The position numbers and the translations under genes were made by a program. 64,000 bases of DNA from Pelagibacteraceae bacterium (GTDB lineage Bacteria > Pseudomonadota > Alphaproteobacteria > Pelagibacterales > Pelagibacteraceae). A model generated the notes under the pieces. That model saw nothing but the letters and a program-made list of their open reading frames with translations. It did not search any database and was not told the origin of the DNA. Below are positions 1 to 64,000 of the stretch, piece after piece. Where the stretch lies: contig JALEGD010000001.1 of assembly GCA_022763425.1 (NCBI GenBank), forward strand, positions 572,572 to 636,571, in the 5' to 3' direction. Within the stretch, counting starts at the first letter, position 1. Each line of letters begins with the position of its first letter.

Positions 1-597
1 GGTCTCATAATAGGTTTTTTTGTTGCATTACCTGTAGGAGCTGCTGCTTTATTATGCATAAATCGATCAATTCAATATGGTTTAAAAGCGGGCGTATTTA
101 CTGGTTTGGGAGTTGCAACTGCAGATTTAGTTTACGGTTTTTTTGCAGTATTTGGACTTTTTGCAATTTCAGGAGAGACATTAGAAAATCAACCAGTTTT
201 AAGGTTAGCAGGAGCATTTTGCATTATGTTTATTGGTTTAAGAATGATGACCAAAGTTCCAAATACAAATTCTGATAATACCCTACATGAAACGGCTTTC
301 AAGGATGCATTAACTGGCTTTTTAGTAACAATTAGCAATCCAATGACCATAATTGCCTTTGTGGCTGCTCTTTCTTACGTTAATTATTTAATGGAAGAAA
401 TCAGTTACTTTGGATCTTTGCTTATAATTACAGGTATTTTTTTTGGCTCTTTTTTTTGGTGGTTAGCGCTTTCCTCTTTATCAATAAAATTAAAGGATAA
501 ATTAACTTCAAATTTCTTAAGAAAAATTAATTTAATTTCTGGTTCATTAGTTTTTATTTTTGGAATATTACTTGTTTTAAGTATAAAGGGTTTTTAA
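1..597 (+). CDS. LysE/RhtB-family exporter (5' end outside window)
   Basis: Frame 1 is open from the first base to the TAA at 595-597, so the gene is cut by the window edge and about 198 residues are visible. The visible protein is a chain of hydrophobic segments. Its start has the family hallmark: a glycine-rich helix with Leu-Pro-Val-Gly, then Leu-Leu-Cys-Ile-Asn-Arg-Ser, and Gly-Leu-Gly-Val-Ala-Thr-Ala-Asp further on. LysE/RhtB proteins are inner-membrane exporters of amino acids or related small molecules; the substrate here cannot be told. The stop shares one base with the ATG of rseP (taATG), suggesting co-transcription. It is one of three LysE-type genes in the window. Confidence 0.85.
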   Translation, partial: GLIIGFFVALPVGAAALLCINRSIQYGLKAGVFTGLGVATADLVYGFFAVFGLFAISGETLENQPVLRLAGAFCIMFIGLRMMTKVPNTNSDNTLHETAFKDALTGFLVTISNPMTIIAFVAALSYVNYLMEEISYFGSLLIITGIFFGSFFWWLALSSLSIKLKDKLTSNFLRKINLISGSLVFIFGILLVLSIKGF

Positions 598-1697
598 TGT
601 TACAGTATATTTTATCTTTTGTTATTTTGATCTCTGTTGTTGTATTTGTTCACGAATATGGACATTATTATTTTGCAAAGAAATATAAAGTTGGTGTCAC
701 TGATTTTTCTATAGGTTTTGGTAAAGAATTATTTGGTTTTAACGACAAAGATGGAACAAGATGGAAAATATGTGCAATTCCACTTGGTGGATATGTAAAG
801 TTTTTCGGAGATAGTAATTCAGCGTCTCAACCTGTCAATTTATCAAAAATTGATGATAAAGATCATTCCAAATTATTAACTACAAAGCCATTATATCAAA
901 GGGCAATAATTGTTTCCGCAGGTCCAATAGCTAACTTTATATTAGCTATTTTTATTTTCTCATTAATTTTTATGACTGTTGGAAAAGATATTACTGTTCC
1001 AATTATAACTGAAGTTCAACAAAATTCACCTGCTTCGAAAGCTGGATTAAAAAGTAATGATCAAATTACTTTTATTGATGATAAAAAAATTGAAAGCATT
1101 AATGATGTTGCTTTGTTCATAGCCACAAGCAAATCTGATAAAGTAAAGGTAGAGGTTTTAAGAAATCAAAGACCTTTATCTTTTATCATTGAACCTGAAA
1201 AAAAAATTACTAAAGATAATTTTGGTAATAATATTGAAAGAAAATTAATTGGAATAAAAATAGCTCCTCTTAAAGGTAAAATGGAAAGAGAAAAACTTGG
1301 TCCATCAAAAGCGATATTTTTATCTATTAAAGAAACCCATAATACAATTTCAATGACATTATCTTATTTAGGAAAAATGATTGTTGGAAAAGAAAGTGCC
1401 GATCAATTAGGAGGTCCTATTAAAATTGCACAAATTTCAGGAAAGGTAGCTGAACATGGACTGATACCTTTTTTATCGATCATGGCGTATATATCAATTA
1501 GCTTAGGCTTAATTAATTTATTTCCAATCCCCTTGTTAGATGGTGGTCATTTATTTTTTTATTTAATTGAATTTTTAAGAGGAAAACCATTAAGTGAAAA
1601 TGTTCAAATTTATTTTTATAAATTTGGAATGGCTGTTTTGTTTACTCTGATGTTTTTTGCAACTTTTAATGATCTTAAAAGTCTTGGATTGTTTTAA
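597..1697 (+). CDS. rseP: RIP zinc metalloprotease RseP (site-2 protease, M50)
   Basis: A 366-residue intramembrane protease with the zinc-binding HEYGH motif at residues 19-23 in the first membrane helix and the second motif LDGGH at 314-318 near the C-terminus. One PDZ domain lies at about residues 130-200 (E. coli RseP has two, so this is the shorter form). The family cuts membrane-bound anti-sigma factors and cleaved signal peptides within the membrane. It overlaps the preceding LysE gene by one base. In many proteobacteria rseP follows dxr/cdsA and precedes bamA; here a LysE gene precedes it and HU follows, so that order is broken. No anti-sigma factor is visible in the window. Confidence 0.93.
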   Translation: MLQYILSFVILISVVVFVHEYGHYYFAKKYKVGVTDFSIGFGKELFGFNDKDGTRWKICAIPLGGYVKFFGDSNSASQPVNLSKIDDKDHSKLLTTKPLYQRAIIVSAGPIANFILAIFIFSLIFMTVGKDITVPIITEVQQNSPASKAGLKSNDQITFIDDKKIESINDVALFIATSKSDKVKVEVLRNQRPLSFIIEPEKKITKDNFGNNIERKLIGIKIAPLKGKMEREKLGPSKAIFLSIKETHNTISMTLSYLGKMIVGKESADQLGGPIKIAQISGKVAEHGLIPFLSIMAYISISLGLINLFPIPLLDGGHLFFYLIEFLRGKPLSENVQIYFYKFGMAVLFTLMFFATFNDLKSLGLF

Positions 1698-1772
1698 AAA
1701 GTCCTTTTTTACATACTATTAGTTGAAATCTGTGGTTAAAAAGTCCCCCAAAATGATTTTTCGTTGATTTTA

Positions 1773-1802
1773 TTGAGTTTTTGAAAGAATGTTAATTATT
1801 AA
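1773..1802 (+). promoter_or_regulatory. candidate sigma70-type promoter of the HU gene
   Basis: TTGAGT at 1773-1778 and TATTAA at 1797-1802, 18 bp apart, place a start about 12 bases before the HU ATG. The HU leader then carries an AAAGGA ribosome site at 1810-1815. Assigned by eye. Confidence 0.4.
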
Positions 1803-1820
1803 CGATTCGAAAGGACCAAA

Positions 1821-2096
1821 ATGAACAAAAAACAGCTTGTTGCTAAAATTTCTAGCACACTAAACTTAAGTAAAGCTGATGCCGAGAGAACATTTGATAG
1901 CATAACTAATATTATTTTAGATGCGCTTAAAGATGATGACTCGGTAAAAATTGCAGGTTTTGGTACTTACAAAGTAGCAAAAAGAAAAGCAAGACAAGGA
2001 AGAAACCCAAGAACTGGGGAAACTATCCAAATCTCAGCTTCGCAAAAAGTGAAGTTTTTACCTGCAAAAGCTTTAAAAGACATGTTCAATAAATAG
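1821..2096 (+). CDS. hup: HU-family DNA-binding protein
   Basis: A 91-residue histone-like protein. The N-terminal helices (MNKKQLVAKI...) are followed by the beta-saddle and the DNA-clamping arm around residues 50-75, containing the diagnostic GRNPRTGE and a Pro at the arm tip. Proteins of this type form dimers that bend DNA and organise the nucleoid. The gene is monocistronic: it has its own ribosome site (AAAGGA, five bases before ATG), a candidate promoter upstream and a strong terminator immediately after it. HU and IHF subunits are similar, but the length and arm sequence fit HU better. It is the only nucleoid or DNA-binding regulator recognised in the window. Confidence 0.95.
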   Translation: MNKKQLVAKISSTLNLSKADAERTFDSITNIILDALKDDDSVKIAGFGTYKVAKRKARQGRNPRTGETIQISASQKVKFLPAKALKDMFNK

Positions 2097-2102
2097 TCTT
2101 TC

Positions 2103-2142
2103 AAAACAGCCTTATTTTTCAATAAAATAAGGCTGTTTTAAA
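2103..2142 (+). terminator. strong intrinsic terminator after HU
   Basis: Perfect 16-bp stem: 2103-2118 pairs with 2124-2139 (core ACAGCCTTATT/AATAAGGCTGT), with a five-base loop. The A-rich left arm and T-rich right end make it usable on both strands. It isolates hup from the following gene. Confidence 0.85.
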
Positions 2143-2175
2143 CCTTATTTTTTTCACACAATTAAATAAATCACA

Positions 2176-2207
2176 TTTTTATTGATTGAATTATTGATCA
2201 ATAAAAA
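2176..2207. repeat. AT-rich inverted repeat upstream of the CADD-like gene
   Basis: TTTTTATTGAT at 2176-2186 is perfectly inverted as ATCAATAAAAA at 2197-2207. Inside it lies a second perfect palindrome, TTATTGATCAATAA, at 2191-2204, so ATTGAT occurs twice directly and once inverted. It lies 35 bases before the start codon and could be an operator or an RNA hairpin. No regulator can be named. Confidence 0.4.
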
Positions 2208-2241
2208 TAAAGTTAGCTTAATAAATTATATAGGAGTCGAT

Positions 2242-2913
2242 ATGTTTTCAAAAAAATTAGCAGATAAATTAGATGAATATCATCTATTAAAACATCCATT
2301 TTACCAGGCGTGGAATGAAGGAAAATTAAATAGAGAAATTATAAAAGATTATGCTGAGCAGTATTATCAGCACGTAAAAGCTTTCCCAAGATATATCAGT
2401 GCAACGCATTCTTTATGTGAAGATATTTCAAAAAGAAAAGTGCTTTTGGAAAATTTACAAGAAGAAGAAGATAGAGACAATGATCATCCTAAACTTTGGA
2501 AACAGTTTGCAATGGCGTTGGGAGCTGATGATAAGGAAATTGAAACTAAAGATCAAGATAGTTTCACAAAAGATATGATCGATAATTTTTTCAAACAAGC
2601 AAGATCTAGTTATGCCGAAGGACTTGGTTCTTTTTATACCTATGAAAGACAAGTTCCAGAAGTTGCAGATGTAAAGATTACTGGATTAAAACAACACTAT
2701 GGTGTCGATACCAAAGAAGGACTGCAGTTCTTTGAAGTTCATAAAGATGCAGATGTAATCCATAGAGCTGAATGCGAAAAACTTTTAGACGAACTTACTC
2801 CTGAAGAACAAGTAAAAGCAGAAAAAGCAGCGCTAACAACTGCTAAATTTATGTGGAACTTTTTATCTGGAGTAGCTTTAAAGCACAAATTACCTTTGGA
2901 GTGTGCAGCCTAA
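2242..2913 (+). CDS. CADD/PqqC-like di-iron family protein (candidate p-aminobenzoate synthase)
   Basis: The ATG at 2242 is chosen over an upstream TTG because of the AGGAG ribosome site at 2232-2236; the protein is 223 residues. It is an all-helical haem-oxygenase-fold protein of the PqqC/TenA/CADD type. Candidate di-iron ligands are E75, H82, H167, D171 and H174 (HxxxDxxH). From memory, these match the ligands of Chlamydia CADD (E81, H88, H174, D178, H181). Residues at the positions of the CADD tyrosines and lysine that serve in self-sacrificing p-aminobenzoate synthesis also seem present: Y21, Y134, K145. No other PQQ gene is nearby, so a folate-precursor role is more likely than PQQ synthesis. 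It precedes serC with a 53-base gap carrying a hairpin. Family is solid; activity is inferred. Confidence 0.8.
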   Translation: MFSKKLADKLDEYHLLKHPFYQAWNEGKLNREIIKDYAEQYYQHVKAFPRYISATHSLCEDISKRKVLLENLQEEEDRDNDHPKLWKQFAMALGADDKEIETKDQDSFTKDMIDNFFKQARSSYAEGLGSFYTYERQVPEVADVKITGLKQHYGVDTKEGLQFFEVHKDADVIHRAECEKLLDELTPEEQVKAEKAALTTAKFMWNFLSGVALKHKLPLECAA

Positions 2914-2930
2914 ATAATTAATTCTTAAAT

Positions 2931-2955
2931 GCGCAGCCATATAAAACGGCTGCGC
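2931..2955 (+). promoter_or_regulatory. hairpin in the serC leader
   Basis: An 8-bp GC-rich stem, GCGCAGCC (2931-2938) with GGCTGCGC (2948-2955), encloses a nine-base loop and ends 11 bases before the serC ATG. There is no Shine-Dalgarno sequence between. The end of the upstream gene repeats the motif (TGCAGCC, 2904-2910), so the right arm has an alternative partner. A structured leader before serC is known in alphaproteobacteria (the 'serC' RNA motif), but I cannot confirm that this is a member. Confidence 0.5.
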
Positions 2956-2966
2956 TTAAAATCTAA

Positions 2967-4115
2967 ATGTCTAAGCCAACAACAAAGCCTAATAGTCCAT
3001 ATTTTTCTTCAGGTCCTTGTAAAAAAAGACCAGGATGGAACACATCTAAGTTTGACTTGGAAACACTGGGCAGATCACATAGGGCAAAACCTGCCAAAGA
3101 AAAATTATTACAAGTTATTGAACAGTCAAAAAAAATTTTAAACTTACCGGCTGATTATAAAGTTGGAATATTAGCTGGCTCAGACACTGGAGCTGTTGAG
3201 GCTGCAATGTGGAATTTGCTTGGACCAAATGGTGCTGAAGTTTTAGCTTGGGAAAGCTTTGGATTGGACTGGGCAAAAACAATTACTGACCAATTAAAAA
3301 TTGAAGGAAGCAATGTTCACAAAGCTGATTATGGTAAATTACCAGATTTATCTAAAGTAGATTTTAATAAAGATGTTCTTTTTAATTGGAATGGAACAAC
3401 CTCAGGAGTTAGAGTTCCTGATGCAAATTGGATACCAGATAATAGAAAAGGTTTAGTTTTATGTGATGCAACATCCGCTGTATTTGCCATGGAAATGAAT
3501 TTTGCGAAGCTTGATGTTATCACATGGTCGTGGCAAAAAGTATTAGGCGGTGAAGGTGCCCATGGAATGATTGCATTATCTCCAAAAGCAATTGAGCGTT
3601 TAGAGACATATAAACCTAAATGGCCATTACCAAAAATATATAGATTAACATCAAAAGGAAAGTTGGCTGACGGAGTTTTTAAAGGAGCCACAATCAATAC
3701 TCCATCCATGTTTTGTGCAGAAGATGCTCTTGATGCATTAGCTTGGGTTGAGTCTATAGGTGGCGCAAAAGGTGCGATTGATAGATCAAATAAAAATCTT
3801 GATGCAGTCAAATATTGGGTTGAACAAAGTGATTGGGCAGATTTTTTATGTGAGGATAAATCAAATTTATCTTCAACCAGCATTTGTCTGAAAGTTAAAG
3901 ACAGTAACTTTTTAAAGTTAAGTGAAGAAGAGCAATCCAATAAAATTTTGGAAATCAACAACCTTTTGGATAAAGAAAAAGTAGCATACGACATTAATTC
4001 ATATCGAACAGCACCTCCTGGTTTTAGAATCTGGGGTGGATCAACTGTGGAAACTTCTGATATTAAAAATTTATTGCCTTGGTTAGATTGGGCTTATGCT
4101 GTAGTAAGCAACTAA
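2967..4115 (+). CDS. serC: phosphoserine aminotransferase SerC
   Basis: A 382-residue class V PLP aminotransferase. It begins with the family's substrate-binding Pro-Tyr-Phe-Ser-Ser-Gly-Pro-Cys-Lys motif, has GRSHR at 35-39, and the Schiff-base lysine is K191 in Ser-Trp-Gln-Lys-Val-Leu-Gly-Gly-Glu. It converts 3-phosphohydroxypyruvate and glutamate to phosphoserine and 2-oxoglutarate, the second step of serine synthesis. It is followed without a gap by serA and serB, forming a complete pathway operon. A hairpin stands just before the start codon, which lacks an obvious ribosome site. The sequence resembles the alphaproteobacterial/Methanosarcina-type SerC rather than the E. coli type. Confidence 0.95.
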   Translation: MSKPTTKPNSPYFSSGPCKKRPGWNTSKFDLETLGRSHRAKPAKEKLLQVIEQSKKILNLPADYKVGILAGSDTGAVEAAMWNLLGPNGAEVLAWESFGLDWAKTITDQLKIEGSNVHKADYGKLPDLSKVDFNKDVLFNWNGTTSGVRVPDANWIPDNRKGLVLCDATSAVFAMEMNFAKLDVITWSWQKVLGGEGAHGMIALSPKAIERLETYKPKWPLPKIYRLTSKGKLADGVFKGATINTPSMFCAEDALDALAWVESIGGAKGAIDRSNKNLDAVKYWVEQSDWADFLCEDKSNLSSTSICLKVKDSNFLKLSEEEQSNKILEINNLLDKEKVAYDINSYRTAPPGFRIWGGSTVETSDIKNLLPWLDWAYAVVSN

Positions 4116-5696
4116 ATGTATAAAGTTTTAATCGCAGATAAGCTTAGTGAGGAAGCGGTAAACATCTTTAAAGAAAATGGAATTGAAGCAGTTGTCAAAA
4201 CTGGTCTAAGTGAAGAAGAATTAATTAAAGAATTAGAAACCTGTGATGGTCTAGTCGTCAGATCTGCAACAAAGCCTAATAAAAATATTATTGAAAAATC
4301 CAAAAGACTTAAAGTGATTGGAAGAGCTGGTATTGGAGTTGATAATATTGATCTTGAGGCCGCTACCAATAATGGAAAAGTTGTAATGAATACTCCTTTT
4401 GGAAATTCTATAACAACAGCAGAACATGCAATTACGTTAATTTTATCTACTGCAAGACAAATACCTTTTGCAGATAAAACTACTCATGAAGGTAAATGGG
4501 AAAAATCTTCAATCAAAGGAGTAGAGGTAACTGGAAAAACTCTAGGAGTAATAGGTTGCGGTAATATTGGTTCAATTGTTGCCAATAGAGCTTTAGGGTT
4601 ACATTTTAAAGTTATTGTATTTGATCCGTTTTTACAAGACGAGCGAGCAAAGGATATGGGAGTTGAAAAAGTTGAATTAAACGATTTATTTAAAAGATCT
4701 GACTTTATAACTTTGCATACTCCTTTAACTGAGAAGACAAAAAATATTATAAATAAAGATTCGTTTAAACTAATGAAAAAAGGTATTCGAATTGTAAATT
4801 GCGCAAGGGGTGGATTGATTGATGAAGAAGCTCTGAAAGAAAATCTGGAAAGTGGTCATGTTGCAAGTGCTGCATTAGATGTTTTTGTAAATGAGCCTCC
4901 AAAAGATAGTCCTTTACTTGGAACCAAAAATTTAATTATGACACCTCACTTAGGGGCATCCACAACTGAAGCACAAGAAAAAGTTGCTTTGCAAGTTGCA
5001 GAACAAATTTCAGATTATTTAAAAACTGGCGCTATTACAAATGCCGTGAATACTTTTTCATTAACAGCTAAAGAATATAATTCCGTACAGCCCTACCTGA
5101 AACTTTCTGAGCAATTAGGTGGATTTGCAGGACAATTAACAGAGAATGCTATCAAAAGAATTGAAATAGAGTTTGAAGGCCAGGTATCACAAATAAATAC
5201 TCAGCCATTAATGCAAACTATGATTTGCTCACTGTTAAAATCAAATTTTGATGGTGTGAATGTTATTAATTCAATTTTAGTTGCAAAAAATAAATCTATT
5301 CAGATATCAGAGACCAAGCATGAAAAAGCGTGTGAATATCAATCATGCGTAACTCTTACTATCGAGACAGATAAACAAACAAGATCAGTTTCGGGAACTT
5401 TATTTGGTGGCAAGCCAAGAATAGTAAATATTAAAGGTATCAAAATTGAAGCTGAACTTGCTAAACATAATCTTTATATTAGCAATGAAGATAAGCCGGG
5501 TTTTATAAGCAATTTATCTAAAATATTATCAGATAATAATATTAATATTGCAACATTTAATCTTGGAAGAAAAGATAGTGGCGGAGAAGCCATTGCCCTT
5601 ATATCTACAGACAATCCGATAGAAGAAAAAGTCTTAGATAGTATAAAAAAATTACCACTAGTTATTCAAGCAAAAACACTCACTTTTAATGAATAA
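4116..5696 (+). CDS. serA: D-3-phosphoglycerate dehydrogenase SerA
   Basis: A 526-residue long-form enzyme. It has an N-terminal substrate domain, an NAD-binding fold with Gly-Val-Ile-Gly-Cys-Gly-Asn-Ile-Gly at 144-152, the catalytic Arg (NCARGG), Glu and His (MTPHLG) of D-2-hydroxyacid dehydrogenases, then an intervening domain and a C-terminal ACT domain from about 455. It oxidises 3-phosphoglycerate to 3-phosphohydroxypyruvate, the committed step of serine synthesis; in other bacteria the ACT domain binds serine for feedback control. The ATG directly abuts the serC stop and the 3' end overlaps serB by eight bases, so the three genes are almost certainly co-transcribed. Confidence 0.96.
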   Translation: MYKVLIADKLSEEAVNIFKENGIEAVVKTGLSEEELIKELETCDGLVVRSATKPNKNIIEKSKRLKVIGRAGIGVDNIDLEAATNNGKVVMNTPFGNSITTAEHAITLILSTARQIPFADKTTHEGKWEKSSIKGVEVTGKTLGVIGCGNIGSIVANRALGLHFKVIVFDPFLQDERAKDMGVEKVELNDLFKRSDFITLHTPLTEKTKNIINKDSFKLMKKGIRIVNCARGGLIDEEALKENLESGHVASAALDVFVNEPPKDSPLLGTKNLIMTPHLGASTTEAQEKVALQVAEQISDYLKTGAITNAVNTFSLTAKEYNSVQPYLKLSEQLGGFAGQLTENAIKRIEIEFEGQVSQINTQPLMQTMICSLLKSNFDGVNVINSILVAKNKSIQISETKHEKACEYQSCVTLTIETDKQTRSVSGTLFGGKPRIVNIKGIKIEAELAKHNLYISNEDKPGFISNLSKILSDNNINIATFNLGRKDSGGEAIALISTDNPIEEKVLDSIKKLPLVIQAKTLTFNE

Positions 5697-6570
5697 TAAA
5701 TTTTTATCATTAGTTGCAAATGAAAAATTTGTAGCTGATGAATTAATAAATTTTTGTAAAGAAAGTTTTTCTTTTAAAATATTAAGCACCAGAATTCTTT
5801 CAAATCATGCATTAGAGATAGAAATTGAAAATTTTGATAAAAATAAAATTCAAGACTTAAATAAAATCTTCAATCAGAAACAAATTGATTTTTGTATTAG
5901 AGATAAAAATTTCAAAGATTTTAAAGTTTTACTTTGCGATATGGACGCAACCATGATTGCAAATGAAACATTAGACGATTTAGTAAAAATTACTGGCTCA
6001 GATTTTAATGTTGATGAGACAAGTAAATTAGCAATGGAAGGTAAAATTGATCTTAGAACTACACTAAAAAATAGGGTGGAAATTTTAAAAGGTCAGCCAA
6101 AAAGTTTAATAGATGAGGTATTAAAAGGTATTAAATTTAATCCTGGCGGCAAAACGCTAGTGAGTACACTTAATAATTTAGGTTTTGAAAGCAATCTAAT
6201 AACCGGTGGCTTTAAACCAATCTCAACATATGTTGGAGAAAAACTAGGTTTTAAAAATATTGTTAGCAATGAGTTTAACTTTGATGAAAAAGATTGTTTT
6301 ACAGGTGATTATATTCCAATAACGGGTGAGAAAAATTCAAAATATAAATACATGGAAACAATCTCTTTAGATAAAAATATTTCATTTAAAGAAATGGTTT
6401 CAGTTGGAGACGGTTCAAATGACTTGCAAATGCTGAAACATTCCGGGTTAGGTATTGGTTATCATGCTCATCAGATCATTAAGGATAATATAAATCTTCA
6501 AATTAAATTTACAGATTTAAAATCAGTTTTATTTTACCTTGGTATACAAGAAAGTCAGTTTATTGATTAA
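5689..6570 (+). CDS. serB: phosphoserine phosphatase SerB
   Basis: A 293-residue HAD-superfamily phosphatase. A poorly conserved N-terminal part of about 75 residues precedes the catalytic domain, which has the nucleophile motif Asp-Met-Asp-Ala-Thr (D84, D86), the conserved Ser/Thr region (Leu-Ile-Thr-Gly-Gly-Phe) and the C-terminal Gly-Asp-Gly-Ser-Asn-Asp. It releases serine from O-phosphoserine. It overlaps serA by eight bases and completes the serC-serA-serB operon. Its stop overlaps by four bases the stop of the convergent peroxiredoxin gene, with no terminator between. Confidence 0.95.
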   Translation: MNNKFLSLVANEKFVADELINFCKESFSFKILSTRILSNHALEIEIENFDKNKIQDLNKIFNQKQIDFCIRDKNFKDFKVLLCDMDATMIANETLDDLVKITGSDFNVDETSKLAMEGKIDLRTTLKNRVEILKGQPKSLIDEVLKGIKFNPGGKTLVSTLNNLGFESNLITGGFKPISTYVGEKLGFKNIVSNEFNFDEKDCFTGDYIPITGEKNSKYKYMETISLDKNISFKEMVSVGDGSNDLQMLKHSGLGIGYHAHQIIKDNINLQIKFTDLKSVLFYLGIQESQFID

Positions 6571-7031
6571 TTAATTGATTTAATAAAATCTAAAACAGTT
6601 TTGACGTGATCTTTTACTTTAACATTGTTCCAAATTTTTATTACCTTTTGATTTTTTCCAATAAGAACGGTTGTTCTTTTTATACCCATAAATTTTTTTC
6701 CATACATTGATTTTTCACCCCAGGCACCAAGTTCTTTTATAAGTTTAATATTTTCATCAGAAAGTAATTCAAATGGAAATTTAAAATTTGATTTAAATTT
6801 TAAATGACTTTCAATGCTATCTTTTGAAACCCCAATAATCTCGGTATTTAATTTTTTAAATTTTTTATAACCTTTTGCAAACTCAATAGACTCGGTAGTG
6901 CAACCAGGTGTATTATCTTTTGGATAAACATAAATAATTAAATTTTGTTTTAAATCTTTTTTTAAGTGGAAAATCTTTCCATTTGTTGATGGTAATTTAA
7001 AGTCTTTTAATAATTTATTTTCTTTAATCAT
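6567..7031 (-). CDS. bcp: thioredoxin-dependent peroxiredoxin (BCP/PrxQ type)
   Basis: A 154-residue AhpC/TSA-fold protein with the active-site context Pro-Lys-Asp-Asn-Thr-Pro-Gly-Cys-Thr-Thr-Glu, peroxidatic cysteine C44. The family reduces hydrogen peroxide and organic peroxides using thioredoxin. The resolving cysteine found five residues later in E. coli BCP is replaced here by Ile49, so this is a one-cysteine variant or uses another resolving residue. The gene converges on serB with a 4-bp overlap and diverges from the rhodanese gene across only 28 bases. Confidence 0.92.
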   Translation of the reverse strand: MIKENKLLKDFKLPSTNGKIFHLKKDLKQNLIIYVYPKDNTPGCTTESIEFAKGYKKFKKLNTEIIGVSKDSIESHLKFKSNFKFPFELLSDENIKLIKELGAWGEKSMYGKKFMGIKRTTVLIGKNQKVIKIWNNVKVKDHVKTVLDFIKSIN

Positions 7032-7059
7032 AATAATTTAAAATTTATAATGTCTTATT

Positions 7060-7452
7060 ATGAAATTAAAAACATCTAAAGAGCTTGTAGATGAAGCTAT
7101 GGATAAAATTAAAACTTTATCTCCTTTAGAATTTAAAGAATTACAAAAACAAAAACCAGATTTAGTATTGATTGATATTAGAGATATTAGGGAGCTTAAG
7201 AAAACGGGAAAAATCAAAGGTGCAAAACACATGCCACGCGGCATGCTTGAATTTTGGCTAGATCCAGAGAGTCCATATTATAAAAAAGATATCACACCAG
7301 ATAAGACAAAAGTTTTATACTGTGCTTCAAACTGGAGAAGTGCTTTAGCTGCATTAACAATTCAAGAAATGGGTTTTAATAATGTTTCTCATATTAAAGG
7401 TGGGTTTCAGGCTATGGTAGATCAGGGTTTTGAAACCGAAATAATTGATTAA
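7060..7452 (+). CDS. single-domain rhodanese-like protein
   Basis: A 130-residue protein with one rhodanese domain: Ile-Asp-Ile-Arg-Asp at about 38-42, the His-Met-Pro-Arg-Gly segment, and a catalytic loop Tyr-Cys-Ala-Ser-Asn-Trp-Arg-Ser with active cysteine C88. Such proteins transfer sulfane sulfur, for example in thiosulfate metabolism or sulfur relay; the physiological acceptor is unknown. It is divergent from bcp and converges with the isomerase-like gene with one base between stops. A TATAAT at 7046-7051 lies eight bases before the ATG, so the mRNA may have almost no leader. Confidence 0.88.
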   Translation: MKLKTSKELVDEAMDKIKTLSPLEFKELQKQKPDLVLIDIRDIRELKKTGKIKGAKHMPRGMLEFWLDPESPYYKKDITPDKTKVLYCASNWRSALAALTIQEMGFNNVSHIKGGFQAMVDQGFETEIID

Positions 7453-7453
7453 T

Positions 7454-8038
7454 TTATTTTTTTGCCTCTCGAAAAACAAACTCTAATCTGTCTTGACCAA
7501 AAAACATTTTAGATCCAACGAAGAAAGTAGGCGCACCAAAAACACCTTTTTTAAAAGCATTGTTGGTTTTTGTTTTTAAATCATCTTTAATTTTTTGATC
7601 ACTTAATTTTTCAATAAAACTTTTTGGATTAATATCCATGTTTTTAATAAAACGTTCTAAAATTTTACCATCATTTAAGTTAAGCGAGTCTACCCATGCA
7701 GCTTTGTAAAATTGATCAACATAATTAATAAGAAATCCTTCTTTTTCAGCGACTAAAGCTCCTCTCATTATATTTACTGTTTTTAATGGAAAGTATCTAT
7801 TAAACTGAAACTTAACCTTAAACCAATCTGCACAAATTTTTAAATCTTTGATCATATGTTTGGCTCTTGATGGATTTAATCCAGGCGCTGTAACATTCGC
7901 TAATTGATGAATTCCACCAAGGAGTATTGGCATATAGTTAACTTTAATTTTATTTTCTTTTTCAAAACGTTTTATTTGTTCATGAGCAAGGTAGGAGTAG
8001 GGACTACTAATATCAAAATAAAAATCAATTTTTTTCAT
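7454..8038 (-). CDS. DsbA-family 2-hydroxychromene-2-carboxylate isomerase-like protein
   Basis: A 194-residue thioredoxin-fold protein of the HCCA isomerase/kappa-GST type. It opens with Phe-Tyr-Phe-Asp-Ile-Ser-Ser-Pro-Tyr-Ser-Tyr, the conserved glutathione-site serine region, and ends with Gly-Val-Phe-Gly-Ala-Pro-Thr-Phe-Phe-Val, the cis-Pro loop, followed by the typical Gly-Gln-Asp-Arg-Leu. The founding enzyme isomerises a naphthalene-degradation intermediate with glutathione. No aromatic degradation genes are nearby, so the real role is probably a general glutathione-dependent isomerase or transferase. Its ATG overlaps the stop of the upstream membrane-protein gene by one base. Confidence 0.88.
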   Translation of the reverse strand: MKKIDFYFDISSPYSYLAHEQIKRFEKENKIKVNYMPILLGGIHQLANVTAPGLNPSRAKHMIKDLKICADWFKVKFQFNRYFPLKTVNIMRGALVAEKEGFLINYVDQFYKAAWVDSLNLNDGKILERFIKNMDINPKSFIEKLSDQKIKDDLKTKTNNAFKKGVFGAPTFFVGSKMFFGQDRLEFVFREAKK

Positions 8039-8544
8039 TATTCATGCAGCTTTAATTTTTGAGCAATTAATAATCTCAAAAATAAATATAAAAATAAACC
8101 TACAGGCCCACTAAAATAAGTTAAAATTAGTGGGAATATTGTAATGTACTTATGGATATTTAATCTTATCGCATCATTTGCGATCCAGACACCGAGGAAT
8201 AAACTTAATGTTAAAAAATGTATCCAAAAAATTAAAACAAACAGTGTATTATCCATTAAAGACATTAACTCATCTAACCCTAAATAAAGCCTAAAGTTAT
8301 TTAAGACATCGAGAGGATCTTTTTTTATTAAATTCTCAAAAGCACCAGAGGGATAAATTTGCTCAAAAGCTAAATAGCCATATGTGAGCGCTAAAACAAA
8401 AGGGATAAATAGATTGTTAACTAGACCCTGAGTGATCTTTGAACTTGGAAAGAAAATAATTAACAACCAAAGAGGAATTACACCAATATTTGCAAATTGG
8501 TATATCATTTCTAAGGTAAAAAAATCTTTGATCGTTTCTAACAT
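8038..8544 (-). CDS. ABA4-like integral membrane protein (DUF4281)
   Basis: A 168-residue protein with four predicted membrane helices. The central region (Phe-Trp-Ile-His, then Leu-Phe-Leu-Gly-Val-Trp-Ile-Ala-Asn-Asp-Ala) and the C-terminal Ser-Gly-Pro-Val-Gly-Leu-Phe-Leu-Tyr resemble the ABA4 family. In plants ABA4 is needed for neoxanthin formation, and relatives are found in bacteria. The bacterial role is not established; a link to carotenoid or retinal chemistry is only a possibility, since no carotenoid gene lies in this window. It is co-oriented and overlapping with the isomerase-like gene, so the two probably share an mRNA. It is divergent from recX across 22 bases. Confidence 0.72.
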   Translation of the reverse strand: MLETIKDFFTLEMIYQFANIGVIPLWLLIIFFPSSKITQGLVNNLFIPFVLALTYGYLAFEQIYPSGAFENLIKKDPLDVLNNFRLYLGLDELMSLMDNTLFVLIFWIHFLTLSLFLGVWIANDAIRLNIHKYITIFPLILTYFSGPVGLFLYLFLRLLIAQKLKLHE

Positions 8545-8566
8545 ATGGTAACGTCCTAGTTTATAT

Positions 8567-9127
8567 ATGAATCAATCTAAATCAATCCATCAAAACTTAG
8601 ATACAGTAGAAGAAATAAAGGAATTGGCACTAAAGTATTTGGATAAATATCAACCTTCAAAAAAAAGTTTGCAGATTTATTTATTCAGAAAAGCAATTGA
8701 TGCCCAAAGTAATACAATTGAAAAAAGTGAGATTATAAAGAAAATTGATATTGTTTTAGATGATTTAGAAGAAAAAGGTATTTTAAATGATACTCTTTAC
8801 TCTGAAATTAAATCAAAGAATTTTTTAAAACGTGGTTACTCTCTAAATAAAATAAAACAACATTTGTCTCAAAAGGGTATTGGAAGCGAACTTTTAAAGC
8901 AAACTATTGAGAAAATTCAAAATGATCATACAAATCCTGATTTTTATTCTGCAATAAGAATATGTAAAAAGAGAAGACTAGGACCGTACCGTCCAGATGC
9001 TAATAAAGAAATTTTTTATAAAAAAGATATGGGTGTTTTAGCAAGATCTGGTTTTAGTTATGATTTATCAAAAGAAGTTTTGGCTTTAGACAAAAAGCAA
9101 CTCAAAATTTATGAAAAAAAGCTTTAG
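8567..9127 (+). CDS. recX: RecX-family regulatory protein
   Basis: A 186-residue, charged, mainly helical protein. The middle contains the RecX pattern: Leu-Glu-Glu-Lys-Gly-Ile-Leu-Asn-Asp, a short helix, then Arg-Gly-Tyr-Ser-Leu-Asn-Lys-Ile-Lys and Leu-Ser-Gln-Lys-Gly-Ile-Gly. RecX binds RecA filaments and limits their extension. recA is not in the window, which is common in alphaproteobacteria. The identification rests on the tandem three-helix pattern and length; the divergent neighbour is unrelated. The basic C-terminal third is less conserved. Confidence 0.82.
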   Translation: MNQSKSIHQNLDTVEEIKELALKYLDKYQPSKKSLQIYLFRKAIDAQSNTIEKSEIIKKIDIVLDDLEEKGILNDTLYSEIKSKNFLKRGYSLNKIKQHLSQKGIGSELLKQTIEKIQNDHTNPDFYSAIRICKKRRLGPYRPDANKEIFYKKDMGVLARSGFSYDLSKEVLALDKKQLKIYEKKL

Positions 9128-9128
9128 T

Positions 9129-9266
9129 TTATTTTTTACCTTTATTTCGCTTTTCTTCCTCAACTAATTCATTTATTTTTTTTTGCATCGTTTGTCTTAC
9201 AGCACTAAATACAATGATACCAAAAATTGATACACTTACTATTATAATTAGAATAGTCTTGATCAT
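9129..9266 (-). CDS. small single-pass membrane protein, 45 residues
   Basis: This small reading frame begins at an ATG whose first base is the last base of the cysQ stop (taATG on the minus strand), strong positional support for translation. The product has one hydrophobic helix at about residues 4-22 (many Ile and Val) followed by a charged, Lys/Glu-rich tail probably in the cytoplasm. No family is recognised. It is the third gene of a small minus-strand operon: DUF3553 protein, CysQ-like phosphatase, then this protein. It ends just after the convergent recX stop. Confidence 0.6.
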   Translation of the reverse strand: MIKTILIIIVSVSIFGIIVFSAVRQTMQKKINELVEEEKRNKGKK

Positions 9267-10039
9267 TATATTCTTGAATTCCTTCTGATTAATAATGAAG
9301 GGTTTTTAAAACCCCTTTTACCATATAGTATTTTTTTATTTTGATGAGTTCTCACAATTGCTCCAGCACCTTCTGCAATAGCATGGCCAGCGGCATAGTC
9401 CCATTCTCTTGCTCTTGCTCTGGCAGTATAAAAGTCAAATTCTGAACTTGCAATCATGCAAAATTTTAGAGAACTTCTCATGCTCACAAAATGATTAATT
9501 TTATATTTTTTTAAAATTCGTCTTATAATTTCAGATGGTTTTGATGAGTTTGTTAATGCAATTTTGTCTCTTTTTTTTATCTTTGAACAATCTAATTTAA
9601 TTTTTTTCTTTTTATCAAAAATTTCATAGGCTTTATTTTTTCCAAACGAATAAAACAATCTTTTCTTTTTTGGTGCATAAATAATACCAGCTACTGGTTT
9701 TTGGTTTACAATTAAGCCTGCATTAATTGTATATTCTGATCCACCTTTTATATATGAACTTGTCCCATCGATTGGGTCAACTAACCAAAAAGTTTGTCTT
9801 TTTTTAATTTTTGTATTTTTAATAGTTTCTTCAGAAACAACTTCTATTTCAGGTGATATTTTTTTTAAAAACTTTTGTAATATTTTATCAACCTCTAAAT
9901 CGCCATTGGAAACAGGCGTTCCATCATCTTTGATAAATATTTTTAGCTTTTTTGCACATTGTATTGATTTAGATCCCGCCTTATAAAAAATTGGAATAAG
10001 TTTTTTAATTAGTTTTTGTGGATCAATTTTGTTCTTCAT
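9266..10039 (-). CDS. cysQ: CysQ-like 3'(2'),5'-bisphosphate nucleotidase (inositol monophosphatase family)
   Basis: A 257-residue Mg-dependent phosphatase of the IMPase fold with Ser-Glu-Glu at 69-71, Trp-Leu-Val-Asp-Pro-Ile-Asp-Gly-Thr ending at residue 93, and Glu-Trp-Asp-Tyr-Ala-Ala-Gly-His-Ala in the C-terminal third. The Ser-Ser-Leu-Lys-Phe-Cys segment and the Glu-Trp-Asp context favour CysQ, which removes the 3'-phosphate from adenosine bisphosphate, over inositol phosphatase. No sulfate assimilation gene is close. The start overlaps the upstream DUF3553 gene by 17 bp, and its stop overlaps the downstream 45-residue gene by one base. Confidence 0.85.
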   Translation of the reverse strand: MKNKIDPQKLIKKLIPIFYKAGSKSIQCAKKLKIFIKDDGTPVSNGDLEVDKILQKFLKKISPEIEVVSEETIKNTKIKKRQTFWLVDPIDGTSSYIKGGSEYTINAGLIVNQKPVAGIIYAPKKKRLFYSFGKNKAYEIFDKKKKIKLDCSKIKKRDKIALTNSSKPSEIIRRILKKYKINHFVSMRSSLKFCMIASSEFDFYTARARAREWDYAAGHAIAEGAGAIVRTHQNKKILYGKRGFKNPSLLIRRNSRI

Positions 10040-10202
10040 ATTTTTCCAAAGTAATTTCAGAGGTATTTATAGTTTTTTTTCCCGCATTTTGAAAATTTAC
10101 TGTTACTTTATTATCTACAATTGACTGTACTTGACCGATACCCCAATCTTTGTGAGATGGGTGGATTACAAAGTCACCAGGATCATAGTCATATACATGC
10201 AT
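10023..10202 (-). CDS. DUF3553-family small protein, 59 residues
   Basis: A 59-residue reading frame starting at the ATG at 10202. The sequence has Pro-Gly-Asp-Phe-Val-Ile-His-Pro, then Asp-Trp-Gly-Ile-Gly-Gln-Val, then Val-Thr-Val-Asn-Phe, Ala-Gly-Lys-Lys and Ile-Asn-Thr, the pattern of the alphaproteobacterial DUF3553 family: a small beta-barrel resembling the CarD/UvrD-tail type, of unknown function. It leads the minus-strand operon with cysQ (17-bp overlap) and is divergent from mnmA across 33 bases. Recognition of the family is from memory of its pattern. Confidence 0.8.
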   Translation of the reverse strand: MHVYDYDPGDFVIHPSHKDWGIGQVQSIVDNKVTVNFQNAGKKTINTSEITLEKYEEQN

Positions 10203-10235
10203 TTTAAAATATGATTATCGTGATATACCGATGTT

Positions 10236-11369
10236 ATGAGTTTAGCAATCACAGATATTACAGAGAAGAATATACTTGGTTTTGATAAAGATAAATCCAA
10301 AACAAAAGTCGTTGTTGCAATGTCAGGAGGCGTTGATTCTTCTGTAGTTGCAGCTCTTTTAAAAAAAGAAGGCTATGAAGTAATTGGAATTACACTTCAG
10401 TTATTTGATTACGGAAAAATTGGAAAAACAAAAGGGACATGTTGTGCTGGGAAAGATATTTATGATGCGAAAAAAGTTTGTGATCAACTTGAAATTAAGC
10501 ATGAAGTTTTCAATTATGAGTCAATATTTAAAGAAGAGGTCATAGAAAAATTTGCAGATAGTTACATAAAAGGAGAAACTCCAATTCCTTGTGTCGATTG
10601 CAACCAAACTGTAAAATTTAGAGATCTTTTTAAATCGGCAAAAAATTTAGATGCTGATGCATTGGCAACGGGACATTATGTTAAGAGAATATTTAATCAT
10701 AGCGCCATGATGTATAGACCAGAGGATTTAAATCGCGATCAAAGCTACTTTTTATTTAATACTACCCAAGAACAACTTGATTATCTTAGATTTCCCTTAG
10801 CTTCATTGTCAAAAACTAAAACTAGAGACATTGCCAGAGATTTAAAATTACAAGTTGCAAATAAACCAGATAGTCAGGATATTTGTTTTGTCCCAAATGG
10901 TAATTATAAGACAATTGTAGAAAAGCTAAGACCAGAGTCATTTGTTGAAGGTGAAATTGTAGACACTAAGGGAAAAGTATTAGGCAAACATCATGGGATC
11001 GCAAATTTTACAATAGGTCAAAGAAAAGGAATAAGAGTATCATCAACTGATCCTTTCTTTGTAATAAGGATTGATCCTAAGAAAAATCAGGTAGTTATAG
11101 GATCACGAGAAGAACTTTTGGTTCAAACTATTCATTTAAAAGACATAAATTATCTTTGCGATAAAGATCAGTTAAATGGTAATTTTCTTGTTAAGGTAAG
11201 ATCTACAGGAAATCTATTAGAGTGTAATGTGTATGATAATGGACATAAAGTAACGCTTTCAAGCGGTGAGACAGGAGTTTCGCCTGGTCAAGCATGTGTA
11301 TTTTATAAGCAGGATGAGTTTGGAGCGAGAGTGTATGGAGGTGGATGGATAGATAGAACGGAGAAATAA
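10236..11369 (+). CDS. mnmA: tRNA-specific 2-thiouridylase MnmA
   Basis: A 377-residue PP-loop enzyme: Met-Ser-Gly-Gly-Val-Asp-Ser-Ser near residues 29-36, Pro-Cys-Val-Asp-Cys-Asn with one of the two catalytic cysteines, the second in Asp-Ile-Cys-Phe-Val, and a C-terminal beta-barrel. It adenylates and thiolates uridine 34 of tRNA Glu, Gln and Lys, with sulfur supplied by a persulfide relay. An N-terminal extension of roughly 20 residues precedes the usual start. The gene is probably its own unit: divergent from the DUF3553 operon and converging on a tiny basic-protein gene with no space between stops. Confidence 0.95.
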   Translation: MSLAITDITEKNILGFDKDKSKTKVVVAMSGGVDSSVVAALLKKEGYEVIGITLQLFDYGKIGKTKGTCCAGKDIYDAKKVCDQLEIKHEVFNYESIFKEEVIEKFADSYIKGETPIPCVDCNQTVKFRDLFKSAKNLDADALATGHYVKRIFNHSAMMYRPEDLNRDQSYFLFNTTQEQLDYLRFPLASLSKTKTRDIARDLKLQVANKPDSQDICFVPNGNYKTIVEKLRPESFVEGEIVDTKGKVLGKHHGIANFTIGQRKGIRVSSTDPFFVIRIDPKKNQVVIGSREELLVQTIHLKDINYLCDKDQLNGNFLVKVRSTGNLLECNVYDNGHKVTLSSGETGVSPGQACVFYKQDEFGARVYGGGWIDRTEK

Positions 11370-11453
11370 TTATTTCTTTTTATTTTTTCTTCTATTTCTT
11401 CTTCTCTTAGATCCGATTTTTCTTCGACCTCGATGTTTTTTTGGATATCCCAT
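11370..11453 (-). CDS. 27-residue arginine/lysine-rich protein
   Basis: A minus-strand frame of 27 codons starting ATG-GGA-TAT-CCA. Two thirds of the residues are Arg or Lys; the core reads His-Arg-Gly-Arg-Arg-Lys-Ile-Gly-Ser-Lys. Length and composition recall small ribosomal proteins such as bTHX, but the similarity is too weak to name it. Its stop falls immediately after the convergent mnmA stop, so it exactly fills the gap. No ribosome site is evident. In AT-rich DNA a poly-basic frame can arise by chance, since AAA and AGA are A-rich codons, so the call is moderate. Confidence 0.45.
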   Translation of the reverse strand: MGYPKKHRGRRKIGSKRRRNRRKNKKK

Positions 11454-11518
11454 TTTATGTTTTTTATTAAATTAAAAGTTGTATTTAGCAGATTTTTATT
11501 TTATTTACTAGATCGAAT

Positions 11519-11713
11519 ATGAGTTCAACTTTTAAAAATAACAAACCTTTAGATTTCACTAAAAATGAAGAGAACTCAAAAAATAATATAGATTACTTTA
11601 ATTTAAAAGAAGATAGAGCCAAAGAGGACAAGCAAGAAAAAGTCCAAAGTGTTTTATTCGTATCTGCTGCAGCCGTTTTTATCGTAGCATTTGTTGCTAT
11701 AATTTATTCTTAA
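11519..11713 (+). CDS. small tail-anchored membrane protein, 64 residues, unknown function
   Basis: A hydrophilic, Lys/Asn/Glu-rich stretch of about 43 residues is followed by one hydrophobic helix (about residues 44-62) at the very C-terminus, as expected for an inner-membrane protein with a cytoplasmic N-terminal domain. No family is recognised. It is followed after 18 bases by a LysE transporter on the same strand, so it may be co-expressed with it. A weak -10-like sequence (TACTAG, 11506-11511) lies seven bases before the start, and there is no ribosome site. Confidence 0.6.
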   Translation: MSSTFKNNKPLDFTKNEENSKNNIDYFNLKEDRAKEDKQEKVQSVLFVSAAAVFIVAFVAIIYS

Positions 11714-11731
11714 AATAAAAATAACTTTTTT

Positions 11732-12337
11732 ATGATTACTACCGAACTTTTTATCGGGTTGATTACTTTCTATTTTGTGATGTTTATGACTCCAGGTCCA
11801 AATAACATTATGTTAACCATATCTGGCATAAAATTTGGCTTTAAAAAAACTATTCCTCACATGATTGGTATTCCACTGGGTCATGTTACACAAATTGCAT
11901 TAGTAGCATGTGGACTTGGAAAATTTTTTCAAATGTACCCTGATATTCAAAATATTTTGAAAATCTTAGGTTGTATTTATTTATTTTATCTTGCTTATAA
12001 AATGTTCGGCTTATTAAATGTAAAAACTAATGAAGATAAGTTATCTGGTCGACCAATGAAAATGTATGAATCTATTTTATTCCAATACTTAAACCCTAAG
12101 GCATGGGTAGCTTCGGTGACAGCAGTGACTGTTTTTTTTCCAAATCAAGAAAATTTTATAGTTGGGGTACTATTTTTAACATTAAGCGCTCCTTTATTAG
12201 AAGTTATCGCGGTTACAACATGGGCAGGATTTGGTGCAACGATAAGAGTGTTTATATCCAATAATAAAATAAAAAAATTTATTGAAATTTTAATGGCTAT
12301 TTTATTAATATTAACTTCAGCATTTATTTTAATATGA
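11732..12337 (+). CDS. LysE/RhtB-family exporter
   Basis: A 201-residue inner-membrane protein with five or six hydrophobic helices and the family signature Met-Thr-Pro-Gly-Pro-Asn-Asn at 19-25. Further marks are the Asn-Pro-Lys-Ala region near residue 120 and the hydrophobic C-terminal helix. Family members export basic, branched or sulfur amino acids, homoserine or related compounds; the substrate is not predictable here. It overlaps yjbQ by four bases (ATGA), so the two are translationally linked. Confidence 0.9.
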   Translation: MITTELFIGLITFYFVMFMTPGPNNIMLTISGIKFGFKKTIPHMIGIPLGHVTQIALVACGLGKFFQMYPDIQNILKILGCIYLFYLAYKMFGLLNVKTNEDKLSGRPMKMYESILFQYLNPKAWVASVTAVTVFFPNQENFIVGVLFLTLSAPLLEVIAVTTWAGFGATIRVFISNNKIKKFIEILMAILLILTSAFILI

Positions 12338-12753
12338 AACAAATTTTTAAAGACATTAATTTAAATACAAATGGTCAAAAACTAATTGATTTTACAGACG
12401 AAGTTTTTGAGTTTGTAAAAAGTTCTAAAATTAATAATGGAATTTTAAATTTAAGCATTTTACATACTAGCGCTTCTTTAATTATTCAAGAAAACGCCGA
12501 CTCTGATGTACAAAAAGATTTATTAAATTTTTTTGATAAGTTAGTACCTATGGATCCAAAGTTATATGTCCATGGTATTGAAGGTAAAGATGATATGCCA
12601 GCTCATATAAAGACAGCTTTAACAAATACTCACTTAACGTTAAGCATTAAGAATAGTAAAATGATTTTAGGTACTTGGCAGGGTATTTATTTGTTTGAAC
12701 ACAGAATTAACCAGCAAAATAGAACGGTTTTCTCTCATATTGTTGGTGATTAG
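12334..12753 (+). CDS. yjbQ: YjbQ family protein (UPF0047)
   Basis: A 139-residue protein matching the YjbQ/UPF0047 family along its whole length: Leu-His-Thr-Ser-Ala-Ser-Leu-Ile-Ile-Gln-Glu-Asn, later Met-Pro-Ala-His-Ile-Lys, and the C-terminal Gly-Thr-Trp-Gln-Gly-Ile-Tyr-Leu-Phe-Glu-His-Arg. Members form trimers with a conserved His/Asp/Glu pocket, and some show weak thiamine-phosphate synthase activity; the physiological role is unsettled. Its start codon overlaps the LysE stop by four bases. The pairing gives no clear functional clue. Confidence 0.9.
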   Translation: MKQIFKDINLNTNGQKLIDFTDEVFEFVKSSKINNGILNLSILHTSASLIIQENADSDVQKDLLNFFDKLVPMDPKLYVHGIEGKDDMPAHIKTALTNTHLTLSIKNSKMILGTWQGIYLFEHRINQQNRTVFSHIVGD

Positions 12754-12755
12754 TA

Positions 12756-12784
12756 TTGACCAAACTTTAACATTCAACTAAAAG
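12756..12784 (+). promoter_or_regulatory. candidate promoter of the EF-hand protein gene
   Basis: TTGACC (12756-12761) and TAAAAG (12779-12784) are 17 bp apart. The predicted start lies only about five bases before the ATG at 12796, implying a very short leader. Assigned by eye. Confidence 0.4.
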
Positions 12785-12795
12785 CTGAATTACTT

Positions 12796-13290
12796 ATGGC
12801 AAAAAAGAAGAAAAATAAAAAGACAAAAAAGTCTAAAAAAGTTTCAAAAAGAAAAGTTTCGAGAAGATCTGCCTCTGCAAAATCTTTAGACAACACGAAT
12901 AACATAATCTATGGAGCATTAGCAGCTGCAATTGTTGTTCTTGTAATTTTTGCTTTTCCAAACGGAAATCAAAAAAGTGAAGTTAAAAAAACTACACCAA
13001 CTCAAGAAGTAAAAGAAAATAAAGTTTCAGATATTAAAAAAACTAAAGAAGTAAAAGCTTTAAATATTCCAAAGAAGAAAAAAGCTATTAACCAATCATC
13101 ATTTAATGAAAAAGAAGTGCAAATAAGATTTGCTGAGATTGATTATAATAGTAATAAAAAAATATCTTTAAAAGAGTATCTTTATTATTTCAAAGATAAG
13201 GCTCAGGGTAAAAAACAATTCAAGCAAGTTGATAAAAATGGTGATAAGTCAATAAGCTATGAAGAATACTTAGCCTTTAAAAAAAGATAG
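12796..13290 (+). CDS. membrane-anchored protein with two EF-hand loops
   Basis: 164 residues in three parts. Residues 1-30 are extremely basic (about half Lys/Arg). Residues 36-54 form one hydrophobic helix. The remainder is Lys-rich and ends with two canonical 12-residue EF-hand loops, D116 to E127 and D146 to E157, each with the usual Asp/Asn positions, central Ile and final Glu. By the positive-inside rule the basic end should be cytoplasmic and the EF-hands periplasmic. Calcium binding is a family expectation; the partner is unknown. It appears to be transcribed alone from its own promoter. Confidence 0.75.
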   Translation: MAKKKKNKKTKKSKKVSKRKVSRRSASAKSLDNTNNIIYGALAAAIVVLVIFAFPNGNQKSEVKKTTPTQEVKENKVSDIKKTKEVKALNIPKKKKAINQSSFNEKEVQIRFAEIDYNSNKKISLKEYLYYFKDKAQGKKQFKQVDKNGDKSISYEEYLAFKKR

Positions 13291-13317
13291 TTAATTCACA
13301 ATAAAATCAAATTCAAA

Positions 13318-13346
13318 TTGACTTTTATTAACCTGTGGTTCATTTA
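13318..13346 (+). promoter_or_regulatory. possible promoter of malate synthase
   Basis: TTGACT at 13318-13323 is a good -35 match; the -10 at the right spacing (CATTTA, 13341-13346) is poor. If used, transcription would start at or within a few bases of the ATG at 13354. The gap is only 63 bases, too short for the roughly 100-base glycine aptamer reported before this gene in other SAR11. Confidence 0.3.
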
Positions 13347-13353
13347 GGCGCTT

Positions 13354-15549
13354 ATGGTTTTTAGTAAATTGTTTTCAATTTTCTCGGGTGAAAAAGATAC
13401 TGTAGTTGATCAAACAACTATTAATGGAAAATTATATAAATTCGTAAATTCTAAAATACTACCAGGTACAGATATTACCGAAAAAGAGTTCTGGGATGGT
13501 TTTGTGAAAGCGGCAAACGAGCTTGCCCCTGAAAACAAAGATCTTTTAAAAAAAAGAGATGAAATCCAATTAAAATTAGATGAGTGGCATAAAAATAATA
13601 AAGATAAAATTGATTTTGAAGAATATAAAAAATTCTTAAAAGAAATTGGTTATTTAGTTGAAGAAAAAGAGAAATTTCAAATTGAAACATCAAACGTCGA
13701 TGATGAAATTGCTAAAATTGCAGGTCCGCAATTAGTTGTTCCAATTGATAACGCAAGATATGCATTAAATGCTGCTAATGCGAGATGGGGCAGTTTGTAT
13801 GACGCTCTATATGGTACAGATATTATCAATGAAGATAATGGTAAAGAAAAATCTGGTGGTTACAATCCTAAAAGGGGCGAAGAAGTAATAGCACTTGGTC
13901 GTGAGTTTTTAGATATTAATTTTAAATTAGAAAATGGCAGTTGGTCAGATGTTAAATCTTTTGTAAAAGTGAGTGATAATTTAAATATACAACTAGAAAA
14001 TGGATCATTCACAAAATTAAAAAATCTTTCAAAATTTGTTGGCTATAAAGGTGATAAAGAAAGTTTAACTTCAATATTTTTAAAAAATAATAATCTTCAT
14101 ATAGAAATTCAAATCAATTCAAATCATCCGATAGGTAAATCAGATAAAGCTAATATCAGTGATATTGTATCTGAATCTGCGATCTCAACTATTATGGATT
14201 TAGAAGACTCGGTTGCGGCAGTAGATGCTGAAGATAAGGTAAAATGTTACTCAAATTGGCTTGGTATTATGAAAGGTAACCTTGAAGCAAAAATGCAAAA
14301 GGGTGGAAAAACAATAGTTAGAAAATTAAATGAAGATAAACAGTTTCTAGATATTAATGACAATCCTGCAAAACTTCACGGTAGATCTTTGTTATTAATT
14401 AGAAACGTTGGTCACCTTATGACTAATCCAGCAATTAAATTGAACGATGGTTCAGAGATTCCCGAAGGTATAATGGATGCCTTTATAACTGTATTATGTG
14501 CAAAACATGATTTTAAATTAAAGAAAAATTCAAGAACTGGTTCAGTTTATATTGTTAAACCAAAAATGCATGGTCCAGAAGAAGTAGCTTTTGCAGATAA
14601 AATTTTCTCTAAAGTAGAAGAGGTTCTTAAGCTTGAACCTAATACGATAAAAATGGGTATTATGGATGAGGAAAGAAGAACTACTGTAAATTTAAAAGAA
14701 GCAATAAGAAATGCAAAAAAAAGAATAGTATTTATTAACACAGGTTTCTTAGATCGAACTGGTGATGAAATGCATACATCTTTTGAGGCAGGTCCTATGA
14801 TCTTCAAAGGTGATATGAAAAAATCAAGTTGGTTAAACACTTATGAAGATTGGAATGTTGATATTGGATTAGAATGTGGTTTTTCTGGAAAAGCACAAAT
14901 TGGAAAAGGAATGTGGGCTATGCCAGATAAAATGAAAGATATGATCGAGCAAAAAATTGGTCATCCAAAATCAGGCGCTAACTGTGCTTGGGTACCATCA
15001 CCAACTGCGGCAACACTACATTCAACACATTATCATCAAATTAATGTTTTTGATCAACAAAAAGAATTATCATCACGTGGCAGAGCAAATTTAGATAACA
15101 TTTTAACTATTCCTGTAGCGGACCGACCAAATTGGTCAGCTGAACAAATTCAAAAAGAAATTGAAAACAATTGCCAAGGTATTCTTGGTTATGTAGTGAG
15201 ATGGGTTGACCAAGGCGTTGGTTGTTCTAAAGTTCCAGACATAAATAACGTAGGATTAATGGAAGATAGAGCAACACTAAGAATCTCATCTCAGCATATT
15301 GCAAATTGGTTACATCATGAAATTTGTACCAAAGAACAAGTCATGGAGACTATGAAGAAAATGGCAAAAGTTGTTGATGGTCAAAATGCTGGAGATAAAA
15401 ATTATAAACCAATGGATGGTAATTTTGATAACTCGATTGCTTTTAAAGCAGCATGTGATTTAGTCTTTGAAGGCAAAGTTCAACCATCTGGTTATACTGA
15501 GCCAATCTTACACAGGAAAAGGTTAGAAAAAAAAAGAACTAGCGTTTAA
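13354..15549 (+). CDS. glcB: malate synthase G
   Basis: A 731-residue enzyme, the full length of the monomeric isoform G. It makes malate from glyoxylate and acetyl-CoA. Conserved segments include [10 protein letters not shown] near residue 283, Gly-Ile-Met-Asp-Glu-Glu-Arg-Arg-Thr with a catalytic Arg, the Gly-Phe-Leu-Asp-Arg-Thr-Gly-Asp-Glu motif holding Mg ligands, and the [11 protein letters not shown] segment. It can be fed by glyoxylate from glycolate or from serine-glyoxylate transamination (see the gene at 40997). It is transcribed alone. In 'Ca. P. ubique' this gene is reported to sit behind a glycine riboswitch; there is no room for one here. Confidence 0.97.
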
Positions 15550-15613
15550 ATAAACCCATAATAAGCCTTTTTCAATTTTATTATAAAATAATTAGTCATT
15601 ATAAATAAAATTA

Positions 15614-15856
15614 ATGAGGAATATTCTTTTACTAATCTTTTTTATTTTAGCAGGATGCGCATCACCAACTGCATTTATGGGTAATGGAATTTTCTCTTTG
15701 GGAGCTTCTCAATCGTTAAGCAAAGCTGCTGTATTTACTGGCTCAGATTATTTTATAAAAAAAGAAACAGGAAAAAATAAAGTTGAGCATCTATCTTCAA
15801 AACTACTTAATAAAGATTGCATTCAAGAAAAAAATATTAAATTAAGTTGTAAATAA
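15614..15856 (+). CDS. small lipoprotein, 80 residues, unknown function
   Basis: The protein opens with Met-Arg-Asn and a hydrophobic run ending in the lipobox Leu-Ala-Gly-Cys, with Cys15 the probable lipidation site. The mature part is about 65 residues, starts Ala-Ser-Pro-Thr-Ala-Phe, and contains two late cysteines (Asp-Cys-Ile and Ser-Cys-Lys) that could pair in the periplasm. No family is recognised with confidence. A TATAAA at 15600-15605 stands eight bases before the ATG, suggesting a separate promoter with almost no leader. A LysE gene follows after 26 bases. Confidence 0.65.
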   Translation: MRNILLLIFFILAGCASPTAFMGNGIFSLGASQSLSKAAVFTGSDYFIKKETGKNKVEHLSSKLLNKDCIQEKNIKLSCK

Positions 15857-15882
15857 AATAAAAAATTATATCTCACCAAATC

Positions 15883-16518
15883 ATGAGTTATTCTGATCTA
15901 TATTTCTATGCGTTTGCTATGTTTATCTTGTTTCTCACCCCAGGTCCTGTTTGGGTTGTTCTTTTAGCTAGAATTTTTTCCAATGGATGGTCTGGTGGGT
16001 TACCACTAGCTTGCGGAGTTATTATTGCAGATTTTACTTGGTCTTTTTTAGCAGTAATATCTATATCCTCTATTAGTGAAGCTATACCATCTATAACAAA
16101 AACATTAACTTGGGTTGCTGCAGGATTTTTTTTGTATTTAGCAATCAAGTTATGGTTAAAACCATCTTATAATTTAAATAACATTAAATTATCCAAGGTC
16201 TCATCAAAATTAAAATTTAACTCTATTTATTTAGAAAGCTTTATGACTGGATTACTAGTCAATTTTTCAAACCCAAAAGCTATTCTTTTTTACATAAGTA
16301 TTATGCCAGGTTTTTTTGTATTAAATCAATTGACAAATACTGATGCAGTAATAATTGCATCAATTTCTGCTTTAGTTCCTTTTATTGGTAACATAATATT
16401 AATTACATTAGTCTCACCGGTAAGACAGCTTATGCAAAGCCCTTCTGCTCAAAAAAAACTAAATCAAATTAGTTCAATTCTTTTATTAGTAGTGGCGGTT
16501 ATGATTTTAGTACTTTAA
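15883..16518 (+). CDS. LysE/RhtB-family exporter
   Basis: A 211-residue membrane protein with about six hydrophobic helices and the signature Leu-Thr-Pro-Gly-Pro-Val at 18-23, followed in the second half by Asn-Phe-Ser-Asn-Pro-Lys-Ala. It belongs to the same exporter family as the genes at 1 and 11732, but the three differ clearly, so they are not recent duplicates. The substrate is unknown. It follows the lipoprotein gene and precedes tRNA-Met. Confidence 0.9.
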   Translation: MSYSDLYFYAFAMFILFLTPGPVWVVLLARIFSNGWSGGLPLACGVIIADFTWSFLAVISISSISEAIPSITKTLTWVAAGFFLYLAIKLWLKPSYNLNNIKLSKVSSKLKFNSIYLESFMTGLLVNFSNPKAILFYISIMPGFFVLNQLTNTDAVIIASISALVPFIGNIILITLVSPVRQLMQSPSAQKKLNQISSILLLVVAVMILVL

Positions 16519-16541
16519 GGTTATTTTATTAAGACACAGGC

Positions 16542-16572
16542 GTGACAAGTAGGATTTTATATTGTAGATAAT
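16542..16572 (+). promoter_or_regulatory. candidate tRNA-Met promoter
   Basis: GTGACA (16542-16547) and GATAAT (16567-16572), 19 bp apart, place transcription at about 16579, two bases before the mature tRNA. The spacing is slightly long. Confidence 0.35.
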
Positions 16573-16580
16573 CCAACAAT

Positions 16581-16657
16581 GGCGGGGTAGCTCAGTTGGT
16601 TAGAGCACGGGACTCATAAGCCCGGTGTCGGCAGTTCGATTCTGCCTCCCGCTACCA
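16581..16657 (+). tRNA. tRNA-Met (CAT), elongator type
   Basis: A 77-base cloverleaf with encoded CCA. The acceptor stem is GGCGGGG with TCCCGCT (ends G-U), the D-arm includes AGCTCAGTTGGTTAGAGC, the anticodon loop is CTCATAA with anticodon at 16615-16617, and the T-arm is GGCAG/CTGCC around TTCGATT. A paired first acceptor base argues against the initiator. The last anticodon-stem pair (31-39) is an A-G mismatch; close alphaproteobacterial elongator tRNA-Met genes, as I recall them, have T at position 39. A CAT anticodon can also belong to tRNA-Ile2 after lysidine modification; the overall sequence fits Met better. Confidence 0.9.
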
Positions 16658-16687
16658 TTAATCAAGGAATCAATTTAATATTTTCTT

Positions 16688-17119
16688 ATGTCATCAAAAT
16701 ATAAAGCAATGGTTTTAAGCTGCATTGATCCTCGTTGTCAGCCAAAGATTAATAATATCTTAAAGAAGAAAAAACTATCTGGAAAATATAGTTTATTTTC
16801 AATCGCAGGATCTGCAGTTGGTGTGACCTCAAGTAAATTTAAAACTTGGCATAGTGTCTTTTGGCAAAATTTAGGTATCTCGTTAAAGCTACACGGTATT
16901 AAAAAACTTATAGCTGTAAATCATTATGATTGTGGTGCTGCAAAATTGGTAAATAAACAAAAAAAATTTAATAGAAATATTGAATATAAAATTCATCAAA
17001 ATGCTTTTAAAGCTCTTAAAACAAAACTTAAGAAAAAGTACCCAAAAATTAAATTAGAAACAAAAATAATGACAGTGAAAACTCTTTTCTTGACTGTAGC
17101 AATGAATGAAATCATATAG
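16688..17119 (+). CDS. short beta-carbonic-anhydrase-like protein
   Basis: A 143-residue protein with the zinc-site pattern of beta carbonic anhydrases: Cys12-Ile-Asp14-Pro-Arg16, and His79-Tyr-Asp-Cys82-Gly. The usual Ser-Arg dyad partner (CxDSR) is CxDPR here, keeping the Asp-Arg pair. The protein is far shorter than typical enzymes of about 200 residues or more, and the C-terminal helices are replaced by a Lys-rich segment. It could hydrate CO2 or belong to a related short group of unproven activity. It follows tRNA-Met and precedes a small membrane-protein gene by five bases. Confidence 0.72.
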   Translation: MSSKYKAMVLSCIDPRCQPKINNILKKKKLSGKYSLFSIAGSAVGVTSSKFKTWHSVFWQNLGISLKLHGIKKLIAVNHYDCGAAKLVNKQKKFNRNIEYKIHQNAFKALKTKLKKKYPKIKLETKIMTVKTLFLTVAMNEII

Positions 17120-17124
17120 ATGAT

Positions 17125-17406
17125 ATGAAAAGCTCAAAGAATAAAACATGTCCATTTATGCAAGGACATTGGGGATGTGTAGTCAAATTATTATGTGAAA
17201 ACTTTAAATATTTTGTAATTGGCGGCTCGATAATTTTAGCTGCAATAGCTTATGGATGTTTTTCAAAAACTGCAAAAGATAAGTGTTATTACAAAAATTA
17301 TAGAATGAAGTACCAAGAATTGAAAAAAATAAATCCAGCTTTAGATAAATGGGTAAATAAAGCTGAAGCTTCAAGATTTGCTTTGAAGGCTTGTAATATA
17401 AAATAA
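17125..17406 (+). CDS. small membrane protein, 93 residues, unknown function
   Basis: The N-terminal segment of about 28 residues has three cysteines (C9, C18, C24) and a His, including Met-Gln-Gly-His-Trp-Gly-Cys. One membrane helix follows (about residues 29-46) and then a charged C-terminal region with two more cysteines. No family is recognised. It starts five bases after the carbonic-anhydrase-like gene, so the two probably share a transcript, and its stop is one base from the convergent apt stop. Confidence 0.6.
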   Translation: MKSSKNKTCPFMQGHWGCVVKLLCENFKYFVIGGSIILAAIAYGCFSKTAKDKCYYKNYRMKYQELKKINPALDKWVNKAEASRFALKACNIK

Positions 17407-17407
17407 T

Positions 17408-17935
17408 TTAGTGGCCTGGAAATTTAATAAGACTAAAAGTTTTATAACCTTTAGCAATTAGTTTTTTGTTACCTGGAAGATCAAAAAGGTCTATCAGGAA
17501 GATAAAACCTGAGACTTTAGCTTTAGTTTTTTCAACTAATTTAGCAGCGGCCAGCGCAGTTCCACCTGTAGCAATTAAATCATCGATGATTAAAACTTTG
17601 TCATTTTTCTTCAATGAAGATTTATGAATTTCAATAGTGTCATAACCATACTCTAATTTAAACTTTTGAGAGATAGTTTTACCAGGTAATTTGTTTTTTT
17701 TTCTAAGTAGAATTAAAGGTTTTTTTGTCAAAAAACTTAAAACAGAGGCAAAAATAAATCCTCGTGATTCAATAGCTGCAATTTTATTAAATTTAACTTT
17801 GCTTGAAATAGACCGCATTTTTTTGATTGTATAATTAAAAGCTTTTTTATTTTCTAATAGAGAAGTGATATCTCTAAATAAAATTCCTTTTTTTGGATAA
17901 TTTGGAATACTTCTGATAGTTCTTTCTAATTTCAT
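17408..17935 (-). CDS. apt: adenine phosphoribosyltransferase
   Basis: A 175-residue type I phosphoribosyltransferase with the PRPP-binding loop Ile-Ile-Asp-Asp-Leu-Ile-Ala-Thr-Gly-Gly-Thr in the C-terminal third and the N-terminal Ile-Pro-Asn-Tyr-Pro-Lys-Lys-Gly-Ile-Leu-Phe-Arg-Asp segment typical of Apt. It converts free adenine and PRPP to AMP. Its divergent neighbour is mtnP, 30 bases away, whose product releases adenine from methylthioadenosine; the pairing makes metabolic sense. Confidence 0.95.
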   Translation of the reverse strand: MKLERTIRSIPNYPKKGILFRDITSLLENKKAFNYTIKKMRSISSKVKFNKIAAIESRGFIFASVLSFLTKKPLILLRKKNKLPGKTISQKFKLEYGYDTIEIHKSSLKKNDKVLIIDDLIATGGTALAAAKLVEKTKAKVSGFIFLIDLFDLPGNKKLIAKGYKTFSLIKFPGH

Positions 17936-17965
17936 TTTTTTGATATTTAATATAATTAAACAAAT

Positions 17966-18832
17966 ATGAGTAAATTAGCAATCATTGGTGGTAGTGGCCT
18001 TTATAATATCGATGGTATTAAAGATGAGAAGTGGTTAAACGTAGATACACCTTGGGGCAAACCCTCAGATCAAATTTTAGAAGCAAAAATTGAAGACAAG
18101 CAAGTTTATTTTTTGCCAAGACATGCAAGAGGACATAAAGTTAATCCGTCTAATATTAACTTTAGAGCAAACATTGATGCCTTAAAACAACTTGGCGTAA
18201 CTGATATTATCTCTGTATCAGCTGTGGGATCACTAAAGGAAGAGTTAGAGCCAGGGAAATTTGTTTTAGTTGATCAGTTTATTGATAGAACTTTTGCAAG
18301 AGTTAAAACATTTTTTGATAAAGAAATTGTGGCCCATGTTTCTATGGCAAAACCAACAAGTCCAGGTTTAATGAAGGCTTGTGAAGAAGTTTTAATAAAA
18401 CTAAATTTAAAGCATAAGGTTGGTGGAACGTACTTAGTTATGGAGGGCCCTCAGTTTTCATCTTTAGCTGAATCAAATTTATATCGCTCATGGGGGTGCG
18501 ATGTTATTGGAATGACTAACATGCCTGAAGCCAAATTAGCTAGAGAAGCTGAAATTCGTTACACATCTGTTGCAATGGTAACTGATTATGATTGCTGGCA
18601 CGAAGATCACGAGGATGTATCTGTTGAACAAGTAATAAAGACTTTATTAAGTAACGCAGATAACGCTAGAAAAATGATAGTAGAATTAGTTAAAAATTTT
18701 GAAAACTTTATCGATCCAAAAGATCCAGCAAATAATTGTTTAGATACAGCAATAATTACTGATCGTTCACATTGGACAGAGTCAACAAAACAAGAGCTAA
18801 AAAATATTGCTGGAAGAGTCTTGAAAAGTTAA
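17966..18832 (+). CDS. mtnP: S-methyl-5'-thioadenosine phosphorylase
   Basis: A 288-residue purine nucleoside phosphorylase-family enzyme. Signatures are Gly-Gly-Ser-Gly-Leu-Tyr near the N-terminus, Arg-His-Ala-Arg-Gly-His for phosphate/ribose binding, Met-Glu-Gly-Pro-Gln-Phe-Ser-Ser, and Met-Thr-Asn-Met-Pro-Glu-Ala for the purine site. It splits methylthioadenosine, the by-product of spermidine synthesis, into adenine and 5-methylthioribose-1-phosphate. It heads a tight operon with mtnA and a class II aldolase. TATAAT at 17951-17956 lies nine bases before the ATG, so the mRNA may be nearly leaderless. Confidence 0.95.
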   Translation: MSKLAIIGGSGLYNIDGIKDEKWLNVDTPWGKPSDQILEAKIEDKQVYFLPRHARGHKVNPSNINFRANIDALKQLGVTDIISVSAVGSLKEELEPGKFVLVDQFIDRTFARVKTFFDKEIVAHVSMAKPTSPGLMKACEEVLIKLNLKHKVGGTYLVMEGPQFSSLAESNLYRSWGCDVIGMTNMPEAKLAREAEIRYTSVAMVTDYDCWHEDHEDVSVEQVIKTLLSNADNARKMIVELVKNFENFIDPKDPANNCLDTAIITDRSHWTESTKQELKNIAGRVLKS

Positions 18833-19882
18833 ATGAAAATTAATGGAAAGCATTATTTAACTATTTGGCATAATGAAAATGAAGACAATGTTTGTATAAT
18901 AGATCAAACAAAATTACCTTTTCAATTTACAATAAAAAAACTTAATACTTATCAGGATGGTTTTGTAGCAATAAAAGATATGCTTGTAAGAGGTGCTCCT
19001 CTAATTGGAGCGACTGCAGCTTATAGTATTTATCTTGCAGCAAAAGAAAATGAAAACTTTGATTATATAAATGAAAAAATTACAAATATTAAAACCGCAA
19101 GACCCACAGCAGTTAATTTAGCTTGGGCAGCTGATCGTATTTTAAAAAATATTGATAGGTCAAATATTAAAAATTCAATTTTAAATGAATGTAAAAAAAT
19201 TTGCGAAGAAGATATAAAAATTTCAGAAGGCATTGGAAACCAAGGTTTAGAATTAATTAAAAAAATTAAAAAAGAGAAAGTAAATATTCTTACGCACTGT
19301 AATGCTGGATGGCTTGCAACAATAGATTGGGGAACTGCAACTGCTCCAATTTATAAATCTAGAGATGCTGGTATCAATGTTCATGTTTGGGTCGATGAAA
19401 CAAGACCTAGAAACCAAGGTTCATCACTTACGTCTTATGAATTATTAAATGAAAAAATTGAGCATAAAATTATAGCTGATAATACCGGAGGACTTTTAAT
19501 GCAAAGAGGCATGGTAGATATGTGTATTGTAGGAACAGACCGCGTTAGTGAAAATGGGGATGTTGCAAATAAAATTGGAACTTATTTAAAAGCTTTGGCT
19601 GCAAAAGATAATAATATCCCTTTCTATGTTGCTTTACCAAGCACAACTTATGATAAAAAAATTCTTAAAGGAAAAGATATTCCAATTGAGGAAAGATCTG
19701 ATGATGAGTTAAAATTAATGAATGGTTTTGATCAAGATGGAAAATTAAAACAAATAAATATTTATCCAAAGAATAGCAAAGGATTTAATTTAGGATTTGA
19801 TATTACTCCAGCTGAACTTGTTACAGGATTTATAACTGAAAAGGGTATTTTTAAACCAGAAGAATTAAGAGAAAATTTTTAA
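18833..19882 (+). CDS. mtnA: S-methyl-5-thioribose-1-phosphate isomerase
   Basis: A 349-residue enzyme of the eIF2B-alpha-like MtnA family, with Arg-Gly-Ala-Pro-Leu-Ile-Gly, the catalytic cysteine in Leu-Thr-His-Cys-Asn-Ala-Gly and the catalytic aspartate in Val-Gly-Thr-Asp-Arg-Val. It isomerises methylthioribose-1-phosphate to methylthioribulose-1-phosphate. The ATG follows the mtnP stop directly and the stop overlaps the next ATG by one base. Confidence 0.95.
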   Translation: MKINGKHYLTIWHNENEDNVCIIDQTKLPFQFTIKKLNTYQDGFVAIKDMLVRGAPLIGATAAYSIYLAAKENENFDYINEKITNIKTARPTAVNLAWAADRILKNIDRSNIKNSILNECKKICEEDIKISEGIGNQGLELIKKIKKEKVNILTHCNAGWLATIDWGTATAPIYKSRDAGINVHVWVDETRPRNQGSSLTSYELLNEKIEHKIIADNTGGLLMQRGMVDMCIVGTDRVSENGDVANKIGTYLKALAAKDNNIPFYVALPSTTYDKKILKGKDIPIEERSDDELKLMNGFDQDGKLKQINIYPKNSKGFNLGFDITPAELVTGFITEKGIFKPEELRENF

Positions 19883-20517
19883 TGAATGAATTATCAATAA
19901 GAAAAAATATAATTAAATTTTCAAAATTATTAAATAAAACTAACCTATCGCCACTAAGATCAGGAAATATTTCAGCAAGGTATAAAAATGGTTTTTTAAT
20001 AACTCCAAGTGGTATGAAATACGAAAAATTAAAAACTAAAGACATTGTATTTGTGAATTTGAAAGGAGAGTTTAATAACAGTAAAAACAAACCATCATCC
20101 GAATGGAAATTTCACAAAGATATTTATAAAAACAGAAATGAAAGCAAAGCGATAGTCCACTGCCATTCCAAAAATGCCTTGGTTCTTTCTTGCATCCGAA
20201 AGAAGATACCTGCATTTCATTACATGGTCGCCGTAGCAGGTGGCACAGATATTAGATGCGCAAAGTATGCAACCTATGGTACCAGTCAATTATCTAGAAA
20301 TATTATCACAGCTCTAAAAGAGCGCTCAGCCTGTTTGATAGAAAATCACGGTCAGGTTTCATTTTCAAATAATTTAGAAAATGCATTTGAATTAGCTCAA
20401 GAAGTTGAGTATTTGGCTGAACAATATTTGGAATGTTTGAGAGTTGGAAAACCTAAAATATTAGCTAACTCTGAAATGAATAAAGTTTTAGCCAAAGTTA
20501 AAAATTATAAACAGTAA
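19882..20517 (+). CDS. class II aldolase/adducin-family protein (MtnB-like dehydratase or Ald2-type aldolase)
   Basis: A 211-residue class II aldolase-fold protein. Likely zinc ligands are H93 and H95 in Val-His-Cys-His and H155 in Glu-Asn-His-Gly, with E74 in Ser-Ser-Glu-Trp as acid/base. Its place after mtnA says the substrate is methylthioribulose-1-phosphate. Two outcomes are possible: dehydration (MtnB) toward methionine, or aldol cleavage to DHAP and methylthioacetaldehyde (the DHAP shunt aldolase of Rhodospirillum). The window has none of mtnC, mtnD, mtnK or mtnW, which leans toward the aldolase, but the rest of the genome is unseen. Confidence 0.82.
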   Translation: MNELSIRKNIIKFSKLLNKTNLSPLRSGNISARYKNGFLITPSGMKYEKLKTKDIVFVNLKGEFNNSKNKPSSEWKFHKDIYKNRNESKAIVHCHSKNALVLSCIRKKIPAFHYMVAVAGGTDIRCAKYATYGTSQLSRNIITALKERSACLIENHGQVSFSNNLENAFELAQEVEYLAEQYLECLRVGKPKILANSEMNKVLAKVKNYKQ

Positions 20518-20527
20518 TCAAAAAAGG

Positions 20528-20555
20528 TTGATAATACTGAGAGTCTCTGTATACC
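20528..20555 (+). promoter_or_regulatory. candidate promoter of speDE
   Basis: TTGATA (20528-20533) and TATACC (20550-20555), 16 bp apart, would start an RNA near 20562 and give a leader of roughly 90 bases before the speDE ATG. Assigned by eye; the -10 match is moderate. Confidence 0.4.
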
Positions 20556-20570
20556 GCGGGTTAAGGGCTA

Positions 20571-20605
20571 AAAATCTTGTCGAGATCTCTGATGAACAAG
20601 GTTTT
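20571..20605 (+). promoter_or_regulatory. first stem-loop of the speDE leader
   Basis: Ten-base-pair stem: 20571-20580 (AAAATCTTGT) with 20596-20605 (ACAAGGTTTT), one G-U pair. The 15-base loop holds the palindrome GAGATCTC and the ATG of a short leader reading frame at 20592. Confidence 0.5.
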
Positions 20606-20621
20606 GAAGTTTAAGCTTTAG
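20592..20621 (+). CDS. candidate leader peptide of speDE (9 codons)
   Basis: ATG AAC AAG GTT TTG AAG TTT AAG CTT TAG encodes MNKVLKFKL. A weak GAGA ribosome-site-like sequence lies six bases upstream. The frame spans the right arm of the first stem and the left arm of the following terminator-like hairpin, and its TAG occupies three of the four loop bases of that hairpin. This is the geometry expected of a translated attenuator, but short frames occur by chance and expression is unproven. Confidence 0.4.
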   Translation: MNKVLKFKL

Positions 20622-20638
20622 CAAGCTTTAATTTTTTT
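20613..20638 (+). terminator. terminator-like hairpin (possible attenuator) before speDE
   Basis: AAGCTT (20613-20618) pairs with AAGCTT (20623-20628) around the four-base loop TAGC. It can be extended outward after one T-T mismatch and is followed by seven Ts (20632-20638). It lies between the predicted promoter and the speDE ribosome site (AGGGAGG, 20645-20651), so if functional it would attenuate speDE. The stem is short and only moderately stable. Confidence 0.45.
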
Positions 20639-20655
20639 GAAAGAAGGGAGGCCTA

Positions 20656-21696
20656 ATGAATAAAGTAGGCGAACACATCACATTAGATTTTCTTGGAGTA
20701 TATGAAAATCACTCTGCAGAATTTTACGAAAAAATTTTTAAAAAAATTGCTGAAGTAGCAAAAGTTGAAATAGTAAATATTTCCAAATATGTTTTTACTC
20801 CACAAGGTGTAACCTTACTGTGCTTGCTTAAAGAGAGTCATATGAGCTTTCATACTTTTCCTGAAAAGGGGATAGTGAGTTTTGATTTTTTTACATGTGG
20901 CGCTGTTAGTCCGAGTGTATCATTAGAGATTTTAAAAAAAGAATTACCTCATACATCAGTAATTAAAAAAGATTTCGAAAGAGATACCGTTCATCATTAT
21001 AAAGATATTTATAGCTCTGAAGGTATTAAAAAGTTTTATATGGTCGAAGAAGTTATTAAAAACTTCAAATCTCAAGCTGGACAACATATCGAAATATTAA
21101 AGCTTAAAGAATTTGGCAATGCATTATTTATAGACGGGGAAATTCAAGTAGCTGAGAAAGATGAAGAATTATACTCAAGTACATTTGTAAAATCAGGACT
21201 TGGATTATCCTCTAAAAACTCAACCGCTGCAATTATAGGTGGAGGTGATGGAGGTGTAGCAAGAGAATGTGTAAAAAATAACTTTGATTATATTGATTGG
21301 TTTGAACTAGATAAAGAAGTTGTAGATGCGTGCCAACAATATTTACCTGAAGTTTTTAAAAATATTCACAAAAGTAATAACGTTAATTGCATATGGGGAG
21401 ATGCATTTAGGAATATTGTAACTTGTGAAAATGAAAAATATGATCATTTATTTATAGATCTTAACGATGATCAATTTTGTATTGATCTTGCAGCAAAAAA
21501 TATAAGTGACATCAAAAGAATTACAAAAAAAAACGGTGTTATTACAGCTCAAGTAGGTTCAAAAGATAAAAAGCCAACTCAAGTTAATAATTGGAAAGAA
21601 ACTTTAGAAAATGCATTTGGAAATTCTAAAATTTCTGAAATCTATATCCCAAGTTTTGATTGTAGTTGGAATTTTATTAGCTCAATAAATAAATAA
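20656..21696 (+). CDS. fused S-adenosylmethionine decarboxylase-spermidine synthase
   Basis: A 346-residue bifunctional protein. Residues 1 to about 115 are a bacterial SpeD: Lys-Glu-Ser-His with the predicted self-cleavage between E60 and S61 (S61 becoming the pyruvoyl group), catalytic H66 and C81. Residues from about 125 are a spermidine-synthase fold: Gly-Gly-Gly-Asp-Gly-Gly-Val-Ala-Arg-Glu for decarboxylated AdoMet, a later acidic Glu-Leu-Asp, and Phe-Ile-Asp-Leu-Asn-Asp-Asp in place of the usual DSSDP-type motif. It should decarboxylate AdoMet and transfer aminopropyl to putrescine, releasing methylthioadenosine that mtnP can consume. The ribosome site AGGGAGG is strong. The gene follows a structured leader and overlaps the next gene by one base. 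Confidence 0.9.
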   Translation: MNKVGEHITLDFLGVYENHSAEFYEKIFKKIAEVAKVEIVNISKYVFTPQGVTLLCLLKESHMSFHTFPEKGIVSFDFFTCGAVSPSVSLEILKKELPHTSVIKKDFERDTVHHYKDIYSSEGIKKFYMVEEVIKNFKSQAGQHIEILKLKEFGNALFIDGEIQVAEKDEELYSSTFVKSGLGLSSKNSTAAIIGGGDGGVARECVKNNFDYIDWFELDKEVVDACQQYLPEVFKNIHKSNNVNCIWGDAFRNIVTCENEKYDHLFIDLNDDQFCIDLAAKNISDIKRITKKNGVITAQVGSKDKKPTQVNNWKETLENAFGNSKISEIYIPSFDCSWNFISSINK

Positions 21697-22493
21697 TGAA
21701 ATTTAATGCTGCTTGTTTGCAGCTCACATCTAATGATCAGCCAAAAGAAAATCTTGACCAAGTTATAAAGTTTTCTGATGAAGCTTTAAAAAAAGGTGCT
21801 CAAATAATTTTAACCCCAGAAAATACTTTCCTACTCACTTTAGATGAAGGTGTTTTAAAGGAAAAATCTGAAGATTGTGAAAAAGGATTTTGTATTAATG
21901 AAATCATTAAATATGCAAAATCTAATTCAATTTGGTTTTTAATTGGTGGAACACCAGTAAAAGAAAATAATAATATTTTTAATAGATCAGTTTTAATTAG
22001 TCCAGAGGGAGAGATAGTTACAACATATGATAAGATTCATATGTTTGATGTAAATTTACCAAATGGAGAAAGTTACCAAGAGTCTAAAAAATTTAAAGCT
22101 GGGGAAAATCTAACAATATCAAAATTACCATGGGGTAATTTAGGTTTATCAATTTGTTATGATTTGAGATTTCCACATCATTATAGAGAGTTAATGAAAA
22201 AAGGTGCTGATTTTTTAGCAGTACCATCAGCATTTACAAAAAACACAGGAGAAAGGCATTGGCATATTCTTCTTAGATCAAGAGCAATAGAAAATTTTTG
22301 TTATGTTCTAGCTCCAGCTCAGACAGGTAAGCATTTTAATAATCGAGAGACATACGGGCATTCAGTAATTGTTTCACCAGATGGAGCTATTTTAAGTGAA
22401 AAAAAAGAAGGTCTTGGTTTTATTATCTCAGAAATAGATACTGAGAAAATTAAAAAAATTAGATCAGAAATACCAAGTACAAGTTTTGATTAA
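21696..22493 (+). CDS. carbon-nitrogen hydrolase (Nit1/Nit2-type amidase)
   Basis: A 265-residue nitrilase-superfamily enzyme with the Glu-Lys-Cys triad: Glu in Thr-Pro-Glu-Asn-Thr-Phe, Lys in Tyr-Asp-Lys-Ile-His-Met-Phe-Asp, and Cys in Ser-Ile-Cys-Tyr-Asp-Leu-Arg-Phe-Pro. The context matches Nit1-type enzymes that hydrolyse deaminated glutathione, or omega-amidase acting on 2-oxoglutaramate or 2-oxosuccinamate. Its start overlaps the speDE stop by one base, so it belongs to that transcript. The link might be repair or methionine-linked transamination, but this is a guess. Confidence 0.85.
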   Translation: MKFNAACLQLTSNDQPKENLDQVIKFSDEALKKGAQIILTPENTFLLTLDEGVLKEKSEDCEKGFCINEIIKYAKSNSIWFLIGGTPVKENNNIFNRSVLISPEGEIVTTYDKIHMFDVNLPNGESYQESKKFKAGENLTISKLPWGNLGLSICYDLRFPHHYRELMKKGADFLAVPSAFTKNTGERHWHILLRSRAIENFCYVLAPAQTGKHFNNRETYGHSVIVSPDGAILSEKKEGLGFIISEIDTEKIKKIRSEIPSTSFD

Positions 22494-22888
22494 TATTTAT
22501 CGTAACTTTTAACTTCAGCTATATTAGAACCTGACAGTTGGTTTATTTTATTTTTAATTTTAGCTCTATTATCGTTTTCGATATACACACTTCTTGCTAA
22601 TTCAATAAACTTTTCTCCAAAATTTTTATTTCTTTCACAATCACGTTTTCCATCCTCAATATTCCATAGTTTTGAATTAATAGCTTTTAAATCATTATAT
22701 AAAGATTTTATTTCATCGGTAATATTCACATCATTTTTTAATGTGTTATTTAAACTTTCAAGTTCTTTGGTAACGATTTTTATTTTTTCACTATCTTTAA
22801 GATTTTTTTGCTTTATTTCTAAAATGCTTATTTTGTCCAATAGCTCACCAACGGATATTTCTGCAAAAATTTTATTAGCTGAATTCAT
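22490..22888 (-). CDS. DUF6165-like helical protein
   Basis: A 132-residue hydrophilic protein, nearly all predicted helix with heptad-like Leu/Ile spacing, so probably a coiled coil. The start (Glu-Ile-Ser-Val-Gly-Glu-Leu-Leu-Asp-Lys-Ile-Ser-Ile-Leu) and Leu-Trp-Asn-Ile-Glu-Asp in the middle resemble a family found beside LPS glycosyltransferases and labelled DUF6165; function is unknown. It overlaps the amidase stop by four bases and is divergent from the heptosyltransferase-like gene across 27 bases. Confidence 0.65.
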   Translation of the reverse strand: MNSANKIFAEISVGELLDKISILEIKQKNLKDSEKIKIVTKELESLNNTLKNDVNITDEIKSLYNDLKAINSKLWNIEDGKRDCERNKNFGEKFIELARSVYIENDNRAKIKNKINQLSGSNIAEVKSYDKY

Positions 22889-22915
22889 AAGTTATTGATA
22901 GTATTTAATCTGTCG

Positions 22916-23836
22916 ATGTCAAATATTCTAATTATTAAACATGGTTCACTTGGTGATATTGTTCAAATATCTGGAGCCTTAAAGGATATTCGTAATGAGT
23001 TTAAAGAAAAAAAAATATTTGTTCTAACAACGTTCAAATTTAAAAATCTTTTTGAAAAATGTCCTTATATTGATGAAGTTATAATAGATAAAAGATTACC
23101 ACGTTGGAATTTTTTCTATTTATTAAATTTGATTAAAAAAATTAGAAGTTTTAATTTTGAGTTTTGTTTTGATCTCCAAAACTCTTCAAGAACAGATTTT
23201 TATAGAAAAAATTTTAAAATCAAAAATTGGTCTTCTTCAAAAACAATTTTACAAAAAGGAGAAACAAAAAAACAATTTGATCAAGAAGGTGTTATTGAGC
23301 GTTTCAAAGTTCAATTAGATAGATCTAATATTGTCGATACAAGTAATGTATTAAAACCAGATTTTTCTTGGGCAGTTGATGAAAGTTTCCAAGTTAAAGA
23401 GCAAAAATATATTTTTTTAGCACCTTTTTGTTCTCCAAAATTAAAACATAAAGTTTGGCCTTATTTTAAAGAATTGGTCGAGTTGTTAGAAAATAAACTG
23501 CCTCAATACGAATTAATTACCGCTCCTGGACCTAGTGAGATTGGCAAATGTAAGGACATGGGTCTAAAAATGATTTTAAGTCATGACAAGCCAACTAGCA
23601 TTAGGCAACTTGCCAAAGTTATTAAGCAATCATCATTTGTGATTGCAAATGATACTGGACCAGCTCATATTGCAGCCCATCTTAATTGCAAAGGTGTTGC
23701 TTTATTTGGACATCATACGTCAGCAAGAAAAGTGAGTATAGAAACAAAGAATTTTAAAGTAATCGAATCTAATTTGCTTAAAGAAATATCACCTGATCAA
23801 GTACTAAAGTTCGTCAGTGATAAAATTTTTACATAA
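22916..23836 (+). CDS. glycosyltransferase family 9 (heptosyltransferase-like)
   Basis: The ATG at 22916 is chosen over a TTG seven codons upstream because the GT9 N-terminus should begin with Asn-Ile-Leu-Ile-Ile-Lys-His-Gly-Ser-Leu-Gly-Asp-Ile-Val. 306 residues. The C-terminal half holds Ala-Asn-Asp-Thr-Gly-Pro-Ala-His-Ile-Ala, the conserved sugar-nucleotide site. GT9 enzymes add heptose or related sugars to the LPS inner core on the cytoplasmic face of the membrane. With the divergent DUF6165 gene and the nearby GT4 gene it forms a small envelope-glycan cluster. Confidence 0.88.
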   Translation: MSNILIIKHGSLGDIVQISGALKDIRNEFKEKKIFVLTTFKFKNLFEKCPYIDEVIIDKRLPRWNFFYLLNLIKKIRSFNFEFCFDLQNSSRTDFYRKNFKIKNWSSSKTILQKGETKKQFDQEGVIERFKVQLDRSNIVDTSNVLKPDFSWAVDESFQVKEQKYIFLAPFCSPKLKHKVWPYFKELVELLENKLPQYELITAPGPSEIGKCKDMGLKMILSHDKPTSIRQLAKVIKQSSFVIANDTGPAHIAAHLNCKGVALFGHHTSARKVSIETKNFKVIESNLLKEISPDQVLKFVSDKIFT

Positions 23837-24056
23837 AAAAATATTTATAAAAACCAATTACCGAAAAGGGAATTTGTAGAGCAAAATTTGTAAGAACTGC
23901 TTTATCTTTGTTAATATATCCATGAATTGTCCAGGCTAAAATTCCTGGTCCATGAAAAAAAATATTTAATGGATATATATTTAAATACATTAACAATATT
24001 CCTACAAAGACTAAAATAGTCCCAAGCCATTTTAAGTTTTTTTTAATAAAGTCCAT
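23829..24056 (-). CDS. small multi-pass membrane protein, 75 residues
   Basis: Two or three hydrophobic helices; the middle carries Phe-His-Gly-Pro-Gly-Ile-Leu-Ala-Trp. The pattern recalls short proteins of about 75-90 residues in alphaproteobacteria (DUF6552-like), but I am not sure of the assignment. It follows the glycosyltransferase at 24064 with seven bases between stop and start and overlaps the end of the GT9 gene by eight bases. Confidence 0.6.
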   Translation of the reverse strand: MDFIKKNLKWLGTILVFVGILLMYLNIYPLNIFFHGPGILAWTIHGYINKDKAVLTNFALQIPFSVIGFYKYFFM

Positions 24057-24063
24057 TAAATTA

Positions 24064-25155
24064 TTATTTAATCAAATCTAAATATTTTTTAATTTGTGTT
24101 TTCCACAAAAAATTCTCTGAATATTGCTTTGCTTTATTACCCATCGATTTATAATTATCATTATCCATTATTTTTATTAGGCTTTGATATATTTCATCGT
24201 ATTTTTCTCCATCACACAATAAACCCGTTTCATTATGCTTAACAATATCTGAAGCCCCACCAGCTAAACCAGCAATTGATGGAGTTCCATATTTTGCAGC
24301 TTCTAAAAATGAAATACCAAATCCTTCAACAGATTTTCCAACTTGAATTGAAGGCATAATATAAAAATCGGCAGTTTTAATTAATGAATTTTTTAAGTTA
24401 TTTGTTGCTTCGCTTAAGAAAATTACATTTTTATTTAAATTTAAATTATTTACTTGTTGTTCTAAACTTTGCTTTTCTTCACCGTCACCAACAATAATAA
24501 ATCTAAAATTTTCATATTTTGATTCAAAGTTTTTTAAAGCAAGTAGCGTTTGCTCTAAGCCTTTTCTTTTTTCTAGTCTACATACAGTTACAATTTTTGG
24601 ACTGGAATTATTATAGATTTCAAGGGCTCCATTTTCATCTAAATTTTCAGAAGCAGGGTCTGTACCTGGATTAATAATAATAATTTTTTTTTCATCTATT
24701 CCTTTATCTATTGCTAAATTTTTAGTGTACCCAGAGTTTGCTATTACATATTTAGCTTTAGATAATGAATTTTTCATTCTCACATTCAGTGGAGATCCAT
24801 TTGGATGATTAATTTCTTTTCCATGAATCAAGCAAAGTGTTGGAACCGATTGGCAGATATTTTTTGATAGTTTTTCCAAGCTTTTCCAGTGATCTGATAT
24901 TAATGCAGTTATTTCTTTATTTTTATTAAATAAATCTTGTATTTGATTAGCTTTTCTAAATTTTCTAATAAATTTAAATCCTTTTATTCTTTCAATTTCA
25001 TAATTTTGTTTTGAATCAAATTCTTTGGCATTTTTTTTATCCTCTGCATAAACTTTTACTTTAAAATATGTTGATAAATGACTTGCGATATCAGTCATTA
25101 GAATTTGCATGCCACCAACTTCAGGTAAAAAATTTCTAGTTGTAATAACAATCAT
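24064..25155 (-). CDS. glycosyltransferase family 4
   Basis: A 363-residue GT-B fold enzyme. The N-terminal Phe-Leu-Pro-Glu-Val-Gly-Gly-Met-Gln motif is typical of GT4; the C-terminal domain has Ile-Val-Gly-Asp-Gly-Glu-Glu and the nucleotide-sugar site Ser-Val-Glu-Gly-Phe-Gly-Ile-Ser-Phe-Leu-Glu-Ala with the E-x7-E spacing. It probably builds LPS or another surface glycan; donor and acceptor are unknown. It starts one base after the stop of the thioredoxin-like gene upstream on the same strand. Confidence 0.88.
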   Translation of the reverse strand: MIVITTRNFLPEVGGMQILMTDIASHLSTYFKVKVYAEDKKNAKEFDSKQNYEIERIKGFKFIRKFRKANQIQDLFNKNKEITALISDHWKSLEKLSKNICQSVPTLCLIHGKEINHPNGSPLNVRMKNSLSKAKYVIANSGYTKNLAIDKGIDEKKIIIINPGTDPASENLDENGALEIYNNSSPKIVTVCRLEKRKGLEQTLLALKNFESKYENFRFIIVGDGEEKQSLEQQVNNLNLNKNVIFLSEATNNLKNSLIKTADFYIMPSIQVGKSVEGFGISFLEAAKYGTPSIAGLAGGASDIVKHNETGLLCDGEKYDEIYQSLIKIMDNDNYKSMGNKAKQYSENFLWKTQIKKYLDLIK

Positions 25156-25156
25156 T

Positions 25157-25708
25157 TTATTTCCACTTGATATTACATCCCATGCTTGGGAATTGTGTTT
25201 TTGGACCTTTCTTTGATTTTGAAATTTCTATCATTGCATCCAATAATTCATTTTTTTTACCTTTAATGGGAGTGAGGTCTTTCATTTCTCTTAACCTCCC
25301 TCTATATTGAAGTTCATTATCTGAATTATATCCAAAAAAATCTGGAGTACAAACAGCGCCATATTTTTTTGCAATATTTTGTGTTTCATCAATTAAATAT
25401 GGAAAATTAAAATTATTTTCTTTAGAAAATTTTTTCATATTTTCATAACTGTCATCTGGATATTTAACTGTATCATTAGACATTATTGCAACAGAATTTA
25501 TATTAAATTTTTCAAGCTCCAAGGCTGTTTGGCTTAATTCTTTAATAATAGCTTTTACATACGGGCAGTGATTACAAATGAACATGATTAATGTTCCATT
25601 CTTTCCAATTACTTGTTTTAAATTGTAATTGTTTTCATCAACCGATTTTAAATTAAAATCATGAATTTTTTCCCCAAAGTTACATAGAGGCGTTTTTTCC
25701 AGTGCCAT
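25157..25708 (-). CDS. thioredoxin-like/AhpC-TSA family protein
   Basis: A 183-residue thioredoxin-fold protein whose redox motif is Cys-Asn-His-Cys (in Phe-Ile-Cys-Asn-His-Cys-Pro-Tyr-Val-Lys). The conserved cis-Pro region reads Val-Cys-Thr-Pro-Asp-Phe-Phe. No signal peptide, so cytoplasmic. This group is often annotated as thioredoxin family or thiol-disulfide oxidoreductase; no partner is known. It is divergent from the gamma carbonic anhydrase gene across 30 very AT-rich bases. Confidence 0.85.
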   Translation of the reverse strand: MALEKTPLCNFGEKIHDFNLKSVDENNYNLKQVIGKNGTLIMFICNHCPYVKAIIKELSQTALELEKFNINSVAIMSNDTVKYPDDSYENMKKFSKENNFNFPYLIDETQNIAKKYGAVCTPDFFGYNSDNELQYRGRLREMKDLTPIKGKKNELLDAMIEISKSKKGPKTQFPSMGCNIKWK

Positions 25709-25738
25709 AATAAATATTATTATATATATACCTTAATA

Positions 25739-26251
25739 ATGATTCATCAACTTGGCGATAAAATTGTAAAAAGAGAAGGCAAGAATTGGGTTGCTGATAC
25801 AGCTAAAGTTGTGGGAGATGTTCATTTAAGAAATGATTGCAGTATTTGGTTTGGCGCGGTTTTAAGAGGAGACATTGAAAAAATTACAATTGGTGAAGGT
25901 ACCAATGTTCAGGATAATAGTTTAGTCCATACCGATCAAGATTGTGAATGCATTGTTGGATCAGGTGTAACCGTTGGACATACTGTAATTTTGCATGGAT
26001 GCACAGTTGGTGATGATAGCTTAATTGGTATGGGAGCTACAATTTTAAATAACGCTAAAATTGGAAAAAATTGTATTATTGGAGCAAACTCATTAATTAC
26101 CGAAAACAAGGTAATACCAGATAGATCTTTAGTTATGGGCTCCCCTGGAAAAATTATAAGAGAAGTTACTGATGAAGAAGTTGAAGCAATTAAAGAAAAC
26201 GCGAGAAGATATTCTGCAAATTGGAAAAATTACGAAAAAGGGTATAAATAA
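25739..26251 (+). CDS. gamma carbonic anhydrase family protein
   Basis: A 170-residue left-handed beta-helix protein built of hexapeptide repeats (for example Ile-Thr-Ile-Gly-Glu-Gly, Val-Thr-Val-Gly-His-Thr). Family marks are Arg-Gly-Asp in Val-Leu-Arg-Gly-Asp-Ile, Gln-Asp-Asn-Ser-Leu-Val-His-Thr-Asp, and Gly-His-Thr-Val-Ile-Leu-His-Gly-Cys, with three His expected to bind metal across subunits. Members are trimeric; some hydrate CO2, others (YrdA/PaaY type) have thioesterase or unknown roles. The product is cytoplasmic and no clear pathway is indicated by neighbours. Confidence 0.9.
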   Translation: MIHQLGDKIVKREGKNWVADTAKVVGDVHLRNDCSIWFGAVLRGDIEKITIGEGTNVQDNSLVHTDQDCECIVGSGVTVGHTVILHGCTVGDDSLIGMGATILNNAKIGKNCIIGANSLITENKVIPDRSLVMGSPGKIIREVTDEEVEAIKENARRYSANWKNYEKGYK

Positions 26252-26252
26252 T

Positions 26253-26870
26253 TTAAGGTGTTATCCACTCGGTATTTATTTCACCATTAGCTTTAATATT
26301 AATCTTAGCTCTTCTGTGTCCTTGAGATGCCAAATACAACCATTCCATTTCATTTATTTTGCATTCAATCACACAAAAATTATCAAATCCAATTTCTGTA
26401 TCTTCAATTTTTGGATTTTTACCCTCCAACTCAGTTGGATAACCTGGATTTGGATTTTCTGAAATTGAACCTGGTGCATTAGTAGCTAAATAACACTTTC
26501 TACTAATTACTTGAGTTTTTTTCCATGCCTCATCTGTTATTTGATCTTTGTAGTGTATAGTCGCCTTACCTTTTGCTCTTACCTGTATTTTTCTCTTCTT
26601 ATTATAAAATAAAAAATAAATATTATTATTCTTTTTAAGCGCATCTACCTTGGATGACCTTAAATCAGTATGAAATCTTAATACTTGTTTATCTTTGAAG
26701 GCACCTCTAAGAACAACAATCCTGCCATCAGAAAAATCACCTTTATTAACGATCACAACAGGGAGTCTGAAATCTTCTGACCTATCAACTACACCTCTGG
26801 CTAACAAGGTCCAGATTTCATTGAAAATTAAATCTTTATTATTATAAAAATCTGGAACCTTGTCGTTCAC
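26253..26870 (-). CDS. pyridoxamine 5'-phosphate oxidase-family flavin-binding protein
   Basis: A 205-residue split-barrel protein. Recognisable parts are Arg-Ile-Val-Val-Leu-Arg-Gly, His-Thr-Asp-Leu-Arg-Ser-Ser-Lys (phosphate/FMN contacts), the Val-Arg-Ala-Lys-Gly-Lys-Ala strand and the C-terminal Glu-Trp-Leu-Tyr-Leu. It resembles the Alr4036-type FMN-binding proteins more than true PdxH, so a general FMN-dependent redox role is likely and vitamin B6 synthesis less so. It lies five bases downstream of the hydroxyacid dehydrogenase gene on the same strand. Confidence 0.8.
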   Translation of the reverse strand: MNDKVPDFYNNKDLIFNEIWTLLARGVVDRSEDFRLPVVIVNKGDFSDGRIVVLRGAFKDKQVLRFHTDLRSSKVDALKKNNNIYFLFYNKKRKIQVRAKGKATIHYKDQITDEAWKKTQVISRKCYLATNAPGSISENPNPGYPTELEGKNPKIEDTEIGFDNFCVIECKINEMEWLYLASQGHRRAKINIKANGEINTEWITP

Positions 26871-26875
26871 TTTAA

Positions 26876-27748
26876 TTATTTTTTTGGAAGTAGCGTGATT
26901 AAACTTGAAGTATCAAATCTATTTCCGCCATTTTTTTGAACTTCAGAATAATATTTATCTACAACTTCAGTTACTGGAAGTTTAGAACCATTTGCTTTAG
27001 CTTCTTCCATTGCAATACCGAGATCTTTTCTCATCCAATCTACAGCAAAACCATAATCAAACTTATCATCAAGCATCGTTTTAAATCTATTTTCCATTTG
27101 CCAAGATTGAGCCGCTCCTTTTGAAATTACTTCAACTACATCTTCAACATTTAGACCTGCATTTTGACCAAATCTCAAACCTTCGGATAATGCTTGCACT
27201 AATCCTGCTATGCAAATTTGATTTACCATTTTTGCTAATTGCCCACTTCCTGCAGTCCCAAGAAGTTTAATTTTTTTACTGTAGCAATCTATAATTGGTT
27301 CTGCTTTTTCATAATCAGATTGTTGTCCACCAACCATTACAGTTAATGCACCATTCTCAGCCCCTGCTTGACCACCAGATACTGGAGCATCTAGAAAACC
27401 AAATCCTTTTTCTGTTGCTATATTAAATAACTCTCTTGCCACCTGTGCAGATGCAGTCGTGTTATCAATAAAGACAGCTCCTTTTTTTACATTTTGAAAT
27501 GCACCTTCTGAACCAATAGTCACTTCTTTTAAATCATTGTCATTTCCAACACATGAAAAGACAAAGTCAGCATCTTTTGCAGCTTCAGCAGGTGTTGCTG
27601 CAGTTTTTCCTTTATAAGTTTCAACCCACTTATTAGCTTTCTCTGCAGTTCGATTATAAACTGTTACATCATGACCAGCTTTTGATATATATCCAGCCAT
27701 CGGAAAACCCATGACACCTAAACCAATAAAAGCAACTTTATGAGACAT
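26876..27748 (-). CDS. beta-hydroxyacid dehydrogenase (GarR/3-hydroxyisobutyrate dehydrogenase family)
   Basis: A 290-residue NAD(P) enzyme. The Rossmann motif is Gly-Leu-Gly-Val-Met-Gly near residue 9, the substrate loop is Asp-Ala-Pro-Val-Ser-Gly-Gly, and the catalytic lysine is in Ala-Lys-Met-Val-Asn-Gln. Candidates are tartronate semialdehyde reductase, 3-hydroxyisobutyrate dehydrogenase or succinic semialdehyde reductase; neighbours do not decide. The AAAGGAGTT ribosome site lies about eight bases before the ATG, one of the few strong ones in the window. It is divergent from an MFS gene across 20 bases. Confidence 0.88.
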   Translation of the reverse strand: MSHKVAFIGLGVMGFPMAGYISKAGHDVTVYNRTAEKANKWVETYKGKTAATPAEAAKDADFVFSCVGNDNDLKEVTIGSEGAFQNVKKGAVFIDNTTASAQVARELFNIATEKGFGFLDAPVSGGQAGAENGALTVMVGGQQSDYEKAEPIIDCYSKKIKLLGTAGSGQLAKMVNQICIAGLVQALSEGLRFGQNAGLNVEDVVEVISKGAAQSWQMENRFKTMLDDKFDYGFAVDWMRKDLGIAMEEAKANGSKLPVTEVVDKYYSEVQKNGGNRFDTSSLITLLPKK

Positions 27749-27768
27749 TTAAATAACTCCTTTTAATT

Positions 27769-28986
27769 ATGTTTAATTTTAAATTTTTAAAATCAAATTT
27801 TAAATACCTACTTTTTGGTTTCCTCATGACTTTTTGTTCAAGTTTTGGGCAAACTTTTTTTTTAGGTATTTTCAACCCGTTTATAAGACAAGATTTAAAT
27901 TTAAGCCACTCTGAATTTGGAGGAATTTATTCAATGGCAACTCTTGTGAGTAGTTTTAGTATTATTTGGTTAGGTAAAAAAATTGATGATTTTAAATTAA
28001 GAAATTTTGCGATTTTTGTTTGTCTATCACTATTTTTTGCATCAATTTTTATCAGCCAATTGTCTGGATTCATTCATCTTATATTTGCAATATTTTTTTT
28101 AAGACTTTTTGGTCAAGGCCTAATGAGCCATACCTCAAGTACGGCAATGGCAAGATTTTTTAATAAAAATCGTGGTAAAGCACTTGGTATTGCTTGGCTT
28201 GGTTTAACATTTGGCGAAGGTATTTTACCAGGTTTAGTAATTTTGTTACTGAATTATATAGTTTGGAAAGAAGTATGGTTAGTTATTGCAGTTTTTTTAT
28301 TATTATTTGTCATGCCTTCAATTTTATTTTTATTAAAAAACTTTGAAGATAATTCAGTTGAAACAGATCAGCTAAAAATTAATTTAAATATTAAAAATTG
28401 GACCAGAGAAGAAGTTTTAAAAGATGTAAAATTTTATTTTTTGTTACCAGCTGTATTATGTCCTCCTTTTTTAATTACTGGAATATTTATTAATCAAGCT
28501 TTCCTTTTCGATAGCTCAGGGTGGGGCATAACATTTTTAGCTCCTAGTTTTACAGCCTATGCAATTTTTACATTAATTTCACTTCAAGTATCTGGATATT
28601 TAATAGATAAATTTAGTGCTATTAAAGTACTACCATTTTATCTTATTCCTATGATGATAGGTTTTATTTTTTCTTTATTATTTAAATTTACACTTTCTCC
28701 GGTTTTATTTTTTATTTTCATTGCAATTACAAATGGAACAGCAAATGTATTGATTACATCAACTTGGTCAGAGATTTATGGTACTAAGCATCTTGGAGCA
28801 ATACGGTCCGTTACAGTTGCGCTTATGGTGTTTTCAACCTCTTTATCTCCAGTCTTATTTGGATATTTAATTGATTATGGATACAGCTCACAACAAATAT
28901 TTTTATCCATGTTTTTATATGCAGTGCTAGCTAATCTATTGTTTTTTATAAAAATAAAGAGCTATAAGCCCGTTATTACTGCTTGA
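27769..28986 (+). CDS. major facilitator superfamily transporter
   Basis: 405 residues with about twelve predicted membrane helices. The loop between helices 2 and 3 has a degenerate MFS motif (Gly-Lys-Lys-Ile-Asp-Asp-Phe). Sequence features around Gly-Gln-Gly-Leu-Met-Ser-His and Phe-Gly-Glu-Gly suggest the monocarboxylate/oxalate-formate antiporter-like branch, but the substrate is not predictable. The 20-base gap to the divergent dehydrogenase gene holds no visible ribosome site on this strand. The gene ends just inside the predicted rpoZ promoter. Confidence 0.85.
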   Translation: MFNFKFLKSNFKYLLFGFLMTFCSSFGQTFFLGIFNPFIRQDLNLSHSEFGGIYSMATLVSSFSIIWLGKKIDDFKLRNFAIFVCLSLFFASIFISQLSGFIHLIFAIFFLRLFGQGLMSHTSSTAMARFFNKNRGKALGIAWLGLTFGEGILPGLVILLLNYIVWKEVWLVIAVFLLLFVMPSILFLLKNFEDNSVETDQLKINLNIKNWTREEVLKDVKFYFLLPAVLCPPFLITGIFINQAFLFDSSGWGITFLAPSFTAYAIFTLISLQVSGYLIDKFSAIKVLPFYLIPMMIGFIFSLLFKFTLSPVLFFIFIAITNGTANVLITSTWSEIYGTKHLGAIRSVTVALMVFSTSLSPVLFGYLIDYGYSSQQIFLSMFLYAVLANLLFFIKIKSYKPVITA

Positions 28987-29011
28987 AATTTTATACCAAA
29001 ATCATTATAAG
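28983..29011 (+). promoter_or_regulatory. sigma70-type promoter of rpoZ
   Basis: TTGAAA (28983-28988) and TATAAG (29006-29011) with an ideal 17-bp spacer. Transcription should begin at about 29018-29020, on the rpoZ ATG (29020), so the mRNA would be leaderless or nearly so. The -35 overlaps the stop codon of the MFS gene. Confidence 0.6.
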
Positions 29012-29019
29012 CCTCGCAC

Positions 29020-29475
29020 ATGGCAAGAGTCACAGTTGAAGATTGTTTAGAAGTCGTAGATAATCAGTACGATTTAGTTATTTTAGCTAAAGAAAGAACT
29101 TTACAAATTGGTGCAGGTGATAAACCAATGGTGTCTGAAGATAATGATAAAAAAACAGTTTTATCTTTAAGAGAAATTGGTGACAAGTTATTAGATCAAA
29201 AATCATTAGAAACACAAACAATCGATAGAGCAAGAGAATATCCTGAAGATGCAACCGAGCAAGAGGAATATGATGCCTCCGAAGGTGATGCTTTTGAAGA
29301 AATATATAAGGGAGAAGTTTCAAAATCTGGTCAGGCAATTCTACCATCCAAAAGATCAAGAAAAGTTCCAACCCCAAATATGAAATCTAATGAAGTTTCT
29401 GATGACGATGACGATTTTTCAGATAACAATGTAGATGAAGTCAGTGAAACTTCTGCAGAAGAACAAAGTTCTTAA
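29020..29475 (+). CDS. rpoZ: RNA polymerase omega subunit
   Basis: A 151-residue protein beginning Met-Ala-Arg-Val-Thr-Val-Glu-Asp-Cys, the standard alphaproteobacterial omega N-terminus, with the core fold over about the first 65 residues. The remaining part is an unusually long, low-complexity acidic tail rich in Asp, Glu and Ser, with a short basic patch (Lys-Arg-Ser-Arg-Lys). Omega helps assemble and stabilise the beta' subunit. The usual neighbours gmk and spoT/relA are absent. Its stop overlaps the convergent CoA-transferase stop by three bases. Confidence 0.93.
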   Translation: MARVTVEDCLEVVDNQYDLVILAKERTLQIGAGDKPMVSEDNDKKTVLSLREIGDKLLDQKSLETQTIDRAREYPEDATEQEEYDASEGDAFEEIYKGEVSKSGQAILPSKRSRKVPTPNMKSNEVSDDDDDFSDNNVDEVSETSAEEQSS

Positions 29476-30617
29476 ATTCCAAATTCTTTTAATATTTTTT
29501 CTCTATGCTGATCTAGATTAGGTATTTCACCTCTTGTACTTTCATCCTTGTAGGAAGACATTTTTATTGGATTTCCAGCCATTTTAAATTCACCAATTTT
29601 ATTATGCATTGCGCTTACAATCATATTTCTGGCTTTGGTTTGTGGACTTTCAACCGCTTCTTTGATGTTATTAATTGGACCGCATGGTATTCTTTTATCT
29701 TCTAAAATCTTTACCCATTCTGCTGTAGTTTTATCTTTAAGTTTATCTTCTAAAATTTTTTTTAATTCTTCAATGTTTTTATTTCGATCTGCGTTTGTTT
29801 TAAATTTCAAATCATTATGTAATTCTAAATTAAACACTTTGCACATTCCTTCGAATAACTTATCGTTCCCAGCTGCAATGATGATATGACTGTCTTTTGT
29901 TTTAAAAGCCTCAAATGGAGAAATAGATGGATGACGTGATCCCATTGGTTTTGGAATTTCTCCTTTCGATAAATATCTTGCAATTGCATTTTCTAAAATA
30001 GCAATTTGACAATCTAGCATTGCAACATCTATGTACATTCCTTTCCCAGTCTTTTGTCTATCATATAAAGCTGCATTTATTCCTACTGCAGTAAAAAGTC
30101 CTGCAGTAATATCACCAATCGAAGTACCAACTCTAGTAGGTTCACTATTAGGTTGACCTGTTACACTCATCAACCCCCCCATTCCTTGAACAACCATATC
30201 GTACGCTGGCAATTCTTTTAAAGGTCCAGTTTGACCAAAACCAGATGCAGAGGCATAAATTAATTTTGGATATTTATCTTTTAAATTTTCCCAGCCATAA
30301 CCCCATTTTGTTAATGTTCCTGGTTTAAAATTCTCAACAAGAATATCTGTCTTATCTAATATTTTTTCAAAAATTTTTTTATCTTCATCGACTTTAAGAT
30401 TAAGTGCAATACTTTCCTTATTTCGATTTAATGACATGAAGTAAGCTGATTGATCTTCAACAAAAGGACCAAAGCCTCTAGAGTCGTCCCCAACTCCTGG
30501 AGCTTCTACTTTAATTACTCTTGCACCAAGATCAGAAAGTATCATGGTACAATAGGGTCCAACCAAGACTCGAGTTAAATCTAATACTAATAATCCAGAT
30601 AATGGCCCTTTATTCAT
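29472..30617 (-). CDS. CaiB/BaiF family CoA transferase (candidate malonate-activating)
   Basis: The ATG at 30617 is preferred to a TTG 16 codons upstream because the family starts Gly-Pro-Leu-Ser-Gly-Leu-Leu-Val-Leu-Asp-Leu-Thr-Arg. 381 residues. The catalytic aspartate is D169 (Ser-Ile-Gly-Asp-Ile-Thr-Ala-Gly), the same number as in formyl-CoA transferase. Class III enzymes move CoA between carboxylic acids through an enzyme-bound anhydride. It is divergent from a TRAP transporter operon that ends in malonyl-CoA decarboxylase, so its likely job is making malonyl-CoA from imported malonate, perhaps with succinyl-CoA as donor. Substrate is inferred. Confidence 0.88.
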   Translation of the reverse strand: MNKGPLSGLLVLDLTRVLVGPYCTMILSDLGARVIKVEAPGVGDDSRGFGPFVEDQSAYFMSLNRNKESIALNLKVDEDKKIFEKILDKTDILVENFKPGTLTKWGYGWENLKDKYPKLIYASASGFGQTGPLKELPAYDMVVQGMGGLMSVTGQPNSEPTRVGTSIGDITAGLFTAVGINAALYDRQKTGKGMYIDVAMLDCQIAILENAIARYLSKGEIPKPMGSRHPSISPFEAFKTKDSHIIIAAGNDKLFEGMCKVFNLELHNDLKFKTNADRNKNIEELKKILEDKLKDKTTAEWVKILEDKRIPCGPINNIKEAVESPQTKARNMIVSAMHNKIGEFKMAGNPIKMSSYKDESTRGEIPNLDQHREKILKEFGI

Positions 30618-30625
30618 TGTTGATC

Positions 30626-30635
30626 TTGATATCAA
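30626..30635. promoter_or_regulatory. palindrome between CoA transferase and TRAP operon
   Basis: TTGATATCAA is a perfect 10-bp palindrome in the 63-base divergent gap between the CoA transferase and dctP. It is suitably placed to control both directions, but a 10-bp AT-rich palindrome can arise by chance and no regulator gene is nearby. Confidence 0.25.
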
Positions 30636-30680
30636 AATATAGTTAATTAGCCAATAATTTAACAAACAGGGGAGATATAA

Positions 30681-31694
30681 ATGAAATTTAAAAAATCATT
30701 TATCTATTTATTTGCTGCTGTTTTCTTATTTGCTGGAGTAGGTGAGTCTTTTGCTAAAACATTAAAAGCAAGTCACCAATGGCCAGGTACAAAAAGAAAA
30801 GACGGTAAATTTGATGTTCGTCACGAAATGGTTCAAATCATTGCTGATGAAATGAAAAAAGCAAACGTTGGAGTAAACATCAGAGTTTACCCAGCAAAAT
30901 CACTTTACAAACCAAAAGAGCAATGGAAGCCGATGACAACTGGTCAGTTGGATATTTCTGCATTCCCATTAGCTTATGCCGCAAAATTCCATCCGGAGTT
31001 TGATATTACTTTAATGCCAGGTATGGTGAAAAACCATAAACATGCATTAAGAGTTAATAAATCTCCAATGATGACTCAGATTAAAAAAATCATCAATGAC
31101 GCTGGCGTTATTGTTTTATCTGATGCTTGGTTAGCTGGTGGTTTCGTATCAAAGAAAAACTGTATTACCAATCCAAGTACTGTTAAAGGTCAAGTTTTCA
31201 GAGCTGCAGGAAAAGCATTTAACCAAATGCTTGAAGGTGCAGGCGCTGGTATTCAAGGAATGCCTTCATCTGAAATTTACAATGGTCTTCAAACAGGAGT
31301 ACTTGATGGAGCAAACACTAGTTCAGGAAGTTTTGTATCTTACAGAATTTATGAACAAGTTAAGTGTGCAACGCCTCCAGGCAAGTATGGATTATGGTTT
31401 ATGTATGAGCCAATCCTTATGTCAAAGAAGTCATTTGATGCTTTAACTCCTAAGCAACAAAAAGCTTTAATGAAAGCTGGTAAAAAAGCTGAGAAGTATA
31501 TGACTAAAGAAGCAGCTGGTTTAGACACAACTATGGAAAAAGCTTATAAAAAAGCTGGTGTTAAACTTGCATACATGACTAAAGCTGATTTTGATGCTTG
31601 GTTAGCAATTGCTAAAAAAACATCATACAAGAACTTTGCAGACAAAGTTCCTGGTGGTCAAAAATTAATTGACCAAGCTTTAGCAGTAAAATAA
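30681..31694 (+). CDS. dctP: TRAP transporter solute-binding protein (DctP family)
   Basis: 337 residues with a classical signal peptide (Lys-rich start, hydrophobic core, probable cleavage after Ser-Phe-Ala at 25). The mature protein has the DctP fold, including the conserved substrate-carboxylate region Gly-Gln-Val-Phe-Arg-Ala-Ala. It binds the ligand in the periplasm and delivers it to the DctQM membrane complex. The AGGGGAG ribosome site (30668-30674) is among the strongest here, and a terminator-like hairpin separates it from dctQ, both consistent with excess production of the binding protein. Malonate is the inferred ligand, from the downstream malonyl-CoA decarboxylase. Confidence 0.92.
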   Translation: MKFKKSFIYLFAAVFLFAGVGESFAKTLKASHQWPGTKRKDGKFDVRHEMVQIIADEMKKANVGVNIRVYPAKSLYKPKEQWKPMTTGQLDISAFPLAYAAKFHPEFDITLMPGMVKNHKHALRVNKSPMMTQIKKIINDAGVIVLSDAWLAGGFVSKKNCITNPSTVKGQVFRAAGKAFNQMLEGAGAGIQGMPSSEIYNGLQTGVLDGANTSSGSFVSYRIYEQVKCATPPGKYGLWFMYEPILMSKKSFDALTPKQQKALMKAGKKAEKYMTKEAAGLDTTMEKAYKKAGVKLAYMTKADFDAWLAIAKKTSYKNFADKVPGGQKLIDQALAVK

Positions 31695-31705
31695 AAGCTT
31701 AAATT

Positions 31706-31737
31706 AATACCCCTGCTTTTTGCAGGGGTATTTTTTT
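31706..31737 (+). terminator. terminator-like hairpin between dctP and dctQ
   Basis: An 11-bp stem (31706-31716 with 31722-31732; core ACCCCTGC/GCAGGGGT), five-T loop, and a T-run to 31737. The dctQ ATG begins at 31740. It probably lets a fraction of transcripts pass, favouring the binding protein, and it occupies the place where a dctQ ribosome site would be. Confidence 0.8.
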
Positions 31738-31739
31738 GT

Positions 31740-32234
31740 ATGGCAGATAAGTTTATTCTATTAACTGAAAAAATAGCAAAGCTTTGCGGAATTTTCGCTG
31801 CAGTTTGTTTGCTATTATCAATTATTTTAATTACAGAATTAGTTTTTGAACGTTACATTTTTAGAAATGCTATCACTTGGCAAACTGAATTAGTTACCAT
31901 GTTATTGGTTGCGTCAACTTTTATTGGAAGTGCATATGTTTTGAGCGAAAAAGGACACGTTAACATGGAATACCTTTATTCTTTTATGTCTGAAAAAGGT
32001 GTAACAAAGTTAAAAATTTTTACAGATACATTATGTTTAATTTTCTTTCTAACTTTACTTTATGTGAGTGTAGAAATTACAGCTGATGCATTTATCAATA
32101 ACCATAATACAGGGACTATTTGGGGGCCACCACTTTGGATACCTTATTCGTCTATGTTGATTGGAGCGGTACTAATGACTATGTCATACATTGCTGAGTT
32201 AATTAAACTTTGTAGGAAATTTAAGGAGCTATAA
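31740..32234 (+). CDS. dctQ: TRAP transporter small permease (DctQ family)
   Basis: 164 residues with four predicted membrane helices and the DctQ pattern (Ile-Thr-Trp-Gln-Thr-Glu-Leu near residue 45; Lys-Gly-His-Val near residue 73). It partners DctM in the Na+-driven tripartite transporter. The start codon lies two bases after the T-run of a hairpin, leaving no room for a ribosome site. The stop overlaps the dctM ATG by one base. Confidence 0.9.
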   Translation: MADKFILLTEKIAKLCGIFAAVCLLLSIILITELVFERYIFRNAITWQTELVTMLLVASTFIGSAYVLSEKGHVNMEYLYSFMSEKGVTKLKIFTDTLCLIFFLTLLYVSVEITADAFINNHNTGTIWGPPLWIPYSSMLIGAVLMTMSYIAELIKLCRKFKEL

Positions 32235-33583
32235 TGGAATTTATCACAAACATGGATCCATTAATGCTTGGTTTAATCGTTGGGTTATTTACCGTGGCAA
32301 TGTTATTTTCTGGAATACCTATTGCATTTGGTCTTTGTTTTACTTCTCTAGTATTTTTATTTTTAGCTGAAGGATTTCAGATTTTAAATGTATACGCAGA
32401 AACCTTTTATGCTGGATTAAATTCATTTGTTTTACTTTCAATTCCCATGTTTATTTTGATGGGTATGGCTGTTGCAAACTCACCCGCTGGAAAAGATTTA
32501 TATACTGGTCTTGATAGATGGTTATGGAGACTACCAGGTGGATTAGTTGTTTCTAATATTGGAGCATGTTCAATATTTGCAGCTCTAAGTGGATCAAGTC
32601 CTGCAACATGTGCAGCCATTGGTACAATGGGAATACCTGAAATGAGAAAAAGAGGTTACTCAGCTGAACTTGCAACAGGATGTATTGCAGCTGGAGGAAC
32701 ACTGGGAGTTTTAATTCCACCAAGTATAGTTTTAATTGTTTATGGTCTTGCAACAGGAACATCTATTGGAAGATTATTTTTATGTGGTGTCATACCTGGA
32801 TTGTTACTTGCTGGCTTATTTATGCTTTGGGCATACATTTACTCTTACTTTATTGATAAATCATATGCAGAAAGAGTTAAGAATAGGGTCCCACCCACGT
32901 TTAAAGAAAAGGTTGAAGTTATTCCTAGAGTTTTACCTTTTTTAGCAATTGTAGCTGGTGTTCTTTATGTTCTTTACGGTGGTATTGCTACTCCTTCGGA
33001 AGCCTCAGGTGTCGGTGCGTTTCTAGTTTTTGTAATGATCGCAATTGTTTACAAAATTTATCAACCAAAAAAAATATGGGATATTGTAAAAGTATCGATG
33101 AAAGAAAGTGTAATGATAATGTTTATCATTGCAGGGTCTTATATCTTTGCGTTCAGTTTATCTTCTTTATATGTCACACAATCTATCGCTCAAACGATTG
33201 TTGATATGGGTTTAAACAAATGGTTATTATTTTTTTACATTAATATCTTTTTATTAATTGCAGGATTTTTTTTACCACCGGTTGCAGTAATCGTAATGAC
33301 GTCTGCAATTTTACTTCCAATTATTACTGAATTTGGGTTTGATCCTTACTGGTTTGCGATTGTATTTACTATTAACATGGAGATTGGTTTGATTACTCCT
33401 CCAGTTGGTCTAAACCTATATATTATCAAAGGTATCACGCCAGATGTAAGCTTAAATCAAATCTTAAGAGGCTCAATTCCTTTTATGGTTATGATGATGA
33501 TTTGTATTGTGATATTGTGTATTTTCCCAGAGCTTGTTACATGGTTACCAGACAAGTTAATGGGTAAAGATGCTGGATTTTAA
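32234..33583 (+). CDS. dctM: TRAP transporter large permease (DctM family)
   Basis: 449 residues with about twelve to fourteen membrane segments, the transport channel of the TRAP system. Family features are Ser-Ile-Pro-Met-Phe-Ile-Leu-Met-Gly, Gly-Ser-Ser-Pro-Ala-Thr-Cys-Ala-Ala, Ile-Pro-Pro-Ser-Ile and, near the end, Leu-Ile-Thr-Pro-Pro-Val-Gly. It overlaps dctQ by one base and malonyl-CoA decarboxylase by 14, so the whole set from dctP is one operon. Confidence 0.93.
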   Translation: MEFITNMDPLMLGLIVGLFTVAMLFSGIPIAFGLCFTSLVFLFLAEGFQILNVYAETFYAGLNSFVLLSIPMFILMGMAVANSPAGKDLYTGLDRWLWRLPGGLVVSNIGACSIFAALSGSSPATCAAIGTMGIPEMRKRGYSAELATGCIAAGGTLGVLIPPSIVLIVYGLATGTSIGRLFLCGVIPGLLLAGLFMLWAYIYSYFIDKSYAERVKNRVPPTFKEKVEVIPRVLPFLAIVAGVLYVLYGGIATPSEASGVGAFLVFVMIAIVYKIYQPKKIWDIVKVSMKESVMIMFIIAGSYIFAFSLSSLYVTQSIAQTIVDMGLNKWLLFFYINIFLLIAGFFLPPVAVIVMTSAILLPIITEFGFDPYWFAIVFTINMEIGLITPPVGLNLYIIKGITPDVSLNQILRGSIPFMVMMMICIVILCIFPELVTWLPDKLMGKDAGF

Positions 33584-34871
33584 AAAAATATTTTCTTCAA
33601 TAGCTGATGTTGGCCAAGGTTTAATTGGCAAAAAAATCATTAAAAAAGATTTAAATACGGCGTTGCAATTATGTAATGATTTAATTTCTTTTAAGGGAGT
33701 AGCGTCTGGGATAGCAATTGCTAGAGAAATCACAGAGATTTATAATATTTTTGATACGGATCAAAAATTAAACTTTTTTAAAGAAATTAATAAAAAATTT
33801 TCACCTAGCAAAAATGAAGTTGAAATTAAAATCACAGAATATCTAAAAGAAAAAAATGAAAAAACTTTAAACGCACTTGGCTCTGCCGTTGAAGGAAACA
33901 GACAAGAGTTGATCCGAAGATTAAATATGGCTCCAAATGGAACTCCATTCCTTGTTTCCATGAGAGAAGATTTGATAAAATTTTTACCTATTAATCCTGA
34001 GTTAAAAACATTAGACGAAGACATAAGACACTTGTTTAAATCTTGGTTTAATCCTGGATTTTTAAGATTAGAAAAAATTACATGGGATACTAAAGCTGCA
34101 ATTTTAGAGAAAATTATAAAATACGAGAAAGTTCATCAAATTAAAGATATGAATGATTTAAAACGTAGATTGCAACAAGAAGATAGAAGATTTTTTGCAT
34201 ACTTTCATCCTGTCCTAAAAGATGAACCTTTAATCTTTGTTGAAGTTGCTTATACCAAAGGAATTGGAAGCTCAATTCAAGATATAATTAAACCAAAAAC
34301 AGATGATAAATCAAATTATGATACAGCAACTTTTTATTCAATTAGTAACTGCCAAGATGGTTTGATGAGAGTAACGCTTGGTAACTTTTTAATCAAAAGA
34401 GTGGTTTTTGAGATTCAAGAAGAAAATCCTAAAATTAAAAATTTTGGTACACTATCTCCATTGCCGGGTTTTGCAGATTGGTTTTTATCTTTAAGTCATG
34501 AAAAATTAAAAGATATTTTAAAGGATTATGAAATTTCTAAATTAGATTTTTTAAGATCTGCTACTCTTAAAATAGGCGATCCTAAAATGCTGGAAGAAAA
34601 AGGCGCAATTAAAAAGTTAGTTGTGCATTATCTAATTAATGAAAAAATTAATAATAAACCTTTAAATCCAGTTTCAAGATTTCATCTTGGGAATGGTGCT
34701 AGCATTCATAATATTATCTTAAATGGAAATATTACTGATTATGGTTACAAGGAGTCTTTTGGGATCATGGTTAATTATGGATATCAACTCGATAAATTAG
34801 AAAAAATTCATGAAGATTTTATTACTAAAGGAATTATTTCTTATTCTGATAAAATAAAAAAATATGTCTAA
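33570..34871 (+). CDS. malonyl-CoA decarboxylase
   Basis: A 433-residue enzyme of the MCD family: a helical N-terminal oligomerisation domain, then a GNAT-like catalytic domain from about 190. The two catalytic residues are in clear context: S296 in Gly-Thr-Leu-Ser-Pro-Leu-Pro-Gly-Phe and H372 in Ser-Arg-Phe-His-Leu-Gly-Asn-Gly-Ala. It converts malonyl-CoA to acetyl-CoA and CO2. It overlaps dctM by 14 bp, directly tying the TRAP system to malonate or a malonyl-CoA-forming substrate. The rhizobial matABC route uses a malonyl-CoA synthetase, which is absent here; the divergent CoA transferase may replace it. The end overlaps dusA by eight bases. Confidence 0.92.
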   Translation: MLDFKKIFSSIADVGQGLIGKKIIKKDLNTALQLCNDLISFKGVASGIAIAREITEIYNIFDTDQKLNFFKEINKKFSPSKNEVEIKITEYLKEKNEKTLNALGSAVEGNRQELIRRLNMAPNGTPFLVSMREDLIKFLPINPELKTLDEDIRHLFKSWFNPGFLRLEKITWDTKAAILEKIIKYEKVHQIKDMNDLKRRLQQEDRRFFAYFHPVLKDEPLIFVEVAYTKGIGSSIQDIIKPKTDDKSNYDTATFYSISNCQDGLMRVTLGNFLIKRVVFEIQEENPKIKNFGTLSPLPGFADWFLSLSHEKLKDILKDYEISKLDFLRSATLKIGDPKMLEEKGAIKKLVVHYLINEKINNKPLNPVSRFHLGNGASIHNIILNGNITDYGYKESFGIMVNYGYQLDKLEKIHEDFITKGIISYSDKIKKYV

Positions 34872-35856
34872 AATAAATAGAAAAATATGTATGGCTCCCA
34901 TGATGGATTGTACGGATCGTTACGATCGCTATTTTTTAAGACTAATTAGTAAAAACATATTTCTTTATTCCGAAATGATTGCAACAGGTGCAATTATAAA
35001 TGGAGATAAAAAAAAAGTTTTAAATTTTGATGAATTTGAAAAACCAGTAGCACTACAATTAGGTGGTTCAGATAAAAAAGAATTAGCTGAATGTTGTAAA
35101 ATTGTAGAGGACTTTGGCTATGATGAAATAAATTTAAATTTAGGGTGTCCGAGTAAAAAAGTTCAAAAAAATAAATTTGGCGCATGCCTAATTAAAGAAC
35201 CTGATCTAGTTGCAGATTGTTTAAATGCAATGGTAAATTCTACAAATCTTCCTGTTACTGCAAAAACTAGAATTGGCTTTGATCAGGTTGAAGACTTTGA
35301 TTATTTAAATAATTTTATAGAAAAAATTAAAGGAACAGGCGTTAAAACTATTATTCTTCATGCAAGGAAAGCAATTTTAAAGGGATTAACTCCCAAAGAA
35401 AATTTGAAAATTCCAAAATTAAATTATGAAATGGTTTATGAAATTAAAAAATCGAATCCAGAAATTGAAATTATTATTAATGGCGCCATAACAGATACTA
35501 ATCAAATTAGATCACACCTAAATAAAGTTGATGGTGTAATGATTGGAAGAGCAATTTATCAATCACCTTATTTTTTAGCGGAAATTGAAAAAGATATTTT
35601 TAAAAATAATAATGTTCCAAATAGAGAGAAAATTGTAGAACAGTTAGTAGAGTACGTCGATAGAGAGGTTAAAAAAGGAGTTAGAGTTAATCAAATTATG
35701 AGACATACAGTAGGTTTATATCATGGTCAAAGAGGAGCTGGTAAATGGAAAAGATATTTATCAGATAATATGATGGCAAGAGACTCTGATTTTCAAAAAG
35801 TAAAACATATTTTAGAAGTAGTTCAAAATAATGAAAAAGCTGAAATGGCTATTTAA
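34864..35856 (+). CDS. dusA: tRNA-dihydrouridine synthase A
   Basis: 330 residues, TIM-barrel flavoenzyme. It starts with Met-Ala-Pro-Met-Met-Asp-Cys-Thr-Asp-Arg and has catalytic C95 in Asn-Leu-Gly-Cys-Pro-Ser-Lys-Lys-Val-Gln, the FMN-phosphate region Asn-Gly-Ala-Ile and Val-Met-Ile-Gly-Arg-Ala. The DusA branch reduces U20/U20a in the tRNA D-loop. It overlaps the malonyl-CoA decarboxylase gene by eight bases, and a TauE-like gene follows after two bases, so a housekeeping gene rides in a catabolic transcript. Confidence 0.93.
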   Translation: MSKINRKICMAPMMDCTDRYDRYFLRLISKNIFLYSEMIATGAIINGDKKKVLNFDEFEKPVALQLGGSDKKELAECCKIVEDFGYDEINLNLGCPSKKVQKNKFGACLIKEPDLVADCLNAMVNSTNLPVTAKTRIGFDQVEDFDYLNNFIEKIKGTGVKTIILHARKAILKGLTPKENLKIPKLNYEMVYEIKKSNPEIEIIINGAITDTNQIRSHLNKVDGVMIGRAIYQSPYFLAEIEKDIFKNNNVPNREKIVEQLVEYVDREVKKGVRVNQIMRHTVGLYHGQRGAGKWKRYLSDNMMARDSDFQKVKHILEVVQNNEKAEMAI

Positions 35857-35858
35857 AT

Positions 35859-36698
35859 ATGTTTGATGGTATTTTATTAAATGAATTAATTACCTTGGTT
35901 ACCGTTCTAGCTATTGCTGCAACTATTTCTGGTTTTATGGCGGGATTACTAGGTGTTGGCGGGGGTATAATTATGGTCCCAGCATTATATTATGCATTTG
36001 AAACTCTTCATTTTGATCCTTTAACAATTATGCATTTGTCACTTGGAACTTCATTGGCAATCATTATCCCAACTTCGATTATGTCAACCAAAACACATAT
36101 GAAGTTTGATGCAGTTGATTTTAAATTAATTAAATCATTTGGATTGTTTGTGGCAGGTGGTGTTATATTGGGAACGGTATTTGCTTCAAATTTAGAAACA
36201 CCAAGGCTAGTTTTAATATTTTCAATTTTTGCTTTTTGCGTGGGTTTATTTTTTATATTTTTTAGAGAAAAATTGGGTGAAACACCTAAAGATATTCCTT
36301 TTCAAATTAAAAGCTTTATTGGAACATGTATTGGGTTTATTTCTGTGCCTCTTGGAATTGGCGGAGGATCAATTTCTGTTCCGTTTATGAGATTATTTGG
36401 CTATTCCATTAGAAATGCCATTGGTACATCAGCAGCGATTGGATTTGTAATTTCAGTTGTTGGCGCCTTAAGTATGTCATTAAGTGGAGGTATTTTTGAT
36501 GACGTAAAATCACCACTTAGTATTGGTTATGTGAATATTCCAGGGTTTTTAGTTTTTGTACCAGTTACAATGCTTATGGCACCAGTTGGCGCAAGGTTAG
36601 TGCATAGAATTGAAAAAAAATTATTAAGCCGAATATTTGGATGCTTTTTACTCATAATAGCAATCAGATCGTTTATTGAGTATTTAGCTTTGAATTAA
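35859..36698 (+). CDS. TauE/SafE-family (TSUP) anion exporter
   Basis: 279 residues with eight or nine predicted helices and internal repeat symmetry: Leu-Leu-Gly-Val-Gly-Gly-Gly-Ile near residue 30 and Leu-Gly-Ile-Gly-Gly-Gly-Ser-Ile near residue 167, the TSUP repeat motif. Members export sulfite, sulfoacetate or similar anions; the substrate is unknown here. It starts two bases after dusA, and its 3' end overlaps the convergent gate-domain gene by 26 bp. Confidence 0.9.
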   Translation: MFDGILLNELITLVTVLAIAATISGFMAGLLGVGGGIIMVPALYYAFETLHFDPLTIMHLSLGTSLAIIIPTSIMSTKTHMKFDAVDFKLIKSFGLFVAGGVILGTVFASNLETPRLVLIFSIFAFCVGLFFIFFREKLGETPKDIPFQIKSFIGTCIGFISVPLGIGGGSISVPFMRLFGYSIRNAIGTSAAIGFVISVVGALSMSLSGGIFDDVKSPLSIGYVNIPGFLVFVPVTMLMAPVGARLVHRIEKKLLSRIFGCFLLIIAIRSFIEYLALN

Positions 36699-37608
36699 AA
36701 TATTTTTTATAGATTATAAAAATTAAATAACTTAGCAAAATACTAAATATTACTCTTGCAAAAAGTATTCCTGAAATATGACCGCCTACTAAAGCCATTA
36801 GGATAGTATCTTCAATCAATGCATGTAATAAATTTAACATTGAAACAGAGAGAAAAACACTTTGTTTATCTATTTTTCCTGTCTTAACTTCTTTAATTAG
36901 CATCCCTCCTCCAAATTGAATTCCGATCGTCATACCAACTATTATGATATTCATTGCTTCTTTTTGGATACCAAATATTCTTAAAGGAGGCATAAATATT
37001 TTTTCAACTATTTTTTCAATACCTGCTTGTCTCAATATTTCTAAAACTGTGGTCATGACACAAACTATAATAAAAATATAAAATAGTGTTAAAGCTTGAT
37101 CTATTAACCAAAGCCAGAAACCCTCAGGTGGTGGCTGGACTGTAAAAAATGTTGTAAATGGATCAGTTAAAATTTCAAAGTTAAAATAAATGATTTTTAA
37201 TATAAAACCTAAAATAAAAGCTGAAATTAATCTTAATGAGGCAGTATAAATAATACTTACACCCGCAGCTTTGCATATAGTACATTCAATTGGAAGGTTG
37301 TGAGCAATCAATATCATTGTTGTTAAGATTGTAATTTGAGCAACATTTACTTCTAAACCTGGCAGGAGATTTACAAAAAGGACTAATGCTGCATAAATAT
37401 TAATTATAAATGCAGTAACAAAAACTAACCCTAATTCAGGTGTTAAGCCGATTATTGACATTAATGGTTCTAAAGTTTTAGCAATAAATTGGATTACACC
37501 AGAGATTTCTAAAATTTTAACAATAAAAACAAATGGAATTAAAATCTTGTAAAGCGGAATACAAATATCCCAAATATCATTTTTAATTTTAAAAAAAGTT
37601 TTTTTCAT
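36673..37608 (-). CDS. nucleoside-recognition (Gate) domain membrane protein
   Basis: 311 residues with about eight predicted helices in two similar halves, each containing the Gate-domain type segment (for example Leu-Glu-Pro-Leu-Met... and Phe-Met-Pro-Pro-Leu-Arg-Ile-Phe-Gly). Proteins of this type relate to the SpmA/SpmB and nucleoside-transporter gate fold; the transport substrate is unknown. A 15-bp palindrome sits directly upstream of its ATG. It overlaps the convergent exporter gene by 26 bp, the largest convergent overlap in the window. Confidence 0.78.
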   Translation of the reverse strand: MKKTFFKIKNDIWDICIPLYKILIPFVFIVKILEISGVIQFIAKTLEPLMSIIGLTPELGLVFVTAFIINIYAALVLFVNLLPGLEVNVAQITILTTMILIAHNLPIECTICKAAGVSIIYTASLRLISAFILGFILKIIYFNFEILTDPFTTFFTVQPPPEGFWLWLIDQALTLFYIFIIVCVMTTVLEILRQAGIEKIVEKIFMPPLRIFGIQKEAMNIIIVGMTIGIQFGGGMLIKEVKTGKIDKQSVFLSVSMLNLLHALIEDTILMALVGGHISGILFARVIFSILLSYLIFIIYKKYFNSKLNTQ

Positions 37609-37623
37609 TCACTTATAAAGTGA
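37609..37623. promoter_or_regulatory. 15-bp palindrome before the gate-domain gene
   Basis: TCACTT-ATA-AAGTGA is a perfect inverted repeat directly adjoining the minus-strand ATG. It lies at the gate-gene side of the 73-base divergent gap and includes a -10-like TTATAA, so it could be an operator. The cognate regulator is unknown. Confidence 0.4.
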
Positions 37624-37681
37624 GTTCTTATTACAATAACTTAATATTAACTATTCTTAAAATTAAATTGAAAGGAAAGTT

Positions 37682-38056
37682 ATGGATAATTTTTATGAAA
37701 AAGGTTTAGAAAAAAGAAAAGGAACTCTCGGCAAAGAATATGTTGAAAAAACAATAGCAAATGCCAATGATTTTAATCTCCCATTTCAAAAAGCAATGAC
37801 CGCATGGTGCTGGGGTTTTGGCTGGGGTGATGAGTGTATTGATGCAAAAACTAGATCAATGATGAACTTAGCGATGATAGCAGCGCTTGGAAAAATGCAT
37901 GAATGGGAATTGCATTGTCGAGGTGCAATTAAAAATGGTGTTACCAAAGAACAATTAAGAGCAATTGTTCATGTTATTGCAATTTATTGTGGTGTGCCCC
38001 AAGGCGTTGAGTGCTTTAGGTCTGCAAATAAAATAATTGAAGAACAAGGTTTATAA
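37682..38056 (+). CDS. carboxymuconolactone decarboxylase-family protein
   Basis: A 124-residue all-helical protein matching the CMD domain throughout, including Arg-Ser-Met-Met-Asn-Leu-Ala-Met-Ile and Glu-Trp-Glu-Leu-His-Cys-Arg-Gly-Ala. The AhpD-type CxxC is missing (only a single Cys in the Leu-His-Cys position), so a disulfide-reductase role is unlikely. The closest naming is gamma-carboxymuconolactone decarboxylase-like, but no protocatechuate genes are nearby. It has an AAAGGAAAG ribosome site. It converges with the large FAD/Fe-S gene with no bases between stops. Confidence 0.85.
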   Translation: MDNFYEKGLEKRKGTLGKEYVEKTIANANDFNLPFQKAMTAWCWGFGWGDECIDAKTRSMMNLAMIAALGKMHEWELHCRGAIKNGVTKEQLRAIVHVIAIYCGVPQGVECFRSANKIIEEQGL

Positions 38057-40960
38057 TTAATTTATAGTTTCAAATAAATTAAATAAAAGTTCAGAAATAT
38101 GCTTTGGTTTTTTATTAGAAAAATCTGATATTTGATGTCTACAACTTGTACCATTGGCAACAATATAATCGTCTTCTGTTGAATTATTAATTGCAGGTAT
38201 TAAAGTGAGATGCGCCATCTTTTTTGAAACATCATAGTGCTTTGAGCTATACCCAAAAGATCCAGCCATTCCACAACAACTACTATCAATCATTGAGTTT
38301 TTAATATTTAATTCATTAAGCAAACCAGTTAGACCCCTGGTTCTATTTTGTGATTTTTGATGACAATGTCCGTGGATGAGGACTTTTTTATCAAAATCTT
38401 TAGGTTTGATTTGGTTACCATTTTTTATTTCATTTAAGACAAATTCTTCTAGCAATAAAAAACTATTTTTGATTTTGTCTCGACCATTTAATTTTGAAAA
38501 AGATTTAAACTCATCATTAAAGGTTAATAAACACGAAGGCTCAATACCAATGACTGGAAGCTCGTTATATCCATTTTCAGTTATGTAACTCGTAAACCTT
38601 TCTAACTCATTTTTAGCTTTATCTAGTTGACCCATGGAAATATAGGTTCTCCCGCAACAAAGAGGTCTGTCCAAATTGTCATTTTGAAAACTCGGTATGA
38701 TAGCTTGGTAACCAAATTTATTTATAACTCTAATTGCATACATTAAATTTTTTATTTCAAAGTTGATATTAAAAGTATCTGCAAACAAAATTACTTTTTT
38801 CTCTAAATTCGGCTGAGAATTGTAAATTTCTCTAAGCGGACTTTGATTTTCAACAATTGGTAGAGATCTTTTTGAAGAAAAACCAAACCATTCAATGATT
38901 TGGCCGATAATAGGAACTTTGTTTAAAAAATTAACAATTGGATTTGAAATTTTTAATAACCAAATTAATTTTGGCATATTTGAAATCACCTTATCTTTGA
39001 TACTCATTGAAAACTTTTTGTAATAGTGTGATAAAAATTCGCTCTTCATTTTAGCCATATCTACAGACATCGGGCATTCTCTTTGACAGGCTTTGCAACT
39101 TACGCATAGTTCCATTGTTTCATACATGCCTTTTGAAACAAATGATCCTTTGGGTAATTGATTAGATAATGCTAACCTTAGTGTATTCGCTCTTCCTCTC
39201 ACCAAATCTTTTTCTTCTTTAGTTACCCTATAAGAAGGACACATTACTCCTGAGTCTAGTTTTCTGCAGGCACCGTTATTATTACACATTTCTACCGCAT
39301 CAGAAAATTGACCCCAATCAGACCAATCATAATGAGTTGAGATATTTTCAGCTTTGTAATCAGATTTATATCTCATCAAAGATCTATCATCTGATTTATA
39401 TGCTCTTACAATTTTGTGAGGGTTTAATAAATTTTTTTTATCAAAAGTATCTTTGATTTCTTCAAAAGCATTTAATATTTTTTTACCAAACATTTTTTCA
39501 TGAAACTCAGACCTAACAATTCCATCACCATGTTCTCCGGAGTGTGACCCTCTGTATTCTTTAACCATATCAAAGGCTTCATCAGCAATTGCTTTCATAT
39601 TTTTAATATCTTCATCTGACTTCATATTAAGAACAGGTCTTACATGAAGTGTCCCTACTGAAGCATGAGCATAAAACATTCCACTCGTGTTATATTTTGC
39701 AAAAACATCTTTTAATCTTGATGTGTAATCAGCTAAATGATCTAAGGTTACTGCACAATCTTCAATGAAAGCGACTGGCTTTTTGTCTCCTTTTAAAGAC
39801 ATTAAAATATTTAAGCCTGCTTTTCTAATTTCAAAAATTTCTTTTTGGTCTGATAAATCTTCATAACTTTTGTAATTGTTATTTGAATTTTGTGCTCTCA
39901 CTAAACTTTCTAAATCTTTTAATTTAGACCTTGCAAGATCCAAATTATCATCAATGAATTCTACCATAAGAACCGCTTCTGGATTACCTAGAATATATTT
40001 TTTTATACTTTCTGCATAAATTGGAATTTGTTTCGCAAGATCAATTAAATTATGATCTAAAAGTTCTACAGTGGTAGGTTTTAATTTTACCATTTCTTTT
40101 GTTAATTCCATCGCTTGTGCAAAACTTTCAAAATAGCAAACACCTAATACTTTTTGTTTTGGTATTGGAGAAAGTTTAAGTTTAATTTTATTAAATAATG
40201 ATAATGTTCCTTCAGAACCAACTAAGATATTAGAAGTATTAAAACCATCCGGATTAATTAAATCTATGTTGTATCCACCAACTCTTCTTTGTGTTTGAGG
40301 CCAAAACTGAGAAATATCATCTTTAACATTTTCTCTAAGATCTAAAAATTTTTTAATAATTTCATATTGTCTATTTTGATCATTTTTTGCTTCAAGATAG
40401 TTTTTATTGATGTCTTCAAAAGTATGAATAGTTCCATCATCTAATATGGCTTCAACAGCAAGAACATTATTAACCATATTTCCATAATACAAAGATCTTG
40501 AGCCGCAGCTGTTGTTACCCGTCATTCCTCCAATAGTTGCTCTACTGCTTGTAGACACATCCACTGGAAACCAAAGACCAAAATGTTTTAAATAAGAATT
40601 TAAAGTATCAAGTACAATTCCGGGCTGAACCCAAACGTATTTTTCTTCTACATTAAGTTCCAAAACTTGATTTTGATGTTTCGAGTAGTCTAACACAATG
40701 GCTTCACTTACAGTTTGTCCGCATTGTGAGCTTCCACCCCCTCTTGCCAGTAAAGGAATTGAATTTTTCTGAGAATACTCCATGAGCTTTAAAACATCAT
40801 TATGATCTTTAGGCAAAACTGCACCGATAGGTTTAATCTGATATAAAGAAGAGTCAGTGCTGTATCTGCCTCTTGAAAACGGGTCAAAGAGTGCTTTGCC
40901 TTTAACAAGTCCTTGGACTTCTTTTCCTATTTTTTCTGCTTGTTGATCATTAAATTTCAT
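38057..40960 (-). CDS. FAD- and Fe-S-containing D-2-hydroxyacid dehydrogenase (YdiJ-like)
   Basis: The ATG at 40960 gives 967 residues and suits the length expected before the FAD domain; an ATG 12 codons earlier (40996) is possible. Domains: FAD_binding_4 (about 45-180, with Ala-Arg-Gly-Gly-Gly-Ser-Ser-Gln and Gly-Gly-Met-Thr-Gly-Asn-Asn), FAD-oxidase C-terminal domain to about 520, ferredoxin-like cluster region (Cys-Val-Ser-Cys-Lys-Ala-Cys-Gln-Arg-Glu-Cys-Pro), then a C-terminal cysteine-rich domain with Ser-Cys-Cys-Gly-Met-Ala-Gly-Ser-Phe-Gly. The architecture matches E. coli YdiJ (D-2-hydroxyglutarate dehydrogenase) and D-lactate dehydrogenases. The divergent serine-glyoxylate aminotransferase gene hints at glycolate as another possible substrate. 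Confidence 0.88.
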   Translation of the reverse strand: MKFNDQQAEKIGKEVQGLVKGKALFDPFSRGRYSTDSSLYQIKPIGAVLPKDHNDVLKLMEYSQKNSIPLLARGGGSSQCGQTVSEAIVLDYSKHQNQVLELNVEEKYVWVQPGIVLDTLNSYLKHFGLWFPVDVSTSSRATIGGMTGNNSCGSRSLYYGNMVNNVLAVEAILDDGTIHTFEDINKNYLEAKNDQNRQYEIIKKFLDLRENVKDDISQFWPQTQRRVGGYNIDLINPDGFNTSNILVGSEGTLSLFNKIKLKLSPIPKQKVLGVCYFESFAQAMELTKEMVKLKPTTVELLDHNLIDLAKQIPIYAESIKKYILGNPEAVLMVEFIDDNLDLARSKLKDLESLVRAQNSNNNYKSYEDLSDQKEIFEIRKAGLNILMSLKGDKKPVAFIEDCAVTLDHLADYTSRLKDVFAKYNTSGMFYAHASVGTLHVRPVLNMKSDEDIKNMKAIADEAFDMVKEYRGSHSGEHGDGIVRSEFHEKMFGKKILNAFEEIKDTFDKKNLLNPHKIVRAYKSDDRSLMRYKSDYKAENISTHYDWSDWGQFSDAVEMCNNNGACRKLDSGVMCPSYRVTKEEKDLVRGRANTLRLALSNQLPKGSFVSKGMYETMELCVSCKACQRECPMSVDMAKMKSEFLSHYYKKFSMSIKDKVISNMPKLIWLLKISNPIVNFLNKVPIIGQIIEWFGFSSKRSLPIVENQSPLREIYNSQPNLEKKVILFADTFNINFEIKNLMYAIRVINKFGYQAIIPSFQNDNLDRPLCCGRTYISMGQLDKAKNELERFTSYITENGYNELPVIGIEPSCLLTFNDEFKSFSKLNGRDKIKNSFLLLEEFVLNEIKNGNQIKPKDFDKKVLIHGHCHQKSQNRTRGLTGLLNELNIKNSMIDSSCCGMAGSFGYSSKHYDVSKKMAHLTLIPAINNSTEDDYIVANGTSCRHQISDFSNKKPKHISELLFNLFETIN

Positions 40961-40996
40961 AATTGCTAAAGAAGTTCCTTTAACATATAAGGCCAT

Positions 40997-42172
40997 ATGC
41001 CTAAATCAAATTCTTTTCAACCGGGTAAACATTTTTTACAGATTCCAGGACCAACGAATGTACCTGATAGAGTTTTAAGGGCTATGGATTACCCGACAAT
41101 TGACCACAGAGGACCAGAATTTGCTGAAATTGCCAAAAGGGTTTTAGATAAAATTAAATTAATTTTCAAAACATCTGAACCAGTAATTATTTATCCAGGT
41201 TCAGGAACAGGAGCTTGGGAAGCGGCAATTGTAAATACGTTAAATGAAGGTGATAAGGTTTTAATGTTTGAGACTGGTGAATTTTCTACAAAGTGGTGGG
41301 ATATTGCTGAGAAATTAAAGTTAAAAAGTGATTTTGTCAAAGGTGATTGGAGAACTGGAGCTGATCCAGAGATCGTTGAGAAGAAATTAAAAGAAGATAC
41401 CAATAAAGAAATTAAAGCTGTTTTTGTAGTTCACAATGAAACTTCAACTGGTGTTGCAAGTAGAATTGGTGAAATTAGAAAAGCAATGGATAACGCAAAT
41501 CATCCTGCATTATTTATGGTTGATACTATTTCTTCACTTGCTTCCATTGATTATAAACATGAAGAATGGAAAGTAGATGTTACAGTTGGAGGATCTCAAA
41601 AAGGCTTATTGTTACCACCTGGTTTATCTTTTAATGCAATAAGTTCAAAAGCATTAGAAGCTTATAAGAATTCTAAATTACCAAAATCTTACTGGGACTG
41701 GAAACCAATGCTGGATAATAATAAAAATGGTTTTTTTCCTTACACTCCCGCAACAAATTTATTTTACGGATTAGATGAAGCGATCAACATGCTTCTTGAA
41801 GAAGGTTTAGAAAATGTTTTTGCAAGACACAAAAGACATGCAGAAGCAACAAGGCTTGCAGTCAAAGCTTGGGGATTAGAAATTCTTTGCAAAAATCCCG
41901 AAGAGTATTCAAATTCTTTAACAGCAGTTATGATGCCAGATGGTCATGATGCTGACGCACTGCGAAAAGTTATTTTGGATAATTATAATATGTCTCTTGG
42001 TATGGGGCTTAATAAAGTTAAAGGCAAGGTATTTAGAATCGGTCATTTAGGTGACTTTAATGACTTGATGTTGTCAGGAACTTTAGCAGGTGTTGAAATG
42101 GGTTTAGCAAAAGCAGGAGTCCCATTCAAAAAGGGTGGTATATTAGCTGCTCTGGATTATTTATCTAAATAG
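40997..42172 (+). CDS. sgaA: serine-glyoxylate aminotransferase (class V PLP enzyme)
   Basis: 391 residues. Family marks are Pro-Gly-Pro-Thr-Asn-Val-Pro near residue 17, Asp-His-Arg-Gly-Pro-Glu-Phe, Gly-Ser-Gly-Thr-Gly-Ala-Trp-Glu, and the PLP lysine K202 in Gly-Gly-Ser-Gln-Lys-Gly-Leu-Leu-Leu-Pro-Pro-Gly. It moves the amino group of serine (or alanine) to glyoxylate, producing glycine and hydroxypyruvate. This links the serine operon at 3-6 kb with glyoxylate users such as malate synthase. The start codon is divergently placed next to the FAD/Fe-S enzyme gene; an AAGG ribosome site lies five bases before the ATG, inside the other gene's leader. Confidence 0.92.
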   Translation: MPKSNSFQPGKHFLQIPGPTNVPDRVLRAMDYPTIDHRGPEFAEIAKRVLDKIKLIFKTSEPVIIYPGSGTGAWEAAIVNTLNEGDKVLMFETGEFSTKWWDIAEKLKLKSDFVKGDWRTGADPEIVEKKLKEDTNKEIKAVFVVHNETSTGVASRIGEIRKAMDNANHPALFMVDTISSLASIDYKHEEWKVDVTVGGSQKGLLLPPGLSFNAISSKALEAYKNSKLPKSYWDWKPMLDNNKNGFFPYTPATNLFYGLDEAINMLLEEGLENVFARHKRHAEATRLAVKAWGLEILCKNPEEYSNSLTAVMMPDGHDADALRKVILDNYNMSLGMGLNKVKGKVFRIGHLGDFNDLMLSGTLAGVEMGLAKAGVPFKKGGILAALDYLSK

Positions 42173-42239
42173 TCAAAATATATCTCTAGCCAACCCCATT
42201 AATTTTTACTAAAATCAAATAAATTTAACAGGGGGAAAA

Positions 42240-43229
42240 ATGAAAAACATTAAAACATTGTTCGCGACAATTGTTTCAGTTCTTTTTTTATCTTCAGTGG
42301 TACATGCGGGTGGACACGGTGGTGTCGAGCTAAAGTTTGGTCACGTTGGTAAACCAGGATCTTTATTTCACGAGTCAGCTGAACATTTTAAAAATCTTGC
42401 AAATCAAAGATTAGGAAAAAAGGGTAAAGTAGTAACTTTTGGATCTTCTCAATTAGGAAAAGACAAGCAGTTACTTCAAAAAGTTAAAGCAGGTACTGTT
42501 AACTTTGCATTACCTTCATCAGTGATGTCATCTGTTCATGATGAATTTGGTGTATTTGATATGCCTTATATGATCAAAGACAGAAATCATATGGCCAAAG
42601 TTGAAAAACAAGTATTACCAGGGATCTTCAAGAACTTAGAAGCAAAAACTGGATATAAAGTTTTAGCTGTTTGGGAAAATGGTTTTAGACAAATCACAAA
42701 TAACAAGAGACCTATTAATACACCGAGTGACTTAAAAGGTATTAAACTTAGAACACCTAAGTCAAAGTGGAGAGTTAAAATGTTCCAAACTTATGGCGCA
42801 AACCCAACTCCAATGGCTTTTTCTGAAGTGTTTACTGCATTAAAAACTGGAACTATGGATGGTCAAGAAAATCCATATGCACAGATAGCTAGTGCTAAGT
42901 TTCAGGAAGTGCAAAAGTACTTATCTATAAGTAATCACGTTTACACTCCTGCTTATGTTGTTGTTCACAAAGATCAGTGGAATAAAGTTCCTGCTGATGT
43001 GAGAAAAATTGTTGAACAAGCAGCTCAAGACACTCAAAAGTTTGTATATAAAAGAGCAGCGGAATTAGAAGTTTCTTTATTAAAAGTAATTAAAGATGCT
43101 GGTGTTAAGGTTAACACTGCAAATAGAGATGCTTTTGTAAAAGGAAGTGCTGCTGTTTATAAACAGTTTGGTGATGAAGTTAGCACAGGAAACGCGTTAA
43201 TTAAAAAAGTTTCTGGTCTAGCTAAATAA
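42240..43229 (+). CDS. dctP: TRAP transporter solute-binding protein (DctP family), second system
   Basis: 329 residues with signal peptide, probably cut after Val-His-Ala at residue 23. The mature protein has the DctP fold: Phe-Gly-Ser-Ser-Gln-Leu-Gly-Lys-Asp, Leu-Lys-Gly-Ile-Lys-Leu-Arg-Thr-Pro with the ligand-binding arginine, and Asp-Gly-Gln-Glu-Asn-Pro. It is closer to C4-dicarboxylate-type DctP than the protein at 30681, which lacks that last motif. Its AGGGGGA ribosome site is strong. A hairpin separates it from dctQ, as in the first TRAP system. The ligand is probably an organic acid that is then CoA-activated by enzymes encoded downstream. Confidence 0.93.
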   Translation: MKNIKTLFATIVSVLFLSSVVHAGGHGGVELKFGHVGKPGSLFHESAEHFKNLANQRLGKKGKVVTFGSSQLGKDKQLLQKVKAGTVNFALPSSVMSSVHDEFGVFDMPYMIKDRNHMAKVEKQVLPGIFKNLEAKTGYKVLAVWENGFRQITNNKRPINTPSDLKGIKLRTPKSKWRVKMFQTYGANPTPMAFSEVFTALKTGTMDGQENPYAQIASAKFQEVQKYLSISNHVYTPAYVVVHKDQWNKVPADVRKIVEQAAQDTQKFVYKRAAELEVSLLKVIKDAGVKVNTANRDAFVKGSAAVYKQFGDEVSTGNALIKKVSGLAK

Positions 43230-43242
43230 GTAATTTTAAAGG

Positions 43243-43274
43243 AGCCGGCCCTTTTTTCAGGGCCGGTTTTTTTT
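43243..43274 (+). terminator. terminator-like hairpin between dctP and dctQ (second system)
   Basis: Stem CCGGCCC (43245-43251) with GGGCCGG (43260-43266), extendable by a G-U and an A-T pair, loop of eight bases, then eight Ts (43267-43274). The next gene's ATG starts at 43276, one base after the T-run. Same arrangement as at 31706. Confidence 0.8.
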
Positions 43275-43275
43275 A

Positions 43276-43776
43276 ATGAACATCCAAGAATTTAAAAAAA
43301 AATACGATAAAGCGCTAGAATTTGTTCTGTTTGCAATGATGGTTGCCATGGCAGCTGTTGTTATTTTGGGCGTTAGTTTTAGATGGGCAGGTCATGCTTT
43401 GACTTGGTATGATGAAGTAGCATCAATGCAATTAGCATGGTTGACTTATTATGGCTCTGCTTATGCAGCTTTAAAAGGAGGTCACATAAGCGTTCCAAGT
43501 ATTTTAAGATCGTTTCCATTGCATATTAGAAAGCCTTTATTCTTTTTATCAAAATTATTTGTATACAGTTTTTTTATTTTGCTAACCTATTATGGTTTCA
43601 AAGTAATGTTCATTGTACAAGGTGAAACGTTAACAACACTAGATTGGTTTCCTCAACCACTAGCTCAATCGGTTATTCCAGTTGCATCGATATTATTTAT
43701 TTTATCTGAGACATTAAATTTTAAAGATAGCTATCAACAAATGGTGGAAGGAAAAATTGTTGGAGGAGAAGAATAA
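43276..43776 (+). CDS. dctQ: TRAP transporter small permease (DctQ family), second system
   Basis: 166 residues, four predicted helices. Family features are Leu-Thr-Trp-Tyr-Asp-Glu-Val near residue 40 and Lys-Gly-Gly-His-Ile near residue 66. It forms the membrane part of the tripartite transporter with the following DctM. The ATG follows a hairpin T-run by one base, so no classical ribosome site exists. The dctM gene begins 21 bases after its stop. Confidence 0.9.
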   Translation: MNIQEFKKKYDKALEFVLFAMMVAMAAVVILGVSFRWAGHALTWYDEVASMQLAWLTYYGSAYAALKGGHISVPSILRSFPLHIRKPLFFLSKLFVYSFFILLTYYGFKVMFIVQGETLTTLDWFPQPLAQSVIPVASILFILSETLNFKDSYQQMVEGKIVGGEE

Positions 43777-43797
43777 TGGAGGCAAAGAAATAATATT

Positions 43798-45081
43798 ATG
43801 ATGTTGCTTATTATGTTCTCCATACTTTTATTTTTGTTAAGTATTAATGTGCCAATTGCTGTTGGTATTGCAATTACAACAGTTATTGCAATGGTGGTTA
43901 ACCAAGGTCCATCATTTTTAATAGATACTGCAATTGTTCTTTATGACGGAACAATGAAATTTCCTTTAATTGCAATCCCTTTATTTATTTTAGCTGGATC
44001 AATTATGAATACTGCAGGCATATCAAGAAGATTAATTGCGTTCGCATCTGCATTAGTTGGTTTTATCAAAGGTGGATTAAGCATGATCAACATAGCTGTT
44101 TCTATGTTCTTTGCTGAAATTTCAGGTTCTGCTGTAGCAGATGTTGCAGCTCTTGGTTCTATTTTAATTCCCGCAATGAAAAAGAAAGGTTACCCTGGTC
44201 CTTTTTCTGCAGCGGTAACATCATCTTCAGCTTCACTTGCAATAATCATTCCACCATCAATTCCAATGATTTTATATGCGGTAATGGCTCAAAGTTCTGT
44301 GGTTCAGTTATTTGTTGCTGGAATTATTCCAGGAATTCTAGGTGGATTTTTAATGATGTTAGCGGCATATATTTATGCTCGAAAAAAAGATTTACCTGTA
44401 GAAGAGGCTTTTGATATTCAAAATCTTAAAAAAACTGCAAAAGAAGCTGGATTAGCATTTACTTTACCATTAATAATTTTAGGTGGAATTTTTGGCGGTG
44501 TAGTTACCGCAACAGAAGGTGCCGGATTAGCAGTTTTAGCAGCTTTAGTCATAGGTTTTATTCATAGAGAATTAAACTGGAAAAGTTTTTATAAAGCTGC
44601 ATCAGAAGGGGCAACTCAAACTGCAATAGTAATGTTATTAGTTGGGGCATCTGTTCTTCTTGGTGAATTTTTAACGATTGAGCAGATTCCGCAAAAGGTT
44701 GCAGAATCTATTATTGGAATAACAGATAATAAATATTTTGTTTTAATGATATTAAACGTATTTTTATTAGTAATTGGATTGTTTTTACACTCTGCTGCTG
44801 CAATTATTTTAACTGTCCCAATAGTGATGCCACTAGTAAATGCTGTTGGGATTGATCCTGTACACTTTGGAATTATCGTAACCTTAAACTTAGCTATTGG
44901 TCAACAAACTCCTCCAGTAGCTAGTGTATTAGTTACAGCTTGTTCAGTTGCAAAAGCTGATATCTGGGACGTGACAAGAGCAAATATTATGTTCATAGGT
45001 GTTTTATTATTTTTGTTAATGGTTGTTACTTATATCCCAGCAGTACCAATGACTTTAGTTGAGTATTTTTACAGATCATAA
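43798..45081 (+). CDS. dctM: TRAP transporter large permease (DctM family), second system
   Basis: 427 residues with about twelve membrane segments. Signatures are Ile-Pro-Leu-Phe-Ile-Leu-Ala-Gly, Ser-Gly-Ser-Ala-Val-Ala-Asp-Val-Ala-Ala, Ile-Pro-Pro-Ser-Ile-Pro and Gln-Gln-Thr-Pro-Pro-Val-Ala. Two adjacent ATGs (43798, 43801) could serve as start; a GGAGG lies about 15 bases upstream, rather far. The crotonase gene follows without a gap, so transport and CoA metabolism are co-expressed. Confidence 0.93.
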   Translation: MMLLIMFSILLFLLSINVPIAVGIAITTVIAMVVNQGPSFLIDTAIVLYDGTMKFPLIAIPLFILAGSIMNTAGISRRLIAFASALVGFIKGGLSMINIAVSMFFAEISGSAVADVAALGSILIPAMKKKGYPGPFSAAVTSSSASLAIIIPPSIPMILYAVMAQSSVVQLFVAGIIPGILGGFLMMLAAYIYARKKDLPVEEAFDIQNLKKTAKEAGLAFTLPLIILGGIFGGVVTATEGAGLAVLAALVIGFIHRELNWKSFYKAASEGATQTAIVMLLVGASVLLGEFLTIEQIPQKVAESIIGITDNKYFVLMILNVFLLVIGLFLHSAAAIILTVPIVMPLVNAVGIDPVHFGIIVTLNLAIGQQTPPVASVLVTACSVAKADIWDVTRANIMFIGVLLFLLMVVTYIPAVPMTLVEYFYRS

Positions 45082-45861
45082 ATGACCTTAATTAAACAAA
45101 AAAAAATAAGTAATTACATAATAGAGGTATCTTTAAACCGTCCTGAAAAATTAAACGCTTTAACCAAACCTATGTGGAAAGAGCTAGGAAGTGTTTTTAA
45201 AAAACTGAGTAAAAATAAAGATTTAAGATGCATTGTAATCAGAGGAGAAGGAGGAAAATCTTTTTCACCTGGAAATGATATTGGAGAGTTTGAAAAAGAA
45301 AGATCTAATAGTAAATTAGCTAAAGCTTATGGAGTTTTTTTACACGGCACTTTAAGAGCTATTCAAGATTGTCCTATACCAACTGTTGCATTAATCGAAG
45401 GAATTTGTGTTGGTGGTGGTATGGAAATTGCAGCATGTTGTGATCTGAGAGTTTGCGGAGAATCCTCTAGGTTTGGAGTTCCAATTAAAAGACTAGGCTT
45501 AACTATGGCGGCAAAAGAGCTACAGGCTTTACTTGGTATAACTAATTATTCAACAGCTATGGAAATTTTACTTGAAGGAAGGATAATGAGCGCAAAAGAA
45601 GCTTATGAAAAAAATTTAGTTAACAAAGTTGTTCCAGATGAGGATGTTGAAAAAGAAGCGTATAAAACTGCCGAATTAATTTGCGAAGGTGCACCTAAAG
45701 TAGCCAGATGGCACAAAGAGTTTGCAAAAGAAATTATATCTAAAGGAAAAGTGACATCAAAGCTGAATAACAAAGGTTATAAGTGTTACGATACAGTAGA
45801 TTTTCAAATCGGTTACAAATCTTTTTTAACTAAAACAAAACCTAAATTTAAAAATAAATAA
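45082..45861 (+). CDS. enoyl-CoA hydratase/isomerase (crotonase) family protein
   Basis: 259 residues with the crotonase fold: Leu-Asn-Arg-Pro-Glu-Lys-Leu-Asn-Ala-Leu, the oxyanion-hole segment Phe-Ser-Pro-Gly-Asn-Asp-Ile, and Gly-Gly-Gly-Met-Glu-Ile-Ala with E115 at the position of rat hydratase Glu144. The second hydratase glutamate (Glu164, 20 residues later) is Ile135, and the following Gly-Gly-Thr loop is also replaced. It is therefore probably not a standard hydratase; isomerase, racemase-linked or hydrolase activity are options. It abuts the dctM stop and the CoA-transferase start, so its substrate is probably the CoA ester of the imported acid. Confidence 0.85.
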   Translation: MTLIKQKKISNYIIEVSLNRPEKLNALTKPMWKELGSVFKKLSKNKDLRCIVIRGEGGKSFSPGNDIGEFEKERSNSKLAKAYGVFLHGTLRAIQDCPIPTVALIEGICVGGGMEIAACCDLRVCGESSRFGVPIKRLGLTMAAKELQALLGITNYSTAMEILLEGRIMSAKEAYEKNLVNKVVPDEDVEKEAYKTAELICEGAPKVARWHKEFAKEIISKGKVTSKLNNKGYKCYDTVDFQIGYKSFLTKTKPKFKNK

Positions 45862-47055
45862 ATGCCAGGACCTATCGAAGGAATTAGAGTTTTAGAACTC
45901 GCGCAAATTATGGCAGGCCCAACTTGTGGTTTGATGCTTGCGGATCTTGGAGCAGAGGTAATAAAAATAGAAAAAACCTCAGGTGGAGACGATACAAGAA
46001 AGTTTCTACCCCCAGACATCAATGGAGAATCTGCAGCATTTATGATGATGAATAGAAATAAAAAAGGCTTAGCCTTAAATTTAAAAGAAAAACAGGGAAT
46101 TGATATTTTCAAACGAATGGTAGAAGATTCTGATGTTGTAATAGAAAATTTTAGAAAAGGAACATTAGAAAAATTAGGAATTGGTTATGATGAATTAAAA
46201 AAAATAAATCCTAAAATAATTTTATGTGAAATTTCAGGTTACGGCAGAACTGGACCTTATGCAGATAAAGGAGGCTTTGATTTAGTTGCACAAGGAATGA
46301 CTGGCCTAATGAGTATCACGGGAGAAAGTTCTGATAAACCTCCAATGAAAGTAGGGGCACCTTTAACAGATATTACGGCTGGTATTTTAGGTGCCACAGG
46401 TGTTCTTGCAGCTTTAGTTAGTAGAAATAAAACTGGTAAAGGCCAAAGAGTAGATACCTCTTTGTATGAAGCTGGAATAGTACATACCTACTGGCAATCT
46501 GCAATTGCTGGAGCAACAGGAAAGTCACCAGGACCATTAGGTTCGGCCCATCCTTTGACTGCTCCATATCAAGCTTTTAAAACAAAAGACAATTGGATAA
46601 CAATTGGTGCTTCTAACCAAAATAATTGGATGAATTTATTAAATTCAATTAATAGAACTGATCTCCAAAATGATGATCGTTTTAAGGATAATAATAGTAG
46701 AATGAAAAACTTAAATGAACTTGTGCCAATTTTACAAGAGGAATTTCTAAAGAAAACTTCTAAAGAATGGATAAAGGTATTTGACAATAAAGGTCTTCCA
46801 TGCGGCCCTATCAACTCAATAACAGATATGCACAAAGACCCACACACTATTGATAGAAAAATGATTATTGAGGTAGATAATAAAAAAGCTGGAAAATCAA
46901 AAGCAGTTGGAATGCCAATTAAATTTTCAGAAACGAATGGAGATATTAATAATGGAGCCCCAAATTTTGGTCAGCACACAAATGAAATATTAAAACAATT
47001 TGGTTATAAAGACGAAGAGATTGAGAATTTTGTAAAATTAGGAATTGTTGCATGA
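45862..47055 (+). CDS. CaiB/BaiF family CoA transferase, second copy
   Basis: 397 residues. The start Pro-Gly-Pro-Ile-Glu-Gly-Ile-Arg-Val-Leu-Glu-Leu-Ala is canonical, and the catalytic aspartate is D170 (Pro-Leu-Thr-Asp-Ile-Thr-Ala-Gly). It transfers CoA between carboxylic acids. It differs clearly from the copy at 29472, so the two are not a recent duplication. Flanked by a crotonase and a second TRAP system, it probably activates the imported acid. The next gene overlaps by four bases (ATGA). Confidence 0.88.
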   Translation: MPGPIEGIRVLELAQIMAGPTCGLMLADLGAEVIKIEKTSGGDDTRKFLPPDINGESAAFMMMNRNKKGLALNLKEKQGIDIFKRMVEDSDVVIENFRKGTLEKLGIGYDELKKINPKIILCEISGYGRTGPYADKGGFDLVAQGMTGLMSITGESSDKPPMKVGAPLTDITAGILGATGVLAALVSRNKTGKGQRVDTSLYEAGIVHTYWQSAIAGATGKSPGPLGSAHPLTAPYQAFKTKDNWITIGASNQNNWMNLLNSINRTDLQNDDRFKDNNSRMKNLNELVPILQEEFLKKTSKEWIKVFDNKGLPCGPINSITDMHKDPHTIDRKMIIEVDNKKAGKSKAVGMPIKFSETNGDINNGAPNFGQHTNEILKQFGYKDEEIENFVKLGIVA

Positions 47056-47453
47056 AATTTAAACTTAATAACAAGTTCTTAAAAACAAGTTTTTATGTGA
47101 CTGATCTTAAATTATGCCAAGTTAGATTGCATAATAACTCAAAGTTTCCTTGGATAATGTTAATCCCAAAAAAACCAGGTTTATCGCAGATTTTAGACCT
47201 ATCCAAATCAAGCCAAATAAAGCTAATAGAAGAAATTCAGTATTGCAGTAAGAAAATGAAGAGTAATTTTAAGTGTTCAAATTTAAACATAGAAAAAGTT
47301 GGAAATATAATACCACAATTGCATATTCATATTATTCCAAGACATAAAAAAGATCCAACGTGGCCCTTACCAGTTTGGGTAACAAAACCAAAACCTTACT
47401 CAAAAAAAGAATTAGAAAAAATTATAATTAAATTAAAAAAAATTTTTGACTAA
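47052..47453 (+). CDS. HIT-domain protein
   Basis: 133 residues. The nucleotide-binding motif is Gln89-Leu-His91-Ile-His93-Ile-Ile, in which the first His of the classical HxHxH triad is Gln; the flanking Asn-Ile-Ile-Pro and Asp-Pro-Thr-Trp-Pro-Leu-Pro-Val-Trp match a proteobacterial HIT subgroup. These proteins bind or hydrolyse nucleotide derivatives; the substrate is unknown. It overlaps the CoA-transferase gene by four bases and its stop overlaps the convergent phosphomannomutase stop by four bases. Confidence 0.87.
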   Translation: MKFKLNNKFLKTSFYVTDLKLCQVRLHNNSKFPWIMLIPKKPGLSQILDLSKSSQIKLIEEIQYCSKKMKSNFKCSNLNIEKVGNIIPQLHIHIIPRHKKDPTWPLPVWVTKPKPYSKKELEKIIIKLKKIFD

Positions 47454-48907
47454 ATTTTTTGATCGTATTCACCAACTTTTCCTGTTTCTCGTAAATTTTT
47501 ATCGATGAATTCAAATATTGCTTTTTTTCTTTTATCTGAAGTTGGACTTTCTGTTACAACAACCAATGAAGGTTTGTTGGATGATGCTCTTATTAAACCC
47601 CACGAACCGTCACTAAGAGAAAATCTTACACCATTAACTGTTAAAATTTCTTTTATCTCTTCACCATCAATTAAAACTTTATCTTCTTTATATTTTTTAA
47701 ATATATTAACTAAATTATTTACTACATCATATTTTTCTTCATCTTTGCAAAAAGGAGCCATCGTAGGCGTTTGATATGTTTTGGGTAGCTCATTTATAAT
47801 TTCACTCATTTTTTTATCTTGATTATTTAATAAGTGACAAACTTGAATTGCTGAATTAATTCCATCATCATATCCAAGACCTAATGGTTGATTAAAAAAG
47901 AAGTGACCACTTTTTTCAAAACCAGCTAAAGCTTTTTCTTTATTAACTTTTCTTTTAATATGCGAATGACCAGTTTTCCATAAAATGGTTTCACAATTAT
48001 TTTTTTTTAAAATTTTATCCTGAGAGAACAGTCCAGTTGATTTAACATCTATTACAAATTTTGAACTAGGATATTGTGGAGCCAAGTTCCTTGCGATTAG
48101 TAATCCAATTTTATCAGAAAATATTTCTTCACCATTATTATCTATGACCCCAACACGATCTCCATCTCCATCAAAACCAAATCCAACATCAGCATTATTC
48201 TCCTTTACTGTTTTTGAAATAGCATGAAGCATTTCAAGGTCTTCTGGATTGGGGTTATATTTTGGAAATGTAAAATCCAGGTTACAGTCCATTTCAATCA
48301 CTTCGCACCCAATGCCTCTTAAGATATCTGGAGCAAAAACTCCCGCAGTTCCGTTACCGCATGCAACAACTGCTTTGATTTTTTTTTGTATTTTGTTTTT
48401 TGAAATTAAATTTTTTTTATAAACATCAATAAAATTTTCTATTTTTTTTACACTTCCTTTACCTGATATAAATTTTTTATTTAATACGATTTCTTTTAGT
48501 TCTTGCATTTCTTCTGGAGCATGGGTTAAGCCTTTTGCAATCCCCATTTTAACTCCTGTCCAACCATTTTCATTATGACTTGCTGTAATCATTGCTACAC
48601 CGTCAGCTTCTAATTCAAATTGAGCAAAGTACGCCATTGGAGATAAAGATAATCCTAAATCTTCAACATGACATCCAGTTGAAATTAAACCTTCAGTTAA
48701 GGAATTTTTAATTTCTTCGCTGTAAGACCTGTAATCATATCCAACTACAACTCTTGGGTTTTGTTTTTTTGTTTCTGAAATAATTTGTGAACCCAATCCG
48801 CAGCCTAAATTTTTAATTCCAGCTAGATTGATATCGTCAGGATAAAGCCATCTTGCATCATATTCTCTGAACCCGTTGTGATTAATGTGGATAGTAGAAT
48901 CAGACAT
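47450..48907 (-). CDS. phosphomannomutase/phosphoglucomutase
   Basis: 485 residues, four-domain alpha-D-phosphohexomutase. The phosphoserine is S110 in Ile-Thr-Ala-Ser-His-Asn-Glu-Asn-Gly; the metal loop is Phe-Asp-Gly-Asp-Gly-Asp-Arg; the sugar loop is Gly-Phe-Glu-Lys-Ser-Gly-His. It interconverts hexose 1- and 6-phosphates for sugar-nucleotide synthesis (AlgC/ManB type). It feeds envelope glycan enzymes such as the glycosyltransferases at 22.9-25.2 kb. It is divergent from nrdA across a 186-base regulatory region, the longest gap here. Confidence 0.92.
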   Translation of the reverse strand: MSDSTIHINHNGFREYDARWLYPDDINLAGIKNLGCGLGSQIISETKKQNPRVVVGYDYRSYSEEIKNSLTEGLISTGCHVEDLGLSLSPMAYFAQFELEADGVAMITASHNENGWTGVKMGIAKGLTHAPEEMQELKEIVLNKKFISGKGSVKKIENFIDVYKKNLISKNKIQKKIKAVVACGNGTAGVFAPDILRGIGCEVIEMDCNLDFTFPKYNPNPEDLEMLHAISKTVKENNADVGFGFDGDGDRVGVIDNNGEEIFSDKIGLLIARNLAPQYPSSKFVIDVKSTGLFSQDKILKKNNCETILWKTGHSHIKRKVNKEKALAGFEKSGHFFFNQPLGLGYDDGINSAIQVCHLLNNQDKKMSEIINELPKTYQTPTMAPFCKDEEKYDVVNNLVNIFKKYKEDKVLIDGEEIKEILTVNGVRFSLSDGSWGLIRASSNKPSLVVVTESPTSDKRKKAIFEFIDKNLRETGKVGEYDQKI

Positions 48908-49015
48908 AAGAAACCATTAATGAATTAGCAGTTCTTTTGAAAGCCAATAATTAACAGGCCTTAATTTTCTTATTGATTTATATATAAGTTCATATTATGT
49001 TCTCTTGCTTGGAAC

Positions 49016-49031
49016 ATACAATTAGTATAGT
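49016..49031. promoter_or_regulatory. weak second NrdR-box-like sequence
   Basis: ATACAATTAGTATAGT matches the NrdR consensus ACACWATATATWGTGT at 10 of 16 positions. It lies 28 bases before the better box at 49044 and overlaps a possible -10 (TATAGT, 49026-49031). NrdR usually binds paired boxes about 31 bp apart, so the pairing is suggestive only. Confidence 0.25.
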
Positions 49032-49043
49032 CAAGTTTTATAG

Positions 49044-49060
49044 ACACAACATATAGTTGT
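49044..49060. promoter_or_regulatory. candidate NrdR box upstream of nrdA
   Basis: ACACAACATATAGTTGT matches the NrdR consensus ACACWATATATWGTGT at 13 of 16 positions and is itself nearly palindromic (ACAACATATAGTTGT). It lies 33 bases before the nrdA ATG. NrdR is the ATP/dATP-responsive repressor of ribonucleotide reductase genes; its gene is not in the window. Confidence 0.55.
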
Positions 49061-49093
49061 TTTTACATAAAAACGTAACAAAAAGGCAAATAA

Positions 49094-51034
49094 ATGCAAG
49101 ATAACATCGCTCTGGCTATCAAGAATGCTTTGGAAGAAAACAAGGACAAAATTGTAGAAGAATCTAGTAAAATCAATGCTGATTTGAAGAGGCCAGACCT
49201 ATTTAGCCTTTCAAACGACACTGAATTATTTCAAAACGAAGAAGGAATCACCATTAAGATCGATAGATCACGTGACGCTAATCTAACTGATTTTGGTATG
49301 GCAACTTTAACAGATAGATATTTAAGTGAAAACGAGTCTTATCAAGATTTGTTCGCAAGGGTTGCTGCAACTTATGCTGATGACAACCTTCATGCACAAA
49401 GACTCTATAATTATATTTCTAAACTATGGTTCATGCCAGCAACACCTGTGCTTTCAAACGCAGGTACATCAAGAGGTTTGCCTATTTCGTGTTTTTTAAA
49501 TGAAGCGGCAGACTCATTAGATGGAATTGTAAATTTGTGGAGCGAGAATGTTTGGCTTGCTGCAAAAGGTGGTGGAATTGGAAGCTACTGGGGTAACCTT
49601 AGAGCTATTGGAGAAAAAGTTGGAAGAGTTGGAAAAACTTCAGGAATTATTCCGTTTATCAAAGTAATGGACTCTTTAACACTTGCAATTAGCCAGGGTT
49701 CTTTAAGAAGAGGTTCAGCAGCATGCTATCTTCCGATTGATCATCCTGAGATAGAAGAATTTATTGAAATGAGAAGACCAACCGGTGGAGATCCGAATAG
49801 AAGAGCTTTAAATTTGCATCACGGTGTACTTGTGACAGATGCGTTTATGAGAGCTGTTGAAACTGATGCTGACTGGCCTTTAAAGAGTCCATATGACGGT
49901 ACAGTTCAATCAACAATTAAAGCAAGAAATTTATGGATTAGATTATTAACTGCAAGAGTTGAGACAGGCGAGCCGTACATTGTTTTCATTGATACCGTTA
50001 ATAGAATGATACCTCAGCATCATAAACTTGCTGGTCTTACTGTAAAGACATCAAATTTATGCAGTGAGATAACTCTTCCAACTGGAATTGACAAGTACGG
50101 AAAAGATAGAACAGCGGTATGTTGTTTGTCATCTTTAAATTTAGAAAATTATGACGAATGGAAAGATGAGCCTGGGTTCATTGAAGATATAATGAGAATG
50201 TTAGATAACGTTTTATCTGATTTTATTAATCGTGCGCCTGAATCATTCAAAGACGCAAAATATTCTGCAATGAGAGAAAGGAGTGTCGGACTTGGAGTTA
50301 TGGGATTCCATTCTTACATGCAAAGACACATGATACCACTCGAGTCAGTTATGGCTAAAGTTTGGAATAAAAAAATGTTTCAGTTTATTGACAAAGAAGT
50401 AAACGCTGCTTCAAAAAAATTAGCTGAAGAAAGAGGACCATGTCCTGATGCCGCTGAGTATGGAATTAATGAAAGATTTTCTAACAAAACCGCAATTGCA
50501 CCAACAGCATCTATTTCAATTATTTGCGGAGGAGCATCGCCAGGAATTGAGCCGGTAGCAGCAAACAGTTATACGCACAAAACTTTATCTGGTTCTTTTA
50601 ATGTCAGAAACAAATATTTGAAAAAAATCTTACAAAAGTACAATCAAGATACAAATGAAGTTTGGTCTTCAATTACAACAAACCAAGGTTCAGTTGAACA
50701 CTTAGATTTTTTATCTCAAGATGAAAAAGACGTATTTAAAACTGCTTTTGAGATTGACCAAAGATGGTTAATTGATCATTCAGCAGATAGAACGCCTTAC
50801 ATATCGCAGGCTCAATCACTTAATGTATTTATACCCGCTGATATTCATAAAAAGGACCTTCACCAGATTCATTATCAAGCTTGGAAAAAAGGGTTAAAAA
50901 GCCTTTATTATTGTAGATCTAAATCAATCCAAAGAGCTGAAGTTGTGAATACAAGTTTTGCAAAAACTAAAAAGCAAAAAAATCAAGAAAACCAACAAAC
51001 AAATGATTACGAGGAGTGTTTATCATGTCAGTAG
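49094..51034 (+). CDS. nrdA: class I ribonucleotide reductase, alpha subunit
   Basis: 646 residues. The catalytic set includes Cys in Ile-Ser-Cys-Phe-Leu, the Asn-x-Cys-x-Glu motif Ser-Asn-Leu-Cys-Ser-Glu-Ile (thiyl-radical cysteine), and a C-terminal Glu-Cys-Leu-Ser-Cys-Gln redox pair at the tail. It reduces ribonucleoside diphosphates to deoxy forms in complex with NrdB. At this length there is no room for a full N-terminal ATP-cone of about 90 residues, so the usual dATP overall-activity control may be absent. An NrdR-like box upstream suggests transcriptional control. It overlaps nrdB by ten bases. Confidence 0.95.
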   Translation: MQDNIALAIKNALEENKDKIVEESSKINADLKRPDLFSLSNDTELFQNEEGITIKIDRSRDANLTDFGMATLTDRYLSENESYQDLFARVAATYADDNLHAQRLYNYISKLWFMPATPVLSNAGTSRGLPISCFLNEAADSLDGIVNLWSENVWLAAKGGGIGSYWGNLRAIGEKVGRVGKTSGIIPFIKVMDSLTLAISQGSLRRGSAACYLPIDHPEIEEFIEMRRPTGGDPNRRALNLHHGVLVTDAFMRAVETDADWPLKSPYDGTVQSTIKARNLWIRLLTARVETGEPYIVFIDTVNRMIPQHHKLAGLTVKTSNLCSEITLPTGIDKYGKDRTAVCCLSSLNLENYDEWKDEPGFIEDIMRMLDNVLSDFINRAPESFKDAKYSAMRERSVGLGVMGFHSYMQRHMIPLESVMAKVWNKKMFQFIDKEVNAASKKLAEERGPCPDAAEYGINERFSNKTAIAPTASISIICGGASPGIEPVAANSYTHKTLSGSFNVRNKYLKKILQKYNQDTNEVWSSITTNQGSVEHLDFLSQDEKDVFKTAFEIDQRWLIDHSADRTPYISQAQSLNVFIPADIHKKDLHQIHYQAWKKGLKSLYYCRSKSIQRAEVVNTSFAKTKKQKNQENQQTNDYEECLSCQ

Positions 51035-52053
51035 CACCTAAATTAGAAGAAAAATCAGGTTATTACGATGGGTATTGTGATAACGAAGGATTATTAAAAG
51101 AAAAAGCAGTTTATAAACCATTTAGATATCCATGGTGTTATGACGCTTGGTTAACCCAACAAAGAATTCACTGGTTACCAGAAGAAATTCCATTAGCTGA
51201 GGATGTTAGAGATTGGCAAAAGAATTTAACAGCTCATGAAAAAAATCTTTTAACTCAAATATTTAGATTTTTTACTCAAGCTGATGTTGAGGTAAACAAC
51301 TGTTACCTAAGACATTACACAACAGTATTTAAGCCTACAGAAGTTTTAATGATGATGACTGCATTTGCTTCAATGGAAACAATTCACGTTGCAGCTTACT
51401 CTCACTTACTTGATACAATTGGAATGCCAGAGTCTGAGTACTCAGCTTTTTTAAAGTATAAAGAAATGAAAGATAAGTATGATTACATGCAAAACTTTAA
51501 TGTAAATAATAAAAGAGAGATTGCAAAAACAGTTGCGGTATTCTCGGCTTTCACTGAAGGCCTTCAGTTATTTGCAAGTTTTGCAATTTTATTAAATTTC
51601 CCAAGATTTAATAAGATGAAAGGAATGGGGCAGGTAGTTACTTGGTCAGTAAGAGATGAGACTTTGCATTGTAACTCAATGATTAAAATCTTTAATACTT
51701 TCTGCGCTGAGAACCCAGGTCTTTTAGATGAGTCTTTGAAAAAAGAAATTACAGATGCTTGTAGAACAATCGTTGAGCATGAAGATGCTTTTATTGATCT
51801 TGCATTTGAAATGGGTCCAATTGAAGGATTAACAGCTCAACAAATTAAAGACTACATCCGTTGGATTGCAAATAGAAGATTAGTTCAGTTAAAATTGGAT
51901 GAAATTTATGATGTTAAAGAAAATCCACTAGAATGGATCGATACCATGTTGAATGGCGTTGAGCACATGAACTTCTTTGAAGGTAGAGCAACAGAATATT
52001 CAAAAGCTTCTACAAAAGGTTCGTGGGTTGAAGCATTTGACTTTACAAGATAA
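51025..52053 (+). CDS. nrdB: class I ribonucleotide reductase, beta subunit
   Basis: The ATG at 51025 is preferred over a GTG three codons upstream because the GAGGAG ribosome site (51011-51016) lies eight bases away. 342 residues, ferritin-like. Metal ligands include E118 and H121 (Glu-Thr-Ile-His) and a Glu/His pair in Arg-Asp-Glu-Thr-Leu-His; the radical tyrosine is Y125, seven residues after E118 as in E. coli. It supplies the radical to NrdA. It overlaps the nrdA end by ten bases. A strong hairpin follows. Confidence 0.95.
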   Translation: MSVAPKLEEKSGYYDGYCDNEGLLKEKAVYKPFRYPWCYDAWLTQQRIHWLPEEIPLAEDVRDWQKNLTAHEKNLLTQIFRFFTQADVEVNNCYLRHYTTVFKPTEVLMMMTAFASMETIHVAAYSHLLDTIGMPESEYSAFLKYKEMKDKYDYMQNFNVNNKREIAKTVAVFSAFTEGLQLFASFAILLNFPRFNKMKGMGQVVTWSVRDETLHCNSMIKIFNTFCAENPGLLDESLKKEITDACRTIVEHEDAFIDLAFEMGPIEGLTAQQIKDYIRWIANRRLVQLKLDEIYDVKENPLEWIDTMLNGVEHMNFFEGRATEYSKASTKGSWVEAFDFTR

Positions 52054-52068
52054 TTAATATTTAATTTT

Positions 52069-52101
52069 AAAAAGGGCAGTATAATTCTACTGCCCTTTTT
52101 T
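52069..52101 (+). terminator. intrinsic terminator after nrdB, adjoining the next start codon
   Basis: Stem AAAAAGGGCAGTA (52069-52081) with TACTGCCCTTTTT (52088-52100), 13 bp, six-base loop, T-run ending at 52101. The next gene's ATG begins at 52102 with no bases between. It is the third hairpin in the window placed this way. Confidence 0.85.
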
Positions 52102-52998
52102 ATGAATAGTAAAATCTTTTCATTATCATGTGCTTTGATAACTTCATTTATTTGGGGTACAGCATTTGTTGCACAAGATATGGGTATGGACCATATTGGT
52201 CCACTTACATTTACCTCAGCTAGATTATTTTTAGGTTTTTTAACTTTATTACCATTTTTAATAATATTTGATTTTAAAAAAATAAAACAAGACAAGCATG
52301 ATTTTAAAAAGATATTTATTTATCTTTTGTTTATTGGTTTTTTAATTGCTTATGGCAATGCTCTTCAACAATATGCTTTGCTTTACACTGATGTAGCAAA
52401 TACTGCTGTATTTACTGTTTTGTATGTCGTTTTTGTTCCATTTGTTTCTTATTTTTTTTTCTCAAAGAATATTCATTGGTCCGTGTGGCCTTCAATTTTC
52501 ACATGTTTATTAGGAGGTTTATTTTTAACCGAGCTTGATAATGTTGTGGTAAGATTAGGAGATAGTATTGCATTATTTAATGCACTATTTTGGTCTTTTC
52601 ACATAGTTTTTATTTCAAAACTTTTAAGAATTTTTAATTATCCAATTACAATTGCTGCTCTACAATGTTTAATTGGTTCTATCTTTACTTTTTTACCTGC
52701 ACTTATTCTTGAAGATGTAATTTTTGCAAATATTTTATTAGAATATAAAGAAATCCTATACGTCGGCATTTTATCTAGCGGCTTTGCATTTATGCTTCAA
52801 ATATTTAGTCAGCAAAATTTAAGTCCAGCACCAGTTGCTATTATTTTTTCTTTGGAAGGTGCTATTGCTGCAATTGCGGGTTGGTTAATTTTAGATCAGT
52901 TTTTAAATGAAATAAAAATATTTGGTATATTTCTTATTATAATTGCAGTAATTTTTTCGCAGATTGCACCTTTATATAAAAAGAAATTGACAAATTAA
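52102..52998 (+). CDS. EamA/DMT-family transporter
   Basis: 298 residues, ten predicted membrane helices in two five-helix repeats. The N-terminal Phe-Ile-Trp-Gly-Thr-Ala-Phe-Val and the second-repeat Ser-Pro-Ala-Pro-Val-Ala-Ile-Ile-Phe-Ser-Leu-Glu segment are typical EamA marks. It is probably an exporter of metabolites or amino acids; the substrate is unknown. The ATG is the first triplet after the nrdB terminator T-run, so any translation must use read-through RNA or a promoter inside the hairpin region, without a ribosome site. A possible later start cannot be ruled out. Confidence 0.85.
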   Translation: MNSKIFSLSCALITSFIWGTAFVAQDMGMDHIGPLTFTSARLFLGFLTLLPFLIIFDFKKIKQDKHDFKKIFIYLLFIGFLIAYGNALQQYALLYTDVANTAVFTVLYVVFVPFVSYFFFSKNIHWSVWPSIFTCLLGGLFLTELDNVVVRLGDSIALFNALFWSFHIVFISKLLRIFNYPITIAALQCLIGSIFTFLPALILEDVIFANILLEYKEILYVGILSSGFAFMLQIFSQQNLSPAPVAIIFSLEGAIAAIAGWLILDQFLNEIKIFGIFLIIIAVIFSQIAPLYKKKLTN

Positions 52999-53019
52999 TA
53001 GGCGTGATAATCTCGGTTA

Positions 53020-53742
53020 ATGAGATTTTCTATCATATTTTTTTTATTATTTTCTAATTTTGCTTTAGCTGAACCAATTTATTACGAAAAAAAATATCCA
53101 AACGGAGACGGTACGTTTCCAGCTGTAATACTCCTTCATAGCAGCGGTGGTTTTAAGTCTGATTACATCATGAATTATATTGGTAAAGATTATTTAGATG
53201 CTGGATTTGTAATATATGGTCCAAACTTTTTTAAACGTCATGGCATTACTGCCAAAACCCGAAAAAAAACATGGACAACTTTTAGAGAACCTATTGAAAA
53301 AGAACTTTCAGAGATTGTTGAGTTAGTTAAAAAAGACTCAAAAGTTGATAAAAAAAATATTTTTGCAGTTGGTTTTTCAAATGGAGGATACTGGGCAACT
53401 TATTTAGCAGGAACAAAACAAGTAAACGCAGCATCATCTCATTATGGAGTGTGGACTTTCAAAGGTGGATTAAATGGTTATCCTGTTAAATATGTAAATA
53501 AAGATTGTCATCCATTATTAGTCTTGCACCCAAAAAAAGATAAAGTTCAAAAACTTGAATATGTAAAATCTCATATTTCGAAAGTCGAAAAAAAATGTTC
53601 TGCAGTAAAAATTCATTATTATGACAAGGGCGGACATGCCTGGGAGTCAACTACATATCAAGGTGGAGTGGGTTTTGATAAAGAAGTTTGGAAAGACGCT
53701 GTAAAACGAACTGTAAATTTTTTTAATAAAAATAAAAAATAG
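53020..53742 (+). CDS. secreted alpha/beta hydrolase (dienelactone hydrolase family)
   Basis: 240 residues with a signal peptide, probably cut after Ala-Leu-Ala at 17. The nucleophile elbow is Gly-Phe-Ser-Asn-Gly-Gly; a likely acid is Asp in Pro-Lys-Lys-Asp-Lys-Val and the His is in Lys-Gly-Gly-His-Ala-Trp-Glu. Two cysteines may form a periplasmic disulfide. Dienelactone hydrolases and related esterases share this fold; the substrate is unknown. It converges on prpC with two bases between stops. Confidence 0.85.
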   Translation: MRFSIIFFLLFSNFALAEPIYYEKKYPNGDGTFPAVILLHSSGGFKSDYIMNYIGKDYLDAGFVIYGPNFFKRHGITAKTRKKTWTTFREPIEKELSEIVELVKKDSKVDKKNIFAVGFSNGGYWATYLAGTKQVNAASSHYGVWTFKGGLNGYPVKYVNKDCHPLLVLHPKKDKVQKLEYVKSHISKVEKKCSAVKIHYYDKGGHAWESTTYQGGVGFDKEVWKDAVKRTVNFFNKNKK

Positions 53743-53744
53743 TT

Positions 53745-54869
53745 TTATCTATCTTTTAACTCTCTAACTCTTCTATGCTCTGCGCCAGTATAAGCTGACA
53801 ATGGTCTAATTAATCTGTTGTTTGCAAATTGCTCTATTATATGTGCAGTCCATCCAGTAATTCTTGAAACAACAAATATTGGTGTAAAAAAATCTATATC
53901 AAAACCCATTAAGTAATAAGTAGGTCCTGCCGGAAAATCTAGATTTGGATAAATATTTTTTTCCCTAATCATCACATCTCTTAGAATTTGAGAAGTTTTA
54001 GGAAGTTTTTCATTTTTAAAAAATGCAGCTGTTTTTTCATAATATTTTGTCATCGTTGGGACTCTAGAGTCTCCTTTTTTATAAACTCTGTGACCAAACC
54101 CCATAATCAAACCTTTATTCTCTATTTTATCCATCATCCATTTTTCAGCTTGCTCAGGTCCTTCAATTTCATTCAACATATGCATCACTGCTTCATTTGC
54201 ACCTCCATGTAACGGACCTTTTAAACTCGCAACAGCTCCAACAACCGCTCCATGCATATCAGATAGAGAACTTGTTATAACCCTGGATGTAAATGTTGAT
54301 GCATTGAAACTGTGCTCAGCATACAAAATCATTGATACATCAAAAGCTTTTACAACTTCTTGGCTTGGAATTTTACCAAAACACATGTGAAAAAAGTTTT
54401 CAGAAAAAGATAAATTTTTATCAGGATCAATTATTTCTTGCCCTTTTCTGCATCTAAAGTTTGCGGCAACAGCAGTAGATATTTTTGCTAATAATCTTAC
54501 AGATTTTCTATAATTTGCTTCTTTTGAATTATCTTCGGTCTCAGGGTCTTCTAAGCCCATATGACTAATGGATGTTCTAGTTGTGTCCATTGGGTGAGCG
54601 TTTTTTGGATAATTTTTAATTATGTTTTTAAGATTTTGAGAAATATTTCTTTCTGATTTTTCCTCTTTAGTAAAATTTTCTAATTCTTTTTCAGTTGGAA
54701 GTTCGCCATTTAATAATAAATAAGCAACTTCTTCAAAAGAACAAATTTCTGCTAAATCTTGTACTGCATAACCTCTGTAAGTTAATGAGTTGATATCAGC
54801 CATTACTTTTGAAACTTTAGTTTCATCAGAAATAACTCCAACTAAACCTTTTTTTATTTCATCACTCAT
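53745..54869 (-). CDS. prpC: 2-methylcitrate/citrate synthase
   Basis: 374 residues, the short bacterial citrate-synthase type. Catalytic residues are His in Gly-Pro-Leu-His-Gly-Gly-Ala-Asn, His in Gly-Phe-Gly-His-Arg-Val-Tyr, and Asp in Asn-Leu-Asp-Phe-Pro. It condenses propionyl-CoA (or acetyl-CoA) with oxaloacetate. Its place directly after prpB, sharing one base, identifies it as PrpC of the methylcitrate cycle. A dehydratase (PrpD/AcnD) is not adjacent and must be elsewhere, or be replaced by aconitase. Confidence 0.93.
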   Translation of the reverse strand: MSDEIKKGLVGVISDETKVSKVMADINSLTYRGYAVQDLAEICSFEEVAYLLLNGELPTEKELENFTKEEKSERNISQNLKNIIKNYPKNAHPMDTTRTSISHMGLEDPETEDNSKEANYRKSVRLLAKISTAVAANFRCRKGQEIIDPDKNLSFSENFFHMCFGKIPSQEVVKAFDVSMILYAEHSFNASTFTSRVITSSLSDMHGAVVGAVASLKGPLHGGANEAVMHMLNEIEGPEQAEKWMMDKIENKGLIMGFGHRVYKKGDSRVPTMTKYYEKTAAFFKNEKLPKTSQILRDVMIREKNIYPNLDFPAGPTYYLMGFDIDFFTPIFVVSRITGWTAHIIEQFANNRLIRPLSAYTGAEHRRVRELKDR

Positions 54870-55774
54870 TATTCATGCCCTTTTTGTGAAAAATTAAACA
54901 CTGATTGATCAAACTCTCCATATTTTTCATAATCAACTACTTCATAAAGCCTTTTTCTTGTTTGCATCTTATCAATGACATTATTTTGATGACCTTCTTC
55001 AAAAATTTGCCTAAGTCCATCTTCTACGTTTTTCATTGCTAATCTTTGTGTAGTTACTGGGTATATAACTAAATTGTATCCAAGGTTTTCCAGTTCTTCT
55101 TTAGTTAAAAGTTTAGATTTACCAAACTCTGTCATATTAGCTAAAAGATAACATTTTAATTCTTTTCTCATTTTTGCAAATTCACTTTCATCTTTCATGG
55201 CTTCTGGAAAAATCATATCAGCACCAGCATCAACATAAGCTTTGCAACGATCTATTGTTTTATCCAAGCCTTCAACTGCATTTGCATCAGTTCTTGCGAT
55301 TATTAAAAAATTTTTATCAACTCTAGCATCAACTGCTGCTTTTATTTTTTTAACCATATCCTGTGTTGAAACGAGTTCTTTATTATCTAAATGACCACAT
55401 CTTTTGGGGTTAGTTTGATCTTCAAGATGACACCCAGAAACACCTAATGTTTCAATAGTTTGAATAGTTCTAGAGACATTCATTGCTTCACCAAATCCAG
55501 TATCAATATCAATAATCGTTGGAAGGTTTGTTACTCTTGCTATTTGATGTGAGCGATTTGCTACATCATTTAATGTTGTAAGTCCGATGTCTGGAAAACC
55601 CAGATCGTTGGCCATAACACCACCAGACACATAGACCCCATCATATCCAATTTGTTCAATTAATTTTGCGACTAAAGGATTGTAAGCGCCAGGAAAGCGC
55701 AAAAGTTTTCCACTTTTTAATTTTTTTGCAAATTCAGCTTTTTTTTCAATAGGGTTTTTTTCTACGAAATGCAT
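54869..55774 (-). CDS. prpB: 2-methylisocitrate lyase
   Basis: 301 residues, PEP-mutase/isocitrate-lyase superfamily. The catalytic loop is Pro-Lys-Arg-Cys-Gly-His (active cysteine), with Asp-Ile-Asp-Thr-Gly-Phe-Gly for Mg and Arg-Thr-Asp-Ala for substrate contacts. It splits methylisocitrate to pyruvate and succinate. Homologues with the same KRCGH loop include oxaloacetate decarboxylases, but the adjacent prpC supports PrpB. It lies between gph (36 bases upstream) and prpC in a minus-strand operon. Confidence 0.92.
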   Translation of the reverse strand: MHFVEKNPIEKKAEFAKKLKSGKLLRFPGAYNPLVAKLIEQIGYDGVYVSGGVMANDLGFPDIGLTTLNDVANRSHQIARVTNLPTIIDIDTGFGEAMNVSRTIQTIETLGVSGCHLEDQTNPKRCGHLDNKELVSTQDMVKKIKAAVDARVDKNFLIIARTDANAVEGLDKTIDRCKAYVDAGADMIFPEAMKDESEFAKMRKELKCYLLANMTEFGKSKLLTKEELENLGYNLVIYPVTTQRLAMKNVEDGLRQIFEEGHQNNVIDKMQTRKRLYEVVDYEKYGEFDQSVFNFSQKGHE

Positions 55775-55810
55775 GCGCGGTTTATACTACAATAATTTTG
55801 ATAATAACTA

Positions 55811-56497
55811 TTAAATAGTAAGGTAATTTGACGCTATCTGCTTAACTGCCTCAAAATCTTCAATTAAATGGTCGTGATGAATATCTTCTAGTTTTTTTTC
55901 AGTATACCCATCGTTAATTAAAACAAAATGCACCCTTGCTGCTTTTGCAGTGTTTGCATCTGTCTCAGAGTCTCCTAGCATAATCGAATTTTTTTTATCT
56001 ATGTCTAAAATATCTAAAATGTCAGTAAGGTGTCTTGGGTCTGGTTTTCTATAATCAAATGTATCTGCACCTGCAACATAGTCAAAATATTTATAAAGAT
56101 TAATTTCTTTTAAAAGTTTAATCGCAAGGTCCTCTCTTTTATTTGTGCAGACTGCACAAATGATATCCTTTTCTTTGCACCAATCTAATAGAGACGTTGC
56201 ATTTTTTCTTATTTTAGAATTTCCTGATAAATTTTCTCTATAAAAAGAAATAAAGTCATTAGTCATTTGTCTATGTGTTTCTGAGTCAATCGGTTTTTTT
56301 TTAATCAAATTTCCTTGGGAATCTATAGACTCTATTAACATAGAAGCTGCACCTCGACCTGCAATTTTACGAATACTGTTTATAGGTTTTTCTTCATATC
56401 CGTATTTTTTCATTACATGATTATGTGCCGCCATCAGATCGGGAGCGGTATCTACTAAAGTACCATCAAGGTCAAAAACTAAACAATTTTTCATCAA
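55811..56497 (-). CDS. gph: HAD hydrolase, phosphoglycolate phosphatase-like
   Basis: 228 residues, HAD subfamily IA. The nucleophile motif is Phe-Asp-Leu-Asp-Gly-Thr-Leu-Val-Asp-Thr-Ala-Pro-Asp-Leu near the N-terminus, with Cys-Thr-Asn-Lys and Gly-Asp-Ser-Glu-Thr-Asp further on. The start and cap region match Gph, which recycles phosphoglycolate from DNA repair; glycolate could then enter glyoxylate metabolism. Substrate promiscuity in this family makes the name tentative. It is first in the operon gph-prpB-prpC and divergent from glmU across 61 bases. Confidence 0.85.
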   Translation of the reverse strand: MMKNCLVFDLDGTLVDTAPDLMAAHNHVMKKYGYEEKPINSIRKIAGRGAASMLIESIDSQGNLIKKKPIDSETHRQMTNDFISFYRENLSGNSKIRKNATSLLDWCKEKDIICAVCTNKREDLAIKLLKEINLYKYFDYVAGADTFDYRKPDPRHLTDILDILDIDKKNSIMLGDSETDANTAKAARVHFVLINDGYTEKKLEDIHHDHLIEDFEAVKQIASNYLTI

Positions 56498-56558
56498 TTA
56501 ATTAAGTAATAATTTGTGAATTAATACTGACTCATATTAGTATATTACACAATCACTA

Positions 56559-57854
56559 ATGGCAAATAACCTAAATATTCTTATTCTTGCAGCAGGCAAG
56601 GGAACTAGGATGAATTCTAAATTGCCAAAAGTCCTTCATAAACTTAATGAAAAAACAATGTTAGAGCATGTTTTGGACCAATCTAAATTGTTAAAGCCAA
56701 AAAAAGTTTTTATTTTAATAAATAAACAAATGACATTTGTTAAAAAATTATTTCCAAAAGAAAATTTTTTAATTCAACATCCTCAGTTAGGCACTGGTCA
56801 CGCAGTTCAAGTTTTTTTAAACAAGGTTAAAATTAAAAAAAGTGAAAAATTGTTAGTTTTGTATGGTGATAACCCACTAGTTGAAAGCAAAGACATTCAA
56901 TTAATGTATGATAAAATTAAAAAAAGTAATTTAGTTTTATTGGGTTTTAAAAAAAAAGATAATAAGTCATATGGAATTATTGTTCATAATAAACATGAAG
57001 TTAGTGAGATTGTTGAATTCAAAGAAGCCAATACAGGGCAGAAGAAATTAACAACATGCAATTCTGGAATAATGGCCTTTGATTACCAATCATTAAATCT
57101 TGTAAAAAAAATAGATAATAAAAATAGGAAAAAAGAATACTATTTAACTGATATAGTTAAGCTTTCGAGGCAATATCGCCTTAAAATTAACTTAGTTTTA
57201 GCCCAGAACGAGAAAAATGCTGTTGGTGTAAACGACCAAATCGAATTACTAGAAGCAGAAAAAATTATGCAAGATAGATTGAGAAAAAAATTTATTAAAC
57301 AAGGTGTTAAGCTTGTTGATCCTAGTACAGTTTATTTGTCATCAGATACTAAAATTGGGAAGAATGTAAAAATAGAGCCATTTGTAGTGATAGGAAAAAA
57401 AGTAACCATCGGCAACAATGTAATTATAAAATCATTTAGTCATTTAGAAGATACAAAAATTAAAAATAAAGTTGAGGTTGGTCCTTATGCTAGATTAAGA
57501 CCTGGTTCAATTTTAGAGGATAATTCAAAAGTTGGAAATTTTGTTGAAATAAAAAAATCTAAAATAGGCAAAGGGTCAAAAGTAAATCATCTTTCATATA
57601 TCGGAGATGCTTCAGTTGGAAAGCAAGTTAATATTGGAGCAGGAACAATTACTTGTAATTATGATGGTAAAAATAAGTTTAAAACGACTATTAAGGACTC
57701 AGCATTTATCGGTTCAAATACGTCATTAATAGCTCCGGTTACAATTGGTAAAAATTCTTTAGTTGGCGCAGGATCTTCAATTAGTAAAAATGTAAAAGAT
57801 AATAGTTTGACATTAACAAGAGCTGAACAAAGAAATTTAAGAAAAAAGAAATAA
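56559..57854 (+). CDS. glmU: bifunctional GlmU (GlcNAc-1-P uridyltransferase/GlcN-1-P acetyltransferase)
   Basis: 431 residues. The N-terminal pyrophosphorylase domain has Leu-Ala-Ala-Gly-Lys-Gly-Thr-Arg-Met and Lys-Leu-Pro-Lys-Val-Leu-His; the C-terminal left-handed beta-helix from about 235 has Arg-Pro-Gly-Ser, Lys-Val-Gly-Asn-Phe-Val-Glu-Ile-Lys-Lys and Asn-Tyr-Asp-Gly-Lys-Asn-Lys. It makes UDP-GlcNAc for peptidoglycan and LPS. It is about 25 residues shorter than E. coli GlmU. It is followed by glmS after three bases, pairing two consecutive functions of amino-sugar synthesis. Confidence 0.95.
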   Translation: MANNLNILILAAGKGTRMNSKLPKVLHKLNEKTMLEHVLDQSKLLKPKKVFILINKQMTFVKKLFPKENFLIQHPQLGTGHAVQVFLNKVKIKKSEKLLVLYGDNPLVESKDIQLMYDKIKKSNLVLLGFKKKDNKSYGIIVHNKHEVSEIVEFKEANTGQKKLTTCNSGIMAFDYQSLNLVKKIDNKNRKKEYYLTDIVKLSRQYRLKINLVLAQNEKNAVGVNDQIELLEAEKIMQDRLRKKFIKQGVKLVDPSTVYLSSDTKIGKNVKIEPFVVIGKKVTIGNNVIIKSFSHLEDTKIKNKVEVGPYARLRPGSILEDNSKVGNFVEIKKSKIGKGSKVNHLSYIGDASVGKQVNIGAGTITCNYDGKNKFKTTIKDSAFIGSNTSLIAPVTIGKNSLVGAGSSISKNVKDNSLTLTRAEQRNLRKKK

Positions 57855-57857
57855 AAA

Positions 57858-59678
57858 ATGTGTGGTATTGTAGGAATAAATAGCAGCAAGCCAGTAACTG
57901 GAATTATACTAAATTCTCTTAAAAAATTAGAGTATAGAGGATATGACTCAGCTGGAGTGGCAACACTTAAAGATGGTTTCATTAATGAAACAAAATGCGA
58001 AGGTAGAGTAGAGAGTTTAGAAAATATAATTTTGAAAAATAAAAATGACGGACCTATTGGTATTGGTCATGTTAGATGGGCAACGCACGGACAGCCAAGT
58101 CAAATTAATGCACACCCTCATTCATCGGAAAAAGTATCTGTTGTTCACAATGGTATAATTGAAAATTCAACTTTATTAAAAAAACATTTAATTAGAGCTG
58201 GTCATGAATTTAAATCTCAAACTGATACTGAAGTTATTACTCACTTAATTACAGAATATTTAAAAAAAAATGATTTAAAAACTTCAATATTAAAAATGCT
58301 CAAGAGACTACATGGAAGTTTTGCTCTAGGAATTATATTCAAAGATTTTCCAGATGTTATTGTTGGAGCTAGAAGGGGTTCTCCATTAGCTGTTGGCTAT
58401 GGACCAAATGAAAATTATTTAGGTTCAGATTCTTACGCTTTAAAAACAATGACGAACAAGGTCAGTTACCTCAATGATGGTGAATTTTGTTTTATACATA
58501 AAAATCAAGTTGAGTTTTTTAATTCCGAAGGTGAAAAAGTCAATAAAGAGGTATTAGAAGTTTCAACCGATGATCAAAGTTATGACAAAGGTAATTTTAA
58601 ACATTTTATGGCAAAAGAAATTCATGAACAGCCAGATACAATAAAATCTTGTTTAAAAGAGTATATCGATAAAATTAATAAAGAAATCAATATCATTAAT
58701 TTCCCATGGGATAGTAAAAAAATAGAGAGTATTAAGTTAATCGGATGTGGAACCGCTTATCATTCTTGTTTAATGGCTAAATATTGGATTGAACAATTAA
58801 CTGATATTGAAGTTGAAACTGATATTGCCTCTGAGTTTAGATATAGAAAAAATAAATTTAAGAGTTCACAATTATATATTTTTGTATCTCAGTCAGGTGA
58901 AACCGCAGACACTTATGCAGCTTTAGATTTATGTGTAAAAAATAAAATGAAAACTTGCTCTGTTGTAAATGTTGTTGAAAGTTCAATTGCAAGAGACTCA
59001 GACTACGTTTTACCTATACATTGTGGACCAGAAGTCGGTGTCGCATCTACAAAGGCATTTCTAGGACAATTGCTAGTATTATATTTATTAACATTAAAAT
59101 TATCTTTTTTAAGGAATGAAATTTCTAAAAATGATTATAGTAAAAAAATCGATAATCTTTTGGAGCTTCCGAAATTAATTGAAGGTACTTTAAAATGTGA
59201 AAGTGAAATTCAAAAAGCTTCTAAAGATTTTTCTAAAGCAAAAGGTTCGATGTTTTTAGGACGAGGATACTCTTTTCCAATAGCACTTGAAGGAGCATTA
59301 AAGCTTAAAGAACTTGCCTATGTTCATGCTGAAGGTTATCCAGCGGGTGAAATGAAACATGGTCCTTTAGCCTTAATTGAAAATGGGATGCCAGTTGTTG
59401 TGATTGCGCCACGTGATGAGTTCTATAAAAAAACCGTATCTAATATGCAAGAAGTAATATCTAGAGGTGGTAAAGTTCTATTGATATCGAACAAAAGTAC
59501 AGATGAAATAAGTTCTGAAAATTTATGGAAAAAAATTCAAGTTGAAACAATTTCAGAAGATCTTTTTCCTTTTCTTGTAACAATCCCATTGCAATTACTT
59601 GCTTACTACGCTGCAAACTCTTTAGGTTACGATATTGATAAACCTAGAAATTTAGCAAAGTCAGTAACCGTAGAATAA
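57858..59678 (+). CDS. glmS: glutamine-fructose-6-phosphate aminotransferase GlmS
   Basis: 606 residues, full length. The N-terminal class II glutaminase begins Met-Cys-Gly-Ile-Val-Gly with nucleophile Cys2; then Gly-Tyr-Asp-Ser-Ala-Gly and Arg-Trp-Ala-Thr-His-Gly. Two SIS isomerase domains follow (from about 280) with Ser-Gln-Ser-Gly-Glu-Thr-Ala-Asp-Thr and Glu-Gly-Ala-Leu-Lys-Leu-Lys-Glu, ending Pro-Arg-Asn-Leu-Ala-Lys-Ser-Val-Thr. It makes glucosamine-6-phosphate, the first step toward UDP-GlcNAc. No glmS ribozyme is possible in the three-base gap after glmU. Confidence 0.97.
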   Translation: MCGIVGINSSKPVTGIILNSLKKLEYRGYDSAGVATLKDGFINETKCEGRVESLENIILKNKNDGPIGIGHVRWATHGQPSQINAHPHSSEKVSVVHNGIIENSTLLKKHLIRAGHEFKSQTDTEVITHLITEYLKKNDLKTSILKMLKRLHGSFALGIIFKDFPDVIVGARRGSPLAVGYGPNENYLGSDSYALKTMTNKVSYLNDGEFCFIHKNQVEFFNSEGEKVNKEVLEVSTDDQSYDKGNFKHFMAKEIHEQPDTIKSCLKEYIDKINKEINIINFPWDSKKIESIKLIGCGTAYHSCLMAKYWIEQLTDIEVETDIASEFRYRKNKFKSSQLYIFVSQSGETADTYAALDLCVKNKMKTCSVVNVVESSIARDSDYVLPIHCGPEVGVASTKAFLGQLLVLYLLTLKLSFLRNEISKNDYSKKIDNLLELPKLIEGTLKCESEIQKASKDFSKAKGSMFLGRGYSFPIALEGALKLKELAYVHAEGYPAGEMKHGPLALIENGMPVVVIAPRDEFYKKTVSNMQEVISRGGKVLLISNKSTDEISSENLWKKIQVETISEDLFPFLVTIPLQLLAYYAANSLGYDIDKPRNLAKSVTVE

Positions 59679-59684
59679 TTTATC

Positions 59685-59714
59685 TTGTTAATTACATCTT
59701 AGAGTTTATATACT
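59685..59714 (+). promoter_or_regulatory. candidate promoter of the DAHP synthase gene
   Basis: TTGTTA (59685-59690) and TATACT (59709-59714), 18 bp apart, in the 45-base gap after glmS. Transcription would start at about 59721-59724, on or next to the ATG (59724), again implying a leaderless mRNA. Confidence 0.45.
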
Positions 59715-59723
59715 CATGGTTGT

Positions 59724-61100
59724 ATGAGTAATTGGAAATTAAATAGCTGGAGATCTAAACCGATCAAGCATCAACCTATTTATGCTGATCAGGGAAAGAT
59801 AGATAATGTTTTAAAAGAGTTGTCTACCTTTCCTCCATTAGTTTTTGCTGGAGAGTCCAGATCATTAAAGAAAAAACTTGGCGAAGTTTCTCAAGGAAAA
59901 GCATTTTTGCTTCAAGGCGGAGATTGTGCAGAGAGTTTCCTAGAATTTCATCCAAATAACATCAGAGATTTTTTTAAAGTAGTATTACAAATGTCGCTTA
60001 TTTTAACAGTGTCTTCAAAACTACCTGTTATTAAAGTTGGTAGAGTAGCTGGACAATTTTCAAAACCTAGAAGTTCACCAGTTGAAGTTAAAGATGGAAA
60101 AGAATTACCAAGTTACTTAGGTGATAATATAAATTCAATGGAGTTTACCAAAGAAGGTAGAGATCCGCAGCCTGAAAGACTGTTAAAGGCTTATTCTCAA
60201 TCAGCTGCAACGTTAAATTTACTACGTGCTTTTTCACAAGGAGGTTTTGCTGATCTGAATAAGGTACATTTATGGAATATGTCATTTGTTAATGAGACAG
60301 CTCAGAAGAAATATAAAGAAATTGCTGAAAAAGTTAGTGATGCACTTGCTTTCATGGAAGCTTGCGGAATAAACTCAGAGAACAATAGAAGATTAAGGAC
60401 TGTTAATTTTTATACAAGTCACGAGGCGTTATTGTTACCTGTAGAAGAAGCAATGACAAGAGTAGACTCTACAACTGGCGAATATCATAATACGTCTGCG
60501 CATTTCCTATGGATTGGGGACAGAACTAGACAATTAGATGGTGCACATGTTGAATACTGCAAGGGTATAAAAAATCCTTTAGGTATAAAATGTGGACCTA
60601 CGTCTGATCCAAAAGAAATTGTAAAATTAACTGAGGTTTTAAATCCTGATAATGAGGCTGGTAGAATAACTTTGATTGCAAGATTTGGTCACGATCAAGT
60701 TACAAAATTTTTACCAAATTTAATCAAAGAAGTTAAAAAAGCTGGACGAAATGTAATTTGGTCCTGTGATCCGATGCACGGGAATACAATCAAATCTTCA
60801 ACAGGTTTTAAGACTAGACCTTTTGATAATGTGTTAAGCGAAGTAAAGAATTTCTTCAAAGTGCACCAAGACCAAGGTACTTTTGCAGGCGGTTTACATA
60901 TCGAGATGACAGGTCAAGATGTAACAGAGTGTACAGGTGGCGCTCAAAATATTACAGATAAAGATTTATCGAATAGATATCATACTCATTGCGACCCTAG
61001 ATTGAATGCTAATCAAGCATTAGAACTTGCTTTTTTAATTTCTGAAGAAATTAAGAAAAATGCTAATTTTTCCAAAAACGGCATACAAGAAGCGTCATAA
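59724..61100 (+). CDS. class II 3-deoxy-7-phosphoheptulonate (DAHP) synthase
   Basis: 458 residues, the plant-like class II type. Marks are Leu-Leu-Gln-Gly-Gly-Asp-Cys-Ala-Glu-Ser-Phe (metal-binding Cys), Gly-Arg-Val-Ala-Gly-Gln-Phe-Ser-Lys-Pro-Arg-Ser, Ile-Trp-Ser-Cys-Asp-Pro-Met-His-Gly-Asn-Thr, and His-Cys-Asp-Pro-Arg-Leu-Asn near the end. It condenses PEP and erythrose-4-phosphate to open the shikimate pathway to aromatic amino acids and folate. It has its own candidate promoter and no ribosome site. Confidence 0.96.
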   Translation: MSNWKLNSWRSKPIKHQPIYADQGKIDNVLKELSTFPPLVFAGESRSLKKKLGEVSQGKAFLLQGGDCAESFLEFHPNNIRDFFKVVLQMSLILTVSSKLPVIKVGRVAGQFSKPRSSPVEVKDGKELPSYLGDNINSMEFTKEGRDPQPERLLKAYSQSAATLNLLRAFSQGGFADLNKVHLWNMSFVNETAQKKYKEIAEKVSDALAFMEACGINSENNRRLRTVNFYTSHEALLLPVEEAMTRVDSTTGEYHNTSAHFLWIGDRTRQLDGAHVEYCKGIKNPLGIKCGPTSDPKEIVKLTEVLNPDNEAGRITLIARFGHDQVTKFLPNLIKEVKKAGRNVIWSCDPMHGNTIKSSTGFKTRPFDNVLSEVKNFFKVHQDQGTFAGGLHIEMTGQDVTECTGGAQNITDKDLSNRYHTHCDPRLNANQALELAFLISEEIKKNANFSKNGIQEAS

Positions 61101-61140
61101 CTGCAATTGTAGTTTTTTATATCCTTGATAACTTAAAACT

Positions 61141-61875
61141 ATGGATGTTGAAAAAAGAGTAAGCATAATTAAAGATTGGATTGTTGACTATGTTAACAGC
61201 ATGCCAAAAAAAGCATCAACTTTAGTAGTTGGTGTATCTGGCGGAATAGACTCTGCAGTAGTAAGTACTATTTCTTCAATGACTGGTATTAAAACAATTG
61301 TTTTGTCCATGCCAATTAGACAGATAAAGTCACAAGATGATTTAAGCAAATTACATTGTAACTGGTTGGAAGAAAAATTTAAAAACACAAGTTATTTAAA
61401 TATTAATCTTGATGATGTCTTTACAAATTTTGAAAATGCTCTTGGATCAAATGATAATGAACACGCCTTTGCAAATTCTAGGGCAAGACTAAGAATGACA
61501 ACTTTGTATCAAGTTGCAGGCTCAAATAATGGAATTGTAGTTGGAACTGGTAATAAAGTAGAGGATTTTGGCGTAGGTTTTTACACGAAATATGGAGATG
61601 GAGGAGTTGATATTTCTCCAATAGCTGATTGCACTAAAACACAGGTTTGGGATATGGGAAAATTCTTAGAAATTGACCAAAAAATTATAGATGCTCCTCC
61701 CACAGATGGCTTGTGGACTGATGGAAGAAATGATGAGGATCAATTAGGTATGTCTTATCAAGATTTAGAAGAAGCTATGATTAATCCAGATTCTAAAAAT
61801 TTTGAAAAATATAAAAAAATTAGAGAAAATAACCTTCATAAAATGAAGGAAATACCTGTTTGTAAATTTAATTAA
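61141..61875 (+). CDS. nadE: ammonia-dependent NAD(+) synthetase
   Basis: 244 residues. The PP-loop ATP motif is Ser-Gly-Gly-Ile-Asp-Ser at 35-40; Gly-Thr-Gly-Asn-Lys-Val-Glu-Asp and Lys-Tyr-Gly-Asp-Gly-Gly-Val-Asp-Ile follow. The enzyme amidates deamido-NAD. The glutaminase domain found in many proteobacterial NadE proteins is missing, so it uses free ammonia or a separate partner. A GATAAC at 61127-61132 lies eight bases before the ATG. cysS follows after 20 bases. Confidence 0.94.
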   Translation: MDVEKRVSIIKDWIVDYVNSMPKKASTLVVGVSGGIDSAVVSTISSMTGIKTIVLSMPIRQIKSQDDLSKLHCNWLEEKFKNTSYLNINLDDVFTNFENALGSNDNEHAFANSRARLRMTTLYQVAGSNNGIVVGTGNKVEDFGVGFYTKYGDGGVDISPIADCTKTQVWDMGKFLEIDQKIIDAPPTDGLWTDGRNDEDQLGMSYQDLEEAMINPDSKNFEKYKKIRENNLHKMKEIPVCKFN

Positions 61876-61895
61876 GGTGTTTATTAATTATTTTA

Positions 61896-63242
61896 ATGGC
61901 ACTTAAAATTTCAAATACTTTAACTCGATCTAAAGAAAAATTTATACCAATAGATGAAAAAAATATCAGAATGTATGTTTGTGGTCCAACTGTATATGAT
62001 TATCCCCATGTTGGAAATGCAAGACCATTAATTGTTTTTGATTTATTATTTAGATTATTATCTAAAATTTATCCAACTTCTAAAGTTACATATGTAAGAA
62101 ATATAACAGATATTGATGATAAAATTATTGAAGCATCAAATAAATCTAAAATTTCAATTCAAGATCTTACAAGCAAAGTAACAAAAGATTTTCATGATGA
62201 TTGTAATTACCTAGGATGCCTTAATCCAACAATAGAACCCAAAGCTACAGAGCATTTAAATGAAATGATTAATTTAATTAAAAAATTAATTCAAAATGAT
62301 TTTGCCTATGAGTCTAATGGGCATGTATATTTTCAAGTCACAAAATTTAAAAAATATGGAAATTTATCCAATAAAAAAATTGAAGAATTAATTTCTGGTT
62401 CTAGAGTTGAGGTTTCTGATAATAAAAAAGAACCAGGAGACTTTGTTCTTTGGAAACCTAGCAAAGAAAATGAACCTAGTTGGGACTCTCCATTTGGAAA
62501 AGGGCGTCCAGGTTGGCATCTAGAATGTTCCGCAATGTCTGAAAAATATCTTGGTAATCATTTTGATATTCATGGAGGAGGTTTAGATTTAATTTTTCCT
62601 CATCATGAAAATGAAATAGCTCAATCTGTTTGTGCAAACAATAATGAAAAATTTTCTAATTATTGGTTACACAACGGTTATGTTACTGTTGAAAAGCAAA
62701 AAATGTCAAAATCACTTGGTAATTTCATTACCATTAATGAGTTAAAAAAAAATTATAATGGACAAGTTGTAAGACTTGCTATGCTAAGTACGCATTATAC
62801 TCAACCATTTGATTGGAATGAAGATATTTTAGATGTATCTCAAAAAAGCTTAGATAAATGGTATGAATTTTATTCTGATGACAAGGAAGAAATAAGTGAA
62901 GAAAATTTAAAATTTTTGTTAGATGATTTAAATACACCTCTAATGATTTCAAATATCCATGAGTTATATAAAAAAGCGAAAACTGGAGATAGTTTGTCGG
63001 CTAAACAATTATCATCCTCATGCAAAATTTTAGGTTTATTTAATCAAACTCACGATGAATGGAAAAATTTTAAAAAAATAGGAAAAATAACTGCAGAAGA
63101 AATAGAAAAATTAATATCGGAAAGAGATAAAGCCAGATCTAAAAAAGATTTTAAGACATCAGATGAAATTAGAGATTTGTTAGTAAGCAAAGGTGTTCTA
63201 ATTAAAGATAAAGATGGTATTACGACCTGGGAATACAAATGA
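61896..63242 (+). CDS. cysS: cysteinyl-tRNA synthetase
   Basis: 448 residues, class I. The HIGH-like motif is His-Val-Gly-Asn near residue 38, the zinc site includes C29 and a Cys in Trp-His-Leu-Glu-Cys-Ser-Ala-Met plus the His-His-Glu-Asn-Glu segment, and the KMSKS loop is exact (Lys-Met-Ser-Lys-Ser-Leu-Gly-Asn). It charges tRNA-Cys. The C-terminal DALR-like tail is short. Its stop overlaps the next gene's ATG by four bases (ATGA). Confidence 0.96.
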   Translation: MALKISNTLTRSKEKFIPIDEKNIRMYVCGPTVYDYPHVGNARPLIVFDLLFRLLSKIYPTSKVTYVRNITDIDDKIIEASNKSKISIQDLTSKVTKDFHDDCNYLGCLNPTIEPKATEHLNEMINLIKKLIQNDFAYESNGHVYFQVTKFKKYGNLSNKKIEELISGSRVEVSDNKKEPGDFVLWKPSKENEPSWDSPFGKGRPGWHLECSAMSEKYLGNHFDIHGGGLDLIFPHHENEIAQSVCANNNEKFSNYWLHNGYVTVEKQKMSKSLGNFITINELKKNYNGQVVRLAMLSTHYTQPFDWNEDILDVSQKSLDKWYEFYSDDKEEISEENLKFLLDDLNTPLMISNIHELYKKAKTGDSLSAKQLSSSCKILGLFNQTHDEWKNFKKIGKITAEEIEKLISERDKARSKKDFKTSDEIRDLLVSKGVLIKDKDGITTWEYK

Positions 63243-64000
63243 GTAAAGAAAAAATTTATTTATTCGATACTACTTTGAGAGATGGTGCTCAAACTGAAGG
63301 TGTTGATTTTAACATGAATGATAAAGTTAAAATTGCTAATGCATTGTCTGAAGTTGGTATTGATTACGTTGAAGGTGGGTGGCCCGGTGCAAATCCTACA
63401 GATACCAATTTTTTTAACGAACCACCAAAGTTAAAAAGTAACCTAGTTGCTTTTGGAATGACTAAAAGATCTGGCAGAAGTTGTGAAAACGACCCTGGTA
63501 TATCATCAATTGTAAACGCAAATGTTAATCATGTATGTATTGTTGGAAAAAGTTGGGATTATCATGTTGATGTTGCTCTTGGCATTTCTAAGGAAGAAAA
63601 TTTAGAAAATATTAAAGATACAGCTAAATATTTTATTAAAAATAGTAAAGAATTTATGTTTGATGCTGAGCATTTTTTTGATGGTTATAAAAATAACAAA
63701 GATTATGCTCTATCTTGTTTGAAAGCTGCCTATGATAATGGGGCTAGATGGATTGTGCTTTGTGATACAAATGGTGGAACACTGCCTAACGAAGTTGGTG
63801 AAATTGTATCCGATGTATCAAAAGTAATTCCAAATGACCATATAGGTATACATACCCACAATGATACTGGTAATGCAGTTGCAAATTCATTATCCGCAGT
63901 AATAGCGGGTGCAAGACAAATACAAGGAACATTAAATGGATTAGGTGAGAGATGTGGTAACGCTAACTTAGTTTCAATAATACCTACTTTAATTTTAAAA
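63239..64000 (+). CDS. cimA: citramalate synthase (3' end outside window)
   Basis: Starts at the ATG overlapping the cysS stop and stays open to the last base; 254 codons are visible. It begins with the DRE-TIM motif Phe-Asp-Thr-Thr-Leu-Arg-Asp-Gly-Ala-Gln, then Glu-Gly-Gly-Trp-Pro-Gly-Ala-Asn-Pro-Thr-Asp, the segment that separates citramalate synthase from isopropylmalate and homocitrate synthases, and later the His-Thr-His-Asn-Asp metal motif and Asn-Gly-Leu-Gly-Glu-Arg-Cys-Gly-Asn. It condenses pyruvate and acetyl-CoA to citramalate, a threonine-independent route to isoleucine. The C-terminal regulatory domain is not seen. Confidence 0.92.
   Translation, partial: MSKEKIYLFDTTLRDGAQTEGVDFNMNDKVKIANALSEVGIDYVEGGWPGANPTDTNFFNEPPKLKSNLVAFGMTKRSGRSCENDPGISSIVNANVNHVCIVGKSWDYHVDVALGISKEENLENIKDTAKYFIKNSKEFMFDAEHFFDGYKNNKDYALSCLKAAYDNGARWIVLCDTNGGTLPNEVGEIVSDVSKVIPNDHIGIHTHNDTGNAVANSLSAVIAGARQIQGTLNGLGERCGNANLVSIIPTLILK

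Follow-up and report, generated by a model that had tools for sequence, protein, structure and literature searches.

A CADD-type, self-sacrificing p-aminobenzoate synthase as the probable sole pABA route of a Pelagibacteraceae bacterium

The window analyzed here is a stretch of 64,000 nucleotides from the genome of a Pelagibacteraceae bacterium, which is available as one closed contig of 1,211,322 bases. It harbors an open reading frame for a 223 aa protein that starts with ATG at position 2242, is preceded by a GGAG ribosome-binding site and ends with a stop codon at 2911-2913. The gene and its surroundings comprise the following features:

597..2096, plus strand: rseP-like protease and HU protein, upstream neighbours, conserved context in the clade of the window
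2103..2139, plus strand: perfect 16-bp inverted repeat in the HU-CADD gap, terminator-like (-19.4 kcal/mol, z -7.9; direct folding)
2242..2913, plus strand: putative CADD-type self-sacrificing p-aminobenzoate synthase (pabS/CADD), 223 aa (TIGR04305, PDB 1rcw, Foldseek)
2931..2955, plus strand: 8-bp G+C-rich hairpin in the CADD-serC gap (-16.4 kcal/mol, z -4.5; direct folding)
2967..6570, plus strand: serC, serA and serB (serine synthesis), downstream neighbours, conserved context in the clade of the window
8567..11369, both strands: block of recX (plus), cysQ (minus) and mnmA (plus), which in genome G009 and its relatives leads to pabB-pabA-pabC (gene order)

A simple terminator scan returned no terminator on the plus strand after HU or CADD, whereas direct folding gave strong hairpins on both sides of CADD, which suggests that CADD is transcribed separately from its neighbours. 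No riboswitch or other known RNA was found near the gene in window positions 1-12000. The placement of CADD between rseP-HU and serC-serA was shared by at least 14 loci of the clade of the window, Candidatus Fonsibacter among them. This clade carries the full serine cluster serC-serA-serB, and no SerC match was found in the seven Pelagibacter-type genomes searched.

In an NCBIfam profile search the protein matched TIGR04305 (fol_rel_CADD, CADD family putative folate metabolism protein) with 328.6 bits (1.5e-98), the curated cut-off of this model being 200 bits. By sequence, the nearest solved structures were CT610/CADD of Chlamydia trachomatis (1rcw, 9e-45) and two 4-aminobenzoate synthases, 8va9 and 9pj4; E values for the three ranged from 1e-43 to 1e-44. 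Judged by these scores, the likeness is far beyond chance, and by its sequence the protein is a member of the already known CADD/PabS family. An AlphaFold2 model, for which an alignment of SAR11 sequences served as input, reached a mean pLDDT of 89.5. It is a heme-oxygenase-like helical bundle closest to CADD: the best Foldseek matches were the CADD structures 8va9/1rcw (TM 0.90, rmsd 1.5 Å), while PqqC, UndA and TenA have the same fold and followed well behind. The comparison with CADD 1RCW by alignment and structural model, which the first-pass annotation had proposed as a check, thus confirmed the positions of the tyrosines and the lysine. Identity as the thiaminase II TenA was rejected (TIGR04306, 17.8 bits, cut-off 130). 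Since the fold is common to PqqC, UndA and TenA, and weak scores were obtained with the PqqC and BesC models, the protein might be conceived as a different dimetal enzyme of the heme-oxygenase-like type, resembling PqqC, UndA or BesC, that acts on an unrelated substrate in a cell importing pABA or folate. We consider this very improbable, as the PqqC model (TIGR02111) gave 45.2 bits against a cut-off of 240 and the BesC model 30 bits against 500, and both identities were rejected.

The residues with a proposed role in catalysis were located by alignment with Chlamydia CADD and with NePabS, the enzyme of Nitrosomonas europaea (NE1434), for which roles have been described (PMC11965152). All lie on the plus strand:

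2302..2304, plus strand: codon of Y21, predicted sacrificed tyrosine (CADD Y27, NePabS Y25; alignments, invariance, roles from PMC11965152)
2350..2364, plus strand: codons Y37 to Y41 (NePabS Y41, essential; Y45, probable radical relay; alignments and PMC11965152)
2464..2487, plus strand: metal ligands E75 and H82 (alignments, conservation)
2641..2646, plus strand: Y134, metal-selectivity position (CADD Y141, NePabS F148), and ligand E135 (alignments and PMC11965152)
2674..2676, plus strand: codon of K145, predicted amino-group donor (CADD K152, NePabS K159; alignments and PMC11965152)
2728..2763, plus strand: F163, second metal-selectivity position (CADD Y170, NePabS F177), and ligands H167, D171 and H174 (alignments and PMC11965152)

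The dimetal site of this family consists of six ligands, three histidines and three carboxylates (PMC11965152), and E75, H82, E135, H167, D171 and H174 were assigned to it in the window protein. The set E75/H82/H167/D171/H174 had initially been described as complete; these five ligands are present, but the sixth, E135, had been missed. It had also been stated that Y21, Y134 and K145 fall on the modified residues of CADD at a nearly constant offset of 6-7. The alignments reproduced this offset, and Y21 and K145 are the counterparts of the sacrificed pair, whereas Y134 corresponds to CADD Y141, an aromatic residue near the metals. Furthermore, Y37 is equivalent to NePabS Y41, which is essential, and Y41 and W86 are equivalent to NePabS Y45 and W99, a probable radical relay (PMC11965152).

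Conservation was surveyed in 110 SAR11 loci, four CADDs from other proteobacteria and four proteins below the TIGR04305 cut-off (L107-L110); the CADD contig scan yielded SAR11 loci only, among the matches listed. Y21, Y37, Y41, W86, K145 and the six ligands were invariant in the 110 SAR11 loci and the four other CADDs, and a loss of the tyrosines in orthologues, named at the outset as evidence that would speak against the reading, was not seen in this set. L107-L110 (genomes G551, G435, G624 and G583; about 97 bits on TIGR04305) kept all six metal ligands and lost Y21, Y37, Y41, W86 and K145, which separates the conservation of a pABA synthase from that of a mere dimetal fold. These proteins carry Ser/Trp/His at the Y21/Y37/Y41 positions and Gln or Thr at the K145 position, and from their sequences this sub-family is probably a different dimetal oxidase that is easily mis-annotated as CADD. 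The invariance of the sacrificial residues in the CADDs is a further argument against an enzyme with an unrelated substrate. Many CADDs of genus g5 (L010, L012, L026, L030) have a one-residue insertion directly after Y21, for instance YQIYW versus YQAW.

By analogy with the Chlamydia and Nitrosomonas enzymes (mechanism steps: PMC11965152; review PMC13108848), the reduced metal pair would activate O2, and the oxidising equivalent would reach Y21 over a path of about 14 Å along aromatic residues. The bond between C-alpha and C-beta of Y21 would then break, leaving a glycine in the protein, and the ring fragment would be oxidised to a carboxylate with both oxygens derived from O2. K145 would supply the amine nitrogen and be left as aminoadipate. 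Each CADD chain would thereby make at most one pABA, and for the window protein we infer one pABA per chain from its own side chains. NePabS complements a pabABC deletion, but its in vitro yield is less than 0.1 pABA per chain, and a missing activator has been proposed (PMC11965152). This leaves some room for a pABA synthase with multiple turnovers in vivo, in which a small molecule or partner provides the ring or the amine, or repair restores the spent protein. Such a scheme appears unlikely, as both enzymes studied were found to carry the tyrosine-to-glycine and lysine-to-aminoadipate changes, supplying chorismate, tyrosine or p-hydroxybenzoate gave no improvement (PMC11965152), and Y21 and K145 are strictly invariant in our survey. 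As a rough estimate, 10-50 µM folate at a cell volume near 0.04 fL amounts to some 240-1200 molecules per generation, which would require between a few hundred and a thousand copies of CADD, or perhaps 0.2-1% of the proteome. By this rough estimate a tiny, slow cell can bear the protein cost, and a single CADD gene of 0.67 kb takes the place of about 2.4 kb of pabBAC.

The two metal-near positions are Tyr/Tyr in CADD, a Mn/Fe enzyme, and Phe/Phe in NePabS, an Fe/Fe enzyme; the single NePabS variant F148Y is cambialistic, and CADD variants gave somewhat different results (PMC11965152). The partner of Y134, equivalent to CADD Y170, is F163 in the window protein, as in Nitrosomonas. The combination Tyr134/Phe163 was found in all SAR11 CADDs examined and in three from other alphaproteobacteria (alignment). 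It is the state of the F148Y variant, and flexible use of Fe/Fe or Mn/Fe is therefore predicted: by this analogy, which carries the result of a NePabS point mutant over to a protein of about 40% identity, the window CADD would accept both metal pairs about equally. A class I ribonucleotide reductase with a large and a metal-radical small subunit was recognized by eye from the open reading frames at window positions 49094-52053; its metal subclass may be worth comparing with this prediction.

The host genome was searched for other genes of pABA and folate synthesis. With the Chorismate_bind profile, pabB was absent from the 1.21-Mb genome: the sole match was TrpE, which scored over its own cut-off and lies in a trpE-trpG-trpD block. 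Each of the two Aminotran_4 proteins passed the cut-off of a transaminase model, one as the branched-chain enzyme IlvE and the other as a D-amino-acid transaminase, and no protein of the genome passed a pabC cut-off. Intact pabABC, which the first-pass annotation had named as grounds for abandoning the idea, is therefore not what this genome holds. FolP, the consumer of pABA, and FolK were both found over cut-off, and no AbgT-type importer of p-aminobenzoyl-glutamate was found in the genome, a further point against imported pABA or folate. The cell thus apparently makes folate de novo without another visible source of pABA, and CADD stands in for pabABC, which this folP-bearing genome lacks. 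One might suppose that TrpE/TrpG and one of the class-IV aminotransferases make pABA promiscuously and that CADD is an accessory: the host TrpE also scores on PabB models, albeit below cut-off, and PMC8105722 describes a bifunctional aminodeoxychorismate lyase/D-amino-acid transaminase in another bacterium. This is hardly credible, since TrpE passes its own cut-off and sits within a trpEGD block, and the proposal does not account for the presence of CADD precisely where pabBAC is lacking.

This pattern was apparent across the SAR11 order, where a strong CADD match was obtained in 43 of 297 genomes. Among the 150 genomes of the order that were at least 90% complete, all 24 with CADD had only one TrpE-type enzyme, while 110 of the 126 without CADD had at least two such enzymes or one that scored as PabB (Fisher p 1.6e-17, a statistic that ignores relatedness). 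No CADD-positive genome of the order, of any quality, carried two Chorismate_bind-type enzymes. The genome counts overstate independence, because the CADD-positive genera may go back to just one or two switches in evolution. PabB was not evident in 16 of the 126 good CADD-negative genomes. Assembly gaps are the probable cause, and the number is in part a maximum, since sister-family PabB can receive TrpE-like scores. In a sample of the phylum the TIGR04305 cut-off was passed in 5 of 398 genomes, that of the window included. The four CADD-positive genomes outside the order belong to four other families; two had no Chorismate_bind protein (G633, G665) and two had only TrpE (G398, G670), whereas most CADD-negative genomes of this small outside-order set carry two Chorismate_bind proteins. 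They are further lineages with exclusion, though few.

Gene order provided a further view. In G009 (1,308,759 bp) recX, cysQ and mnmA are followed by genes for a PLP enzyme and an MFS transporter, and then by pabB, pabA, a pabC-like aminotransferase, HIT, aprM, aprB and aprA. The best families of the three pab proteins were PabB, TrpG/PabA and class-IV aminotransferase, with PabB and PabC below the equivalog cut-offs. MFS-pabB-pabA-pabC-HIT was found in all seven Pelagibacter-type genomes, and the apr genes as well in the three for which longer stretches were fetched. The pabB-pabA-pabC operon of these genomes is compact, with a divergent PabB of 387 aa (L095:5747-8197 in G009; L094 and L096). 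In 72 of 86 CADD loci among the matches listed, a set in which a few contigs are counted twice, the MFS gene of this slot lies directly next to CADD, and the PLP enzyme precedes MFS in nearly all of these MFS-adjacent loci. The apr genes lay downstream of CADD within the fetched stretch in 47 loci among the matches listed, and pabB was not found within the stretches fetched at MFS-CADD loci. In the window, no pab genes follow the recX-cysQ-mnmA block. Many g5 loci also encode a small nucleotidyltransferase-like protein (PTAQMLGRWQPWHAGHQKLFEE...) adjacent to CADD and to the apr genes, for example at L139:4688-5068. The pabB-pabA-pabC proteins are unrelated to CADD, start from chorismate and are catalytic, but they lead to the same product and occupy the same slot as CADD in sister genomes. 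CADD and pabBAC at one MFS/apr slot in different SAR11 genera thus replace each other in place, and this exchange is the strongest new evidence for CADD as a substitute for pabABC. Together with the exclusion, it is also difficult to reconcile with a dimetal enzyme of unrelated function.

The initial interpretation as a CADD-like pABA synthase is thus supported by the lack of pabB and of a recognised pabC, the invariance of Y21 and K145, the exclusion of PabB and the slot swap. With a probability of roughly 0.87, the product of the window gene is a heme-oxygenase-like dimetal enzyme of the CADD/PabS type, which serves as the only pABA route of the cell and replaces pabABC.

In the TrpE tree the genera with pabBAC (g2) were placed apart from the clade of the window (g1, g3, g4) and from the clade whose CADD occupies the pab slot (g5, g6); a single CADD clade was not rejected by this tree (p-AU 0.129). 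In the CADD tree the outgroup branches were too few and too long to trace the deeper origin of SAR11 CADD. Pelagibacter-type PabB was separate from sister-family PabB, which groups with other alphaproteobacterial PabBs, in a weak tree with long branches. From this separation, a return of Pelagibacter from CADD to a newly acquired pabBAC is possible, as are two independent swaps. Tentatively, and with less than even odds, pABA synthesis in Pelagibacteraceae could be pictured as a swappable cassette, either a catalytic three-gene route or a single-turnover one-gene route: the ancestor would already have dropped the alphaproteobacterial PabB for CADD, the Pelagibacter lineage would later have regained a compact, divergent pabBAC at the CADD site of its sister clade, and the SAR11 CADDs with Y134/F163 would be naturally metal-flexible.

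Of its two studied relatives, Chlamydia CADD (CT610; 1rcw, 8va9) shares with the window protein the family, the fold (TM 0.90), the six ligands, the Tyr/Lys positions and the tyrosine at 141/134. The window protein differs in having F163 instead of Y170 (36% identity over the aligned structure), and its host is free-living, its gene lies outside a folate cluster and no apoptosis role is known for it; binding to death-domain proteins of a host, as described for the chlamydial protein, would not be expected in a free-living bacterium. NePabS/9pj4 shares all catalytic residues, the phenylalanine at 177/163, a free-living host and a gene outside the folate cluster; 9pj4 is 40% identical and contains a 9-residue insertion that is missing from the window CADD. 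Unlike NePabS, the window protein has Y134 at the position of F148 and is predicted to be cambialistic rather than Fe/Fe.

To our knowledge, self-sacrificing pABA synthesis has been characterised biochemically in only two bacteria, C. trachomatis and N. europaea. SAR11 is an abundant free-living group of the ocean that includes the freshwater Fonsibacter, and its members are not obligate parasites. No link between SAR11 and CADD/PabS was found in the literature searched, a coverage outside which most subscription literature and preprints lie. Three elements are new: much of SAR11 is predicted to obtain its pABA through CADD alone, CADD and pabABC are exchanged at one slot, and the Y134/F163 pair is uniform and intermediate, with a predicted metal flexibility that is open to direct assay. 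Sister genomes that carry either pabBAC or CADD in the same slot offer a clean natural experiment on the reasons for which a cell would spend one protein per molecule of a vitamin precursor.
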